Source of the DNA: a virus
IMG/VR virus record: IMGVR_UViG_3300020452_000225
Span: 1-43,282 of that record
Direction: 5' to 3' (one strand)
DNA length: 43,282 bases
In this document: positions 1-43,282 of the stretch, piece after piece
Layout: the number at the start of each line of letters is the position of its first letter
Numbering within the stretch: position 1 is the first letter of the stretch
Notes under the pieces: generated by a model
Told to the model about the DNA's origin: nothing
The model's input: only the letters and a program-made list of their open reading frames with translations
Database searches by the model: none
Program-made: the position numbers and the translations under genes

Positions 1-73
1 TTGCATCTACAGAACCCTTGACAGCATTACCTGCCCGCAGTCCCTTGTAGAGTTTCTGGACTCCAATGACACC
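1..73. repeat. Terminal direct repeat, left copy
   Basis: These 73 bases are identical to positions 43207-43279 at the other end of the window. Beyond them two of the last three bases still agree and one differs (C here, A at 43280). The reading frame of the gp16-like gene continues correctly from this copy into the other, so the two are one locus seen twice. The simplest reading is an assembly overlap of a circularly closing contig, not a biological terminal repeat: it lies inside a virion gene, and terminal repeats of T7-like phages normally lie between the terminase and the early genes. Confidence 0.9.
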
Positions 74-820
74 CATGCCGGGGAATAAGCCCTCGACAGA
101 GTTCTTAAGCCGACGCCAGTGGGGATTATCTTCCTCACTATGAGCTAAGGCTTCTGAGAGCGAGTTAGCTAGGGGACCATCTTGGATAAGGTTGGAAATG
201 TTTCCACCTTCTGCATTGCTGAAGTAATCAAGAACAAAGTCAGAAGCTAGGGCTGTAGCTGCTGTAGCTGCGCTACCTGCACCAGCTAGGGATGAGACGC
301 CGCCAGTAGCAGCTCCACCCATTGCAAAAGCAAGCCCCTCTTGAACAATGCCACCCAATACAGTCTTAGTTTGAGCACCAGTTAAGTCATACTGAGCGTA
401 CTCATATTGATCACTCCAGACGGTATCTGATTCTTCTCTGTCGAGCTGGAAGATTGCATCTCCAACAGAGCCGATCACATCACCAGCGAAGTCAGCAGCG
501 CCACGTACTTTGGCGTCTAAGTTGCCAGGAGCACCTAGGGTTGCACGTACAACTTCTGAGCCAACACTGTCATCAGCTTGTAGATCTTGAAGACCTTGAT
601 CTGCATTCTCGAGTAAGTCTTTAACTGCACCAGCTCCTTGCATTAGAAGGTCGCCAGGAGCAGAGACCACATCCTGGACCATCTGGCCTAGGTCAAATCC
701 TTGTTCTTCTGTTTCTTCTGGGGTTTCGACTTGAGTTTGTTCTGGAGCTTCAGGGGCCGCAGCCTCTGGGGGAATAATAGGGATGCTAGAGTCTAACCCT
801 ACACCTGTAAGATTTGCCAT
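1..820 (-). CDS. gp16-like internal core protein, N-terminal part (runs off the window edge)
   Basis: This is the first 273 codons of a very large gene. It starts with ATG at 820 (MANLTGVGLDSS), and the open frame reaches position 1, then continues in frame at 43206 down to the stop at 39866, giving about 1386 residues when the contig is closed. T7 gp16, the core protein that enters the cell envelope at DNA ejection, is of similar size (about 1,300). Residues 20-40 are Pro/Glu-rich and probably disordered. Gly/Ala-rich hydrophobic stretches follow around residues 150-190. No transglycosylase motif is seen at the N terminus, unlike T7 gp16. The assignment rests on size, position after the gp15-like gene and absence of another candidate. 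Confidence 0.7.
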   Translation of the reverse strand, partial: MANLTGVGLDSSIPIIPPEAAAPEAPEQTQVETPEETEEQGFDLGQMVQDVVSAPGDLLMQGAGAVKDLLENADQGLQDLQADDSVGSEVVRATLGAPGNLDAKVRGAADFAGDVIGSVGDAIFQLDREESDTVWSDQYEYAQYDLTGAQTKTVLGGIVQEGLAFAMGGAATGGVSSLAGAGSAATAATALASDFVLDYFSNAEGGNISNLIQDGPLANSLSEALAHSEEDNPHWRRLKNSVEGLFPGMGVIGVQKLYKGLRAGNAVKGSVDA

Positions 821-855
821 TTAGGGGTAACTTAATGATAAGAAGTTTAGAGTTA

Positions 856-876
856 CCCCCATCCGCAGATAGGGGC
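856..876 (-). other. Hairpin with shared 12-mer upstream of the gp16-like gene
   Basis: CCCC and GGGG arms flank the sequence ATCCGCAGAT between the gp15-like stop and the gp16-like start. The 12-mer CCATCCGCAGAT (859-870) recurs exactly at 9817-9828 in the leader of the capsid gene, again in a hairpin. It may be a processing site or a structured ribosome-loading leader. No function is established. Confidence 0.4.
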
Positions 877-883
877 TCTATGT

Positions 884-3604
884 TTAACCTTGTCTGTATC
901 TATCCACTACATCCATTGTGTAGGTTTGAATAGATGGGTATGAACCTGCCCCATAAGTTTGGGGTCTTGTGTTGTTATATAAAGCAGCATTTCCGCTATA
1001 CCAAATAGAGGCAACCCTGCGCACAAGGATGTCTCCGGTATAACCGAGGGCTAATTGTTCTTGCATCATCTTTTGGAAGCGATCATTAATCACCGCCATC
1101 TGAATGTCTGGGCTCCGTAGATACTTACGTTGTGGGACTGCATAACCAAGGGCCGCAGTCGTCCACTCAGCTATGTTTTTTGGCATCACCTGGCCGTAGC
1201 CAAGAGCGCCTGAGTCTGGGTTGACCTTAGTAAAGACGTTTGAGCTCTCTTTACTAATAACAGTGTTGCGAAGATTATCTAAGGAGATACCACCATAAAC
1301 TTTACCTGTATCGTATGCGGCTAATTGAGCATCAGAGTTAGAGGCTATAGAAATAGATTCAGGGGGTTCAATTACGGTGGGGTATTTATCTCCGAGGAGT
1401 TTGAGTTGAGCAGTAAGAAGAGTCTCACCATTAGTACCAAGAGCAGCGGCACGATCCTCGATCTCTTTAGGGATACCCCTACCAAGTTCGATTGAAAGTT
1501 TAGCGGCATCTAGTTGACGTTCAGAGAGTACAGGTTTTTTATCAATCTCGATAACTCCAGGTTCAAACTTCGACAGCTCTTCGTTTTTTAGACCACGAGT
1601 ATCATTTTTAAAGGCGTCCTTTCCAAAGTTGTAGGTGAAACCTTCACCATCCTTATAGGTGACTTCTTCTGCAAGTTCGTTGCGGCGGTCTACCATCCAC
1701 TGTCTGATCTCAGGATTGGTCATCTCTTTTCCACTCTGCGTTTGCAGCTTGGCGTCGAGGTCTTCTAGTAAGCGCTCCTGTAGATCATCAACAGCAGCAG
1801 AACCATCACCTTCAACAGCTAGACGAATAGCCTCTGCCGAATCAGTGCTCTTGTTGGAGCCTGCTCCGTTAGCTGTGAGGACAGCCTGGTTTAGGGCAGC
1901 CTTGGCCTGGGCCTGGGCTAGTTTCTTAAATCCGTTAACCTTAATCCCTCGAACTTCATCAGCAGACTTACCGCCTGCAGAATCCCATCCAAGTGATTCA
2001 GCATCATTACCAGTTAGGTCTCCACTATTGACTCTTGTTTGCAGCTCTTCCTGAGTCCAGCGTCGGCCATTCTTCTGTTCAGCCCTCATATCCTCAACGG
2101 TGTATGGGCTGTACTCTTTCTTATTTCTAAGCTGAGCAGCCTTGAGAAGGTTCTCAGGAGCACCAGTAGCTTCAAGCTTATCTGCTGCGGCTAAGTTGAG
2201 CTGTACTTCTTCCTCAGGGGTTTTAGCCTGAGCAAGGCCTAGCATCAACTGACGCTCAACAGTCTCGGCTGTAGCTGTTGCAAACTGACTATCAAGAGTA
2301 TTAGCTGAGATAGCTGCACTCTTAATGTCATTACGGGCTTTAGTAAACTTAGAGACATACTGTTTCCCTAGCCGTGTCCCTGCATTACCAGCACGTTTTT
2401 CTACCTTTTCAAGCGCATTGATGATGTCCTGACGCTTATTAGCAACTGCAAATTCAAGAATAGTATCTACAGTGGCTGCATTAGCCCCAGCTTTATCACC
2501 TACATAGACTCCTGATCCATATAAAGCTGTGAATCCGTTATCAAATATGGACTCCATAGGCTCCCTATTAATGAGGCCCTCTGTCATGTCTATAGTTGCA
2601 GAACGGACTGCTGCAGCTTGCTGACCAGAAATAATTTTATCTGCTACTCCTTTTTCCCATGAGCCTGATATGCTCATCACAGACGGGATTAAGACAGAGG
2701 CGACTTGGGCTTCTGGCATTGAAGCCACATTGGCAGCCTTATAGAAGGCAGCTCTAGCAGCCTCAGCAACTTGAGTGGTGTCTCCACCCTCCATAGTTGC
2801 CACAGTAAATGTGGTCCCATCTGGACGGGTATAAATGACGGCTGTGTCATTTGTCCAGTTATTAAAGAAAGTGGGAAAATCAGAGTTAGCCTCATATACA
2901 GAAGCTCTCTGGCGCTGCCCTGCAACAGTTGCCTGGGATACTTCACGCCTAATAGCTTGCTGTATAGCCGGACTATCTACATCTTGGAGACTTGATTCAG
3001 CCGCAACTGCTGCAGCATTTTGGGCACCTTGAGCTTGTAACCCAGGTAAGGGATCAGGGTTACTTTCCAGGCTGAAAACAGACTTAATAGAACTCTGCTG
3101 CTGCTCTTTATGTTCTACTTCTGCTAACCTGGTAGCCTCATAAGACAAGAAAGATTTAGATAAGGAAGCAACACCTTGAATAACACTATCTGCAACCCTG
3201 ATACGTGAAGCCGCTACTTGACCAGAAGCCAGCACATGTGACTTCTCAAGAGCCACTTTATTCTCTTCATAAGTATGCTCCTGCTTAAGGGTATCTTGAT
3301 CGTATTTCTGATCAATAGCTAAGGCATCAGCCTCACGCTGCCCCTCAAGTCTGAGCATTCCTGTATCTGCATTCTGCTGAGCTCGTAAGCTTGCCGTAGT
3401 TGCATCCTGCTCCCTGCGGAGTTCACGCATTTTGGTATCACCGTCCTCGACGATACGCTTACGATATTCAGCCATAGCCTTATCGCTATTAGCTGCTTTA
3501 ACAGCACTAAATCCACCACTCTGGGCAGACCCTTGGTATGTTGTTTTAGCAGCCGATCCACCTGAGTAGATTCGGCTACCTTTCTTTAGTTGTTCTTTAG
3601 CCAT
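884..3604 (-). CDS. gp15-like internal core protein with C-terminal SLT lysozyme-type domain
   Basis: This 906-residue protein lies between the gp14-like and gp16-like genes, as T7 gp15 does. The N-terminal 150 residues are charged and helical, rich in Glu, Gln and Arg, and probably coiled-coil. The last 130 residues resemble a soluble lytic transglycosylase: ISKESS supplies the catalytic Glu, GALGYGQVMP is the G-x-x-Q motif, and WYSGNAALYN matches the conserved Tyr/Asn/Gly region. Such a domain would cut peptidoglycan during DNA injection. T7 carries it at the N terminus of gp16, so it appears to have moved here. The gene ends 64 bp before the gp16-like start. The function is inferred from motifs and order. 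Confidence 0.8.
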   Translation of the reverse strand: MAKEQLKKGSRIYSGGSAAKTTYQGSAQSGGFSAVKAANSDKAMAEYRKRIVEDGDTKMRELRREQDATTASLRAQQNADTGMLRLEGQREADALAIDQKYDQDTLKQEHTYEENKVALEKSHVLASGQVAASRIRVADSVIQGVASLSKSFLSYEATRLAEVEHKEQQQSSIKSVFSLESNPDPLPGLQAQGAQNAAAVAAESSLQDVDSPAIQQAIRREVSQATVAGQRQRASVYEANSDFPTFFNNWTNDTAVIYTRPDGTTFTVATMEGGDTTQVAEAARAAFYKAANVASMPEAQVASVLIPSVMSISGSWEKGVADKIISGQQAAAVRSATIDMTEGLINREPMESIFDNGFTALYGSGVYVGDKAGANAATVDTILEFAVANKRQDIINALEKVEKRAGNAGTRLGKQYVSKFTKARNDIKSAAISANTLDSQFATATAETVERQLMLGLAQAKTPEEEVQLNLAAADKLEATGAPENLLKAAQLRNKKEYSPYTVEDMRAEQKNGRRWTQEELQTRVNSGDLTGNDAESLGWDSAGGKSADEVRGIKVNGFKKLAQAQAKAALNQAVLTANGAGSNKSTDSAEAIRLAVEGDGSAAVDDLQERLLEDLDAKLQTQSGKEMTNPEIRQWMVDRRNELAEEVTYKDGEGFTYNFGKDAFKNDTRGLKNEELSKFEPGVIEIDKKPVLSERQLDAAKLSIELGRGIPKEIEDRAAALGTNGETLLTAQLKLLGDKYPTVIEPPESISIASNSDAQLAAYDTGKVYGGISLDNLRNTVISKESSNVFTKVNPDSGALGYGQVMPKNIAEWTTAALGYAVPQRKYLRSPDIQMAVINDRFQKMMQEQLALGYTGDILVRRVASIWYSGNAALYNNTRPQTYGAGSYPSIQTYTMDVVDRYRQG

Positions 3605-3625
3605 AAGTTGCTCGCAAGCAAAAGG

Positions 3626-4435
3626 TTAATAGGTTTCAGAGAATGGCTCTGAGTCTTTGTTGACGTCTACAAAATTAGGGATGCCAGGTAGCGTAGGCAT
3701 ATATGGGTCACTAGGAACCATACCGATGCCACTTAATGCCTGGTTGTTTGCACTTTGGGATTGTAAAAAGGTCATATCCATAGAGATCTGAGCCTGCTCT
3801 AGTGAGCTAGCCAGGGACGCATCTGCCTGTGCTTTTTCGAATCCAGACTGCCTTTCAGCATCATTAACTAAGAGGCCTACTGATTGACCTGTACGGCCTG
3901 CAGCAAGGATCGTACCCTTAGCGCCAATTGACTTAGCTAGAGCTGTCTGCTGAGCAAAGGCGGCCTTCTTACGGGCCTCTGTCATTTTAGTCTGTTCTTG
4001 AACGTATGATCTATTAGCCGCTTCATTGTTGTATCTTGTCTGAGTCTCTGCACTTTCTACTTCGCGTTGATAATTGATTCGATCAGACTCAGCTTTGGCT
4101 GCAATCTGTTCTCGTTCCATCTCAACCTGACGCTTCTGTTGATTGTATTGATTAGCAATCTGAACGTTAGATTGTTGAACTTGCAGGTTATATTGTTCAG
4201 ATTGATTTTTCTGTTGCAACATCATTGACTGACGCTGCTGGTTTTGATTTTGCAGCATCGATTGACGCTGATTTTCTTGCTGTATTTCTTGCTGTCTGGC
4301 CTGCATATTCATATTGGCCTGAGCATTACGTGCCTGCGCTTGAGCAGACATGATCCCCATACCAACTGAGGCAATAGTCGAAGCAACACTTACAGCTAGG
4401 GTGGCCGCCGGTATGGCCGCTGCTGCTATACACAT
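3626..4435 (-). CDS. gp14-like internal virion protein
   Basis: This 269-residue protein begins with an Ala/Ile/Val-rich hydrophobic segment (about residues 4-28, AAAAIPAATLAVSVASTIAS) that could span a membrane. A very Gln/Asn/Met-rich coiled-coil follows (about 30-150), then an Ala-rich part. T7 gp14, an ejected protein that forms a pore in the outer membrane, has the same N-terminal apolar start and Gln-rich helices. The start codon overlaps the end of the gp13-like gene by 10 bp, and the gp15-like gene follows after 21 bp, so order and composition agree. It is longer than T7 gp14 (196 residues), as is common in cyanophages. Confidence 0.75.
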   Translation of the reverse strand: MCIAAAAIPAATLAVSVASTIASVGMGIMSAQAQARNAQANMNMQARQQEIQQENQRQSMLQNQNQQRQSMMLQQKNQSEQYNLQVQQSNVQIANQYNQQKRQVEMEREQIAAKAESDRINYQREVESAETQTRYNNEAANRSYVQEQTKMTEARKKAAFAQQTALAKSIGAKGTILAAGRTGQSVGLLVNDAERQSGFEKAQADASLASSLEQAQISMDMTFLQSQSANNQALSGIGMVPSDPYMPTLPGIPNFVDVNKDSEPFSETY

Positions 4436-4872
4436 AGTTTTACGATTTCATAGTAAGGAAGTGATTCAGGTCCGGTGGGTACGGTTCTGAGGGCCTTAAA
4501 TCCAAGGTGCTTTAATAACTTGTGGTGGACATGGTTCCTAGCGTCTGCAAGGTTCCACAGGAGTTTGTACTCCCGCTCAACTTCTCTGAGCCACTTCTTA
4601 GCCTGTCGAACAAATGTGTGAGGTTTAGTTGTGATCAGAGGAGTGCATAGCATCCAGATCTGACCCTCGGTAGGACTTAATCGAACTACGCCAGCAATGC
4701 CTGCCGGTTCATCATCCACATGGAAATATGTGGCGTGTTCACTGGTCAGAACACCTAGTGGGACATGGAGTAAAGATAACCCCATGCCCTCAACTTCAGC
4801 TTTATCTTCTGAGCGGAGATGATTAAGAACCACCAAGCCATCCTTATAGGTGGCTGGGCGATAGTATTTCAT
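4426..4872 (-). CDS. gp13-like, GNAT-fold virion assembly protein
   Basis: This 148-residue protein looks like an acetyltransferase (GNAT) fold: MKYYRPATYKDGLVVLNHLR at the start, a central AGIAGVVRL strand, and KWLREVEREYKLLWNLAD leading to HHKLLKHLGFKAL. T7 gp13 keeps the same pattern (a W-N pair, then H-x-x-F/L-L-K-x-x-G) and is needed for correct head-core assembly. It follows the tail tube B gene directly (the stop of one at 4873, the start of the other at 4872). Whether it has kept acetyltransferase activity cannot be seen. It is most probably structural or assembly-related, like its T7 counterpart. Confidence 0.7.
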   Translation of the reverse strand: MKYYRPATYKDGLVVLNHLRSEDKAEVEGMGLSLLHVPLGVLTSEHATYFHVDDEPAGIAGVVRLSPTEGQIWMLCTPLITTKPHTFVRQAKKWLREVEREYKLLWNLADARNHVHHKLLKHLGFKALRTVPTGPESLPYYEIVKLCV

Positions 4873-7800
4873 TTAGATAGCGGCAATTCCACGGGTGTTG
4901 TAATGACCTTCCCAGCGGTAACTGGTGATGGAAGCGGGTAGAGGATCAGATGCTTTTATGGTTAGTGTGGACGAATCACCACGGCTATATACAGGAATCT
5001 GCTGTGTACTTATTTCATTAATAGCAGCAGCATTTGCTGCATAGATATCAGCAATAGTAGTATCAAGATCAACTGTTTTTAAATCATAACCACGACGCTC
5101 GATGTCTACGGAATATCGTCCTGAATAGTACAGGTCGATGTAAACATTTTCAATCATTGGAATATTTAATCGATCTGCACGCTTTTCTTCTTTTACAAAG
5201 AAAGCTGGTAGCTTTACTTTCATATCATAGTCAAGTCCGAGGATATAATCTTGACTGGCCAGATCTTCGTCGAGAGTGATGAATGGGCCTGTGGAATCAG
5301 TTTCAAGAGCGGGACTTCTATACAAAGTGCTATTACCATCAAGCGTAAGGATTACTGTTGGTTGCATATCAGTTACATAAGAACCGGCTGGGAATCTAAT
5401 AATCTTCTTGCCTGCAATAGACGATGCTGCCACAGTAGTTTGTGATTTCAGCAGACTATGATCTAAGCGTGGTGAAAATTTACTGCCAAATGCTGTGATG
5501 GGAGATGTACGTGGATCATCCAGCATCTCCATTTTTAACAGCACATGAGATGTGCCATTACGGCAAACAAAGTAGCCGGTGTCATGGTCATAACTAACCA
5601 TTTCTACTGGACTAGGCATGATCCATTTAGACCAGCCAGCTAGGTTACGCTCATTACCTGTATTAAAGAACTTAAATGTCCACAGGGTTTTAGAGCCATC
5701 ACCGAAAATACAAAGACTATTGTTTGGACTTGAGGCTGAAAGCGTCAAGCCAGGCGGTATATATTCAGGAACGATCCGAGTGTTTTCACTTACTACAGGA
5801 CGGTTATCTACTGAGTCCACAGCCATCTCATACACCTTTGTAAAAGTATCGGCTTCGGTACTAAACAAAATGGATACACCGGTTTCAAGCGGAGCAATAT
5901 CGCTGCTATAGCTGTACTGTGATAACTCTTTGATCGTAACCGTAGCCGGACCAAAAGCTGTATCAGATGTAGAAAGCAGAAACTGACTATTCTCAGCAAA
6001 TAACAGTAAACCCTTAGGCGTACCTAGCGCAGCTTTTAGTGAAGCTGGCTTAGTGCTGCTAGCTGCCATATCAATGGGATCTGCATCACTAACGGCAATG
6101 GCTGAGCCGACAAAGAAATTAAAAAAATCACCAGGCTGACTTAAGACGATAGTATCGCTTGATAAAAAACCAAGGCGGTTCATATAGAACACCATGCTTT
6201 TAATTGCTTGCCCTACAAAAGACGGATCAGGGTTGCTATCAGTATCACCTACTTCTCTAGATGCCCAGCTTAACTCGTCGCTATAGGTTGCCGACAACTG
6301 TCGAACAGTAAAATCACCATTGGATTCTCGGATCAATGCGTGTGGCATTGTTGCTGGGTTTAAATCTGTAGTAATGCCAGGCTTATGTGTCTCTTCCCAT
6401 GAACCTTGTCCGGGGATATCACCAGATGCAGGAACAAATTTAACGTAGTAATCGTCTGCATCGGATTCTGACGAGTTACGGACTAATAGATTGACGCCCT
6501 CTATACATTGATTGGGTAACAAGCTAACATCATTAACTGAGCTTTTAATTCCATACAAAGCATTATTAGTTGTGCCGCCTTTGGTTTGGATGTTAAAATC
6601 TCTTCCGTCAGTTCTGCGGATAACAATAACGTTACCTACAGGTGTAGCAGTATATCCAGACAATGTTTGTATAGAACTTGATAAAGATGAAACAATTAAA
6701 TTTACATCTAGAGTTCCGGATGTAGCATTTGCAGGGGTTGTATAAGATGCAGAGGCTTCTGATGCAAAGCTATAACCAAAAGTTTCATCTTCGACGGTAA
6801 CTGTATAGGATTGACCCTGAACAGTAACGTTTACAGAATCACCGCTACGCCAACCAGTACCACCATTAGTGAGCGTTACGCGAGATGCGTAAACACTTTT
6901 GTAGGAAAAACTGTTTGTTGATTGAGCTTGCTGAACATTAGAAACGCGAAAACTTAAACCAAAACTACTACCTGCAGGCTTAATAGCTCCATTTGCAACA
7001 GTCAGATTAGAGCTGTTTGTACCACCATCATTAATGATAAGACCTTCAGACCATTCACTATTGCCTGTTGTGTAGCTATGAATTGTTGCGGTTGGGGTGC
7101 TATATTTATTAAGTGGATTTTCTTCACTATGGGAAGGATCTCGCTCAACCCTTACTTCAATTCTAAGCGTAATATTGCCTGCAGAAGTTGTTTTAGTGAC
7201 GTTACGATAAAGGTAGCTGCCTACTGCTAAATCATTGGCATTGCCAAAATAGTGAGTACCCCAGTTTTGTGTTCCAGGGTAATCAAAGTCTTCAACCATC
7301 CCCCGCCATGCAACGGCAGTAGGGAAGAAAGCCCCAGGAACTTCTGTTGTAACAAGTGTTGGACTACATGACGTAGTGACTGTAAAACCAAGCCCTGTTT
7401 TAGATCCTGATGTTTCAGTAAAAGATTGTGACCCTGCTTTAGAGCAATTACCATTCGCAGTGTCTTCAAAAGAACCAGGGCTTACAGACAGCTTGCTGGC
7501 CCGATAAACCTTTTGCTGCTGTGTTTGCTGACCATCTTTAAGAAAGTCAACAGTGTACTGGGTGTTGTAAGCAACTTGATTTACAACAACCAACGCTTCA
7601 GGATTGGACTCATCGTCTGATGCAGAGTCCATAGTTACATTTTTCTCAGTATTGCAGAGAAGAGTGTAATCATTAATAGTAAGTTGTTGTATATTTCTAG
7701 GATTAGAAACTTTTAAATATTCACCGGCTGATGATGCTACATTGACTGTCTGTTCAGTTCCAGTATCTGCATCCCACACACGGATGCTTGTCGTACCACT

Positions 7801-8046
7801 GCTGGTGTAAATAGCAGAGACATACCTTTCAGTTCCATTCCGAAAGATGTTGAACCACTTGGCCCCTTCCGGGACGTTGGTAGCTAGCTCTCCAACAAAC
7901 TGTGTGGGTGGGCGTTTTCGACAGCCAAAAGTCGGATCTAGAAGTACGTTTTCTGCTTCCTTAACCTGTCCGGGAAGCTTAAGCGGATCAGGCTGTTGGC
8001 TTACACCTCCCAGAAGGTTGGGAACAATTTGAGAGATAGCGGCCAT
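4873..8046 (-). CDS. Tail tubular protein B (gp12-like)
   Basis: This 1057-residue protein has the T7 gp12 start pattern, SQIVPNLLGGVSQQPDPLKL, followed by EAENVLLDPTFGCRKRPPT. That pattern opens nearly all podoviral tail nozzle proteins. The rest is beta-rich, Ser/Thr-rich, with a long insertion around residues 170-520 compared with the roughly 800 residues of T7 gp12. The insertion may decorate the nozzle or contact fibers. The protein forms the conical nozzle below the gp11 ring. It lies directly after the tail tube A gene with a 2-bp gap, the standard order. Confidence 0.93.
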   Translation of the reverse strand: MAAISQIVPNLLGGVSQQPDPLKLPGQVKEAENVLLDPTFGCRKRPPTQFVGELATNVPEGAKWFNIFRNGTERYVSAIYTSSGTTSIRVWDADTGTEQTVNVASSAGEYLKVSNPRNIQQLTINDYTLLCNTEKNVTMDSASDDESNPEALVVVNQVAYNTQYTVDFLKDGQQTQQQKVYRASKLSVSPGSFEDTANGNCSKAGSQSFTETSGSKTGLGFTVTTSCSPTLVTTEVPGAFFPTAVAWRGMVEDFDYPGTQNWGTHYFGNANDLAVGSYLYRNVTKTTSAGNITLRIEVRVERDPSHSEENPLNKYSTPTATIHSYTTGNSEWSEGLIINDGGTNSSNLTVANGAIKPAGSSFGLSFRVSNVQQAQSTNSFSYKSVYASRVTLTNGGTGWRSGDSVNVTVQGQSYTVTVEDETFGYSFASEASASYTTPANATSGTLDVNLIVSSLSSSIQTLSGYTATPVGNVIVIRRTDGRDFNIQTKGGTTNNALYGIKSSVNDVSLLPNQCIEGVNLLVRNSSESDADDYYVKFVPASGDIPGQGSWEETHKPGITTDLNPATMPHALIRESNGDFTVRQLSATYSDELSWASREVGDTDSNPDPSFVGQAIKSMVFYMNRLGFLSSDTIVLSQPGDFFNFFVGSAIAVSDADPIDMAASSTKPASLKAALGTPKGLLLFAENSQFLLSTSDTAFGPATVTIKELSQYSYSSDIAPLETGVSILFSTEADTFTKVYEMAVDSVDNRPVVSENTRIVPEYIPPGLTLSASSPNNSLCIFGDGSKTLWTFKFFNTGNERNLAGWSKWIMPSPVEMVSYDHDTGYFVCRNGTSHVLLKMEMLDDPRTSPITAFGSKFSPRLDHSLLKSQTTVAASSIAGKKIIRFPAGSYVTDMQPTVILTLDGNSTLYRSPALETDSTGPFITLDEDLASQDYILGLDYDMKVKLPAFFVKEEKRADRLNIPMIENVYIDLYYSGRYSVDIERRGYDLKTVDLDTTIADIYAANAAAINEISTQQIPVYSRGDSSTLTIKASDPLPASITSYRWEGHYNTRGIAAI

Positions 8047-8048
8047 AG

Positions 8049-8654
8049 TTACATGCGAAGTAGGACGTTAATAGGTCTGTATGAGAATTGTTGATAAGTG
8101 TCGTTACCATCGGAATCTGAAAAGATGGTGTAATTACCTTGCTGCGTGTCGTACTCCATAAGAGTGGCGCGGGCAATAGTTTCCTCACGCTGACCAAAGC
8201 TGACTGCTTCCTTAGATCCAACGGATCGACCAGCAAAGACGTTTGCTGCACGAATAGCGATGTAATTTTTAAATGCTTCGGGCAGACTTTCAAAGTCAAA
8301 AAGCCACATGACGTCAAGTTTTTGTTGACCATCAAATGTATAGGTATGCTTCACACGGTCGTAGAGCTTGCCGTTACGGATAACGGTTTGCTTTCCATCT
8401 CCGGGTGTGCTGTCTAGCTGCAACACATTGTCAGGAATAACAATCTCATTGCTGGTGTTAGGAGTGAACGGATACCCACGTTCCGTGTTGTACTCCCAGC
8501 CTTCAGCTTGAACTGAAATAGAAATCTCGTCGAGAATTTGTTCAGCCATCTCCACTAAAGGATTACCTGATTCCAGGTTGGTAACAGGAGCTTGGCCGAT
8601 ATTAGAAATGATAGTGTTGACGGCTTGTAATTTAGTCGCCTTTTTAATAGCCAT
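8049..8654 (-). CDS. Tail tubular protein A (gp11-like)
   Basis: This 201-residue protein matches T7 gp11 in size and place. The motif LQAVNTIISNIGQAPVTNLE near the N terminus and EAFKNYIAIRAANVFAGRSVG in the middle are the usual adaptor signatures (A-V-N-x-x-L/I-x-x-I-G and Y-I-A-x-R-A-A/F). It forms the ring that joins the portal to the nozzle. It is transcribed after the capsid gene, and a hairpin lies between the two, as in T7. Confidence 0.92.
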   Translation of the reverse strand: MAIKKATKLQAVNTIISNIGQAPVTNLESGNPLVEMAEQILDEISISVQAEGWEYNTERGYPFTPNTSNEIVIPDNVLQLDSTPGDGKQTVIRNGKLYDRVKHTYTFDGQQKLDVMWLFDFESLPEAFKNYIAIRAANVFAGRSVGSKEAVSFGQREETIARATLMEYDTQQGNYTIFSDSDGNDTYQQFSYRPINVLLRM

Positions 8655-8678
8655 TTATTTACTTAGGGAATGGGAAGC

Positions 8679-8702
8679 CCAAAGGCCCGGAGGCCTGAGG
8701 GT
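8679..8702 (-). terminator. Hairpin between capsid and tail genes
   Basis: On the minus strand CCC-TC-AGGCC-TCCG-GGCCT-TT-GGG folds into a stem with a TCCG tetraloop and one small internal loop. It lies just after the capsid gene, where T7 has its late terminator T-phi. The U-tract after it is weak (TTTGGG), so partial termination or mRNA processing are both possible. Confidence 0.5.
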
Positions 8703-8711
8703 GGGTACTAA

Positions 8712-9707
8712 TTAAGCAGCTTGGATAGAACCAGCCACGGAAACGCGAAGGGTGTCGCAACCGAGGGCGAGCTTCCCGACAACCAGGTCTCCCTGGTATT
8801 GAACAGCAAAGTCTCCACTGGTTGTCTCGATGCTGGGGCCGATGGCCTCAACAGTACCGGCTGCTTCCTTATGGAAGACCAATCCGGCAAGGGCAGTACA
8901 ATTGACTTTGTAGTCGTTGTTTTCGCCACTTACATCAGAGTTAAAGTTAGTGCCATACATGCCAGCAAGCACGTTAGACTTAAAGATACGAATTCCAGCA
9001 ATAGAATAAAGGCCTTTGCCGCTATTCATGTCACCCTGGCTGTTACCGATTTCACGGTTTAGGATGTTGGTATCGACAGAAGAGATCAGCGAATAGTACT
9101 GACGTGGGCTGAGAACAGCACAGCGTCCGTCCTGAGGCGCGGAACGCTCATCGAGAACTGCTGCAGCTTCGAAGAAGCCGTCAACAATTGCTTGGGCATC
9201 GTTAGTTTTACCAGAACCGATATTAACTTGGAAGCCACCAGGCTCACCAGTAACAACAGAAGATTCGGTAGCGCCTTTAGCCAATACGCGAGCAATACGC
9301 TCATCATAATGCAGGGCTAAAGCCTCGCCGATTTGCTTACTTATCTCGCTCCGGCTTGACCACTGGCTGAGCAATTCGTCTAAATCGTATACAAACTGAC
9401 TTGACACGAGGAGATCATCCATGATGATCGTCTTTTCGTTGCTTTTCAGGCCAGCGGCGGGAGCAATAGCGGTCCCCGGTGTATGATAACCGCTTGCCAA
9501 TTTTCCACTTAGCAAGAACTGTTTAGATTTTCCACCACGAAGGGCGTAGTTACGAACTAGACCTTTAAAGATGGTTGCGGAGTTAAACGCATTAAACACT
9601 TCGCCAGAGAATAATTTAAGTCCTGTGGCGTAGCGAGTTGCGTAATTCTGGGAGGGTGTACGTGAGCCATTGGCTACGTTATTACCCTGAAATGCTGAAA
9701 ACGACAT
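8712..9707 (-). CDS. Major capsid protein (gp10-like)
   Basis: This 331-residue protein has the T7 gp10-type HK97 fold signatures: an N-terminal NYATRYATGLKLFSGEVFNA, then RGGKSKQFLLSGKLASGYHTPG, a middle VYDLDELLSQWSSRSEISKQ and a C-terminal VVGKLALGCDTLRV. It assembles the T=7 head around the scaffold. The ATG at 9707 lacks a Shine-Dalgarno site and is preceded by a leader carrying several palindromes. The gene stands alone between structured intergenic stretches, so it probably has its own strong promoter or stable transcript. There is no sign of a frameshifted second form. Confidence 0.95.
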   Translation of the reverse strand: MSFSAFQGNNVANGSRTPSQNYATRYATGLKLFSGEVFNAFNSATIFKGLVRNYALRGGKSKQFLLSGKLASGYHTPGTAIAPAAGLKSNEKTIIMDDLLVSSQFVYDLDELLSQWSSRSEISKQIGEALALHYDERIARVLAKGATESSVVTGEPGGFQVNIGSGKTNDAQAIVDGFFEAAAVLDERSAPQDGRCAVLSPRQYYSLISSVDTNILNREIGNSQGDMNSGKGLYSIAGIRIFKSNVLAGMYGTNFNSDVSGENNDYKVNCTALAGLVFHKEAAGTVEAIGPSIETTSGDFAVQYQGDLVVGKLALGCDTLRVSVAGSIQAA

Positions 9708-9741
9708 TATGTTAATTAAGAGATTTGTTAATGAATCAAAC

Positions 9742-9757
9742 CTCTAAGCGCTTAGAG
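9742..9757. promoter_or_regulatory. Perfect 16-bp palindrome ahead of the capsid gene
   Basis: CTCTAAGCGCTTAGAG is a perfect palindrome 35 bp upstream of the capsid start. It could be an operator for a dimeric protein or a short hairpin protecting the 5' end of the capsid mRNA. It is the first of a cluster of four inverted repeats in this leader. Confidence 0.45.
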
Positions 9758-9793
9758 ATTATTAGGTTGTATTGACATGGCTCTATAACTTGA

Positions 9794-9873
9794 GCGAAGC
9801 TTCGCCAAAGGGTTATCCATCCGCAGATGGGCCACAGTGGCAAAGAATAGGTAGGGGAGGTCTTGCACCTCCC
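9794..9873 (-). other. Cluster of three hairpins in the capsid leader
   Basis: Three inverted repeats follow each other: GCGAAGCTTCGC (9794-9805, perfect), CCATC-CGCA-GATGG (9819-9832) and GGGAGGT-CTTGC-ACCTCCC (9855-9873, perfect 7-bp arms). On the transcribed strand they would form successive stem-loops in the 5' leader of the capsid mRNA. They may be RNase processing or stability elements, as known for T7 late mRNAs. None carries a U-tract strong enough to be a classic terminator. Confidence 0.5.
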
Positions 9874-9898
9874 TGTCAGCTTTACCGTCTACCAACTT

Positions 9899-10114
9899 TT
9901 AAAGTAGTCCTTCATTCTTCAGAGTATGTTTCTGAAAGCTAATTCTTTTGTATCTGTTCTTAAATATATCAGGCATCCAATAGGTTACCTGCCATTTAAT
10001 ATGTGGGTTTAATCGTAGGTGCTCCTCCAATGAATGTTGGAAGATTCCTATTTGTATGAAACCATCATGAGTAATCAGATGGTCTCCACAGTCAACAATA
10101 AAAAGAGTCGGCAC
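9899..10114 (-). CDS. Small hypothetical protein between scaffold and capsid genes
   Basis: This 71-residue reading frame starts with ATG (MPTLFIVDCGDHLITHDGF). The sequence has a normal mix of hydrophobic and charged residues (for example HSLEEHLRLNPHIKWQVTYW) and looks like a small folded protein. It is rich in His and Ile and is not recognised. Its base composition is more AT-rich than the neighbouring capsid and scaffold genes, which suggests a later arrival. T7 has no gene here, so this and the DUF4278-like frame are insertions between gp9 and gp10. It may be a real morphogenesis accessory or a moron. Confidence 0.5.
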   Translation of the reverse strand: MPTLFIVDCGDHLITHDGFIQIGIFQHSLEEHLRLNPHIKWQVTYWMPDIFKNRYKRISFQKHTLKNEGLL

Positions 10115-10136
10115 TTTATCTTGTATTGAATGAATA

Positions 10137-10169
10137 GGAGAGGAGTCCTACACTGAGGTGTTCCTCTCC
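10137..10169 (-). terminator. Strong hairpin upstream of the 71-residue gene
   Basis: GGAGAGGA and TCCTCTCC form perfect 8-bp arms, with a smaller ACAC-CTCA-GTGT hairpin nested in the loop. A GC-rich CCCGG/CCGGG pair lies just before it on the transcribed strand (10173-10193). It lacks a clear U-tract, so processing or attenuation are as likely as termination. Confidence 0.45.
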
Positions 10170-10240
10170 CAAAGCCCCGGCCTTCCGAAACCGGGTCCCT
10201 TAAACCGCCCCTCGGGTTTTACAACCGGAAGGTACCTGTA

Positions 10241-10357
10241 TTATTTGCCCAGGGTAGGCTCTTGCTTCAGATAAGCCACACCCCGATAGGTAAGTTTAAT
10301 CTGTTTAGCAGCGGCCTTTTGAGCCTTGACTGCTGCACGTAGTTGAACGTTAGTCAT
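10241..10357 (-). CDS. DUF4278-like mini-protein
   Basis: This 38-residue protein begins MTNVQLRAAVKAQKAAAKQI and ends KLTYRGVAYLKQEPTLGK. The K-L-T-Y-R-G-V-x-Y core is the signature of DUF4278, a short domain of unknown role frequent in cyanobacteria, and points to the host group. It is one of the few genes here with a good Shine-Dalgarno site: GGAGAA lies 6 bp before the ATG. The gene sits alone between scaffold and capsid, flanked by hairpins. Its function is unknown. It could modulate head assembly or host physiology late in infection. Confidence 0.65.
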   Translation of the reverse strand: MTNVQLRAAVKAQKAAAKQIKLTYRGVAYLKQEPTLGK

Positions 10358-10394
10358 GGGAATTCTCCAAAAGACCTAGGCCCCGTTCCATGCT

Positions 10395-10414
10395 CTAGGT
10401 GTTATGCGCCCAAT
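10395..10414 (-). promoter_or_regulatory. Possible phage promoter ahead of the capsid block
   Basis: On the minus strand ATTGGGCGCATAACACCTAG shares its first seven bases with the exactly repeated 20-mer at 25947 and 30537 (ATTGGGCCCACTTAAGCAAG), and also with the promoter reported for the Syn5 RNA polymerase (ATTGGGCACCCGTAA). It lies where T7 has its strongest late promoter, between gp9 and gp10. The resemblance fades after the first half, so this is tentative. Confidence 0.35.
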
Positions 10415-10437
10415 AGGGTGAACGAACGCTTGAAGAA

Positions 10438-11283
10438 TTAAAGAAGGTCACCAGATCGCATTAGCTTCTCCTCAACATCCATTCGATAGGCAGGATCTGT
10501 GGAGTAGCGAGGGTCACTAATAGCCCGGCTAAGTTCCGCTTGGCTACGGAATACCGTGCTTTTACCGCCAGCTTTTTTGCCAGAGACCAGAGGGGCTTCA
10601 TACCCATTACCTTCCCGGAACTTACTATTAAGTGCAGAAACAGCGAAGCGAATGGCGGCAGGGTTGCCGCTATTAGTCACGTCGTTGTAGTCCTTGATAT
10701 CAGACTCACTAAGGTTGTTAGCAGCCCAGTTAGTCATCTCAAGGTAAGCCTCAGGACCACCAACTGATTCCTGAATAGCTGTCATCTCAGACTGCTGCAG
10801 GGTGACCTTTTGTGCCTGGGAGTTGTACTGCATGTAGGCCTTAATTAGGTCTTTAGTGTCCATCTCCGAAAGCTTATTAATAGCCTCTTCAGATAGTTCA
10901 CCTTTCTCTCCAAACTCTTGGTTCAGAGTGTGCATGTATTTGACAGTTTCAGATACTTCTGTAACTTCCTCGGCCTCCTCCGCAGGAGCTTCCTCAGAGC
11001 CCTCTACAGGCTCCTCAGACTCTTCCTCTTCGCCTTCAGATGCAGGTTGACCTAACTTAGCCTGAAGCTCGTTATAGGCCTTTAGAAGGTCATCCTGTGT
11101 CTTAAACTTTCCGCCAATAAGTGATACATCTTCCTGTTCAGAATCACTCTGAGACATGCGACGATCACGGTCTTCAGTCTGGGCTTGGATTAGCTTCTCA
11201 CCCTGCTCTAGTGCTGCAGTTTCTGCTGTTTGTTGCTCAGTGCTAGGACCCTCGGTAGGGTCGAATGTCATGCGGTTTGCCAT
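10438..11283 (-). CDS. Capsid scaffolding protein (gp9-like)
   Basis: This 281-residue protein lies between portal and capsid genes. It is extremely acidic in its middle third (long Glu/Ala/Pro run, about residues 78-105) and shows helical, charged segments such as EEAINKLSEMDTKDLIKAYM. It ends with a basic patch, GKKAGGKSTVFRSQAELSRA. Podoviral scaffolds share this layout, the C terminus binding the capsid protein. Low sequence conservation is normal for the family. The start is ATG after the leader ACCACCTATTGAT, without a Shine-Dalgarno site. Confidence 0.85.
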   Translation of the reverse strand: MANRMTFDPTEGPSTEQQTAETAALEQGEKLIQAQTEDRDRRMSQSDSEQEDVSLIGGKFKTQDDLLKAYNELQAKLGQPASEGEEEESEEPVEGSEEAPAEEAEEVTEVSETVKYMHTLNQEFGEKGELSEEAINKLSEMDTKDLIKAYMQYNSQAQKVTLQQSEMTAIQESVGGPEAYLEMTNWAANNLSESDIKDYNDVTNSGNPAAIRFAVSALNSKFREGNGYEAPLVSGKKAGGKSTVFRSQAELSRAISDPRYSTDPAYRMDVEEKLMRSGDLL

Positions 11284-11284
11284 A

Positions 11285-11545
11285 TCAATAGGTGGTAGAG
11301 GTTACGTTTCCAAAGGTGGGGCGGATCTTGCCTTTCTTGGCATACTTACCTGCAGATGGCTTGGAGGTTCCATCTACTTTCTGCTTGACTCCATAAGTCA
11401 CCCCCTCAGTAGAGAGAGCTTGTTCAATAGGAGTTGATTCATAAGCCTCGTTATGAGGCGTTGTGGGGTTGTCACCTCTAAAGGATCCGTCAGGCTTCCG
11501 GGCTCTGCGCCTCTTGTTCGCTGGGCTGTTCAGTTGTTCCGTCAT
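11285..11545 (-). CDS. Small conserved-type protein between portal and scaffold
   Basis: This 86-residue, basic, Ser/Thr/Lys-rich protein (NKRRRARKPDGSFRGDNP near the start, GKYAKKGKIRPTFG near the end) overlaps the last 56 bp of the portal gene in another frame. The scaffold gene follows after 1 bp. The tight packing supports a real, translationally coupled gene. Cyanopodoviruses often carry a small unknown gene here. No catalytic motif is visible. It could be a virion or head-assembly accessory protein that binds DNA or acidic scaffold through its basic face. Confidence 0.7.
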   Translation of the reverse strand: MTEQLNSPANKRRRARKPDGSFRGDNPTTPHNEAYESTPIEQALSTEGVTYGVKQKVDGTSKPSAGKYAKKGKIRPTFGNVTSTTY

Positions 11546-13133
11546 TAGGCATCATTTGTTGGGTCATTTGCTCCGCCATTGGAGACTTGGCTAGCTGGCC
11601 AATCTGTCCCATGACTTGCGCTTGGGTGGCCTGCTCTTGAGCTTGCTGTTTCTCTTGAGCTAACTGCTCTTGTGATTTGATCAGCCCAAGGGTTTCAATA
11701 CCGCTAGCTGCTGCTAAGCGTTTCAGGAACTCTTCTGGGTTGATGAGAGATGCAAGTGCTTCTGGTCCCATTGTTTGTGCAATGGTCCCTACAAACTCCA
11801 TCAGAGCTTGCTTATCTTGTCCTCTACCAATGCCATTTAGACCAGCAACCACAGTGGGTAGAACCAGTCCTTTAGGCAGAGAGGGGATTGTTTTAGCTCT
11901 ATTAGCTTGAGCTAGTTTCCGAGCCAGATAAGGCTGAAGTAGCTCAGCGGTTAGGTTGGAATAGATTCCCCCGAGTTGCTCATTCAGTTCTTGCTGAGTG
12001 GCAGAGACTTCGGTTGCAGTTGTCCGGTCAGAGTGACGAACAGACAACACAAGGAAGGCATCCGACAGACGTTGAGTCAGGTCTCGGATCATCTCCTGGA
12101 CCGTTTTGAAGTCGGCAGTTTTACCCACAGCCACTACGGACACATCTTCACTTCGACCCTGAATTATGGAACCTGATCCCGCCTGAGCTAAAGATTGTGG
12201 TTTTGTGGTTGCACTAGGGCTAACCATAAATACAACTTTAGCGGCTGCTGCTGAACCTGAGACTAATGCTTTGTATAACTCTTCGAGGCTGGTCAGGTCA
12301 CCCATGAACTCTTCGACCCGGCCTCGGCCATAGCTTTCTCCGTTGTTTGCAACGTTGAAACGAAGAGGCATCCAAGGGGATGTCTTAGCTGGGGAACTTG
12401 ACTTGCTACCAGGGATGATCTTGTCATCTGTTTCCTGATGCCATTTGTGTTGGCCGTCTTCAATAGTGCAGTGGGTATAAACCACAGCCTGATCGAGGGT
12501 GCTAGAGCCGCCACTACTATCAGCAATGCCCATCTTAGGGCCATCTTCACCAACAGCATTGGAGTCTTTAGCAGACTCGGTCTTTTGGAATTCAACAGGA
12601 AGTAGAGAACGATCTACGACTTCCTTAGTAATGATCTCAATAACGTTGCCATCACCATCACGGGCGATGACATAACGATCTAGGGGAAATACCTTGACGG
12701 ACTTCTTCCCGGCATACAAAAGGGCATTACCGGTGACAACTAAATGCTTCATAGCAGCATGTAGAGCTACCCGGTCATTTGACTCGGAGATCTGCTGCAT
12801 GATTATCCGCTCCATCTTATTGAGGGAGAGGTCTATCTCAGAACGAACCTCTGGAGATACGTCTGGCATTTTGGCCAGCTCTCCATCATTGATCTGAAGT
12901 TTGAAGAATGTAGCGTTTACAGGGAAGAGGCTCAACATCATTTTGGATGCGAGCACGTTGCAGCCTTTGGCCCCGACTGATTGCCAGGGTTGCCGCAGAG
13001 TGCCACCTTCATCTAACCCCTCCTCGGTGAGGAGATAGGGAAGAGTCAGGCGGGCAGCTCTGCGAGCTACGTCTAGGAATTGTTCCCGCTCGGTTCGTAG
13101 TTGTGAATACTTAGCTAGAGCAGAACTTTTCAT
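11490..13133 (-). CDS. Portal protein (gp8-like head-tail connector)
   Basis: This 547-residue protein matches T7 gp8 (536 residues) in length and motifs. The N terminus has KYSQLRTEREQFLDVARRAA followed by LTLPYLL. The middle has SYGRGRVEEFMGDLTSLEEL, the typical G-R-G-x-x-E-x-x-x-x-D-L portal signature, and HSDRTTATEVSATQQELNEQ, the T-A-T-E-V motif. The tail is Gln-rich. The dodecamer forms the unique vertex for packaging and tail attachment. It follows the gp7.3-like gene directly. Confidence 0.95.
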   Translation of the reverse strand: MKSSALAKYSQLRTEREQFLDVARRAARLTLPYLLTEEGLDEGGTLRQPWQSVGAKGCNVLASKMMLSLFPVNATFFKLQINDGELAKMPDVSPEVRSEIDLSLNKMERIIMQQISESNDRVALHAAMKHLVVTGNALLYAGKKSVKVFPLDRYVIARDGDGNVIEIITKEVVDRSLLPVEFQKTESAKDSNAVGEDGPKMGIADSSGGSSTLDQAVVYTHCTIEDGQHKWHQETDDKIIPGSKSSSPAKTSPWMPLRFNVANNGESYGRGRVEEFMGDLTSLEELYKALVSGSAAAAKVVFMVSPSATTKPQSLAQAGSGSIIQGRSEDVSVVAVGKTADFKTVQEMIRDLTQRLSDAFLVLSVRHSDRTTATEVSATQQELNEQLGGIYSNLTAELLQPYLARKLAQANRAKTIPSLPKGLVLPTVVAGLNGIGRGQDKQALMEFVGTIAQTMGPEALASLINPEEFLKRLAAASGIETLGLIKSQEQLAQEKQQAQEQATQAQVMGQIGQLAKSPMAEQMTQQMMPNDGTTEQPSEQEAQSPEA

Positions 13134-13502
13134 TTATCGAGGAATATTTAGACCTGAGGAACCGCCACTACCTGTAGGGGTGGAGCCAATGGAATTAGTG
13201 AGGGGAATGCGAAGGGCGCTAGTACCCTTGGATGCTTGCTGTAGCTCCTTACGCTTCGACCTTCTTTTCTTAACGATTGCAGCATCCTCAGCATTTTGAC
13301 TACTCGAGACAATCTGAGGTGGCGGAGTTTGACCAGGCATTACTGGTGGTGGAGGTGCAGCAGGAGCAGCCGTCATAGGTGCAATCACTGGAGGTGGAGC
13401 TATTACAGGAGCTGGGGGAGCTTGCTGCTGAGTAGGTAGGGGTGCAGGTGGGGGAAGAGGCTCCATCTTCTCCATCTTCGGCATCTTTGGAGCGCTACAC
13501 AT
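13134..13502 (-). CDS. Pro-rich virion protein, gp7.3-like
   Basis: This 122-residue protein starts with ATG at 13502 (MCSAPKMPKMEKMEPLPPP), overlapping the stop of the preceding gene by 8 bp. The first 80 residues are Pro/Ala/Gln-rich and surely disordered. The end is basic (KKRRSKRKELQQ) and closes with GSGGSSGLNIPR. T7 gp7.3, a tail-associated protein needed for adsorption, also combines a low-complexity body, a basic Lys/Arg patch and a Ser-Ser-Gly-Gly-x-x-Ile/Asn end, and lies just before the portal gene. The match is in layout rather than in alignable sequence, hence moderate confidence. Confidence 0.6.
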   Translation of the reverse strand: MCSAPKMPKMEKMEPLPPPAPLPTQQQAPPAPVIAPPPVIAPMTAAPAAPPPPVMPGQTPPPQIVSSSQNAEDAAIVKKRRSKRKELQQASKGTSALRIPLTNSIGSTPTGSGGSSGLNIPR

Positions 13503-13680
13503 TTGTTTGCTTTGCGAGAATGTATTCGACAACAGAACGCTGACCAGCTCGATACATAATCAAGCGGTCCTCATCCTTTGGCGACGGGTTAGATAGTGGA
13601 TACATGGCCTCTAGTTCTGCTGCCAATGCAGTGAATGGGGACCCAGTACCGAACACTTCTTGCGTAGTGAGTTCAGCCAT
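13495..13680 (-). CDS. Small conserved-type protein upstream of the gp7.3-like gene
   Basis: This 61-residue protein begins MAELTTQEVFGTGSPFTALA and ends YRAGQRSVVEYILAKQTNV. It overlaps NrdB by 8 bp at its start and the gp7.3-like gene by 8 bp at its end, so it is translated as part of the chain. The helix RLIMYRAGQRSVVEYI looks folded. The position between nucleotide metabolism and head genes suggests a head-tail accessory role, but no family is recognised. Confidence 0.65.
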   Translation of the reverse strand: MAELTTQEVFGTGSPFTALAAELEAMYPLSNPSPKDEDRLIMYRAGQRSVVEYILAKQTNV

Positions 13681-14392
13681 ACTTGGGGAGGTTTACGTTG
13701 GAGGTTTCGAAGAAGCTGGGCATTCTTGCTCTTTGCGTTTCAGCAAGTCCTGCAGCCTTTCCAGAGGCGTAGAGACTGTCGCTTTGCTTGAGCCAGAAGT
13801 CTTTGTCAAGGTATTTGTCTTCATTGGTTGATAGGCCATCCATCACCCAAGACACGGTTGCCTTGCGTAGACGATTAAGGGCTGGGGTTGATACTTCGCC
13901 CAGGTCTTTTGCACACATAGCGTGGAGAAGTACGTGGGTCTGTTCGTCTCGTGAGATGTCGGCTGCAACGCTGCGTAAGCCCATGTCACCGTTGAACCGG
14001 AACATCGGGAGTAGCACGAAGAAAACTGAGCGTTCAAGGATCGCCGTCTTAAGGATCGGATGTGACGGGTCGTTGAGCCAAGCTTCGCGTATCTTCTGGG
14101 CTTCGAGTTCATACTTAGGGTTAGTCCCGTGAGCATCAACGACGTAGCCAAGAGCCATATCATGCTTCTCTTCATCGGCCATGTTGGAGGTAAGGGCCGG
14201 GATAACACCAGGATCATCAGGTAGATCTCGCTCTAATCCTTGGGAGAGCATTTCTTTAACTGGTAATTCGAGACTCCGAAGGGCTAATGCCCTAAAAATT
14301 GCATCCTCAGAGCCTGCCTTAAATTCTCCTTTATCAACAGCAACGGGGGTCCATGTCCGCTTACGGGACATCACTTTCAAATAACTAGACAT
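13673..14392 (-). CDS. nrdB: Ribonucleotide reductase small (beta) subunit, cyanophage type
   Basis: This 239-residue protein is a ferritin-like four-helix carboxylate protein. The two E-x-x-H motifs are visible as EEKH (about residue 74) and EQTH (about 149), with further Glu candidates in SLELPVKE and AILERSVFF. It follows directly after the large subunit gene, so both make the reductase that turns ribonucleotides into DNA precursors from host nucleotides. It is much shorter than E. coli NrdB (about 375). The residue four after the first His, where the radical Tyr sits in classical class Ia enzymes, is Leu here. The cofactor may thus differ, in line with reports that cyanopodovirus reductases form an unusual class I group. 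Confidence 0.8.
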   Translation of the reverse strand: MSSYLKVMSRKRTWTPVAVDKGEFKAGSEDAIFRALALRSLELPVKEMLSQGLERDLPDDPGVIPALTSNMADEEKHDMALGYVVDAHGTNPKYELEAQKIREAWLNDPSHPILKTAILERSVFFVLLPMFRFNGDMGLRSVAADISRDEQTHVLLHAMCAKDLGEVSTPALNRLRKATVSWVMDGLSTNEDKYLDKDFWLKQSDSLYASGKAAGLAETQRARMPSFFETSNVNLPKYG

Positions 14393-15775
14393 TTACTCAG
14401 CACAAGAGGAACAAAATTGATCTTCTGCGCTATCAAATCCAAAGAGGTCCGCATATTCGTCGCCTTCTAATAGAGAAGCGGCGTCATCTTTGCGGAGAGT
14501 ATCGGGCAGGACCTGAAGCGCATAATAAAGAGAGGTCTGATATGAATCAAACCAGTTTTTTATAAAGGCTTGGTCGTAGGTCACGACGTCACTCCATGAA
14601 TTATATGAATAACCGTGAAAGAGATTTGTCTCTTCGAAGGTTCTGCAGATCTGATCTGCCACTAAATTATATGTATTCCAGCCGACTTCGCTGGCGATTT
14701 CTACCGGGCCGTAGTCAAAAGACTCCACACCGAACGTGCCAGAATCTCTATCGACATGCCGACTAATAGGAGGAGCAATCTCAGGCGCTGTTGTATATCC
14801 TTCGAGATCCTTATAACGATATGAGCAACTAGCTGTAGGGGCAATAGTAAAAGCGCGGTCCATGTTATTAACACGGGCAATGGTGGCGGCTCCGGATACA
14901 GCTCGAACCCACTCTCTGGCAAGAATAATTGCAGGAGTGATGTCTGTATCTGTTCCGTCGTTAACTGCTTTAAGCGCTTCACCGAATGCAAGATAGGTGA
15001 CTCCATGAAGACGTAGGAAGTTAGCAAGCCCGAGAACACCGAGGCCAACCTGTCGGTCAACGTCAGAGGACAGGTATTCACCCGTATCTCCAACCCCTGT
15101 TCGCCCATGCAGAGCGACCAGTTCGGACATACCTTTGGTAAAAGCTGGGAATAAATCCTCGACATTACATGCCCCGAGTTGAATATGTTGGAGCAAACAT
15201 GAGCCCCTATTTTTGAGTCGTATCTCGAGACACACGTTACCAAAAATACGCTCGCCGTTTTGGTCGTATGCGACTTTGTTGAGCCAGATATCACCAGCTT
15301 GGATTGCTTTGAGGATCTTTTCTTGAAGAGGTTCTGCAAGTTCATCCCACCATTCCGGGGTAACATCAATACACTTTTTGACCCAAGGTAGATCTCTACG
15401 TGTTGCGTCTACAAACTCTTCTATGTCGGCATGATTTGCGTCAATATGTATAACGCAAGCGCCATTTTTAAAATGACCACCCCGTCTTAAAGTTTCGTTA
15501 AGTCCAGAGTAGATCCTTGCAAACGACACTGGGCCTGAAGCTGTGAGACCCTTTCCATTCTCTGTACCCCTTGGACGGAGTTTAGATAAATGGACAGCAA
15601 CTCCAGCGGCATTCCGTAGGGCGTGGCTGACGAAAGTCCAGCTAGCTTGTATTCCATTGGAACCTTCCATAGTGTCTTCAACGACGAAGACTGTGCAACT
15701 AACTGGGAGCTTTGAATCAGGGTTATCGAGCCAGCTCTGCACTCGACCTGTACGGGCAATAAAACGATCAGTCAT
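14393..15775 (-). CDS. nrdA: Ribonucleotide reductase large (alpha) subunit, short cyanophage type
   Basis: This 460-residue catalytic subunit keeps the core of the ten-stranded barrel but lacks the N-terminal ATP-cone and is far shorter than E. coli NrdA (761). Visible active-site parts are the first redox Cys in LPVSCTVFVVED, the N-x-C-x-E loop in GNVCLEIRL (radical Cys and its partners), the second redox Cys in GSCLLQHIQLGACNVEDL, the phosphate loop APTASCSYRYKD and a C-terminal Cys pair CSSCAE that would take electrons from thioredoxin. Similar cyanopodovirus proteins were first called class II and later re-annotated as class I. The adjacent beta gene favours class I. Confidence 0.88.
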   Translation of the reverse strand: MTDRFIARTGRVQSWLDNPDSKLPVSCTVFVVEDTMEGSNGIQASWTFVSHALRNAAGVAVHLSKLRPRGTENGKGLTASGPVSFARIYSGLNETLRRGGHFKNGACVIHIDANHADIEEFVDATRRDLPWVKKCIDVTPEWWDELAEPLQEKILKAIQAGDIWLNKVAYDQNGERIFGNVCLEIRLKNRGSCLLQHIQLGACNVEDLFPAFTKGMSELVALHGRTGVGDTGEYLSSDVDRQVGLGVLGLANFLRLHGVTYLAFGEALKAVNDGTDTDITPAIILAREWVRAVSGAATIARVNNMDRAFTIAPTASCSYRYKDLEGYTTAPEIAPPISRHVDRDSGTFGVESFDYGPVEIASEVGWNTYNLVADQICRTFEETNLFHGYSYNSWSDVVTYDQAFIKNWFDSYQTSLYYALQVLPDTLRKDDAASLLEGDEYADLFGFDSAEDQFCSSCAE

Positions 15776-16158
15776 TAAACGAGATCAATAAGTGTGGGTT
15801 TTTTGTAGTTAGACGATTTCAAAATCTTTCCGTCGTCTCGTTTAATAGGACGGAGATTATCGTCTAGCTTCGAGAGGTTGGATTCATGTACTCGGGTCAG
15901 AGCCTTATCGAGGTCCCAGCCCGCAGTTGCGGCGTATTGATAAGCGACATAAACCAAGTCAGCCAGCTCCTTAAGGCAGGCTTCCCGTGAACGCATGTTC
16001 TGCATATATTCACAAGCCTCACAATGAGCTTCGAGAAACTCTTCGTATTCCTCAGAGATCAAACGCTGCTGCATCAGTAAGGTAGAGGGCTTGAAGTTTC
16101 CAGTCGGCTGATCCATCAGCTTCCTGAATGTTGTCGCTTCTTTTTGGTGTTCGTACAT
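15775..16158 (-). CDS. mazG: MazG-like nucleoside triphosphate pyrophosphohydrolase
   Basis: This 127-residue protein has the all-alpha NTP pyrophosphatase pattern: ISEEYEEFLEAH supplies the E-x-x-E metal ligands of the first helix, and LKELADLVYVAYQYAATAGW supplies the E-x-x-D pair of the second. A LDKALTRVHESNLSKL helix follows, as in phage MazG proteins. Cyanophage MazG is thought to hydrolyse dGTP/dCTP or modulate host nucleotide signals. It overlaps the large reductase subunit by one base (TAATG), which fits nucleotide recycling. Its first 35 codons overlap the end of the DUF3310 gene in another frame. A second ATG 15 codons downstream is an alternative start. Confidence 0.85.
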   Translation of the reverse strand: MYEHQKEATTFRKLMDQPTGNFKPSTLLMQQRLISEEYEEFLEAHCEACEYMQNMRSREACLKELADLVYVAYQYAATAGWDLDKALTRVHESNLSKLDDNLRPIKRDDGKILKSSNYKKPTLIDLV

Positions 16159-16351
16159 CTTTTAAGGCTCGGTTTAGGTATGCGATGGCTTTGCGAAGGT
16201 CGTCTTCGCGGGATTCTCCGGGCTTGGCACCAGCACGACACACGTACTTGATTACATTTCCAAGTAGATAATCCATGTCTTGGTCAACGATGAAGTCCCA
16301 GACTTCGATCTTGCCAAGTTGATAATGATCAGGGCTGTGCTTTGAGCTCAT
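16052..16351 (-). CDS. DUF3310 protein (T7 gp1.7-related)
   Basis: This 99-residue protein starts MSSKHSPDHYQLGKIEVWDF and continues with LLGNVIKYVCRAGAKPGE and DDLRKAIAYLNRAL. The H-Y-x-x-G-x-x-E-x-W/x-F-I and N-x-x-K-Y-x-x-R-x-x-x-K-x-x-x-x-D-L-x-K-A motifs define DUF3310. The family includes T7 gp1.7, reported to act as a nucleotide kinase. The ATG at 16351 was chosen because the motif begins there. The upstream extension is only the frame shared with the preceding small gene. The last 35 codons overlap mazG. Confidence 0.8.
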   Translation of the reverse strand: MSSKHSPDHYQLGKIEVWDFIVDQDMDYLLGNVIKYVCRAGAKPGESREDDLRKAIAYLNRALKDVRTPKRSDNIQEADGSADWKLQALYLTDAAAFDL

Positions 16352-16487
16352 TGTTGATCTTGGTGAGGGTGGTTTCCATCCAGTCATCCCAAACGCGAGC
16401 ATTTAAAGGAATGTCTGTGTTGCGGTAAGCTCTGCGAGCCAGGAGCGTGTTCTTAAATAACAGCAACTCCCTTTCTGTAAATCTCAT
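16329..16487 (-). CDS. Small hypothetical protein
   Basis: This 52-residue protein (MRFTERELLLFKNTLLARRA at the start, WDDWMETTLTKINNELKAQP at the end) is linked to both neighbours: its ATG overlaps the end of the exonuclease gene by 4 bp (ATGA), and its last 23 bp overlap the DUF3310 start. It looks like two amphipathic helices. No family is recognised. The coupling favours a real gene with a role in nucleotide or DNA metabolism. Confidence 0.65.
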   Translation of the reverse strand: MRFTERELLLFKNTLLARRAYRNTDIPLNARVWDDWMETTLTKINNELKAQP

Positions 16488-17209
16488 GGTGTAATGAGTA
16501 TTGGCGTTTGCTTTTCAATATCCCAATCTTCCGTCTGGAGGATTCGGGCTAGGCGAAGATTGCGGAGTGCATCGTCATAGGTTTGACCCGCACCTTCAAA
16601 AGCTTTAACTACTGCGGGCCAGTAATTACCCTTTGCTTTATCAAGGATGACCCCTGCACGTTTTGGGCCTACTGTTTTACAACCAGCAAAGCCATCTGTG
16701 GAGTCTCCGGTCAAAGCCTGTTCATAAAGTTTTCGTTCTGCATCTTCCGGTGTCTGCGTCCACTCCTCTTTTAGGTTGTAAAGACGGCAAGGAATTTGCT
16801 GTAAGTCCTTATCAGGAGATATCAGAACAAAGTTGGTGAAATCACCAGATGTGGCAGCAATACCCAAAGCATCGTCAGCCTCAAGCGTTGGCATGATGAG
16901 AGATGGATATGTTTCCATGCCCCAGTTCTTAAGCTTGAGATAACCACAGGGTTTTCTTTTTACCCGATTTCCTTTGTAGTTCGGGTCTATGTCCTTCCTG
17001 AAATTTTTAGTATCAGTGAAATAAAGGATGAGATCATCGGAGTCGAAGCGACTGCGGAGCTTTGTTAGTTCCTGTTCAACAATCTGCTTACCTCTGCGAA
17101 AGTCTCCAACGATCACCGTTAGTTCTGGGCTGTACTCCTGCTCTTGTTCCGAAGCCGAAGCGGCTCGGTAGAAAAAGAAGTCAGCATCAATTAATAGCTT
17201 AGTCTTCAT
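16484..17209 (-). CDS. 5'-3' exonuclease (gp6-like, FEN family)
   Basis: This 241-residue nuclease shows the flap-endonuclease acidic cluster: KLLIDADFFFYRAA (first Asp pair), DLILYFTD, MPTLEADDALGIAA (E-x-D-D) and FVLISPDKDLQQIP (D-x-D). The helix-turn region DSTDGFAGCKTVGPKRAGVIL is the G-x-x-x-x-G-P-K/x-x-A helix-hairpin-helix. T7 gp6 removes RNA primers and degrades host DNA. The start ATG lies just after the leader TCCACTCAACCAACCT, with no Shine-Dalgarno site, and overlaps the endonuclease VII gene by 11 bp. Confidence 0.92.
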   Translation of the reverse strand: MKTKLLIDADFFFYRAASASEQEQEYSPELTVIVGDFRRGKQIVEQELTKLRSRFDSDDLILYFTDTKNFRKDIDPNYKGNRVKRKPCGYLKLKNWGMETYPSLIMPTLEADDALGIAATSGDFTNFVLISPDKDLQQIPCRLYNLKEEWTQTPEDAERKLYEQALTGDSTDGFAGCKTVGPKRAGVILDKAKGNYWPAVVKAFEGAGQTYDDALRNLRLARILQTEDWDIEKQTPILITP

Positions 17210-17621
17210 AGGTTGGTTGAGTGGAATTGAGAAGGTACGAGAGGGCGTAAGCCATCATGTCTGGGTCATCGTTGAACTTCCCGAACCCAAGGTTGCAGGA
17301 GTCGCAGATGTAGCCTCTGAACTGGTCAGTGTGATGGCAGTGATCTAATACCCATTTATCTGCCCATCGCCTACAGGCCGGACAATGTCCTGCGGGAGGT
17401 GGTGGGTTTGCTAAGCGCAACCGAGTTCTTACGGTTGATAGTTCCTTGCTGCATTGTTTACAGGTGTTCTTCCGACCTGCTGTAGAGGTGGAAAAAAACG
17501 GGAAGCTATCGAGTGGTTTATCGGTGCGACACTTGCGGCATGGTTTAGTGGCAGTCGGCCCAGCTAGTTCCGATCTGGAACTCAGAGTCGAGAGCACATC
17601 TAAATTTAACTGCTGATTCAA
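17199..17621 (-). CDS. Recombination endonuclease VII-like protein
   Basis: This 140-residue protein has zinc-binding C-x-x-C pairs (CRKC, CKQC, CPAC, CDSC) and the core WVLDHCHHTDQFRGYICDSC-N-x-G-x-G, the DHCH..GYIC..CN motif of phage T4 endonuclease VII and its His-Me finger relatives. The first two Cys pairs form an extra N-terminal zinc knuckle. It would cut branched DNA alongside endonuclease I. The start overlaps the last 77 bp of the DNA polymerase gene in another frame. No ATG exists downstream of that overlap, so the long overlap seems real, though GTG at residue 9 is possible. Confidence 0.85.
   Translation of the reverse strand: MNQQLNLDVLSTLSSRSELAGPTATKPCRKCRTDKPLDSFPFFSTSTAGRKNTCKQCSKELSTVRTRLRLANPPPPAGHCPACRRWADKWVLDHCHHTDQFRGYICDSCNLGFGKFNDDPDMMAYALSYLLNSTQPTYED
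17211..17228 (-). repeat. Leader repeat ahead of the exonuclease gene
   Basis: AATTCCACTCAACCAACC on the minus strand, ending one base before the ATG of the exonuclease gene and lying inside the end of the endonuclease VII gene. It belongs to the CCCAC-n3-CCAAC family. Confidence 0.55.
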
Positions 17622-19296
17622 CGTCTTTCATCGCGTAAGTGGTTATCTCCCCCGCTTGCTTCGCTTGGTCAGGTGCAACTGAAAGCTGAACCTCATCATG
17701 CACAAAAGCTAGTGGTGTGTAATCAATGCCCGCTTCCTGGAGCATCTCGTTAACTCGGATTAGCCAAAGCTTGCAGATCACCGCTCCAGCGCTCTGGAGC
17801 AGGTAGTTGGTGCAAACGTGTTTTTTCCCTTGAAGACGGATGGGTCTGCCATCCAAGCCTTTAAGTACGTCGCTCTCAGCTCTACTTTGGATTGCCTTAG
17901 ACAGCTCTGCAAAGCCATCCAAGCCCTCCATTATGCGAGCCCGGATCTCTTTACCCTTGGCACTTGCGTGACGCTTAGAAGCCCCTGCAGTGGCCCCTAA
18001 CTTGTTATCGCCTCCTCCATATATCAGGCAATATGTGACCGACTTCGAGTCCTTTCGAGATGTTTTGTAGATCTCAGCTAGTACGGTGTGGATATCACCT
18101 TCGACTACTTCTTTAGCGAACTTGGATCCATCATACGGTGCTAGGTAGTGCCCAAGACAGCGAAGCTCGAGGCCTGAAGCGTCAGCACCAACCTGTACTC
18201 GATCTTTGCCTGGATAAAATAGTTTTCGATACTCACTAGCGGATGGAACTTGCGAAATGTTGGGAGATGAATGACACTGACGGCCCGTATTTGTGTTAAG
18301 AAAACAGGAGTGATGAATCTTGCCGTTGATCTCTTTCTTCAGCCAGGCATTCTTGCCGTCAGACAATTGTCCTAGGTGCTTCTGTAGTTCAAGGATGCGG
18401 GCAAACTTAAGAGCCTCGGGTGTGCCGATTTCTTTCAGAACCGTGTCATCAATCTTTGCTCTGCCTGATGCTGTCCTCTCCTTAGCTTCCCAGCCTCTAA
18501 AGGTTTCGAAAGCCCAGGCAATGTGATCTCTACTGGTAGGACTAAACTCTTTGAGTTTGCACATCGCGCAACCCTCGTGGTAACCCTGTGTCGAGTTATT
18601 CCTCTTGGGTGTAAACAGCCCCCCGTTAACAAACAGGAAGGTGTTACGCATCTCTTCGGAGATTGCGTCGAGTTCAATCCTTAGCTTTGATTCAAGTTGT
18701 TGGGCAGCCTTTACGTCGAACGGAAATCCTTCACGTTCTTGCCAGGCCATGAGCGCAGCAACCTTATGCTCAGTCTCAATGCAACCTTTGTAAGTTTCCA
18801 GCTTAGGCTCGAACATTTTGGCAACAGCGCAAGAGACAACAACGTCTTGAGCGCAATACTCCAGCATCTCTGGCGTATATGTTGACCAATCTCCTGCAAG
18901 AGACTTACCGAACTCAGACTTATGTTGTCCGAGCCGGTGACCCCAGGCTTCGAGACTGTGACGTCCATAAAGGTTGGCGGGCATGTTGGCTGGTCTTGAC
19001 CGGAAATCTCTGTCAAGGATGTCTGTAAAGAACAGACGGGAGAGGATCAAGGTGTCGTAGGTCTTACCCTTGAAGTCCCACTTAGGGTGTAACTCCTTGA
19101 TAGCTTCGTAGTCATAGAGAGCGATATTGTGACCCCATAATTCGTCTGCAGTTAGCAGGAATTGGAGACCGTCTTTGATAGTGCCATTGTCCCAGCGATA
19201 CTCTTCATTGGTGTCGAGGTCGCGGGCAACGATGCAGTGGATTGTCGAAATAGTACGGAGTAGCCCGTCAGTCTCGATGTCGAATGCAAGTCTCAT
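17545..19296 (-). CDS. DNA polymerase, family A (gp5-like)
   Basis: This 583-residue polymerase has a 3'-5' exonuclease domain (DIETDGLLRTISTIHC with the D-x-E pair at about residue 6) and all palm/finger motifs: DASGLELRCLGHYL (motif A), SKSVTYCLIYGGGDNKLGA (motif B) and FVHDEVQLSV (motif C). At 583 residues it is shorter than T7 gp5 (704). The thumb insertion that binds thioredoxin in T7 is not obvious. It is ATGA-coupled to the preceding 83-residue gene, and the thioredoxin-like gene lies just upstream of that. Confidence 0.95.
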   Translation of the reverse strand: MRLAFDIETDGLLRTISTIHCIVARDLDTNEEYRWDNGTIKDGLQFLLTADELWGHNIALYDYEAIKELHPKWDFKGKTYDTLILSRLFFTDILDRDFRSRPANMPANLYGRHSLEAWGHRLGQHKSEFGKSLAGDWSTYTPEMLEYCAQDVVVSCAVAKMFEPKLETYKGCIETEHKVAALMAWQEREGFPFDVKAAQQLESKLRIELDAISEEMRNTFLFVNGGLFTPKRNNSTQGYHEGCAMCKLKEFSPTSRDHIAWAFETFRGWEAKERTASGRAKIDDTVLKEIGTPEALKFARILELQKHLGQLSDGKNAWLKKEINGKIHHSCFLNTNTGRQCHSSPNISQVPSASEYRKLFYPGKDRVQVGADASGLELRCLGHYLAPYDGSKFAKEVVEGDIHTVLAEIYKTSRKDSKSVTYCLIYGGGDNKLGATAGASKRHASAKGKEIRARIMEGLDGFAELSKAIQSRAESDVLKGLDGRPIRLQGKKHVCTNYLLQSAGAVICKLWLIRVNEMLQEAGIDYTPLAFVHDEVQLSVAPDQAKQAGEITTYAMKDVESAVKFRCALDSEFQIGTSWADCH

Positions 19297-19544
19297 TTAG
19301 TGAAGCAGTTGGGGCGGATACGTCCGAAGCCAGAAACAATCTCAAGCACAGCAAACCCGCGCTCATGGAGATGGTCGAAGATGTCAACCTTCCGCTGAGC
19401 GCGAATAGCTGAGATCTTTTCTTTCTTCTTCCAGGAGGGCTTCTTGTATCGGACTAGGTGGATATCGGATGGAAGCTCTGCGTCGATCTTGCGGAGCTTG
19501 TCTTCAGTGGTTGACTCGATGTGAATCACTACTGGTTCTTTCAT
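19293..19544 (-). CDS. Small hypothetical protein between thioredoxin and DNA polymerase genes
   Basis: This 83-residue basic protein (RYKKPSWKKKEKISAIRAQR in the middle) ends RGFAVLEIVSGFGRIRPNCF. It is ATGA-coupled at both ends, to the thioredoxin-like gene before it and to the polymerase after it. The basic central helix suggests nucleic acid contact, perhaps as a polymerase accessory. No family is recognised. Confidence 0.7.
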   Translation of the reverse strand: MKEPVVIHIESTTEDKLRKIDAELPSDIHLVRYKKPSWKKKEKISAIRAQRKVDIFDHLHERGFAVLEIVSGFGRIRPNCFTK

Positions 19545-19840
19545 GCGTTGTTGTCGCGGTAAATTTCAATGAGCTTGTCTTCGAGAACCTCACGGACGGC
19601 CTTGCCTCCGACAATCCTTTCGATCTCCAGTCCGTTAGGACCAACGATCAGCAGGGTGGGGTAGAGGTTCAGTTGATAAGACTCAACTAAGGCGCTGTGG
19701 TTCTCTTTCTTTAAGAAGGAGACCGTCTCACCTAGGTGGAGGTTTCTCTCGAGAATGTCGTAAGCAAACTCTTTGGTCTTGGCACAGGGAGGACAAGCCT
19801 CCTTTGTGAACAGGCAGGCGTGAAGCCTAGAAATCTGCAT
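19541..19840 (-). CDS. Thioredoxin-like protein
   Basis: This 99-residue protein starts MQISRLHACLFTKEACPPCA. It has the C-P-P-C redox motif, a central helix, LYPTLLIVGPNGLEIERIVG (the cis-proline loop and following hairpin) and a final helix, the full thioredoxin fold. T7 borrows host thioredoxin as the processivity factor of its DNA polymerase. Here a phage copy is encoded two genes before the polymerase, and could serve the polymerase, the ribonucleotide reductase, or both. The ATG at 19840 follows the leader TTCCACCTCACCAACC. An upstream frame extension is the primase-helicase read in another frame. Confidence 0.85.
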   Translation of the reverse strand: MQISRLHACLFTKEACPPCAKTKEFAYDILERNLHLGETVSFLKKENHSALVESYQLNLYPTLLIVGPNGLEIERIVGGKAVREVLEDKLIEIYRDNNA

Positions 19841-21431
19841 AGTCGGTTGGTGAGGTGGAATCGGTTGCGAAATCAAGAGCGGTTTGCAGTCGTCCGGTCT
19901 CTTGGTGGTAGGCGAGCTGACCCGCAGGTCCTGTCTGTCCATTGAATCTGTTCTTAAGCACTACTAACTCAGCTCGGTTGTCACCCGCAGCGATGTTTCT
20001 AATCAAGGCGCAAACGACATCGGAGAGCTGCACAATCGAGTGTGAGCCCCTGAGTTGTCCGAGGCTTACCTTCGCCCCATCCTCATGTCCTTGGTCGCCT
20101 TGGTTGCGTCGTAGATGAGAGATAAGTAGTAGGCCGATGCCTGTCTCCTCTACAAAGCTCCGAAGCTTGGTCATCACGATGTCGATTGTCTTGCGCTCGT
20201 CTGCGTTCTCATTACCTGAGATCAGGATTGAGAGGTGATCGAGCACAATCCAATTAACCTCGTTTGTTTTTACCAAATACCGGATGTCATTGAGTAGAGA
20301 ATCGGGATCAACACTCCCAAACCCATCCCGCAGATAACACTTACCACTTCCGAGGGTATCTTTAAAAGCGGCTTTGAGCGCTTGATCTCCAATTTCATTG
20401 TTTAGATGCAAGGGTTTGTTTGCAGCTACAGTCATGAGACGGAGGCCAGTCCGCTTAACTGATTCTTCGAGGGCGATGTAGCCAACCTTCTGGCCTTGGT
20501 TAATTAGATGGACAGCTATTTCACCGCAGATGGTGGACTTCCCCGTTCCAGAGCCTGCCGTAAGACAAACCAATTCACCCCGCCGGAGTCCTCCTGTGAC
20601 TTTGTTGAGTTTTTCGTATGGATAGTCTGCGTCCTTTCCGTGGAGAGGAGAAGAGACCAAGCTAAAGAGATCACGGCCATCAAGTATTGATTGGGGGACA
20701 TAGCTGCGTTTGTTCCAGACTGCTTGTCTGATTGCATCCCCATCACCAGCCTGAAGGGCTTCTGAAGCATCCTTGTAAGAGCTTAGAGTGGCGATGAAAA
20801 CTTGATCAGAAGGAAACAGACTCACGCATTCTTCAGCGGCTGCCTGGCCTGCATCATCGTTGTCCATCATCAACACAATCTCAGAAAACCCGAGAAGATA
20901 TTGAAGCTGATACTGCAGAGCCTTTTTTGCCGCTTTTGCACCATTAGGTATAGAAACAACAGGCCAATTCGGTCGAGCTTGCCAGACAGACAAAGCGTCT
21001 ATCTCGCCTTCTACGCAAACGATAGTCTTACCGCTACCGAAAAGTTGTTGCCCGAAGAGTTGGTTCTCTTCGTTCTTACCTGACCAGGTGAAGTTCTTGT
21101 CTTTGTCGCGCTCTTTGTATGCGACGACTCGTCCACCAGCGTAGTAAGGGAACCGGATAACCGGCCCCTGATCTACCCTGACGTTGAACTTCTTGCAGGT
21201 TTCTTCTGTGATCTTGCGGGATCTTATTCCCGAGAAGTCTCCTGTGTAGTTCACCATCCGCCGCACTCGATTGGGCTGCAGATTGGTGTCACCATTGCCC
21301 TTCGTGTGATGGCCGCAACTGAAACAGAAGCCACCACCATCGCTATACACAGCAAAGGCATCACTAGAGCCACACTCTTCACACGGTTCATGCCGTACAA
21401 ACTGATTCTCATCGGAGGGCGTCGAATTCAT
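19827..21431 (-). CDS. DNA primase-helicase (gp4-like)
   Basis: This 534-residue protein combines a zinc-binding domain (CEECGSS and FCFSCGHH), a Toprim primase domain (IVCVEGEIDALSVW; LMMDNDDAGQAA) and a DnaB-type ring helicase: LTAGSGTGKSTICGEIA (Walker A), NWIVLDHLSIL (Walker B) and LLLISHLRRNQGDQGHEDG (motif H4). It unwinds DNA and primes the lagging strand at the fork. The last 14 bp overlap the thioredoxin-like gene and the first 23 bp overlap a small upstream gene. Confidence 0.95.
   Translation of the reverse strand: MNSTPSDENQFVRHEPCEECGSSDAFAVYSDGGGFCFSCGHHTKGNGDTNLQPNRVRRMVNYTGDFSGIRSRKITEETCKKFNVRVDQGPVIRFPYYAGGRVVAYKERDKDKNFTWSGKNEENQLFGQQLFGSGKTIVCVEGEIDALSVWQARPNWPVVSIPNGAKAAKKALQYQLQYLLGFSEIVLMMDNDDAGQAAAEECVSLFPSDQVFIATLSSYKDASEALQAGDGDAIRQAVWNKRSYVPQSILDGRDLFSLVSSPLHGKDADYPYEKLNKVTGGLRRGELVCLTAGSGTGKSTICGEIAVHLINQGQKVGYIALEESVKRTGLRLMTVAANKPLHLNNEIGDQALKAAFKDTLGSGKCYLRDGFGSVDPDSLLNDIRYLVKTNEVNWIVLDHLSILISGNENADERKTIDIVMTKLRSFVEETGIGLLLISHLRRNQGDQGHEDGAKVSLGQLRGSHSIVQLSDVVCALIRNIAAGDNRAELVVLKNRFNGQTGPAGQLAYHQETGRLQTALDFATDSTSPTDYADF
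19845..19861 (-). repeat. Leader repeat ahead of the thioredoxin-like gene
   Basis: ATTCCACCTCACCAACC on the minus strand, four bases before the ATG of the thioredoxin-like gene and inside the end of the primase-helicase gene. It belongs to the same family. Confidence 0.55.
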
Positions 21432-21546
21432 CGGATAGTGCTAGGTATTCCTCGAGAGCATCAAAGATGTCGTTAGGTGGATACTCGAGCTCCAGTCGAG
21501 CAACCAGTTGGTCAATCTCAACTAAGAGCCTTGTTTCTGTGTTCAT
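21409..21546 (-). CDS. Small acidic hypothetical protein
   Basis: This 45-residue acidic protein (MNTETRLLVEIDQLVARLEL, then DIFDALEEYLALSDEFDALR) is predicted to be two helices. Its ATG overlaps the endonuclease I stop (ATGA) and its end overlaps the primase-helicase start by 23 bp. This coupling and an ordinary composition support it. The strongly acidic face could bind a basic replication protein or mimic DNA. The function is unknown. Confidence 0.65.
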   Translation of the reverse strand: MNTETRLLVEIDQLVARLELEYPPNDIFDALEEYLALSDEFDALR

Positions 21547-21893
21547 TTGAACCAATCGGTGGGGATGTTTGGGAAGATGCACCACTTGAACCCATGCTTG
21601 TCGCACCAGTCGCCGTAGTTGGTCTTTGATTTACTGCTAAGGGTGTTATTTCTTTGGAATACAAATCGGATATCAAGCTCAGGATGTGCAGCCTTAACAG
21701 CTAAATGCTTGCTGCGATCCCTTGGCTTAAAGAATCCTTTGGCTTCGATGATGACGCCATTAGGTATAAAGAAGTCTGGGGTGTATTTGCTCTTTGTGAC
21801 GTAGTCAAATTTTTCTATTTCGTATAGGTAAGGGACTGCGTGTTTATCGAGAAACTTCCCCAGCCTTTCTTCGAGGCCGGAGCGGTAATTCAT
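21543..21893 (-). CDS. Endonuclease I, Holliday junction resolvase (gp3-like)
   Basis: This 116-residue protein carries the T7 endonuclease I signature: NYRSGLEERLGKFLDKHAVP with the catalytic Glu, KYTPDFFIPNGVIIEAKGFF with the P-D-(x)-E-x-K catalytic set, and KSKTNYGDWCDKHGFKW near the end. It is shorter than T7 gp3 (149) because the flanks are trimmed. It resolves branched DNA and degrades host DNA. It lies 2 bp after the SSB gene. Confidence 0.93.
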   Translation of the reverse strand: MNYRSGLEERLGKFLDKHAVPYLYEIEKFDYVTKSKYTPDFFIPNGVIIEAKGFFKPRDRSKHLAVKAAHPELDIRFVFQRNNTLSSKSKTNYGDWCDKHGFKWCIFPNIPTDWFK

Positions 21894-21895
21894 AT

Positions 21896-22468
21896 TTAGA
21901 AGTCGTAGCTGTCCTCAGTGGCAACAGCAGCAGGACGGACAGCAGGGCTGTCGGCCTTAAAGCCTTCAACGCTTCCAAACATCGCTGCCACATCGGCAAC
22001 CGACATGTCACCAGAATCAACTGCTCCGTTACCGGAGACCAGCTCGACAATTTGTACGCCAATCACCCGCATGGAGGTTCCGACATTCGGACCCATGCAG
22101 TAAGGCTTTTGGTCGACAATGATATTGACCTTGGTTCCCTTGCGGACACCCATAAGGACGGCCTTTTCGATTGGGTCGCCTGAGGTGTCAACAAAGACGG
22201 GTTCGGGCTTGGCCTTGCGGCTGCCATCCCCTTCGCCATAGGTGTATTTGCAGGTTCCAGCGTCATCCCAAGGGGTCATAGCCACTTGAACTCGGCCAGT
22301 TGCTTTGCTCTTGGCCCAGGTAAGCAGCTCTTCCCGATCTGTTTCGATCTGGTTGAGTGTGTCAGGTGGAACCGTATAAGCAAAGGTTCGGTTATTGAAT
22401 TTGCCACTGTCTTCTCCGACAGAAATAAAGCCGGTCAGTTCGGTGGCGAATTTGTAGCGGTTAGCCAT
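21896..22468 (-). CDS. Single-stranded DNA-binding protein (gp2.5-like)
   Basis: This 190-residue protein sits where T7 gp2.5 does, before endonuclease I and primase-helicase. It ends in an acidic tail with a final aromatic residue (EDSYDF), the element that binds polymerase and helicase in the T7 family. The body has OB-fold-like strands such as KGTKVNIIVDQKPYCMG and SMRVIGVQIVELVSG. The start is ATG, 6 bp after the one-strand motif ATCTCTCATC (22475-22484), without a Shine-Dalgarno site. Confidence 0.85.
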   Translation of the reverse strand: MANRYKFATELTGFISVGEDSGKFNNRTFAYTVPPDTLNQIETDREELLTWAKSKATGRVQVAMTPWDDAGTCKYTYGEGDGSRKAKPEPVFVDTSGDPIEKAVLMGVRKGTKVNIIVDQKPYCMGPNVGTSMRVIGVQIVELVSGNGAVDSGDMSVADVAAMFGSVEGFKADSPAVRPAAVATEDSYDF

Positions 22469-22474
22469 TGGTGT

Positions 22475-22484
22475 GATGAGAGAT
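22475..22484 (-). repeat. One-strand 10-mer ATCTCTCATC ahead of SSB
   Basis: An exact copy in the 23-bp leader between the basic mini-gene and SSB, six bases from the ATG and preceded by TCCACCT, a partial leader repeat. Confidence 0.6.
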
Positions 22485-22491
22485 AGGTGGA

Positions 22492-22617
22492 TTACTTGCC
22501 TTGGCCACGCGATTTCTTTCGTGTGCCTTTGGGCTTCGAATGGACGCCTTGTCCTTGTCTTGTTTTCTTTGGCTTCGGTACGACGTATGAGCCGCCTGCG
22601 AGTGACTTACTCCTCAC
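22492..22617 (-). CDS. Small Lys/Arg-rich protein
   Basis: This 41-residue basic protein (GTG start at 22617) contains SYVVPKPKKTRQGQGVHSKP and ends RKKSRGQGK. The K-K-T-R-Q-G-x-G-x-H-S-K pattern recurs in small basic proteins of marine cyanophages. The GTG overlaps the upstream stop (GTGA), showing translational coupling. It might coat DNA or bind RNA and resembles a ribosomal-protein tail. The function is unknown. Confidence 0.65.
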   Translation of the reverse strand: MRSKSLAGGSYVVPKPKKTRQGQGVHSKPKGTRKKSRGQGK

Positions 22618-22787
22618 AGGTCAAATTCCAAAGAACCCGCCAAAAAGCGGGCATAAATATCTGGATCCATCTCGTCGAACTCCTTGCGGGTCATCCCGTA
22701 AAGAGCGATCTCAGCGTTTTCAATTAGCCACTTTTCTTGCTGTGTGGCCATCGGGGAAGAGTCGAGTTCGTAGTAGTCGAGGAGCAT
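22614..22787 (-). CDS. Small acidic hypothetical protein
   Basis: This 57-residue acidic protein starts MLLDYYELDSSPMATQQEKW and ends ARFLAGSLEFDL. It is the first gene after the attP/terminator region, and its stop overlaps the GTG start of the basic protein. The acidic-basic pair may work together. No family is recognised. Confidence 0.6.
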   Translation of the reverse strand: MLLDYYELDSSPMATQQEKWLIENAEIALYGMTRKEFDEMDPDIYARFLAGSLEFDL

Positions 22788-22845
22788 TAGATGCTAGGGA
22801 TAGAAGGTTCGCCAAGTGGGATCGTTCGAAAAGCCAGTGAGGCAC

Positions 22846-22872
22846 AAAAAAAGAGACCCCCTGAGGAGTCTC
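22846..22872 (-). terminator. Rho-independent terminator after the integrase/attP region
   Basis: On the minus strand GAGACTCC-TCAG-GGGGTCTC is followed by TTTTTTT. The 8-bp stem is complete in minus-strand RNA through a U-G pair, whereas in plus-strand RNA the same position is an A-C mismatch. The signal therefore belongs to minus-strand transcripts. It would stop transcripts from the regulator/integrase unit before the SSB block. Confidence 0.85.
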
Positions 22873-22903
22873 AATCCCACATGCGATCAAATCATGCGGT
22901 GCC

Positions 22904-22942
22904 TTTTAAGTCTGGTGCGTCTACCGATTCCGCCATGCCCCC
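22904..22942 (-). other. attP: attP-like site: 5' half of a tRNA-Leu(UAA) gene
   Basis: On the minus strand this reads as the first 39 bases of a tRNA-Leu: acceptor strand GGGGGCA, TG, D-arm GCGGAATCGGTAGACGC, A, anticodon arm CCAGA and loop CTTAAAA (anticodon TAA). The 3' side of the anticodon stem, variable arm, T-arm and 3' acceptor are absent, so it is not a working tRNA. It lies about 85 bp downstream of the integrase gene. P-SSP7 is described as having a 42-bp match to a host tRNA-Leu next to its integrase, and this is the same arrangement. Crossover would rebuild the host tRNA. Confidence 0.8.
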
Positions 22943-23025
22943 CAAGGGATCTCAGCGATCCAAAACCACAGAAATTGTGGCTACTAAGGGATTTTAGGGC
23001 GGTTTTCGGACAACGCTAGACACCG

Positions 23026-23889
23026 TTAGAGAGCCAATACAGCAGATCTAGCGGCTTGGTCTGTCGCTTTGCAGTACTTGAGTGACATGTCGATGGTCTG
23101 GTGTCCCAGAAGTTCCATCAACGTGCGGGGGTGAGTTACTTCACCCATCCAAGTACCGAAACTGTGGCGGAGGCAATGCCAGACGTAATCATCTGAGAAG
23201 CCAGCAATCTTGCGAACCTTTACGAATGCAGCATAAAGCTGATCTTTGTTGTTCCAGTCATCGCCAAATAAGCGATCACGGTCCAAACGGTTCAAAACAA
23301 TTTGCTCAATCTTGGGGTGCAATGTGATGTTACGAACCCCTTTCTTAAACTTCGTCAGACGCCCGGGCTTACCGCCTACCCACAATTGGGAGTGTGCCGA
23401 GTCGTAATCCGATGGGCGAAGTTTTAAAAGCTCCCCCTGCCGGAATCCGGTGTAAGCGGACACAAGCAGTGCATCGGCCAGGTTGTCTCCCCAGCGATCC
23501 CCGAAGAGATCTCGTGAGAGATGAGCTAAGCGATCAACGTCCTCTTTGGTGAACCACTCAATACGAGAGGCCCCTTCCTCAGCTCGTGGGAACTTTGGGA
23601 GGTCGAGCTTGTGTAAGCCCGCCAGCTTGGTGAAATTAAACACCGTGCTGCCTGAGCTCAAGATGCGGTTGATGGTGGAACCACTCCGCTTTTGCTCTTC
23701 CATGTCGGACTTGAACTCAAGCCACCAACCCGCGACAGTCAGTCTCTTAAGTGGAAGTGATCGACCAGCGTAGTTCGTGATGTGGTTGGCATTGATCGCG
23801 CTGGTTTTAGCGCTTGTCTGCCTCTTCCACTTCACTCTCCAGGTGTAATCCAGGGCTTCGCCCCAGGTTTTTACTGTCGATGTTGTCAA
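23026..23889 (-). CDS. int: Tyrosine recombinase/integrase
   Basis: This 287-residue enzyme has the full catalytic set: R150 in AYTGFRQGELLKLRP, H238 and R241 in WHCLRHSFG, H263 in LLGHQT and Y272 in SLKYCKA. The N-terminal half is a SAM-like core-binding domain. It should recombine the adjacent tRNA-Leu attP with the host chromosome. The start is TTG at 23889, since no ATG gives a complete N-terminal domain. The first 83 bp overlap the winged-helix regulator gene, so regulator and integrase are translated from one message. No excisionase was recognised. Confidence 0.93.
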   Translation of the reverse strand: MTTSTVKTWGEALDYTWRVKWKRQTSAKTSAINANHITNYAGRSLPLKRLTVAGWWLEFKSDMEEQKRSGSTINRILSSGSTVFNFTKLAGLHKLDLPKFPRAEEGASRIEWFTKEDVDRLAHLSRDLFGDRWGDNLADALLVSAYTGFRQGELLKLRPSDYDSAHSQLWVGGKPGRLTKFKKGVRNITLHPKIEQIVLNRLDRDRLFGDDWNNKDQLYAAFVKVRKIAGFSDDYVWHCLRHSFGTWMGEVTHPRTLMELLGHQTIDMSLKYCKATDQAARSAVLAL

Positions 23890-24283
23890 AGGCTTTAACC
23901 TCCTGTTTGGCTTTTGTTAGGTGCGAAAGGCTGACCTTTGCGTAATTGTCCAGAAGATTGGTGAAAATCTCACCCTTCGGGGTCAAATACAAGCGATAGC
24001 CCCTCCAGTTGTCTGGGTCTCTCTCTCGTCTCACAAGCTTTAGGCCAGAGCGATGCTGCAGCCGATGCTGTGGTCCGAGCCATGTCACACAACGCGAGAC
24101 ACTGCTTTTCGAGATATTGCAATCTGTCATTAAGTCCTCTTGCTTGCACCCGTTATGGGCAGCAATCCAAAAGAAGATCGACATCAGTTGAGCAGGAAAT
24201 TCCTTCTCACCTGTTGAGCGCAACAGCTCGATGCTCATGAAGGCACGCATTGCACCCTCACTCGTGACTTGGTTAAGTGGCAC
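23807..24283 (-). CDS. MarR-like winged helix-turn-helix regulator
   Basis: This 158-residue protein (GTG start at 24283) contains a wHTH: FPAQLMSIFFWIAAHNGCKQ, then EDLMTDCNISKSSVSRCVTW (helix-turn-helix) and LVRRERDPDNWRGYRLYLTP-KG, the typical MarR/PadR-type wing. It ends in a charged tail overlapping the integrase. Its place between RNA polymerase and integrase suggests control of the choice between lysis and integration or of early transcription. The near-copy GTCTCTCATC of the 10-mer motif abuts its GTG. Specific DNA target and ligand cannot be told from sequence. Confidence 0.75.
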   Translation of the reverse strand: MPLNQVTSEGAMRAFMSIELLRSTGEKEFPAQLMSIFFWIAAHNGCKQEDLMTDCNISKSSVSRCVTWLGPQHRLQHRSGLKLVRRERDPDNWRGYRLYLTPKGEIFTNLLDNYAKVSLSHLTKAKQEVKAFDNIDSKNLGRSPGLHLESEVEEADKR

Positions 24284-24295
24284 TGATGAGAGACA

Positions 24296-24442
24296 CTAGC
24301 AACTCCCGAACTCTAGCTCAATTGAAAAGCATTCCTCGAGGTAGTCAAGCAAATGCGCAAGGATGTAACCCCCGCCCATGTCGTTGTCTCGGTACCAATG
24401 CAACCTCTCGATAGAGGTCGCGTTTGCTGGGTAACTGTTCAT
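24296..24442 (-). CDS. Small hypothetical protein after RNA polymerase
   Basis: This 48-residue acidic protein (MNSYPANATSIERLHWYRDN, then GYILAHLLDYLEECFSIELE) lies 5 bp after the RNA polymerase stop and 12 bp before the regulator's GTG. The tight spacing supports it. The helix ILAHLLDYLEECFSIEL is amphipathic. No family is recognised. Confidence 0.6.
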   Translation of the reverse strand: MNSYPANATSIERLHWYRDNDMGGGYILAHLLDYLEECFSIELEFGSC

Positions 24443-24447
24443 AACAA

Positions 24448-26772
24448 TTAACAAAAGAAGTAGGTGGATTGATTAACGCTGTCGATGTCCAGCGTGTTCT
24501 TCATCAAATCGGGGTCCATCGCCACGCCAACCTCATCAGCCCATTGCTGCAGGACTGGGGCCTTATACATTTCCCCAAAATGCAGGCGGATGTCAGAAGC
24601 CATCTGATCCATGTCGCAAGGTCGGCCCAATACACAGTCATGAATGACGCTGTAAGGCTTATCCCAAAAGGCAAAAGTCAGGTGGATCAAGGCGGCATCA
24701 TTGCCGTGGACAAAATTCGGCGCAAGGGCTGAGCGGTGATGAGCCTTATCGGGTCCGAGGTATCCGTCGCCGACCATGCACTTAATCCGGGTTCCACCCA
24801 TCAGACGAGTCTTGACCTCAACCTGATTGCTGATTTTCAAGTCCTGTTGAACTACGAACCCGCTTGGTGTTGTCCACGTGATCTGCTCTTTGCCGCTGTT
24901 AAGGATTTCTGTAGCTGATTGTTTCAGCCACTTCATCACCTTGATCGGCCCAGGTAGGACCTCAGGGATGGCCTCGCGGAAGATCGCTCTCGTGATGGTT
25001 GTGAGGTCAGTACTCTCGAACTCCCGCTTGGCATCTTTAAGAGCCAGTCGAATGTAGTTACGAGCGCTTGACTCAGTGACACCATACGGGGTGCACATCA
25101 CGCTGCGCTTAGTTTCCTTGCGTGTTATCCAGCTATGAAACTTCTCTGGCATGTGAGCCTTTGAAGCTTCGGCCACTGTCCGGTAAATGTCGGCAGGCCG
25201 TTCCGTTGGGGTGACGTTGGTCCCTGCTGCAGTGTCCCCGCAGAGGGTGAGCGCTGACAGGTGCTGAAGCCCTGAACAGGTGGCATCTATCCCAATTGGG
25301 AGGCCAGAGGTGGTCTTGGTACCGTCGATGAAACAGGCCTTCCATTCGAGCGCTGCTGATAAGAAGCACCAGGGCTCCGCTGCATCGTGCCACCGCTTGT
25401 CGTGAATGGGATCGGAGGCAATCTCACTGATGAGAGATTGGTTGTCCTCTGTCCACTTAACACGATTAGCCATCGTTTCTTTGTCTAGCCCATATTTTGT
25501 GGCTAGATCTATGGCCATCCAATACCTATTAATAGGCCCTTCATCCGCAAAGTAGAAGAGCGACTTGTCAAAGTCGGATCCTTGCGGGTTAAAGGTTGAC
25601 TGGAAATACACCCGGCCCCTGTAATCGAACGATGCGGAAAGCCACATGGCTTTTTCATTGACATACTTTCGGGCCACAAACATGACCTCAGTTGTCCGCC
25701 AATTCTTTTGAGCTAGCTGAGCGTTGAAGTTCTCCGCATTTGTTCGAGCTCTTTTGTAAGTGTCAACTGATTCCTTGTCCGAGTCTTTTTCGAGTCTGTT
25801 CTCAGGAATAGGCATCGGTGCGTCACGCCTGAACTTCCCCACCGACGTGAAGGACTCATAGCAATGCTCCGCAACAGCAAAGATAAGAGGATTGATTTTG
25901 TAGGCCTGGTGTTGAAGAGAGTTCAACATGGCCAAGGGCAGGTCTCCTTGCTTAAGTGGGCCCAATGAACTGGACCGCCTAATTAATGGATTTGACTGTC
26001 TAATTGACTCGGTGAGGTAACCCCCCGAGCTGTCATTTGTCCAGTCAACAGGAGGGCAAAGCATCGGCCATTGACAAAAAGAAAATGATTCCGCTGCAGC
26101 CATGATTGTGTCCCGATAAGACAAGAACTCACGGGTGTAGGTCATGACCTTTTTGGTTTTCCTACCACGCCGCACAAGAATGTGCTCAAGCCACCCAGTC
26201 ACCTCTATCAAGTTGGTCAGTAGCCAGGTTCCGACCTTGTGGTTGATGGTGTTATTCCATATAGGCCACTCGATTTCTTGCCTGTTAAAGGCCCGAGTGA
26301 AAACGGTTGCTTTTTGACCCATACCAGTGGACCGGTGGAAAAAGAACTCGGTCTTTTTGTAGAGCTCCGGCTCTTGCTGCGCGTAGTAAGTCATACGCAG
26401 CTCAAGCTGGACATTCTTCCCGATTTTGGTGGTCAATTCCTGCAGTGAAGGCTCGGGCTCTTTGCCTAAAACATCGAGAACGGTCTTCATGGTGATCAAT
26501 GCCAAAGACTGTGAGTCAGCCTCTTTCAAATGGGCAAAGACCTCAACAGCATCAACAGCGGCTGATCCACGCCGAAGCGTGAACATCCTTTCCTCGATGC
26601 GTTTGGCTACAGGCTCAAGCAACCCCTTGATTGAATGCCGCCCATAGATGGTGTTTGATGCGTAGCTTCGGTCCGCAGCTTCGCGGGTTGAGCTGACGAG
26701 GCGTTGCCGTGCCTCTTCATGGGCTTGTGTCTCACGCTGCAGTTGGCGGCTGATGAGAGATAGGTTTTCCAA
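24448..26772 (-). CDS. Single-subunit RNA polymerase (T7 gp1-like)
   Basis: This 774-residue polymerase has the T7 family palm motifs: IGIDATCSGLQHLSA (catalytic Asp, T7 D537) and VIHDCVLGRP with D712 (T7 D812). SFDYRGRVYFQSTFNPQG is the R-x-R-x-Y motif before the palm, and the C terminus ends with aromatic residues, YFFC. It drives middle and late transcription from phage promoters. It is about 110 residues shorter than T7 RNAP. The start appears to be TTG at 26772: an in-frame stop lies shortly upstream, and the conserved N-terminal helix requires this region, while the first ATG is about 60 codons in. The start lies in a leader carrying both early-region repeat motifs. Confidence 0.95.
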   Translation of the reverse strand: MENLSLISRQLQRETQAHEEARQRLVSSTREAADRSYASNTIYGRHSIKGLLEPVAKRIEERMFTLRRGSAAVDAVEVFAHLKEADSQSLALITMKTVLDVLGKEPEPSLQELTTKIGKNVQLELRMTYYAQQEPELYKKTEFFFHRSTGMGQKATVFTRAFNRQEIEWPIWNNTINHKVGTWLLTNLIEVTGWLEHILVRRGRKTKKVMTYTREFLSYRDTIMAAAESFSFCQWPMLCPPVDWTNDSSGGYLTESIRQSNPLIRRSSSLGPLKQGDLPLAMLNSLQHQAYKINPLIFAVAEHCYESFTSVGKFRRDAPMPIPENRLEKDSDKESVDTYKRARTNAENFNAQLAQKNWRTTEVMFVARKYVNEKAMWLSASFDYRGRVYFQSTFNPQGSDFDKSLFYFADEGPINRYWMAIDLATKYGLDKETMANRVKWTEDNQSLISEIASDPIHDKRWHDAAEPWCFLSAALEWKACFIDGTKTTSGLPIGIDATCSGLQHLSALTLCGDTAAGTNVTPTERPADIYRTVAEASKAHMPEKFHSWITRKETKRSVMCTPYGVTESSARNYIRLALKDAKREFESTDLTTITRAIFREAIPEVLPGPIKVMKWLKQSATEILNSGKEQITWTTPSGFVVQQDLKISNQVEVKTRLMGGTRIKCMVGDGYLGPDKAHHRSALAPNFVHGNDAALIHLTFAFWDKPYSVIHDCVLGRPCDMDQMASDIRLHFGEMYKAPVLQQWADEVGVAMDPDLMKNTLDIDSVNQSTYFFC
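25947..25966 (-). promoter_or_regulatory. Phage promoter candidate inside the RNA polymerase gene
   Basis: ATTGGGCCCACTTAAGCAAG on the minus strand is identical over 20 bp to 30537-30556. The first seven bases match the reported Syn5 RNA polymerase promoter (ATTGGGCACCCGTAA). Sense transcription from here would cover the last half of the polymerase gene, the small 48-residue gene, the regulator and the integrase, ending at the terminator at 22846. Confidence 0.6.
26752..26761 (-). repeat. One-strand 10-mer ATCTCTCATC (RNA polymerase 5' end)
   Basis: One of ten exact copies of this word, all on the minus strand. This copy encodes part of the first residues of the polymerase (LSLIS). Other copies in early leaders are at 22475, 27345, 28301 and 28829, and a one-mismatch copy is at 24285. 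Confidence 0.6.
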
Positions 26773-26777
26773 TTTCA

Positions 26778-26793
26778 GTTGGTGAAGTGGGAA
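26778..26793 (-). repeat. Leader repeat ahead of RNA polymerase
   Basis: TTCCCACTTCACCAAC on the minus strand lies just before the TTG start. It belongs to the family of degenerate CCCAC-n3-CCAAC elements found ahead of many early genes and related to the core of the 20-mer promoter candidate. Confidence 0.6.
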
Positions 26794-26815
26794 GGATTAA
26801 TCAAGACTGCAGCTT

Positions 26816-26947
26816 TTAAGATCTTGCTTGGCCCCGTGTGTAATGCCTGTGAAGTCCAGGGGGGTTGCTCTCAGTGGAGGCCTGGGGCTCTATTTGAGGG
26901 ATGCACAGTGTGCTTAGTGCAAGTGTGGCAATCAGGAACTTAATCAT
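26816..26947 (-). CDS. Small protein with hydrophobic N terminus
   Basis: This 43-residue frame starts MIKFLIATLALSTLCIPQIE, a basic residue followed by a hydrophobic stretch and Cys15, then a hydrophilic tail rich in Pro, Ser, His and Arg. This resembles a short signal peptide or membrane anchor, although the residues before the Cys are not a good lipobox. It overlaps the preceding gene by 8 bp. It might act on the host envelope early in infection. It is weakly supported because it is so short. Confidence 0.45.
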   Translation of the reverse strand: MIKFLIATLALSTLCIPQIEPQASTESNPPGLHRHYTRGQARS

Positions 26948-27128
26948 TGATCAGAATGTCCTCTAGGTCGTTGAGTGAGATGCCTCGCCGTTGACATTCG
27001 GTGACTAGACCGTTCATCAGGGAGACAGTGGCGTCGTCGATGTAGTCCTCGTACATAACCGCAAGCTCACGGTCTGTGAGGTCTTGCATGGTTTCCGCTA
27101 GGTGGAACTGATACTGTTCCCGATTCAT
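26940..27128 (-). CDS. Small acidic early protein
   Basis: This 62-residue protein (MNREQYQFHLAETMQDLTDR start; SLMNGLVTECQRRGISLNDL near the end) is ATGA-coupled to the gene before it. The longer frame upstream of this ATG is Arg-rich and is the preceding gene read out of frame. It is all-helical and acidic, which is typical of early host-takeover proteins. No family is recognised. Confidence 0.65.
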   Translation of the reverse strand: MNREQYQFHLAETMQDLTDRELAVMYEDYIDDATVSLMNGLVTECQRRGISLNDLEDILIND

Positions 27129-27286
27129 TCCCATCTGCCTCGATCTTTTAGGACCTCGACGACGGCGTCGTACTGGGCGCAAATGTTGTCGAAATAGAAG
27201 TCATGTTCTGACGTTGCAAGGATGTCCTCGCCTAAATCGTTGATGCGCTCGACCAGTTGATGGTCGGTCATTTGTACTAGATACAT
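27125..27286 (-). CDS. Small acidic early protein
   Basis: This 53-residue protein starts MYLVQMTDHQLVERINDLGE and continues with DILATSEHDFYFDNICAQYD. A second ATG five codons in is an alternative start. It ends in an ATGA overlap with the next gene. A leader repeat (27306) and a 10-mer motif (27345) lie upstream. The function is unknown. Confidence 0.6.
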   Translation of the reverse strand: MYLVQMTDHQLVERINDLGEDILATSEHDFYFDNICAQYDAVVEVLKDRGRWE

Positions 27287-27305
27287 GAGAAAGGAGGTGG
27301 TTGAG

Positions 27306-27320
27306 GTTTGCTAGGTGGGT
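27306..27320 (-). repeat. Leader repeat in early region
   Basis: ACCCACCTAGCAAAC on the minus strand is a member of the CCCAC-n3-CCAAC family, 20 bp upstream of a small early gene. A second CCACC stretch lies between it and the ATG. Confidence 0.45.
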
Positions 27321-27344
27321 CTGAAAGGCCAGTTAAAGCCGACT

Positions 27345-27354
27345 GATGAGAGAT
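27345..27354 (-). repeat. One-strand 10-mer ATCTCTCATC
   Basis: An exact copy, 2 bp after the stop of the upstream 57-residue gene and in the leader of the next one. It is non-coding here, which argues that the word is not merely a codon preference. Confidence 0.6.
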
Positions 27355-27356
27355 GA

Positions 27357-27530
27357 TCACCACTCGAAGTCAGGCACAGGCATGATCCGAACGATGCGAA
27401 AGCCAGGCTGCAAAAGCTCGGCTGCGCCTTGCTGTGCTGTGAGCGTGTCTGTGGCGTAGGTACACCAACAGCGCTTATCACCCGATTCATCGAGGTAATA
27501 AACTTCATACGCTTGCAATTTAGATCTCAT
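27357..27530 (-). CDS. Small early protein, member of a two-gene family
   Basis: This 57-residue protein (MRSKLQAYEVYYLDESGDKR, then CWCTYATDTLTAQQGAAELL and QPGFRIVRIMPVPDFEW) shares the pattern Y-E-V-x-Y-L-x-x-x-G-x-K-x-x-W, Ala-rich helix, then P-G and a final strand with P, with the protein at 28426-28608. The two are probably diverged duplicates with a beta-alpha-beta layout. The gene starts 103 bp from the divergent plus-strand ribbon-helix-helix gene, so the intervening stretch may hold promoters and operators for both. Confidence 0.65.
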   Translation of the reverse strand: MRSKLQAYEVYYLDESGDKRCWCTYATDTLTAQQGAAELLQPGFRIVRIMPVPDFEW

Positions 27531-27633
27531 TAGAAGGGATCAATTTTGTATAGAATGAGGCCAAACACATGAATTGTGTGTCGTAAAGCACAGTTGTCAA
27601 AAAGGGATTGCGTACCTTCTTGTTTATGTGTTT

Positions 27634-27948
27634 GTGGACAATTTGAAACGAGTTATCATCCAGATGAAAGACTCTTGCCATGCCGTGCTTAAGCAGTACG
27701 CCGCACTTCATGGTTGGACAATGAGCGAAGCCATGTATGAGGCAGCTCGCTACCGCATTCATACCCATGCCAACGCTTGCCCAAAAGTCAAAGCACTGTT
27801 GGATATGCACGGAAAACCGTTGGATCCTCGAATCAATAAACCGTGCTACGGCCATGACTGCTACTCCTGCGGAATGTTTGAGGAGTGCAAAGCCGGAACA
27901 TATAAAGGAAAAGCTCCTCACTTAGACAACTCTTGGGGTGTTGTGTAG
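27634..27948 (+). CDS. Ribbon-helix-helix DNA-binding protein with Cys-rich tail (only plus-strand gene)
   Basis: This protein of about 104 residues starts at GTG 27634 (upstream TTG or GTG and the ATG at 27664 are alternatives). LKRVIIQMKDSCHAVLKQYA followed by ALHGWTMSEAMYEAARYRI fits the MetJ/Arc ribbon-helix-helix: a strand with alternating residues, helix A, a turn with Ser-Glu, helix B. The C-terminal part has four Cys spaced C-x4-C-x2-C-x5-C (PCYGHDCYSCGMFEEC), which could hold zinc or an iron-sulfur cluster. It is transcribed against all other genes, diverging from the 57-residue early gene. A repressor of early genes is the natural guess. Confidence 0.7.
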   Translation: MDNLKRVIIQMKDSCHAVLKQYAALHGWTMSEAMYEAARYRIHTHANACPKVKALLDMHGKPLDPRINKPCYGHDCYSCGMFEECKAGTYKGKAPHLDNSWGVV

Positions 27949-28097
27949 GTACTGGTCAGCATTCGGTACTCGATGCGAAGCATTTCACTCAGTGCCTTAA
28001 GACGAGATCTTTCTGCTTTTCCGGTTGTGCTGTTCAAGAGTTGATAGGTGTTGGCCAACTCAGACCAGATCATTTTTAACTCGTTGTGATGGGTCAT
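27918..28097 (-). CDS. Small early protein, tail-to-tail with the plus-strand gene
   Basis: This 59-residue protein (MTHHNELKMIWSELANTYQL, then RSRLKALSEMLRIEYRMLTS) is helical and basic. Its last 31 bp overlap the 3' end of the ribbon-helix-helix gene on the other strand. A leader repeat lies about 20 bp before the ATG (28119). No family is recognised. Confidence 0.6.
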   Translation of the reverse strand: MTHHNELKMIWSELANTYQLLNSTTGKAERSRLKALSEMLRIEYRMLTSTYTTPQELSK

Positions 28098-28118
28098 ACA
28101 GAAGCAAATTCAAAGCGA

Positions 28119-28135
28119 GTTGGTTGAGTGGGATT
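28119..28135 (-). repeat. Leader repeat ahead of the 59-residue gene
   Basis: AATCCCACTCAACCAAC on the minus strand is a clear member of the CCCAC-n3-CCAAC family. Confidence 0.6.
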
Positions 28136-28300
28136 GAATACCAATTTCAAGCGCCCTCCGGTATGGCCTGGGCGATCCCTCGACTTATCGGCTCTCGGGA
28201 GGACCATCGTCTGAAGCGCTGGGCGGCTTGTTTGATGGACTGAGTATCGCAAGTGGGATTCAGTAATCAATAGATCAAAAGATACAGAGAGCCCTTACAT

Positions 28301-28310
28301 GATGAGAGAT
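28301..28310 (-). repeat. One-strand 10-mer ATCTCTCATC
   Basis: An exact non-coding copy, followed directly by ATG TAA on the minus strand, that is, by a start codon and a stop. The gene that once followed may be lost, or the element does not need one. Confidence 0.6.
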
Positions 28311-28405
28311 AGGTTTACAAGCCCAGTCATACCAATGGAATATAAGGATCTTAATGAATACCTATTTTACTAAATCAATTTCTACATGGTTCGCAGTGAT
28401 ACATA

Positions 28406-28422
28406 GTTGCCTAGGTGGGATG
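28406..28422 (-). repeat. Leader repeat after the 28426 gene
   Basis: CATCCCACCTAGGCAAC on the minus strand, 3 bp after a gene stop and just before an ATG that opens a frame of only 7 codons. Confidence 0.5.
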
Positions 28423-28425
28423 TAT

Positions 28426-28608
28426 TTATTGATACCACGTAATGGTCTTAGGTTTGACATCCAACACCGTTGTTCCTGGTGCTGCCATCTCTAGCCATGA
28501 GCGTTCTGCGTTCATTTCATGCTTGCCTCTCCATAACACCCACTTTTTATTGCCCTGTGGCGTGAGGTAGTGGACCTCATACATGACAGTGCTGCGTTTA
28601 GTAGACAT
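28426..28608 (-). CDS. Small early protein, second member of the two-gene family
   Basis: This 60-residue protein starts MSTKRSTVMYEVHYLTPQGN and ends GTTVLDVKPKTITWYQ. It shares Y-E-V-x-Y-L-x-x-x-G-x-K-x-x-W, a central Ala/Glu helix and a P-G turn with the 57-residue protein at 27357. The ATG at 28608 stands immediately after the U-tract of a terminator hairpin. The ATG at 28584 (MYEV) would align better with the paralog. The function is unknown. Confidence 0.65.
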   Translation of the reverse strand: MSTKRSTVMYEVHYLTPQGNKKWVLWRGKHEMNAERSWLEMAAPGTTVLDVKPKTITWYQ

Positions 28609-28632
28609 AAAAAAAGAGGCCCTTAGGACCTC
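28609..28632 (-). terminator. Terminator or attenuator abutting a start codon
   Basis: On the minus strand GAGGTCC-TAA-GGGCCTC is followed by TTTTTTT and then directly by ATG. The stem needs a U-G pair that exists only in minus-strand RNA. A leader repeat lies 2 bp upstream (28635). This layout, repeat-hairpin-U-tract-ATG, suggests attenuation of the next gene or separation of two early units. Confidence 0.75.
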
Positions 28633-28634
28633 GT

Positions 28635-28650
28635 GTTGGTTATGTGGGAT
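28635..28650 (-). repeat. Leader repeat before the terminator
   Basis: ATCCCACATAACCAAC on the minus strand, one of the closest members to the consensus, between a gene stop and the terminator hairpin. Confidence 0.6.
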
Positions 28651-28654
28651 GGAA

Positions 28655-28828
28655 TCAGTAGCCCAGGTAGTGGAGGATCGTCTTGCCGTCATCCCATTCC
28701 TGAGGTGTGGCTAATCCGATGAACTCGTCTAGGTCTGAGCTGTGCTCTTCAAAGATCTGCTTGATGGCCCAGCTAGGTGCTTTGCCTTCAGCGTCACAGG
28801 TGGAGAGGAATGACTCTTCGTAGGACAT
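28655..28828 (-). CDS. Small acidic early protein
   Basis: This 57-residue acidic protein (MSYEESFLSTCDAEGKAPSW, then AIKQIFEEHSSDLDEFIGLA) has an ATG touching the end of the 10-mer ATCTCTCATC (28829-28838), with a leader repeat at 28843. It ends ahead of a terminator. It is helical, and its function is unknown. Confidence 0.65.
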   Translation of the reverse strand: MSYEESFLSTCDAEGKAPSWAIKQIFEEHSSDLDEFIGLATPQEWDDGKTILHYLGY

Positions 28829-28838
28829 GATGAGAGAT
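28829..28838 (-). repeat. One-strand 10-mer ATCTCTCATC abutting a start codon
   Basis: An exact copy ending directly at the ATG of the 57-residue acidic gene. Any ribosome signal must therefore include or lie upstream of it. There is no Shine-Dalgarno sequence. Confidence 0.6.
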
Positions 28839-28842
28839 GCTT

Positions 28843-28860
28843 GGTTGGCTATGTGGGAAT
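28843..28860 (-). repeat. Leader repeat ahead of the 57-residue acidic gene
   Basis: ATTCCCACATAGCCAACC on the minus strand, near consensus, 4 bp upstream of the 10-mer copy. Confidence 0.6.
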
Positions 28861-28880
28861 GATACAGGAAGAGGGGAGGA

Positions 28881-29069
28881 TTAGCAACCCTCGTTAGTGA
28901 AGCAATCGGTAGGTTCCCAGGAGACAACGCCCCAGGTGTGTTGTCCCTTCCAGATCCTGTTCATTGATGCGGCGTTCTCTTCGGCTGCCTCACGGGTTAC
29001 GAAGACCATACCCATCGATACACCGTTCTTGGTGACTGAGTGGAGCTGGCGCTGAGTGACGTAGGTCAT
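28881..29069 (-). CDS. Small early protein
   Basis: This 62-residue protein (MTYVTQRQLHSVTKNGVSMG, then MVFVTREAAEENAASMNRIW) has a strand-strand-helix look and ends with SWEPTDCFTNEGC. Its ATG follows the leader repeat CCCACTCCAACCG by 0-1 bp. The function is unknown. Confidence 0.65.
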   Translation of the reverse strand: MTYVTQRQLHSVTKNGVSMGMVFVTREAAEENAASMNRIWKGQHTWGVVSWEPTDCFTNEGC

Positions 29070-29070
29070 C

Positions 29071-29084
29071 GGTTGGAGTGGGTT
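29071..29084 (-). repeat. Leader repeat abutting a start codon
   Basis: AACCCACTCCAACC on the minus strand, a shortened family member (spacer reduced), separated from the ATG by one base. Confidence 0.5.
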
Positions 29085-29164
29085 GCTTGATGTCCTAAGT
29101 ATGCACCATCAGTTGGCCATGTGCAACCCATTTGATGGGAGGTCAACATGTCTTAACAATCTCT

Positions 29165-29395
29165 TCAGTCTTCTGTCCAGTTAATGCAGCTCATCTCCTT
29201 TCGAATCTCTGGGTCGATGATCCACTCGCTCTCGATTGCTTCGACCGCTAGGACCACATCGCATTGATCAGGGGTGAGGTCGCTCTCGTCTATGTCCTCG
29301 GGAATGGTGGTTAGTAGCTGCTCGATGTTGTTGTAGACCTCGACCATGCTGCGTTGCATGTTCTGCAGGTAGATGGCCTCTTTGTCTGGGTTCAT
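29165..29395 (-). CDS. Small acidic early protein, first gene after the CG-rich block
   Basis: This 76-residue strongly acidic protein (MNPDKEAIYLQNMQRSMVEV, then TTIPEDIDESDLTPDQCDVV) looks helical. It is the first gene of the continuous early block in transcription order, the position of T7 gene 0.3 and its neighbours, where anti-restriction or DNA-mimic proteins are common. Acidity and place allow that guess, but no family is recognised. Confidence 0.65.
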   Translation of the reverse strand: MNPDKEAIYLQNMQRSMVEVYNNIEQLLTTIPEDIDESDLTPDQCDVVLAVEAIESEWIIDPEIRKEMSCINWTED

Positions 29396-29703
29396 GGTTA
29401 ATAGATAAGCTAAGGTTATGAGTTAGGCTATTGACGTATAAGCTGAACTGATATCGCACAGATGAGTACAGAAATAAATAAACGCGAGCGTGCGCACCCG
29501 CGCCCAGGCCTGCGCCCGCGCGTTACCTGTTTGCAGGCGCTCAGGCCCGCATTAGAACTAACATCTATCGAGAACCCTTGCTATGACTGGGCTCTGGCGG
29601 AAGGACTACCCCCCACCCCCTCCAATTCTCAATAAGCGAGGGGGGTATCGGGGGGAAAATTGGCCGAACGTACTCGTATATGGGTACACAAATTTATGTC
29701 ATT
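29396..29703. other. Non-coding stretch with CG-rich block and C-tract hairpin
   Basis: No gene was found. At 29481-29524 lies a CG-rich block bounded by AACGCG and CGCGTT, with alternating purine-pyrimidine runs. At 29609-29655 CCCCCCACCCCC pairs with GGGGGT-ATC-GGGGGG to give a 12-bp stem with a 3-base bulge. In base composition the stretch is unlike everything around it. It lies between the terminase side and the first early genes, where the genome ends or an origin may be. Confidence 0.6.
29609..29655. repeat. C/G-tract inverted repeat
   Basis: A strong imperfect inverted repeat of homopolymer tracts (C6-A-C5 and G5-T-ATC-G6) with a 20-base loop. The minus strand G-runs could also form a quadruplex-like structure. 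It is a candidate for a packaging, termination or replication-pausing signal. Confidence 0.55.
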
Positions 29704-29874
29704 TTACTCTGAAGATTTGAAGAACTCATCAATCTCAGGATGAATCTCTAAACCTTGGAATGGATCATAATCTTCTCCTCGAATAGCAGCTCTAATTGAA
29801 GCTGTAAGCCAAGGATTCTTAGCGGCCAGCGCAGCCCTCAGGGCGGCCTGTAACCGAACATCTCTGTCAGACAT
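29704..29874 (-). CDS. Small hypothetical protein
   Basis: This 56-residue protein (MSDRDVRLQAALRAALAAKN, then IRGEDYDPFQGLEIHPEIDE) has an Ala-rich helix and an acidic end. Its ATG overlaps the stop of the preceding gene (TGATG). It ends just before the C/G-tract region. No family is recognised. Confidence 0.6.
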   Translation of the reverse strand: MSDRDVRLQAALRAALAAKNPWLTASIRAAIRGEDYDPFQGLEIHPEIDEFFKSSE

Positions 29875-30179
29875 CACACAATCATCTTAGTATTGGTTGT
29901 AGGGTCTTCTAGGGCTGCCTCAGAGGCAAAAGATGTATCTACTACCCCTTCTTTCACAGAAGAGGAATACATCTCATCCATCTCCAGACACCAAGCTTTA
30001 AGGGCTTTACCGGAGTCTGTAAACTTGGCCATACCTAGAGCACGCCAGCATTCCTTAGGGTCTATGTGACCTCTAGTGGAACCTTTGTAATGACTAACAA
30101 AGTAGTTAGGACCTTCTCTAACTCTGAAATAATCAAAGCTACAGCCAGGTCTATTACCTTCAAAAGGATATACTTTCAT
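29874..30179 (-). CDS. Hypothetical protein next to the terminus region
   Basis: This 101-residue protein (MKVYPFEGNRPGCSFDYFRV, then NYFVSHYKGSTRGHIDPKEC and WRALGMAKFTDSGKALKAWC) looks folded, with aromatic residues and four Cys. It is preceded by an AT-rich stretch with a TATAAT box, so a host RNA polymerase could express it at once after entry. It is coupled to the following 56-residue gene. No family is recognised. Confidence 0.65.
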   Translation of the reverse strand: MKVYPFEGNRPGCSFDYFRVREGPNYFVSHYKGSTRGHIDPKECWRALGMAKFTDSGKALKAWCLEMDEMYSSSVKEGVVDTSFASEAALEDPTTNTKMIV

Positions 30180-30211
30180 AATAGAAGAGGTTAACTATAT
30201 AATAACATAAT

Positions 30212-30217
30212 ATTATA
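30212..30217 (-). promoter_or_regulatory. Possible host-type -10 box (TATAAT)
   Basis: A perfect TATAAT on the minus strand inside an AT-rich stretch, 33 bp upstream of the 101-residue gene. No good -35 box is seen at 17 bp. Cyanobacterial sigma factors often depend mainly on the -10 element. It is tentative. Confidence 0.35.
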
Positions 30218-30536
30218 TATAAGAGTATATGTATATGGTATTGTGATAATGTGATTGATATCACTTCTACCAGCTCTGTGACATCCGATTCACCCCTGCG
30301 GGCTTCCTCGTACTGTCTACGAGAGACCGACTGGGGTGTTCACTTGTGTGTGTGTATATTTACAGTGATATATGTGTGTTTAAGAGGCCAGTCGTCAGCC
30401 CCAGGTATTACAACCTTCATATTCTTGATTTAGTTTTGGTTGTGTAGTTAGCAGAGAAAGGGAGGCTCTCGATGTAGTTTCATCAAAAGAGTGCTCCCGA
30501 TCTCACCGCATATCCACACAAGAGAGCACCACTTCT

Positions 30537-30556
30537 CTTGCTTAAGTGGGCCCAAT
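30537..30556 (-). promoter_or_regulatory. Phage promoter candidate below the terminase gene
   Basis: ATTGGGCCCACTTAAGCAAG on the minus strand is an exact second copy of the word inside the RNA polymerase gene. It begins 4 bp after the terminase stop and points toward the early genes, across the non-coding region. In T7 a phage promoter near the ends feeds replication and packaging, and this could be its counterpart. Confidence 0.65.
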
Positions 30557-30560
30557 AGAT

Positions 30561-32300
30561 CTACCAATCCCAAACTTTAGTGCTACCAGTGCTTTTAATA
30601 TTTTTAAAGGATAGACCTAAGACGAGAGCATCTGTAGCTAAGTGAGGGTGTTCTTCAAAGGCTTGCATCATTGCCTTCCACTCTTCATTCTTTCTTAGTG
30701 CTTGAGCTTTGTGAGCACTTTGAGCAAGGCTATCGATAAACCACTGGACTCCTTGGCTAAGGGCATCAATTCGGTCATCATGTTTGATAGCTCCCTTTTC
30801 TCTGCACATACGGGACATCTGATATCCGAGCATATACTCCAGTCGTTTCTCAGGAGGTGCATCAGGATTGGAACGATAGTCATATTCAAATACCTTAGGG
30901 TCAATGATTAATTTGTGTTGGTTCATCACCGGCTCTAGTGTTTCGATGATGCGTTCTTCTTTTCTTACAGTAGCTCTAATTTCTTCAGTAGAGAAGTTAG
31001 CACCCATTTGTATAATGTGTCTATTAAAGAGTTCACATATCATCCCGTCTCCGAAGTTACTTTCTACGAGAAGGCGGGAGGCTTGATATTTTTTACCCAT
31101 CCTAATGATGGCTGTAAGTGTGTCATCTGAATAGCCATCTTTAAAGGCAAGCATGTCTCGAACGAAGACATAACCATTAGCTTGACTAAGCACAACTGCA
31201 ACAGTTTCGTCAGCTCCCCTCCCGCTAGGGTCAACGCTCACGACCGTCTCCGAGTACTCACACATACCCTCATCGATATACATAGGGCCATAGAAGCGAT
31301 CTCCGGGTAGTCCTACGGGGTTCTGATCTTTGATCATGTATCTAGGATCAGCAGACCAGGCATAGCGCTCAGCGCATTCATTACCTAAGGGAGTAACTAT
31401 TAGGTCTTGGAACTTCAGAGGAAACTTTTCACTATCAGATAGAGATGTATCTAACATGAATTGGAGCATAAAGTTAGAACGCCCCATAGCGCTCTCCCTT
31501 TCCATCAGGTCCAGGTCACTAAATCTTGTATCTGTAGGTGCTCCGGGATCCTGTCCTTTCTCAATATCTTCGACCAACTGCGGTGCGAGTAGTCCTTCAT
31601 ACTTGCTGAGATCTTTCGGATATCTAGCTGGCCAGACAAATGGCCTGTAAGCACGTTCGGCCAACTTTCTGTAGATCGTAAACGTTGACTGCGGTGTCCC
31701 GAGAAAGAGTATTCGGCTATCATCTTTAGGTGTTAAAATAGATTCAGATTCGGTAACTAGCTGCAGCAACTTCTCGCGTTGCATGTCTGTTGCTGAGTTT
31801 GAGGGAACCTCGACGTCATCAAAGATCAGTAGGTCGGATCGGCTTCCGGTCATCTGACCTTGGATTCCAACGGACTTAACTGAAGGGGCTTGATGAGGTC
31901 TAGCGGGGCCTACATCAAAAGAGATACGGCTCCAACGTTGATCAGAGTCCTTAGGTCCTAGATAGCCAAGCCATTCGATATCTAGGATTAGCTTTTGACA
32001 GAAGATAGAGAAGTTATCAGCCCTTTCTTTAGAAGCCGAGATAACCATGATTTTCTTGTCAGGGTCAATAAACAAAACCCACAAAACAAACGCTGCAGTA
32101 ATCCAGGACTTTCCAACACCTCTAAAAGCTGAGATCTGTAGACGTTTTGGCCCATGTTGTAGATAGTCAGCAATACAAAGCTGTGCTCTAGTAGGTTTTG
32201 GTAGATCTAACTCACGCCATACCAATGTCAGAAAGACTTTAAAATCAGTCTTGATTCTTGTCTCTAGTTCTTGTAAATCCATAGGTGTATCCGATAGCAT
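30561..32300 (-). CDS. Terminase large subunit (gp19-like)
   Basis: This 579-residue packaging motor has the ATPase Walker A ISAFRGVGKSWITAAFVLW and Walker B SDLLIFDDVEVPS. The C-terminal RNase H-like nuclease has VVSVDPSGRGADETVAVV (first Asp), LVESNFGDGM and KHDDRIDALSQGVQWF (last Asp pair). It translocates DNA into the head and cuts concatemers, as T7 gp19. The N terminus overlaps the upstream 96-residue gene by 56 bp. Confidence 0.95.
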   Translation of the reverse strand: MLSDTPMDLQELETRIKTDFKVFLTLVWRELDLPKPTRAQLCIADYLQHGPKRLQISAFRGVGKSWITAAFVLWVLFIDPDKKIMVISASKERADNFSIFCQKLILDIEWLGYLGPKDSDQRWSRISFDVGPARPHQAPSVKSVGIQGQMTGSRSDLLIFDDVEVPSNSATDMQREKLLQLVTESESILTPKDDSRILFLGTPQSTFTIYRKLAERAYRPFVWPARYPKDLSKYEGLLAPQLVEDIEKGQDPGAPTDTRFSDLDLMERESAMGRSNFMLQFMLDTSLSDSEKFPLKFQDLIVTPLGNECAERYAWSADPRYMIKDQNPVGLPGDRFYGPMYIDEGMCEYSETVVSVDPSGRGADETVAVVLSQANGYVFVRDMLAFKDGYSDDTLTAIIRMGKKYQASRLLVESNFGDGMICELFNRHIIQMGANFSTEEIRATVRKEERIIETLEPVMNQHKLIIDPKVFEYDYRSNPDAPPEKRLEYMLGYQMSRMCREKGAIKHDDRIDALSQGVQWFIDSLAQSAHKAQALRKNEEWKAMMQAFEEHPHLATDALVLGLSFKNIKSTGSTKVWDW

Positions 32301-32535
32301 CTAACCCCTCAACTTCAGAAGGCTCTGAGTGATAGCTAGGAGGGTCTATAAGGGGGTCGTTAGGTATATGTGGTGCAATCCCTTCTTCGATTGCTGCAGA
32401 CGTCTTAGCGTCGATGTAACGGGTCTCTAGGCCATATAGCCAACCTTTCAAAAAGAAAGCAAGTGGCTTAGATAATTTTTTGTCTAGCCACTTAGCTATA
32501 TCCCGAAACTCATTGAGTCGGAATTTGATGATCAT
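32245..32535 (-). CDS. Hypothetical protein overlapping the terminase start
   Basis: This 96-residue protein starts MIIKFRLNEFRDIAKWLDKK and has LAFFLKGWLYGLETRYIDAK, then an acidic Pro-rich tail. The last 56 bp overlap the terminase start in another frame. The first base of its ATG overlaps the stop of the preceding Lys-rich gene. It may be a packaging accessory. It is not recognised as a small terminase. Confidence 0.65.
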   Translation of the reverse strand: MIIKFRLNEFRDIAKWLDKKLSKPLAFFLKGWLYGLETRYIDAKTSAAIEEGIAPHIPNDPLIDPPSYHSEPSEVEGLDAIGYTYGFTRTRDKNQD

Positions 32536-32666
32536 TACTTTTTCTTTTTCTTCTTTGGAAACCCAGCTTTCATATTGGCGAAAGACTTAGCTGAGACCGT
32601 AGATTTTTTTTTAGAGCGGGAGGTGCCAGCCTTTTTCCGCTTATTGATATTGGCGTAGAGGCTCAT
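32535..32666 (-). CDS. Lys-rich mini-protein (SLYANI type)
   Basis: This 43-residue protein starts MSLYANINKRKKAGTSRSKK and ends in seven consecutive Lys. The S-L-Y-A-N-I opening followed by a basic run is common in small cyanophage proteins of unknown role. It is coupled on both sides (ATGA upstream, TAATG downstream). Its charge suggests contact with DNA or RNA. Confidence 0.65.
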   Translation of the reverse strand: MSLYANINKRKKAGTSRSKKKSTVSAKSFANMKAGFPKKKKKK

Positions 32667-32746
32667 TTCTTCTTACCACCTTTCTTTTTTTTCTTTGCAG
32701 GTGGGCGGCCCATCTTGCTTCCGTAAGTCCCCTTTCCTTGTGGCAT
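32663..32746 (-). CDS. Lys-rich mini-protein (KGTYGSK-GRPP type)
   Basis: This 27-residue protein (MPQGKGTYGSKMGRPPAKKK and a further basic tail) has a K-G-T-Y-G-S-K-x-G-R-P-P pattern familiar from small cyanophage proteins; G-R-P is AT-hook-like. It is ATGA-coupled to the next mini-gene. It shares K-G-T-Y-G with the basic protein at 33522-33776. Confidence 0.55.
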   Translation of the reverse strand: MPQGKGTYGSKMGRPPAKKKKKGGKKK

Positions 32747-32755
32747 GGTTTTAAA

Positions 32756-32983
32756 TTAGCTTTGTGTAGAAGTGGCGTAGCCGATTTGATTAGCACCAAC
32801 CGCATGAGCACGCTTTTGGTTAGCAGAAAGAAGATCCAGGGCGTCAGATGCGGTAGCAGAAGCACCCAGAGCTCCGAGAGCAGTGCGGCATGTGGCGTCT
32901 AGAACATAAGCACCACCTTTCTTCTTTTCAGTAGAGAAGACGGTGGATGGCCGCACAGTTGCGGTAGATGTAGTTGCTGTCAT
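32756..32983 (-). CDS. Small Ala/Ser/Thr-rich hypothetical protein
   Basis: This 75-residue protein (MTATTSTATVRPSTVFSTEK, then RTALGALGASATASDALDLL) has a flexible N terminus and a helical remainder. It is ATGA-coupled to the membrane/coiled-coil gene before it. It could be a minor virion component. No family is recognised. Confidence 0.6.
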   Translation of the reverse strand: MTATTSTATVRPSTVFSTEKKKGGAYVLDATCRTALGALGASATASDALDLLSANQKRAHAVGANQIGYATSTQS

Positions 32984-33210
32984 TTTTTATTGAATAGGTT
33001 GTCAAGTTTGGATTCAATGCGTACAAAATGTTCCTCAAACCTTTTCATGGTTTCAGATACTTCTATACGGGTTATGTAGCGTTCGGCGACTTTTAGCTCG
33101 ATGCCATCCATTCGCTTGTCATGTTCGAGGATGCGGTTATTAGTGCGAGTAAATAAAACACTAATACCAGTTATTGCTGCAACTGTAACAGGAACAATTG
33201 CTTCTAACAT
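32980..33210 (-). CDS. Membrane-anchored coiled-coil protein
   Basis: This 76-residue protein begins with a hydrophobic segment (MLEAIVPVTVAAITGISVLF) followed by a charged heptad-like helix to the end (MKRFEEHFVRIESKLDNLFN). One membrane helix with a soluble coiled coil fits an inner-membrane spanin-like or holin-accessory protein, in the lysis/packaging cluster where T7 has gp17.5 and gp18.5. No partner spanin was recognised. Confidence 0.6.
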   Translation of the reverse strand: MLEAIVPVTVAAITGISVLFTRTNNRILEHDKRMDGIELKVAERYITRIEVSETMKRFEEHFVRIESKLDNLFNKK

Positions 33211-33211
33211 A

Positions 33212-33484
33212 TTAGACTGCGTTTAAAATAGTTTGCATGAAGACGTCTACCTGCATGGATCCTTTTGCTTGGTTGCAAGGACGACAAGCTGTTACGCAAT
33301 TGTCGGCATGGTCATAACCCCCCTTACATTTAGGGAGCACATGGTCAATCGTTAAATTATCTGTAGAGCCACAGTAAACACATTTATGTCCATCCCGAGC
33401 CTTGATGCTTTCTCTCCACATCCGTTTAGCGTCACCGCTACGGAAACAGAGAAGTTCAGACATGAGGCTTCGGGGCGTATCCAT
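33212..33484 (-). CDS. HNH endonuclease
   Basis: This 90-residue protein has the complete HNH core: [20 protein letters not shown], then [20 protein letters not shown]. Two C-x-x-C pairs bind zinc, and D-H-x-x-P-x-x-x-G-G-x-x-x-x-x-N carries the metal site. It may be a packaging-associated nuclease or a small homing endonuclease. An ATG 7 codons in (MSELLCF) is an alternative start. It lies between the small packaging-cluster genes. Confidence 0.88.
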
Positions 33485-33521
33485 TGGCTCATTAAATTTA
33501 AGGGTGAAGTGGTCTGGTTAA

Positions 33522-33776
33522 TTACTTCTTGGCTTTGTACTTTGACTTACCGTTACGGCCATTACGGCGGCGATTCTTAGAGGCTTTTTCCTTTACGGTT
33601 TTGCCATTGGATGTGTGGCTGTTATCCATACCATCACCATTGCCATAAGTACCCTTTTGGCGGTTGATCTTATTTAGCTGAGCCCGGCGCTTTTTAGCCT
33701 TCTGAGTAGCGTTGTATTTTCTCCGAGCACGTCTAGTTGCTTCAGAAATCTTGGGGTTCTTTTTTGCTTCAGCCAT
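33522..33776 (-). CDS. Basic protein with YGNGDG motif
   Basis: This 84-residue protein is very Arg/Lys-rich (EATRRARRKYNATQKAKKRR, then LNKINRQKGTYGNGDGMDNS-H and NRRRNGRNGKSKYKAKK). The R-x-x-x-T-Y-G-N-G-D-G-x-D-x-S-H pattern occurs in small cyanophage proteins, some labelled HNH-like; its single His and Asn make catalysis uncertain. Its ATG overlaps the upstream stop by 8 bp. It is probably nucleic-acid binding. Confidence 0.65.
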   Translation of the reverse strand: MAEAKKNPKISEATRRARRKYNATQKAKKRRAQLNKINRQKGTYGNGDGMDNSHTSNGKTVKEKASKNRRRNGRNGKSKYKAKK

Positions 33777-33993
33777 TGACATCATCGAACGTAAGTTCGG
33801 GAATCAAACCAGCAAGACCAGCAAGGGGAGACCCCGACACAGCAACGCCAGTAATATCATTCTTTGCTAGCCAATCAGTAGCAGCTCTTAGGTCTGCAGT
33901 TGTAGCTTCGCCGGATTTAATCCTGGCAATTAATTCATGAGTTAATAGGGAGTGAAGCTCATCAAAGAGTTCTTCCCCAGCTCGCTTAGCCAT
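33769..33993 (-). CDS. Possible small terminase (gp18-like)
   Basis: This 74-residue protein (MAKRAGEELFDELHSLLTHE, then RIKSGEATTADLRAATDWLA-KN) has the helix-G-E-A-T-x-A-D-L-x-x-A-x-x-x-L-x-x-N-x-I pattern of small terminase proteins of podoviruses, followed by an acidic tail (ELTFDDVNG). It lies in the endolysin-terminase interval, as T7 gp18 does, and is one base from the holin-like gene. T7 gp18 has 89 residues. The assignment is plausible but not certain. Confidence 0.6.
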   Translation of the reverse strand: MAKRAGEELFDELHSLLTHELIARIKSGEATTADLRAATDWLAKNDITGVAVSGSPLAGLAGLIPELTFDDVNG

Positions 33994-34223
33994 TAGTCTC
34001 CAACGCGACGGAGTGTTTCACGGAGCAGCTCAGCCGCCTTGCGGATCTCAACCACTTTCTCATCTTCCTTACGGGAAGGTTTGAGGGTATCAATTAAACT
34101 CTTAGCCAGTGCAGCTACAGAATTTTCCTTAAGTTTAGATGATCCAATCACTTCAGAAGCGGCAAATGCAGCAAGAAAACCAATAGCTTCCAGACTTAAC
34201 TTAACGCCTAAAATTTCAATCAT
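33993..34223 (-). CDS. Small protein with hydrophobic helix (holin candidate)
   Basis: This 76-residue protein has one apolar segment (LSLEAIGFLAAFAASEVIG, about residues 9-27) and a long charged helix after it (SRKEDEKVVEIRKAAELLRE). It is ATGA-coupled to the endolysin gene, which is where a holin is expected. T7 gp17.5 is a 67-residue class II holin. The single clear hydrophobic stretch makes it a weak case. Confidence 0.5.
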   Translation of the reverse strand: MIEILGVKLSLEAIGFLAAFAASEVIGSSKLKENSVAALAKSLIDTLKPSRKEDEKVVEIRKAAELLRETLRRVGD

Positions 34224-34900
34224 GGGTTTAAAACTTGTTTACACAGTGTGAATTTATTTTTGCGGTCTTGATAACCATTCCAGCCACCATTAATACGGCG
34301 GCAAACAGCATCAAAGCCTTTTGTCTTAGCAATTTCTAAGAGATTATTTTCAGTGATCCAAGGTTCTGCTGAACGGAATGGATATGTAGAAGCCACATAA
34401 TCACAACCCTCCATAACCCGTGGATCATTAAGAAACTTGGCCAACCGTGAGTAGTTATATCTACCAGTGAGTTGTAAAACGCCAGCCCCTTTGTAGCGGG
34501 GTCCGTCACCTAGCTGGGTGTTGCCTAAATCAGAACGATTTTCATAAGCCGACCCATCAGCAATCTCCCTCATGTACTTCATGTTGCAAGTCTCATGAAG
34601 GATGTTTGCTAACAACATGGAGGCAAGCTTTGGGTCTCCCCCGAAGCCTGATTTTTCTAGAAGCCGATTGCAATCATCAACTTCTAGTTTCGTGAACAAA
34701 TCTTTTGAATAACTCGTGAGATCCTCAAATGTTTGCTTAGTGAGAGTGACGGACGCTGCGAGAGGCTTTGGAGAGCGTCTGTAAGCCGCCATAAACTCTT
34801 CGAGCAAGCACTTAGGTAGCTTTGCTTCTAACTCATCCCAGGCGGCTTCTTGATGAGGCTCATAGGCATAGTAAATAGCAGCTTGTTTAAGGAAATTCAT
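34220..34900 (-). CDS. Endolysin, GH19 chitinase/lysozyme-like
   Basis: This 226-residue protein has the GH19 core: SMLLANILHETCNMKYMREI with the catalytic Glu, YKGAGVLQLTGRYNYSRLAK (the Y-x-G-R-G-x-x-Q-L-T-G-x-x-N-Y motif, here with Ala for Arg) and RRINGGWNGYQDRKNKF (N-G-G). About 60 N-terminal residues form an extra helical part. It would cleave peptidoglycan at lysis. T7 uses an unrelated amidase, and GH19-type endolysins are usual in cyanopodoviruses. Confidence 0.88.
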   Translation of the reverse strand: MNFLKQAAIYYAYEPHQEAAWDELEAKLPKCLLEEFMAAYRRSPKPLAASVTLTKQTFEDLTSYSKDLFTKLEVDDCNRLLEKSGFGGDPKLASMLLANILHETCNMKYMREIADGSAYENRSDLGNTQLGDGPRYKGAGVLQLTGRYNYSRLAKFLNDPRVMEGCDYVASTYPFRSAEPWITENNLLEIAKTKGFDAVCRRINGGWNGYQDRKNKFTLCKQVLNP

Positions 34901-34904
34901 AGAG

Positions 34905-35468
34905 TTAATTAAAACTCACCGCGTCGACTGTGGCTGTATTTGATACACCATCATTTACAATCAATGTATCATTACCAGCGGAAGCAGTGATCGTATCACT
35001 ATTAATAGTAACCGTCTCTTCCACAACAGGTGGTGACCATAAAGAGTAATCGGGGGAAGTTACATAAGCAGCCAACTCTTCTGTAGTAGTGGTAGCTTTA
35101 ATGGCTGCCTCTTTAATGTTGCTGTATTCACGAATTTCAGCACGACGATCTAGGACTTCTTGCGGAATAGAAGTCGAAGTCTCTGCGTTACGAGTGACGT
35201 ACCAGTCAGTTTGAGAAAGCATGGAACCTGCAGTTTCTCTGGCCTGACCTACCCATTGTTTGACCAGAAGCGCATGATCCTTGGGGTTATCTACACCCCA
35301 GTAGAACCGTTGGTCCCAAAACACCTCAGGGCCATCAGAGATTTCAATAATACCAATGGCTTGCTTTTCTTCAAGTGAAGCCAAGCGCAGCCAATTTGCT
35401 GGATACTGGATGCCAGCATGTGTGAACGCCCGATCATAAGATAGGGGCTTGTTATCTAGTTTTAGCAT
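34905..35468 (-). CDS. Tail-fiber-associated protein
   Basis: This 187-residue protein has the phage pattern DQRFYWGVDNPKDHALLVKQ-W and RETAGSMLSQTDWYVTRNAE, in which the latter (L-x-x-T-D-W-Y-x-x-R) is typical of fiber assembly or fiber-linked proteins. The last 35 residues are Thr/Asp/Asn-rich and beta-like. It directly follows the large adhesin gene. Role inferred from neighbours. Confidence 0.65.
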   Translation of the reverse strand: MLKLDNKPLSYDRAFTHAGIQYPANWLRLASLEEKQAIGIIEISDGPEVFWDQRFYWGVDNPKDHALLVKQWVGQARETAGSMLSQTDWYVTRNAETSTSIPQEVLDRRAEIREYSNIKEAAIKATTTTEELAAYVTSPDYSLWSPPVVEETVTINSDTITASAGNDTLIVNDGVSNTATVDAVSFN

Positions 35469-35474
35469 AATTAG

Positions 35475-37883
35475 TTAGTGTGCGCGTGCAGTTTTAAAGG
35501 GGTGAGAAGCAAAAGCAAGATATACATAAGTATGGCCAGAGGTATTCATTCCACCATGATTGTTCCTCATTTTAAATCCATTGGAAACAAAATCACAATT
35601 ATAGCCAGCGGAAGCGTACTCAACTTCAGAAGAATTAGGAAAAATTAGTCTATCTGCAGGGTTATAAGAATTCCTTTCCATGTCATATAATCTCCATTCT
35701 GAACTATTGGTAGTTCTTATTAGAAGCCATGCAACTTTGAAGCCGGTGAATACAAATGGGCCGTCGCTACTTGATCCATTACCGGTGTATATACCCATTG
35801 CTGAATAACTTTCTACAGGTGCGAAGCAGTAGGCAAGATAATCCATACTTCCTACAGTTCCATAAGTAAATGTTGTATTTGTTACAGCAGTTACACGAGA
35901 ACTATCAACGGCTGGGTGTGAAGTATCAAAATAAAGCGTTTTAGTTGGATCTATTGACTTATGATAAACACGCCAACTTCTGGACCCTAAACCTTTAATA
36001 AAAATAACTCCAGGGGCTTGATTAAGTCCGTGTGCAATGACTGAACCTTGCGAAGGTGTGTATTTAACAATCGAGAATCCAGCAGTTGGGTTGGCTCTGA
36101 CTGTTGATGCAATGCTTGGGACACCACTACTAATGCTTCCAGCAGCAATCGTTGTGGTGGAAGATCCGGCGTCCCAGGCATAACCCACATAAGAACGTCC
36201 ACTTAAGTTGACTTCATTTCCTGCAGCTAAACTAAAGCTATTGCTATTAAATGCTGTAAGTTGTGTACTTTGAGATCTTGTTGCTGAACCTGTATCTATA
36301 TACATAACTTGTGTAGCCCCACGAACGGCATCATACACTACGTTATTTGTAGCATGTGATCTACCTTTAATCCAAACAAAATCAGGTGACAGTGTGGTTG
36401 CTATATCACGACTTGTACTATTACCATCCCAAATATTCGTATCAAAATACTTACTGCCATCCGCAATCGTTGGGGTCGGTAAGTTTGCGGTGTTTAAAGA
36501 CTTGAAATTAGTAGGTGCGGTATACGCGAAGGCACGTTGGCCGAAGTTTGCAGCAATAGTAGCGCCACCATAAGGGCGAGCGATTGCCCTATATGTTCCA
36601 GCGGACAATGTATAAACAGGATTGGCACCCGTCTCAGGATTGCTAGACGACATCCAAGTACCATTTTTACCAAAATACAACTTGTTGTTGTCTAAATCCA
36701 TTGCAACCTGAAAGACATCACCTGCTCCTAATGCGCTGCCATAAGATGGTTGACTGTTGCTGTTAATTTTTGTCCCCTGCTCAAACGTGTAAGCATACGA
36801 AAGAGCATCTTGCCCAGGATAATTATCAGTTATTTCAGAAGCAGCTATTCCAACAGTTGTAGCACTGCCCGCTGCAACAAGTGTAGTTTCAAAATACCAT
36901 TTACCGCTAGACACAGCAATTGTGCTGTTGCAGCGTGTTACACCGCCACCTGTTTGTGGGAGATCTAAATTACCATTTGTTGGCGCATTAGTGCTATTTG
37001 ACAAAGGATTCCAAGTCGCATAGTTACCAACAATTGATCCGCCGGGATCACCACCACTCGATGCAGTGCCGTTGACTGGGGTGTCAACTAATGAGTCGTT
37101 CCCAACTCCTGCCGTAACACTCAAATTGTTAGGCGTCCAGTTGTTACTATTTCCGGAAGTATCTTTCCCTAGCGTTGTTGCAGTTGCGCCGCTGTTATCT
37201 GCAAACTTCAGCCTGAATCCATTCGTTCCAAATGACAATCCGGCTGTATCAATTCCTTGCCACACTCCGTTATCGTCAAACGCCCCAAATGACGTGGGGT
37301 CAAGCGCAGCGCCGTCAACCAGAATGCACTCGGCTAAGTAACCGTTGAAAGCGTAACTAGAGCCCGAATAAGATGCGCCAGAACCTTGCCCTATCCTATG
37401 GTCAGCAGCGGAATTGACGCCAGTATCTGCATTCTGAGCAGGATTATTAGTTTGGGAAAAATCAGTAACTTGCGAGCCATTTATGTAAATTTTTATTCGA
37501 TCATTTGCCGTACTTTGTGTTGTGTCAAACGCTACAACTAGGTGCAAAAAACTTGATGGATCTCGAAAGACTTGGGTGGTTTCTCTGAATACAACTTGTG
37601 CCGTAGTAATCCGAAATTTATCATTCGGCATAAAGAAAAATTGAATCTGATTCGTATTGCCGCCATCGTCAGGACCAGCACCAAAAAAGAATTGGTTTGC
37701 ACTTTGGCCACTTTTCTTTATCCAGCCGCTCCAAGTCCACGTCTTGCGATTACCTGCAGAACTTGGAGTTCGACTAAGGTGGGATGAATCCGGTGCGTTG
37801 AACCTAAGACTACGTTCAATAGCGAAGGTATCACCGCCGGTAGCACCACTGGCACCGGCTAGCATGTTATTAAATACTGGCAT
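35475..37883 (-). CDS. Large adhesin with lectin-like and SPRY-like domains
   Basis: This 802-residue protein appears modular. Residues 20-200 look like a concanavalin A/LamG jelly roll (TWSGWIKKSGQSANQFFFGA; HLVVAFDTT; KIYINGSQVTDF; FNGYLAECILVDG). Residues about 300-460 look like a SPRY domain (KWYFETTLVAAGSATTVGIA; VAMDLDNNKLYFGKNGTW). The rest has repeats of the type P-x-F-V/I-x-I-K-G (DFVWIKGRS, GVIFIKGLG, AWLLIRTTN), each followed by W-x-x-Y-D/H. This layout is known from host-binding proteins of marine phages. It likely binds cell-surface glycans. Confidence 0.8.
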   Translation of the reverse strand: MPVFNNMLAGASGATGGDTFAIERSLRFNAPDSSHLSRTPSSAGNRKTWTWSGWIKKSGQSANQFFFGAGPDDGGNTNQIQFFFMPNDKFRITTAQVVFRETTQVFRDPSSFLHLVVAFDTTQSTANDRIKIYINGSQVTDFSQTNNPAQNADTGVNSAADHRIGQGSGASYSGSSYAFNGYLAECILVDGAALDPTSFGAFDDNGVWQGIDTAGLSFGTNGFRLKFADNSGATATTLGKDTSGNSNNWTPNNLSVTAGVGNDSLVDTPVNGTASSGGDPGGSIVGNYATWNPLSNSTNAPTNGNLDLPQTGGGVTRCNSTIAVSSGKWYFETTLVAAGSATTVGIAASEITDNYPGQDALSYAYTFEQGTKINSNSQPSYGSALGAGDVFQVAMDLDNNKLYFGKNGTWMSSSNPETGANPVYTLSAGTYRAIARPYGGATIAANFGQRAFAYTAPTNFKSLNTANLPTPTIADGSKYFDTNIWDGNSTSRDIATTLSPDFVWIKGRSHATNNVVYDAVRGATQVMYIDTGSATRSQSTQLTAFNSNSFSLAAGNEVNLSGRSYVGYAWDAGSSTTTIAAGSISSGVPSIASTVRANPTAGFSIVKYTPSQGSVIAHGLNQAPGVIFIKGLGSRSWRVYHKSIDPTKTLYFDTSHPAVDSSRVTAVTNTTFTYGTVGSMDYLAYCFAPVESYSAMGIYTGNGSSSDGPFVFTGFKVAWLLIRTTNSSEWRLYDMERNSYNPADRLIFPNSSEVEYASAGYNCDFVSNGFKMRNNHGGMNTSGHTYVYLAFASHPFKTARAH

Positions 37884-37886
37884 ATA

Positions 37887-38480
37887 TCAAGCTACGTAGT
37901 TAGCAGTTACATTGCAGGTAACAGTTGTACTATTCATTACGATGTAATCAATACGATCAACAGCTCCGGCAGTAGAAGTAAGAGTAATGCCTGTAGCACC
38001 GCCTACAAACTTCATAGTGGTAGGGAATGAGCCACTTTCTGTTCCTGCATAAACAATGAAAATAGAACCGGTTTGACCTTCAGCCGCAGTAGCAAGGTTG
38101 CTTAGAGCAACAGTAAAGGTACCACTAGGTGACAGCTTAAAATTATTACTAGCGTTTAGATCAAGAGTAAAGGACGTGCCAGATAGCTCAGTGATATCGC
38201 CACGTTGAGCTGCAGTAAACGTCTGAGCAGTATCTGTTTTAGCAGTATCTGCATCAAAGGCTTGAATAGAAGAACCAATGTCTGAGTCTTGTGCATAACC
38301 ACTAAGGTCAACAGCAGCAGCCTGTGTACTTACAAGTGCTGATCCTTCCTTGACATATAGTTTGTTTTGGTCAGTTGCATAACATACCTCTCCTTCTTGG
38401 ATGTCTGCTACTGAACTATTAAGATTAGAATATGTACCTCGCGCCACGCGCACAGGTGTTCTGTTAGTAGGTGTAGGCAT
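37887..38480 (-). CDS. Fiber or virion surface protein
   Basis: This 197-residue protein starts MPTPTNRTPVRVARGTYSNL, followed by QEGEVCYATDQNKLYVKEGS, the hyaluronidase/fiber-like entry pattern (G-E-x-x-Y-A-T-D-x-x-x-L-Y) widespread in phage fibers. The C-terminal 100 residues are beta-rich, Thr/Ser/Gly-rich. It lies between the fiber stalk and the adhesin and shares one base with the fiber gene, so it probably joins or decorates the fiber. Confidence 0.7.
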   Translation of the reverse strand: MPTPTNRTPVRVARGTYSNLNSSVADIQEGEVCYATDQNKLYVKEGSALVSTQAAAVDLSGYAQDSDIGSSIQAFDADTAKTDTAQTFTAAQRGDITELSGTSFTLDLNASNNFKLSPSGTFTVALSNLATAAEGQTGSIFIVYAGTESGSFPTTMKFVGGATGITLTSTAGAVDRIDYIVMNSTTVTCNVTANYVA

Positions 38481-39862
38481 TAGTCGAAAGATCCTCCGTC
38501 AAAAGTTTGTGATGTAGATACAAGTGAACCGCCGGTATTAAAATTACCAGCATCAATAGTTGGCGAGCCACCATTGCTCCAATTCAATACTCCGACACCA
38601 TTAGTAGTGAGGACTTGATTAGCAGTTCCAGTGTCATTAGGCAGTGTCAGCGTATAAGTAGCCGCTGCACTGTGTGGTGGTCCTTTAATCTTGACGCCAT
38701 GAGAATTATTCTCACAGTTAAGAGTGATCTGACCTGAGCCATTTGTTGCATCACCAGTAACCACTGGGATGTTTTTTGTTAGGTAACGATCTTCTGAATC
38801 ATTGGCAAAATAACTCATCCATACCCAAGATGAAGCAGAAGAGTCATACCTAAGCCTTACCGTTAGGCCACTAGCACCTACAAAGCCGCTAGGAACGCCT
38901 GAAAGTGGGCTAAATGATTCAACACCTGTGCTGTTACCCATCTCAACGTAGTCGTTGTTAGAAGGGCTTCCAGGTATCGCTGCTACGTTTGCAATTAGCG
39001 TGAACAACACAGCACTAGACACAGCCGCACTGGCTGCGTTAGCGGTGTTCAATGCCGTTGTGGCATTAGTAGAAGCTGTGTTTGCTGTAGATGTTGCAGA
39101 AGTAGCTGCTGTATTAGCTGAATTAGCTGTAGTAACGGCACCATTTGCAGTAGTTGTTGCACTGTTAGCCGTAGTGGCAGCGGCGTTAGCTGCAGATGTA
39201 GCTGCGTTGGCAGTACTAATAGCTGAAGCAGCATCTGTGGCTGCTGAGTTAGCTGTAGTTACAGCCCCCTGAGCGGTAGTGATAGCTGTAGCGCTATCTG
39301 TAGAAGCTTGAGAGGCTTCTGAGGCAGCAGTGACACTACTTGCGGCAGCAGCCGTTGCAGATGTCTGAGCCGCCGCAGCGTCGGTCGAAGCTTGTGTGGC
39401 TTGGGCAGAGGCTGTAGAAGCACTGGCGGCAGCAGCCGTAGCCTGTGTAGTAGCAGTAGCAGCGCTTGCAGCAGCGGCTGTACTGTTTGTATTGGCTGTA
39501 TTTGAAACTGTAGTAGCTAATTGGGCCGCTGTTTCAGCAGCAGAAGCTACGTTTTCAGACTCTTGTGAAATATACAGAGACTGAACAAAGTTATCATTCA
39601 GATCTTTAGATCTAATAGCTGATCCAGCAAAGAATGCCGCCTTAGTATCAGCCGAGTTTGTAGAACGAAAAATCCTAATTGCCACACCGCTTGATGGAGC
39701 AGTAGTGAATTGAAGAGTTGTAGCGTTGGCGTAAGAATATGCAGTTGTAGCCGTACCATCTAACGAAACGTAGACGTCGGTCTCATCGATATAGGGGAAT
39801 GTAAAATTGAAGAGGACGGTAGAACCATCCCCTGTATAAAGATTTTCAGTTGTTGACGCCAT
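38480..39862 (-). CDS. Tail fiber (gp17-like N terminus, Ala-rich stalk)
   Basis: This 460-residue fiber has the T7 gp17 N-terminal anchoring domain: TENLYTGDGSTVLFNFTFPY, then DVYVSLDGTATTAYSYAN and AGSAIRSKDLNDNFVQSLYI. Residues 100-280 are a long Ala/Thr/Ser/Asn stalk with near-regular repeats such as TTANSATTTANGAVTTANSA, likely a trimeric coiled or spiral shaft. The last 180 residues are beta-rich. The repetitive stalk DNA makes misleading long frames on the other strand. Confidence 0.9.
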   Translation of the reverse strand: MASTTENLYTGDGSTVLFNFTFPYIDETDVYVSLDGTATTAYSYANATTLQFTTAPSSGVAIRIFRSTNSADTKAAFFAGSAIRSKDLNDNFVQSLYISQESENVASAAETAAQLATTVSNTANTNSTAAAASAATATTQATAAAASASTASAQATQASTDAAAAQTSATAAAASSVTAASEASQASTDSATAITTAQGAVTTANSAATDAASAISTANAATSAANAAATTANSATTTANGAVTTANSANTAATSATSTANTASTNATTALNTANAASAAVSSAVLFTLIANVAAIPGSPSNNDYVEMGNSTGVESFSPLSGVPSGFVGASGLTVRLRYDSSASSWVWMSYFANDSEDRYLTKNIPVVTGDATNGSGQITLNCENNSHGVKIKGPPHSAAATYTLTLPNDTGTANQVLTTNGVGVLNWSNGGSPTIDAGNFNTGGSLVSTSQTFDGGSFD

Positions 39863-39865
39863 TGT

Positions 39866-42800
39866 TTACTGTTTGTAGAAGTTCTGGATGTTGTCTGCGT
39901 ATTGCTCCTGTTCAGCGCGACTTACATCAGCCTCACCTGTTCCGAGCTTGGCTCTCCGGGTTTCACGAGTGTCTCGATAATTTTGAGATACATCACTAGA
40001 GCCATTCATCAACTCACGCTTTGCGTCAGAGATAAATCCACCAGTAATGCGGTCTAAGCGTTCATGCCAGCGGGACTCTTCTTTGGGTTCTACAGGATCA
40101 CCGTTCTCATACATACCTTTATCGAAGGCAGCCTTCCAGGTGTTGTATTCCTCCCAGAAGATATGATCCTTATCGCCTAATACACTATTGATAGCTTTAG
40201 CTAGTCCACCCTTGGCATAGATCTCCTTACGGAGGAGTTCGGCTTCTAAAGGTTCTACGGGAATGCCGCCAACTCGGAGAGGGACCATGTTGGCGATTCG
40301 CCCATAACCCAGGTCAGCTAGAACTTGGACAGTAGGGTTATTGGTAGAAGTTTGGGTGGTAAAGGGGTTAATGAGGTTCATACGGTTGCTCTGATATTTA
40401 GTCAGAGACTTCTCACCAGTCAGGACGTCTGTAACTGCAATGGGCTGTGTAAAACCTAACTTTGTAGATACTCCACCCGTAGCCTTAGCTATATACTCAT
40501 CCCTCCAGTTCTGGTATTCATGCATCGACTCAGCGATAGCATTCTCAAAGGTCATACGGAGCTGAGCACCACCAAAGGCTCTATTAGTTAGATCCAATAG
40601 GGTCTCGGGGATTGTATCTGCTCCCCATCCCTCGAAGTCCATAAAGGCTGCCAGGTTTGTGAAACCTTGGAATAGAGGCTGTGAGTCAAGAGCACTAGCA
40701 ATGAAGAAAGGAAGTGCGCCTACTACATGAGCGACGTCACCCTCAGCTAATTCACTGGTTAGGCTTACTGAGTCAGCAACCATTGACCAAATCATTGAGG
40801 CGCCTGGGATGGCTTTATGCTCTACCCAGACAGGCTTACCGTCTTCAGTCTTCCAAGGCATACGTGCTGAATAAGGCTTATGCTCTTGAAGCCAAAGGCG
40901 GCGAGTTTCACCGTTATTTAGGAAGGGGCTAGGACCATATCCAGTTAGGTTGTCTTGGCTAGCTGCAATACCCGCCATAGTGGCAAATGCAGAGCCAGCA
41001 GCAACACGTCCCTTAAGGATTGAAGCTTGATCAGCAGTACCCATACCCTGACGAACTACTTGGTCATACTCACCTATAAACACACCCACAGGAGTTCCCT
41101 GAAGGCCATATTCAGTGATACGGACGCCGGTAGTTAAGAAGGGCATGAAGAAAGTACGACCACCAGGCAGAGCGTGGATGGCATCACCAATCTTCTTCAT
41201 ACGACCTGTTAAAGGTGTCTGGAATGCAGCAGATTCTGTGATGTTGATTAGATCATCATCCAAGATCTGACCATTAGGGGCAAGCTTACGCTCAGCGATC
41301 TTGTTGTACTCAGCCTTACGGATTTCACCTGCTGAACGAGGATCACCCTGCTTAGCAATCTTGGCCGCTTCATCAGCAGCCTGCACCTTCATCTCCATAC
41401 GGGCTAGCAATGTCTTGGAGAAGTCATCACCAGATTGAAGAGCCTTACCAGGCCACTGGAACCACTTACTACCACCTAAATCAACAGCCCACTTGAACAT
41501 ATGGGCGCCAGTACGTTCAGCTTCCGTTTCTGCTGCGTTGATAATGTTGTCCAGATCCTTACTCATTTGAGCTGAGTAATCGGTCATCTTGGACCGTGGA
41601 GTTGTGATTGAGTTCTTACTACCGAAGGAGTCATATCCAACACGGAGTGCATCGAATACAGTCTCGTGGAAGGCTCCTAGAGCGTGATAAGAACGCGCAG
41701 CACCTGCGAAATCTCCATCCATCAACCGACCAACAGGACGGGAGATGAGGGAACGCTCTCCAATAGCTGTAATGTTGCCGCCGATGTTGCGGAGGTGGGT
41801 TAAAGGGCCAGACAACAGGGAGTTAATCATGATCCCGCTCATGCGGGCCCAGCCTGTACGACCTACAGCTTCAAAGAACTGCATCTGGAGTTTTGGATCA
41901 CCCTTCGAGAACTGAAGACCGATAGCAAGCTTCTTAAGCTGCTGCTTACCTTTCTTCAATTCGATTGGATCAAGGCTATTCAGGTTTGTACGGAGTTCTC
42001 CGAAGACCTTCATGGCAGCTTCTTTGTCTTTATCGACAGCTTTCAGGGCATCCATAGGGACATCCTTCCACTGTTCTAGGTTCTTAGAGCTGAACTGAGT
42101 GGCTTCTTTCTTGACGTTGTATAGAGCCTCGACGCGATTCAATAGCTGATCAGCTTGCACCTTTACGGAGCCACCTACTTCATCTATATCAAGGATATTC
42201 TTAGACAGAACACCCACACGCTCAGCAACAGACTTCATCAATGTATCGAGAACTACAGCGCCACCGGCTTCAGTTCCTTTAATTCCTCTATTTGAAGTGA
42301 AGAGGAGGCCTTCTAGGTCAGCTACGTTTTTAGAATTAGCAAATTCTGCCAAGCTACGGAAGGTTTCTTCTACATATTCACCAGGCTGACGGCTTAGACG
42401 ACGGCTGATGTCATCAACATCAACGTTCTCAATACGTGCAGCGATGAAGTCTTTAAGACCTTGGACATCCTTAATCTGTTCAACATCAACCTCGTCGATG
42501 AGAGATCGACCACCACCAGGTGCAGCATCTTCCCAGAAGGAAGCGGCAGAGCTATTGATGTCTGGATCCTTATCCATCTGAACAGCGCGTTCTTGAGGCT
42601 CGAAGGTGGCGGGCTTGCCGTTCAGAGCTTCGTCCTTATTCTTTTGAACAATTCCTGCCAGTAGTTCTTGCTCAGCGGCCCGGTTCTCAGTCTTAAGGGT
42701 TAAGTCAACAGGCTCTAATGTGCCATCAGCACGGACAACCCCAAACTGAGTGGCGTGGTCCGGGTCAGGGTTACCAAAACCCACACGGGAATAGATGTTG

Positions 42801-43282
42801 CCCCTGATATCCTTATTACCACGGATTGTGGCTTCGGATGGTCGAACATCAACACCCTGAGCGGATACAATTGTGCCAGGCTCCATATCCTTAAGCTGCC
42901 TCCGAAACTCGGAGACCATCGCCTTCCCATCTGTTCCGATCTTGCCATCACCAAGCATGTCCCAGGAGATGTCATACGATTGGAATTGATCACCCAATAG
43001 TGGTTCAGGGGTGTAATACCAACCAACCTCGCCACCACCTTTTAAGCGTTGGGTGACCTTGGTCATCTCGGTCTCACTTAAGGCCAGAGGCTGACGTGAT
43101 GGGCTCTTAGCTGGACGACCAGAGACAGTATTGTTCTCTTCAAATGCAGCCTGGGCGTAGTTGCCTTCAGGTGCTTCGCTTGCAACTGATTTAGCAGCGG
43201 CTACCTTTGCATCTACAGAACCCTTGACAGCATTACCTGCCCGCAGTCCCTTGTAGAGTTTCTGGACTCCAATGACACCAAT
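39866..43282 (-). CDS. gp16-like internal core protein, main part (start lies at 820 across the joint)
   Basis: This is the large C-terminal part of the gene that begins at 820. The frame is open to the window end and matches in phase, so the internal ATG at 43066 is not the likely start. Recognisable stretches are WARMSGIMINSLLSGPLTHL, the S-G-x-x-T-x-x-x-N core segment common in podoviral ejection proteins, GAHMFKWAVDLGGSKWFQWP, and TFFMPFLTTGVRITEYGLQG. The protein would form the inner core with the gp14- and gp15-like proteins and be ejected into the periplasm. In circular order it follows the gp15-like gene, and the fiber gene comes next, as in T7. Confidence 0.85.
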   Translation of the reverse strand: MGVIGVQKLYKGLRAGNAVKGSVDAKVAAAKSVASEAPEGNYAQAAFEENNTVSGRPAKSPSRQPLALSETEMTKVTQRLKGGGEVGWYYTPEPLLGDQFQSYDISWDMLGDGKIGTDGKAMVSEFRRQLKDMEPGTIVSAQGVDVRPSEATIRGNKDIRGNIYSRVGFGNPDPDHATQFGVVRADGTLEPVDLTLKTENRAAEQELLAGIVQKNKDEALNGKPATFEPQERAVQMDKDPDINSSAASFWEDAAPGGGRSLIDEVDVEQIKDVQGLKDFIAARIENVDVDDISRRLSRQPGEYVEETFRSLAEFANSKNVADLEGLLFTSNRGIKGTEAGGAVVLDTLMKSVAERVGVLSKNILDIDEVGGSVKVQADQLLNRVEALYNVKKEATQFSSKNLEQWKDVPMDALKAVDKDKEAAMKVFGELRTNLNSLDPIELKKGKQQLKKLAIGLQFSKGDPKLQMQFFEAVGRTGWARMSGIMINSLLSGPLTHLRNIGGNITAIGERSLISRPVGRLMDGDFAGAARSYHALGAFHETVFDALRVGYDSFGSKNSITTPRSKMTDYSAQMSKDLDNIINAAETEAERTGAHMFKWAVDLGGSKWFQWPGKALQSGDDFSKTLLARMEMKVQAADEAAKIAKQGDPRSAGEIRKAEYNKIAERKLAPNGQILDDDLINITESAAFQTPLTGRMKKIGDAIHALPGGRTFFMPFLTTGVRITEYGLQGTPVGVFIGEYDQVVRQGMGTADQASILKGRVAAGSAFATMAGIAASQDNLTGYGPSPFLNNGETRRLWLQEHKPYSARMPWKTEDGKPVWVEHKAIPGASMIWSMVADSVSLTSELAEGDVAHVVGALPFFIASALDSQPLFQGFTNLAAFMDFEGWGADTIPETLLDLTNRAFGGAQLRMTFENAIAESMHEYQNWRDEYIAKATGGVSTKLGFTQPIAVTDVLTGEKSLTKYQSNRMNLINPFTTQTSTNNPTVQVLADLGYGRIANMVPLRVGGIPVEPLEAELLRKEIYAKGGLAKAINSVLGDKDHIFWEEYNTWKAAFDKGMYENGDPVEPKEESRWHERLDRITGGFISDAKRELMNGSSDVSQNYRDTRETRRAKLGTGEADVSRAEQEQYADNIQNFYKQ
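43207..43279. repeat. Terminal direct repeat, right copy
   Basis: Identical to positions 1-73. Removing one copy yields a circle of about 43,206 bp in which the gp16-like gene is uninterrupted (about 1386 residues). Confidence 0.9.

Follow-up and report, generated by a model that had tools for sequence, protein, structure and literature searches.

The plus-strand gene and its early-block setting

The DNA analysed here, a stretch of 43,282 bases that we call the window, comes from a T7-like cyanophage, with an RNA polymerase 64% identical to that of Synechococcus phage Syn5 and early genes in the same order as those of Syn5 and S-TIP28. Among these early genes lies a plus-strand gene for a ribbon-helix-helix (RHH) protein (Table 1). 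Its reading frame is open up to the stop at 27948, where the original prediction had ended the gene, and it is the only one of the six frames with a positive coding score; no homologues were found for any other plus-strand ORF of the window in the subset tested. Judged from its sequence, the gene is real. Because the TTG at 27643 lines up with the starts of relatives, 15 of 37 of which are TTG at that position (17 are ATG and 5 GTG), it is most likely the best start, and the stretch from 27574 to 27642 is non-coding by the coding score. In the resulting 101-aa product the RHH-like start, the TMSE turn and the C-x4-C-x2-C-x5-C pattern all read as first described.

The gene had been thought to diverge from the early block; it does stand head-to-head with 27357-27530, but it lies inside the block, not outside, and meets 27918-28097 tail-to-tail with a 31-bp overlap. 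Homologues of the two flanking genes overlap by 4 bp in S-TIP28 and are adjacent in three contigs (L010, L022 and L024), with at most 55 bp between matches; in the window 387 bp separate the two, and this interval contains the RHH gene in reverse orientation. This gene order indicates that the RHH gene is inserted antisense at an early-gene junction of the window phage. The closest relative of the protein (72%), in contig L099, is encoded antisense to RNA polymerase and terminase at a different early junction, adjoining the homologue of 29165-29395, and a single lineage thus shows the gene inserted at two sites, each time in antisense. The family tree gave no firm placement of the window-L099 pair.

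Table 1. Coordinates of genes and sequence features at the RHH locus and near the integrase of the window
Feature	Position	Strand	Remarks
Tyrosine integrase	23026..23889	-	
tRNA-Leu-like sequence beside integrase, probable attP	22904..22951	.	
MarR-like transcriptional regulator (phrog_9665)	23807..24283	-	
T7-like RNA polymerase	24448..26772	-	
Early gene, homologue of STIP28_10	27357..27530	-	S-TIP28 homologue overlaps next gene by 4 bp
Divergent gap between RHH gene and early gene 27357-27530	27531..27642	.	Candidate control region (putative role)
Left arm of 12-nt inverted repeat (11/12)	27562..27573	+	Candidate operator; 3/300 shuffles
Promoter-like TTGACA-16-CACAAT facing early gene 27357-27530	27573..27600	-	1 found, 1.0 expected
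Right arm of 12-nt inverted repeat (11/12)	27623..27634	+	Candidate operator; 3/300 shuffles
RHH protein with four-cysteine tail	27643..27948	+	TTG start, 101 aa; longest possible frame begins at TTG 27574
RHH domain, residues 1-45 (strand 1-8, helices 10-22, 27-45)	27643..27777	+	AlphaFold2 model, Foldseek
C46, fifth cysteine, nearly invariant	27778..27780	+	33/35 family rows; outside search pattern
Cysteine tail, residues 66-85: K-P-C68-x4-C73-x2-C76-x5-C82-x2-G	27838..27897	+	Proposed metal or iron-sulfur site (putative), from alignment
Early gene, homologue of STIP28_9	27918..28097	-	Last codons overlap RHH gene 3' end

An ACACA-TGAAT-TGTGT repeat in the divergent gap had been put forward as an operator; it is present at 27565-27579, one base from its reported place, and we rejected it as an operator because equally good palindromes arose in 89 of 100 shuffles. 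A longer inverted repeat, missed earlier, pairs at 11 of 12 positions and was equalled in 3 of 300 shuffles, which is weak evidence for an operator. The promoter-like site facing the early gene is no commoner than chance. Upstream alignments gave no operator common to the whole family, the conserved blocks being clade-specific; an ATGCA-N5-TGCAT repeat occurs upstream in part of one clade only. No phage-polymerase promoter faces the RHH gene, as both exact copies of ATTGGGCCCACTTAA in the window (25952-25966 and 30542-30556, minus strand; n = 2) point the opposite way. These copies are likely promoters of the phage's own polymerase, and ATTGGGCCCACTTAA is three mismatches from the Syn5 polymerase promoter. 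No Rfam family was found within 22500-31000 of the window.

A further contig, L002 (PACT01000006.1), is 99.98% identical to window positions 21574-33945 and is filed under a Crocinitomicaceae MAG, probably through a binning error. Over these 12,372 bases the two differ at 27580 and 27596 only, 16 bases apart. Both positions fall within the divergent gap that precedes the RHH gene, and one of the substitutions turns a minus-strand TTGACA into TTGAAA. Such a placement would fit a control region, with two bases to judge from.

An RHH fold joined to a cysteine tail

The AlphaFold2 model of the protein (pLDDT 87.4, pTM 0.75, from an alignment of 35 family rows) has an extended strand at residues 1-8 and helices at 10-22, 27-45 and 47-55, followed by the cysteine tail, and its N-terminal strand and first two helices have the CopG/Arc geometry of the RHH (MetJ/Arc) class. 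With Foldseek, CopG superposed on the model at 0.8-0.9 Å over 32-35 residues and Arc at 0.6-0.7 Å over 32-36 residues, and nearly all PDB matches were RHH proteins; their E-values were not significant because the RHH domain is short, as is usual for a domain of ~45 residues. The predicted strand-helix-helix is common to the window protein and the CopG and Arc repressors; the window protein has roughly double their length and carries a third helix and a cysteine tail, both absent from them. Profile searches gave no curated family above its cut-off. The best Pfam profile was DUF6290 (E 0.019, 15.6 bits against a cut-off of 27), and ParD and FitA-like RHH profiles also matched weakly, below cut-off and in register with the RHH start. 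Taken with the fold search, weak in-register matches over the RHH half extend to DUF6290 and to the RHH antitoxins ParD, FitA-like, RelB and AtaR, but all are under curated cut-offs, and the window protein has a cysteine tail and no toxin partner. Together, the model, the fold search and the in-register profile matches bear out the RHH assignment made from the sequence pattern, and the predicted fold is strongly supported. Among viral models, the top Foldseek match was ORF104b of Acidianus filamentous virus 2, an archaeal virus protein named a putative zinc finger; it aligned over 40 residues at 2.0 Å with a weak score (E 0.74), a structural match only, with no homology shown.

In the tail, C68, C73, C76 and C82 (codons at 27844, 27859, 27868 and 27886) are present in 34 of 34 tailed alignment rows, although many rows were chosen by these very cysteines and their invariance is partly preselected. 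Conservation outside the search pattern extends to C46 (33 of 35 rows), to L16, K17 and D61 (35 rows each) and to H40 (32 rows). Metal binding by the tail is likely on this pattern, and invariant cysteines under strong purifying selection lend the originally proposed metal site indirect support. The iron-sulfur motifs of WhiB and Cas4/AddB consist of C-x2-C-x5-C and one more distant cysteine; the tail has this arrangement in common with them, as a lead only, but it has the extra C68, and no sequence match to them was found.

With six members as tblastn queries, no convincing match came up in 50,697 phage records. Relatives in viral contigs were first reached by walking outward, and a degenerate DNA pattern covering the cysteine tail only was then run on 2.9 million viral contigs, of which 38 matched. 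All complete frames among these carried an RHH half in front (the frames of L123 and L137 lack a start), so that in complete frames found by the tail alone the two halves always occur together. Among relatives found through the RHH half, L113 alone is without the tail, its frame (5001-5192) ending just short of it. We rejected the tail match in MT836899 (L005), where the ORF is another one, of 186 aa, that lacks an RHH start, the matches in Salmonella and Stenotrophomonas, which look like chance, and the antisense gene of AP013539 (L158, 3885-4163), which has no RHH match.

Substitution rates between the window and L099 (pS 0.91, pN 0.19) and between L091 and L095 (pS 0.36, pN 0.02) show synonymous change far in excess of amino-acid change and mark selection on the family as strongly purifying. 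The original prediction had staked itself on the fold, on homologues and on frames free of stops in relatives, and none of these checks went against it. The combination of RHH and four-cysteine tail is a previously undescribed family, and the tail marks these unnamed cysteine-rich RHH proteins across several kinds of cyanophage. Members come as a tandem pair of overlapping paralogues in psbA-bearing phages, and in other phages a member adjoins DNA polymerase or portal-like genes; no integrase match was found in the psbA-bearing and polymerase/portal-type carriers tested. The tandem copies were seen in L091 (5645-6318), L096 (5654-6318) and L117 (2121-3049), which are psbA-bearing or related phages; in L091 and L096 the overlap between the two genes is ATGA, and an extra C-x-C-x2-C closes most of the upstream copies. 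In L029, a second, plain RHH gene at 5810-6130 (RHH_5, E 2e-5) lies directly upstream of the cysteine-tailed one.

The integration cassette of uncultured relatives and S-TIP37

The position of the gene opposite the early genes, on which the original prediction dwelt, is not typical, as most T7-like relatives instead carry it in sense in an integration cassette. In 20 tailed T7-like contigs, including two pairs with identical proteins (L134 with L130 and L144 with L114), the RHH gene lies ~150-255 bp before the match to a MarR-like regulator, which is followed by the integrase and then, where the contig extends that far, by the T7-like RNA polymerase. A phrog_9569-type gene usually stands just before the RHH gene. 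The tail-less half in L113 occupies the same slot directly upstream of regulator and integrase, and so does gp09 of S-TIP37 (L152 3335-3505), annotated as hypothetical, a 56-aa RHH protein that matches the family profile at E 0.0033; gp09 has the slot and the RHH in common with the family but is without the cysteine tail. In the window, by contrast, 3.4 kb separate the RHH gene from the regulator and the two are on opposite strands, and in L099 too it is outside the slot; both phages retain an integrase away from the RHH gene. Two further contigs, L010 and L014, have the integrase and no member of the family. Because the L145 RNA polymerase shares 64-70% identity with its counterparts in Synechococcus phages, S-TIP37 included, and because L142 carries psbA ~5 kb from its RHH gene, the cassette contigs point to cyanobacterial hosts.

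Several cassette contigs carry a tRNA-Leu-like att sequence, and a 39-base core is identical in the window and L141; beside the window's integrase, the 57 bases at 22900-22956, probably attP, are identical in L010. A conserved short frame precedes the MarR-like match in L116, L121, L131, L148 (in the gap after the RHH gene) and L157 (2500-2900); it resembles ISFGNFYLGLDKESYTD in S-CBP1, and either the regulator extends into it or it is a small gene missing from the annotation.

MarR-integrase operons have been proposed to govern lysis-lysogeny in integrase-bearing T7-like phages (PMC10134795). The module of LUZ100 and S-TIP37 has the regulator directly followed by the integrase near the RNA polymerase gene, as in the cassette, but the cassette contigs have a cysteine-tailed RHH protein before the pair, and we found no mention of an RHH protein in the LUZ100 paper (PMC10134795).

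Possible roles of the RHH protein

T7-like cyanophages have been described as integrating without stable lysogeny, with no repressor recognised (PMC8776855), and a second DNA-binding protein placed ahead of regulator and integrase readily suggests itself as a missing control element. From gene order we infer a regulatory role. We further infer that the protein would act as a DNA-binding homodimer in which C68, C73, C76 and C82, possibly with C46, coordinate zinc or an iron-sulfur cluster by which DNA binding is shaped or switched, and that it would most likely repress its own promoter and a nearby phage promoter. In the window phage and in L099, where the gene would have moved in reverse into the early block, its product could affect the MarR-integrase genes in trans and the interrupted early operon in cis. 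A metal-dependent RHH repressor tied to integration control, and moved to the early block in the window phage, has in our judgement an even chance of being right; in its favour, the slot is the same in the 20 tailed contigs, L113 and S-TIP37, and the window and L099 have both kept an integrase. Against it stand the weak fold and profile E-values, the distance and strand of the window gene relative to the regulator, the integrase-bearing relatives without the family, and the failure to detect an integrase in the psbA-bearing and polymerase-bearing phages that have a member. The bolder proposal, that the family is a metal- or redox-sensing repressor forming with the MarR-like regulator a switch for integration or lysogeny in uncultured T7-like cyanophages, seems to us unlikely; if true, some of these phages would be truly temperate, and the switch would be linked to the redox state of their photosynthetic host.

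The gene could instead encode a regulator aimed at host promoters during infection, its place beside the integrase reflecting gene traffic at a variable site. In cyanophage P-SSP7, a MarR-type protein reportedly activates expression of host RNase E (PMC9692554), the RHH gene does move between sites and occurs in phages without a detected integrase, and the RHH part of S-TIP37 gp09 weakly matches, below cut-off, the cyanobacterial blue-light stress-response family slr0373; traffic alone, however, hardly explains so constant a slot, and we consider this account unlikely. That the integrase and a tRNA-Leu-like att lie close by in the cassette contigs would also suit a directionality factor or architectural protein on att-flanking DNA that steers the integrase and not transcription. 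Such an accessory is distinctly unlikely, since integration needed int and attP in published work (PMC8776855), some phages have the integrase but not the gene, and paralogues turn up in phages where no integrase was detected.

The nearest profiles and folds, weak as they are, belong to antitoxins (ParD, FitA-like, RelB and AtaR) and raise the idea of a solitary antitoxin of a toxin-antitoxin pair, which we hold to be very improbable: in the window there is no plus-strand partner beside the RHH gene, the next matched gene in the cassette contigs is the MarR-like regulator, no toxin gene in the same orientation adjoins the RHH gene in either, and PADLOC gave no match of note. We likewise give very little probability to an antisense transcript, in place of the protein, interfering with the early operon of the window phage; antisense insertion at two different early junctions and the tail-to-tail overlap with 27918-28097 would agree with it, but selection on the protein, as seen between the window and L099, is strongly purifying, and elsewhere the gene lies in sense. 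For the integration-control reading, the conserved RHH gene before the MarR-integrase pair, with S-TIP37 gp09, gives the open question of integration control a named gene. S-TIP37, which carries its tail-less RHH gene in this same slot, is an engineered model phage whose integration has been studied experimentally.
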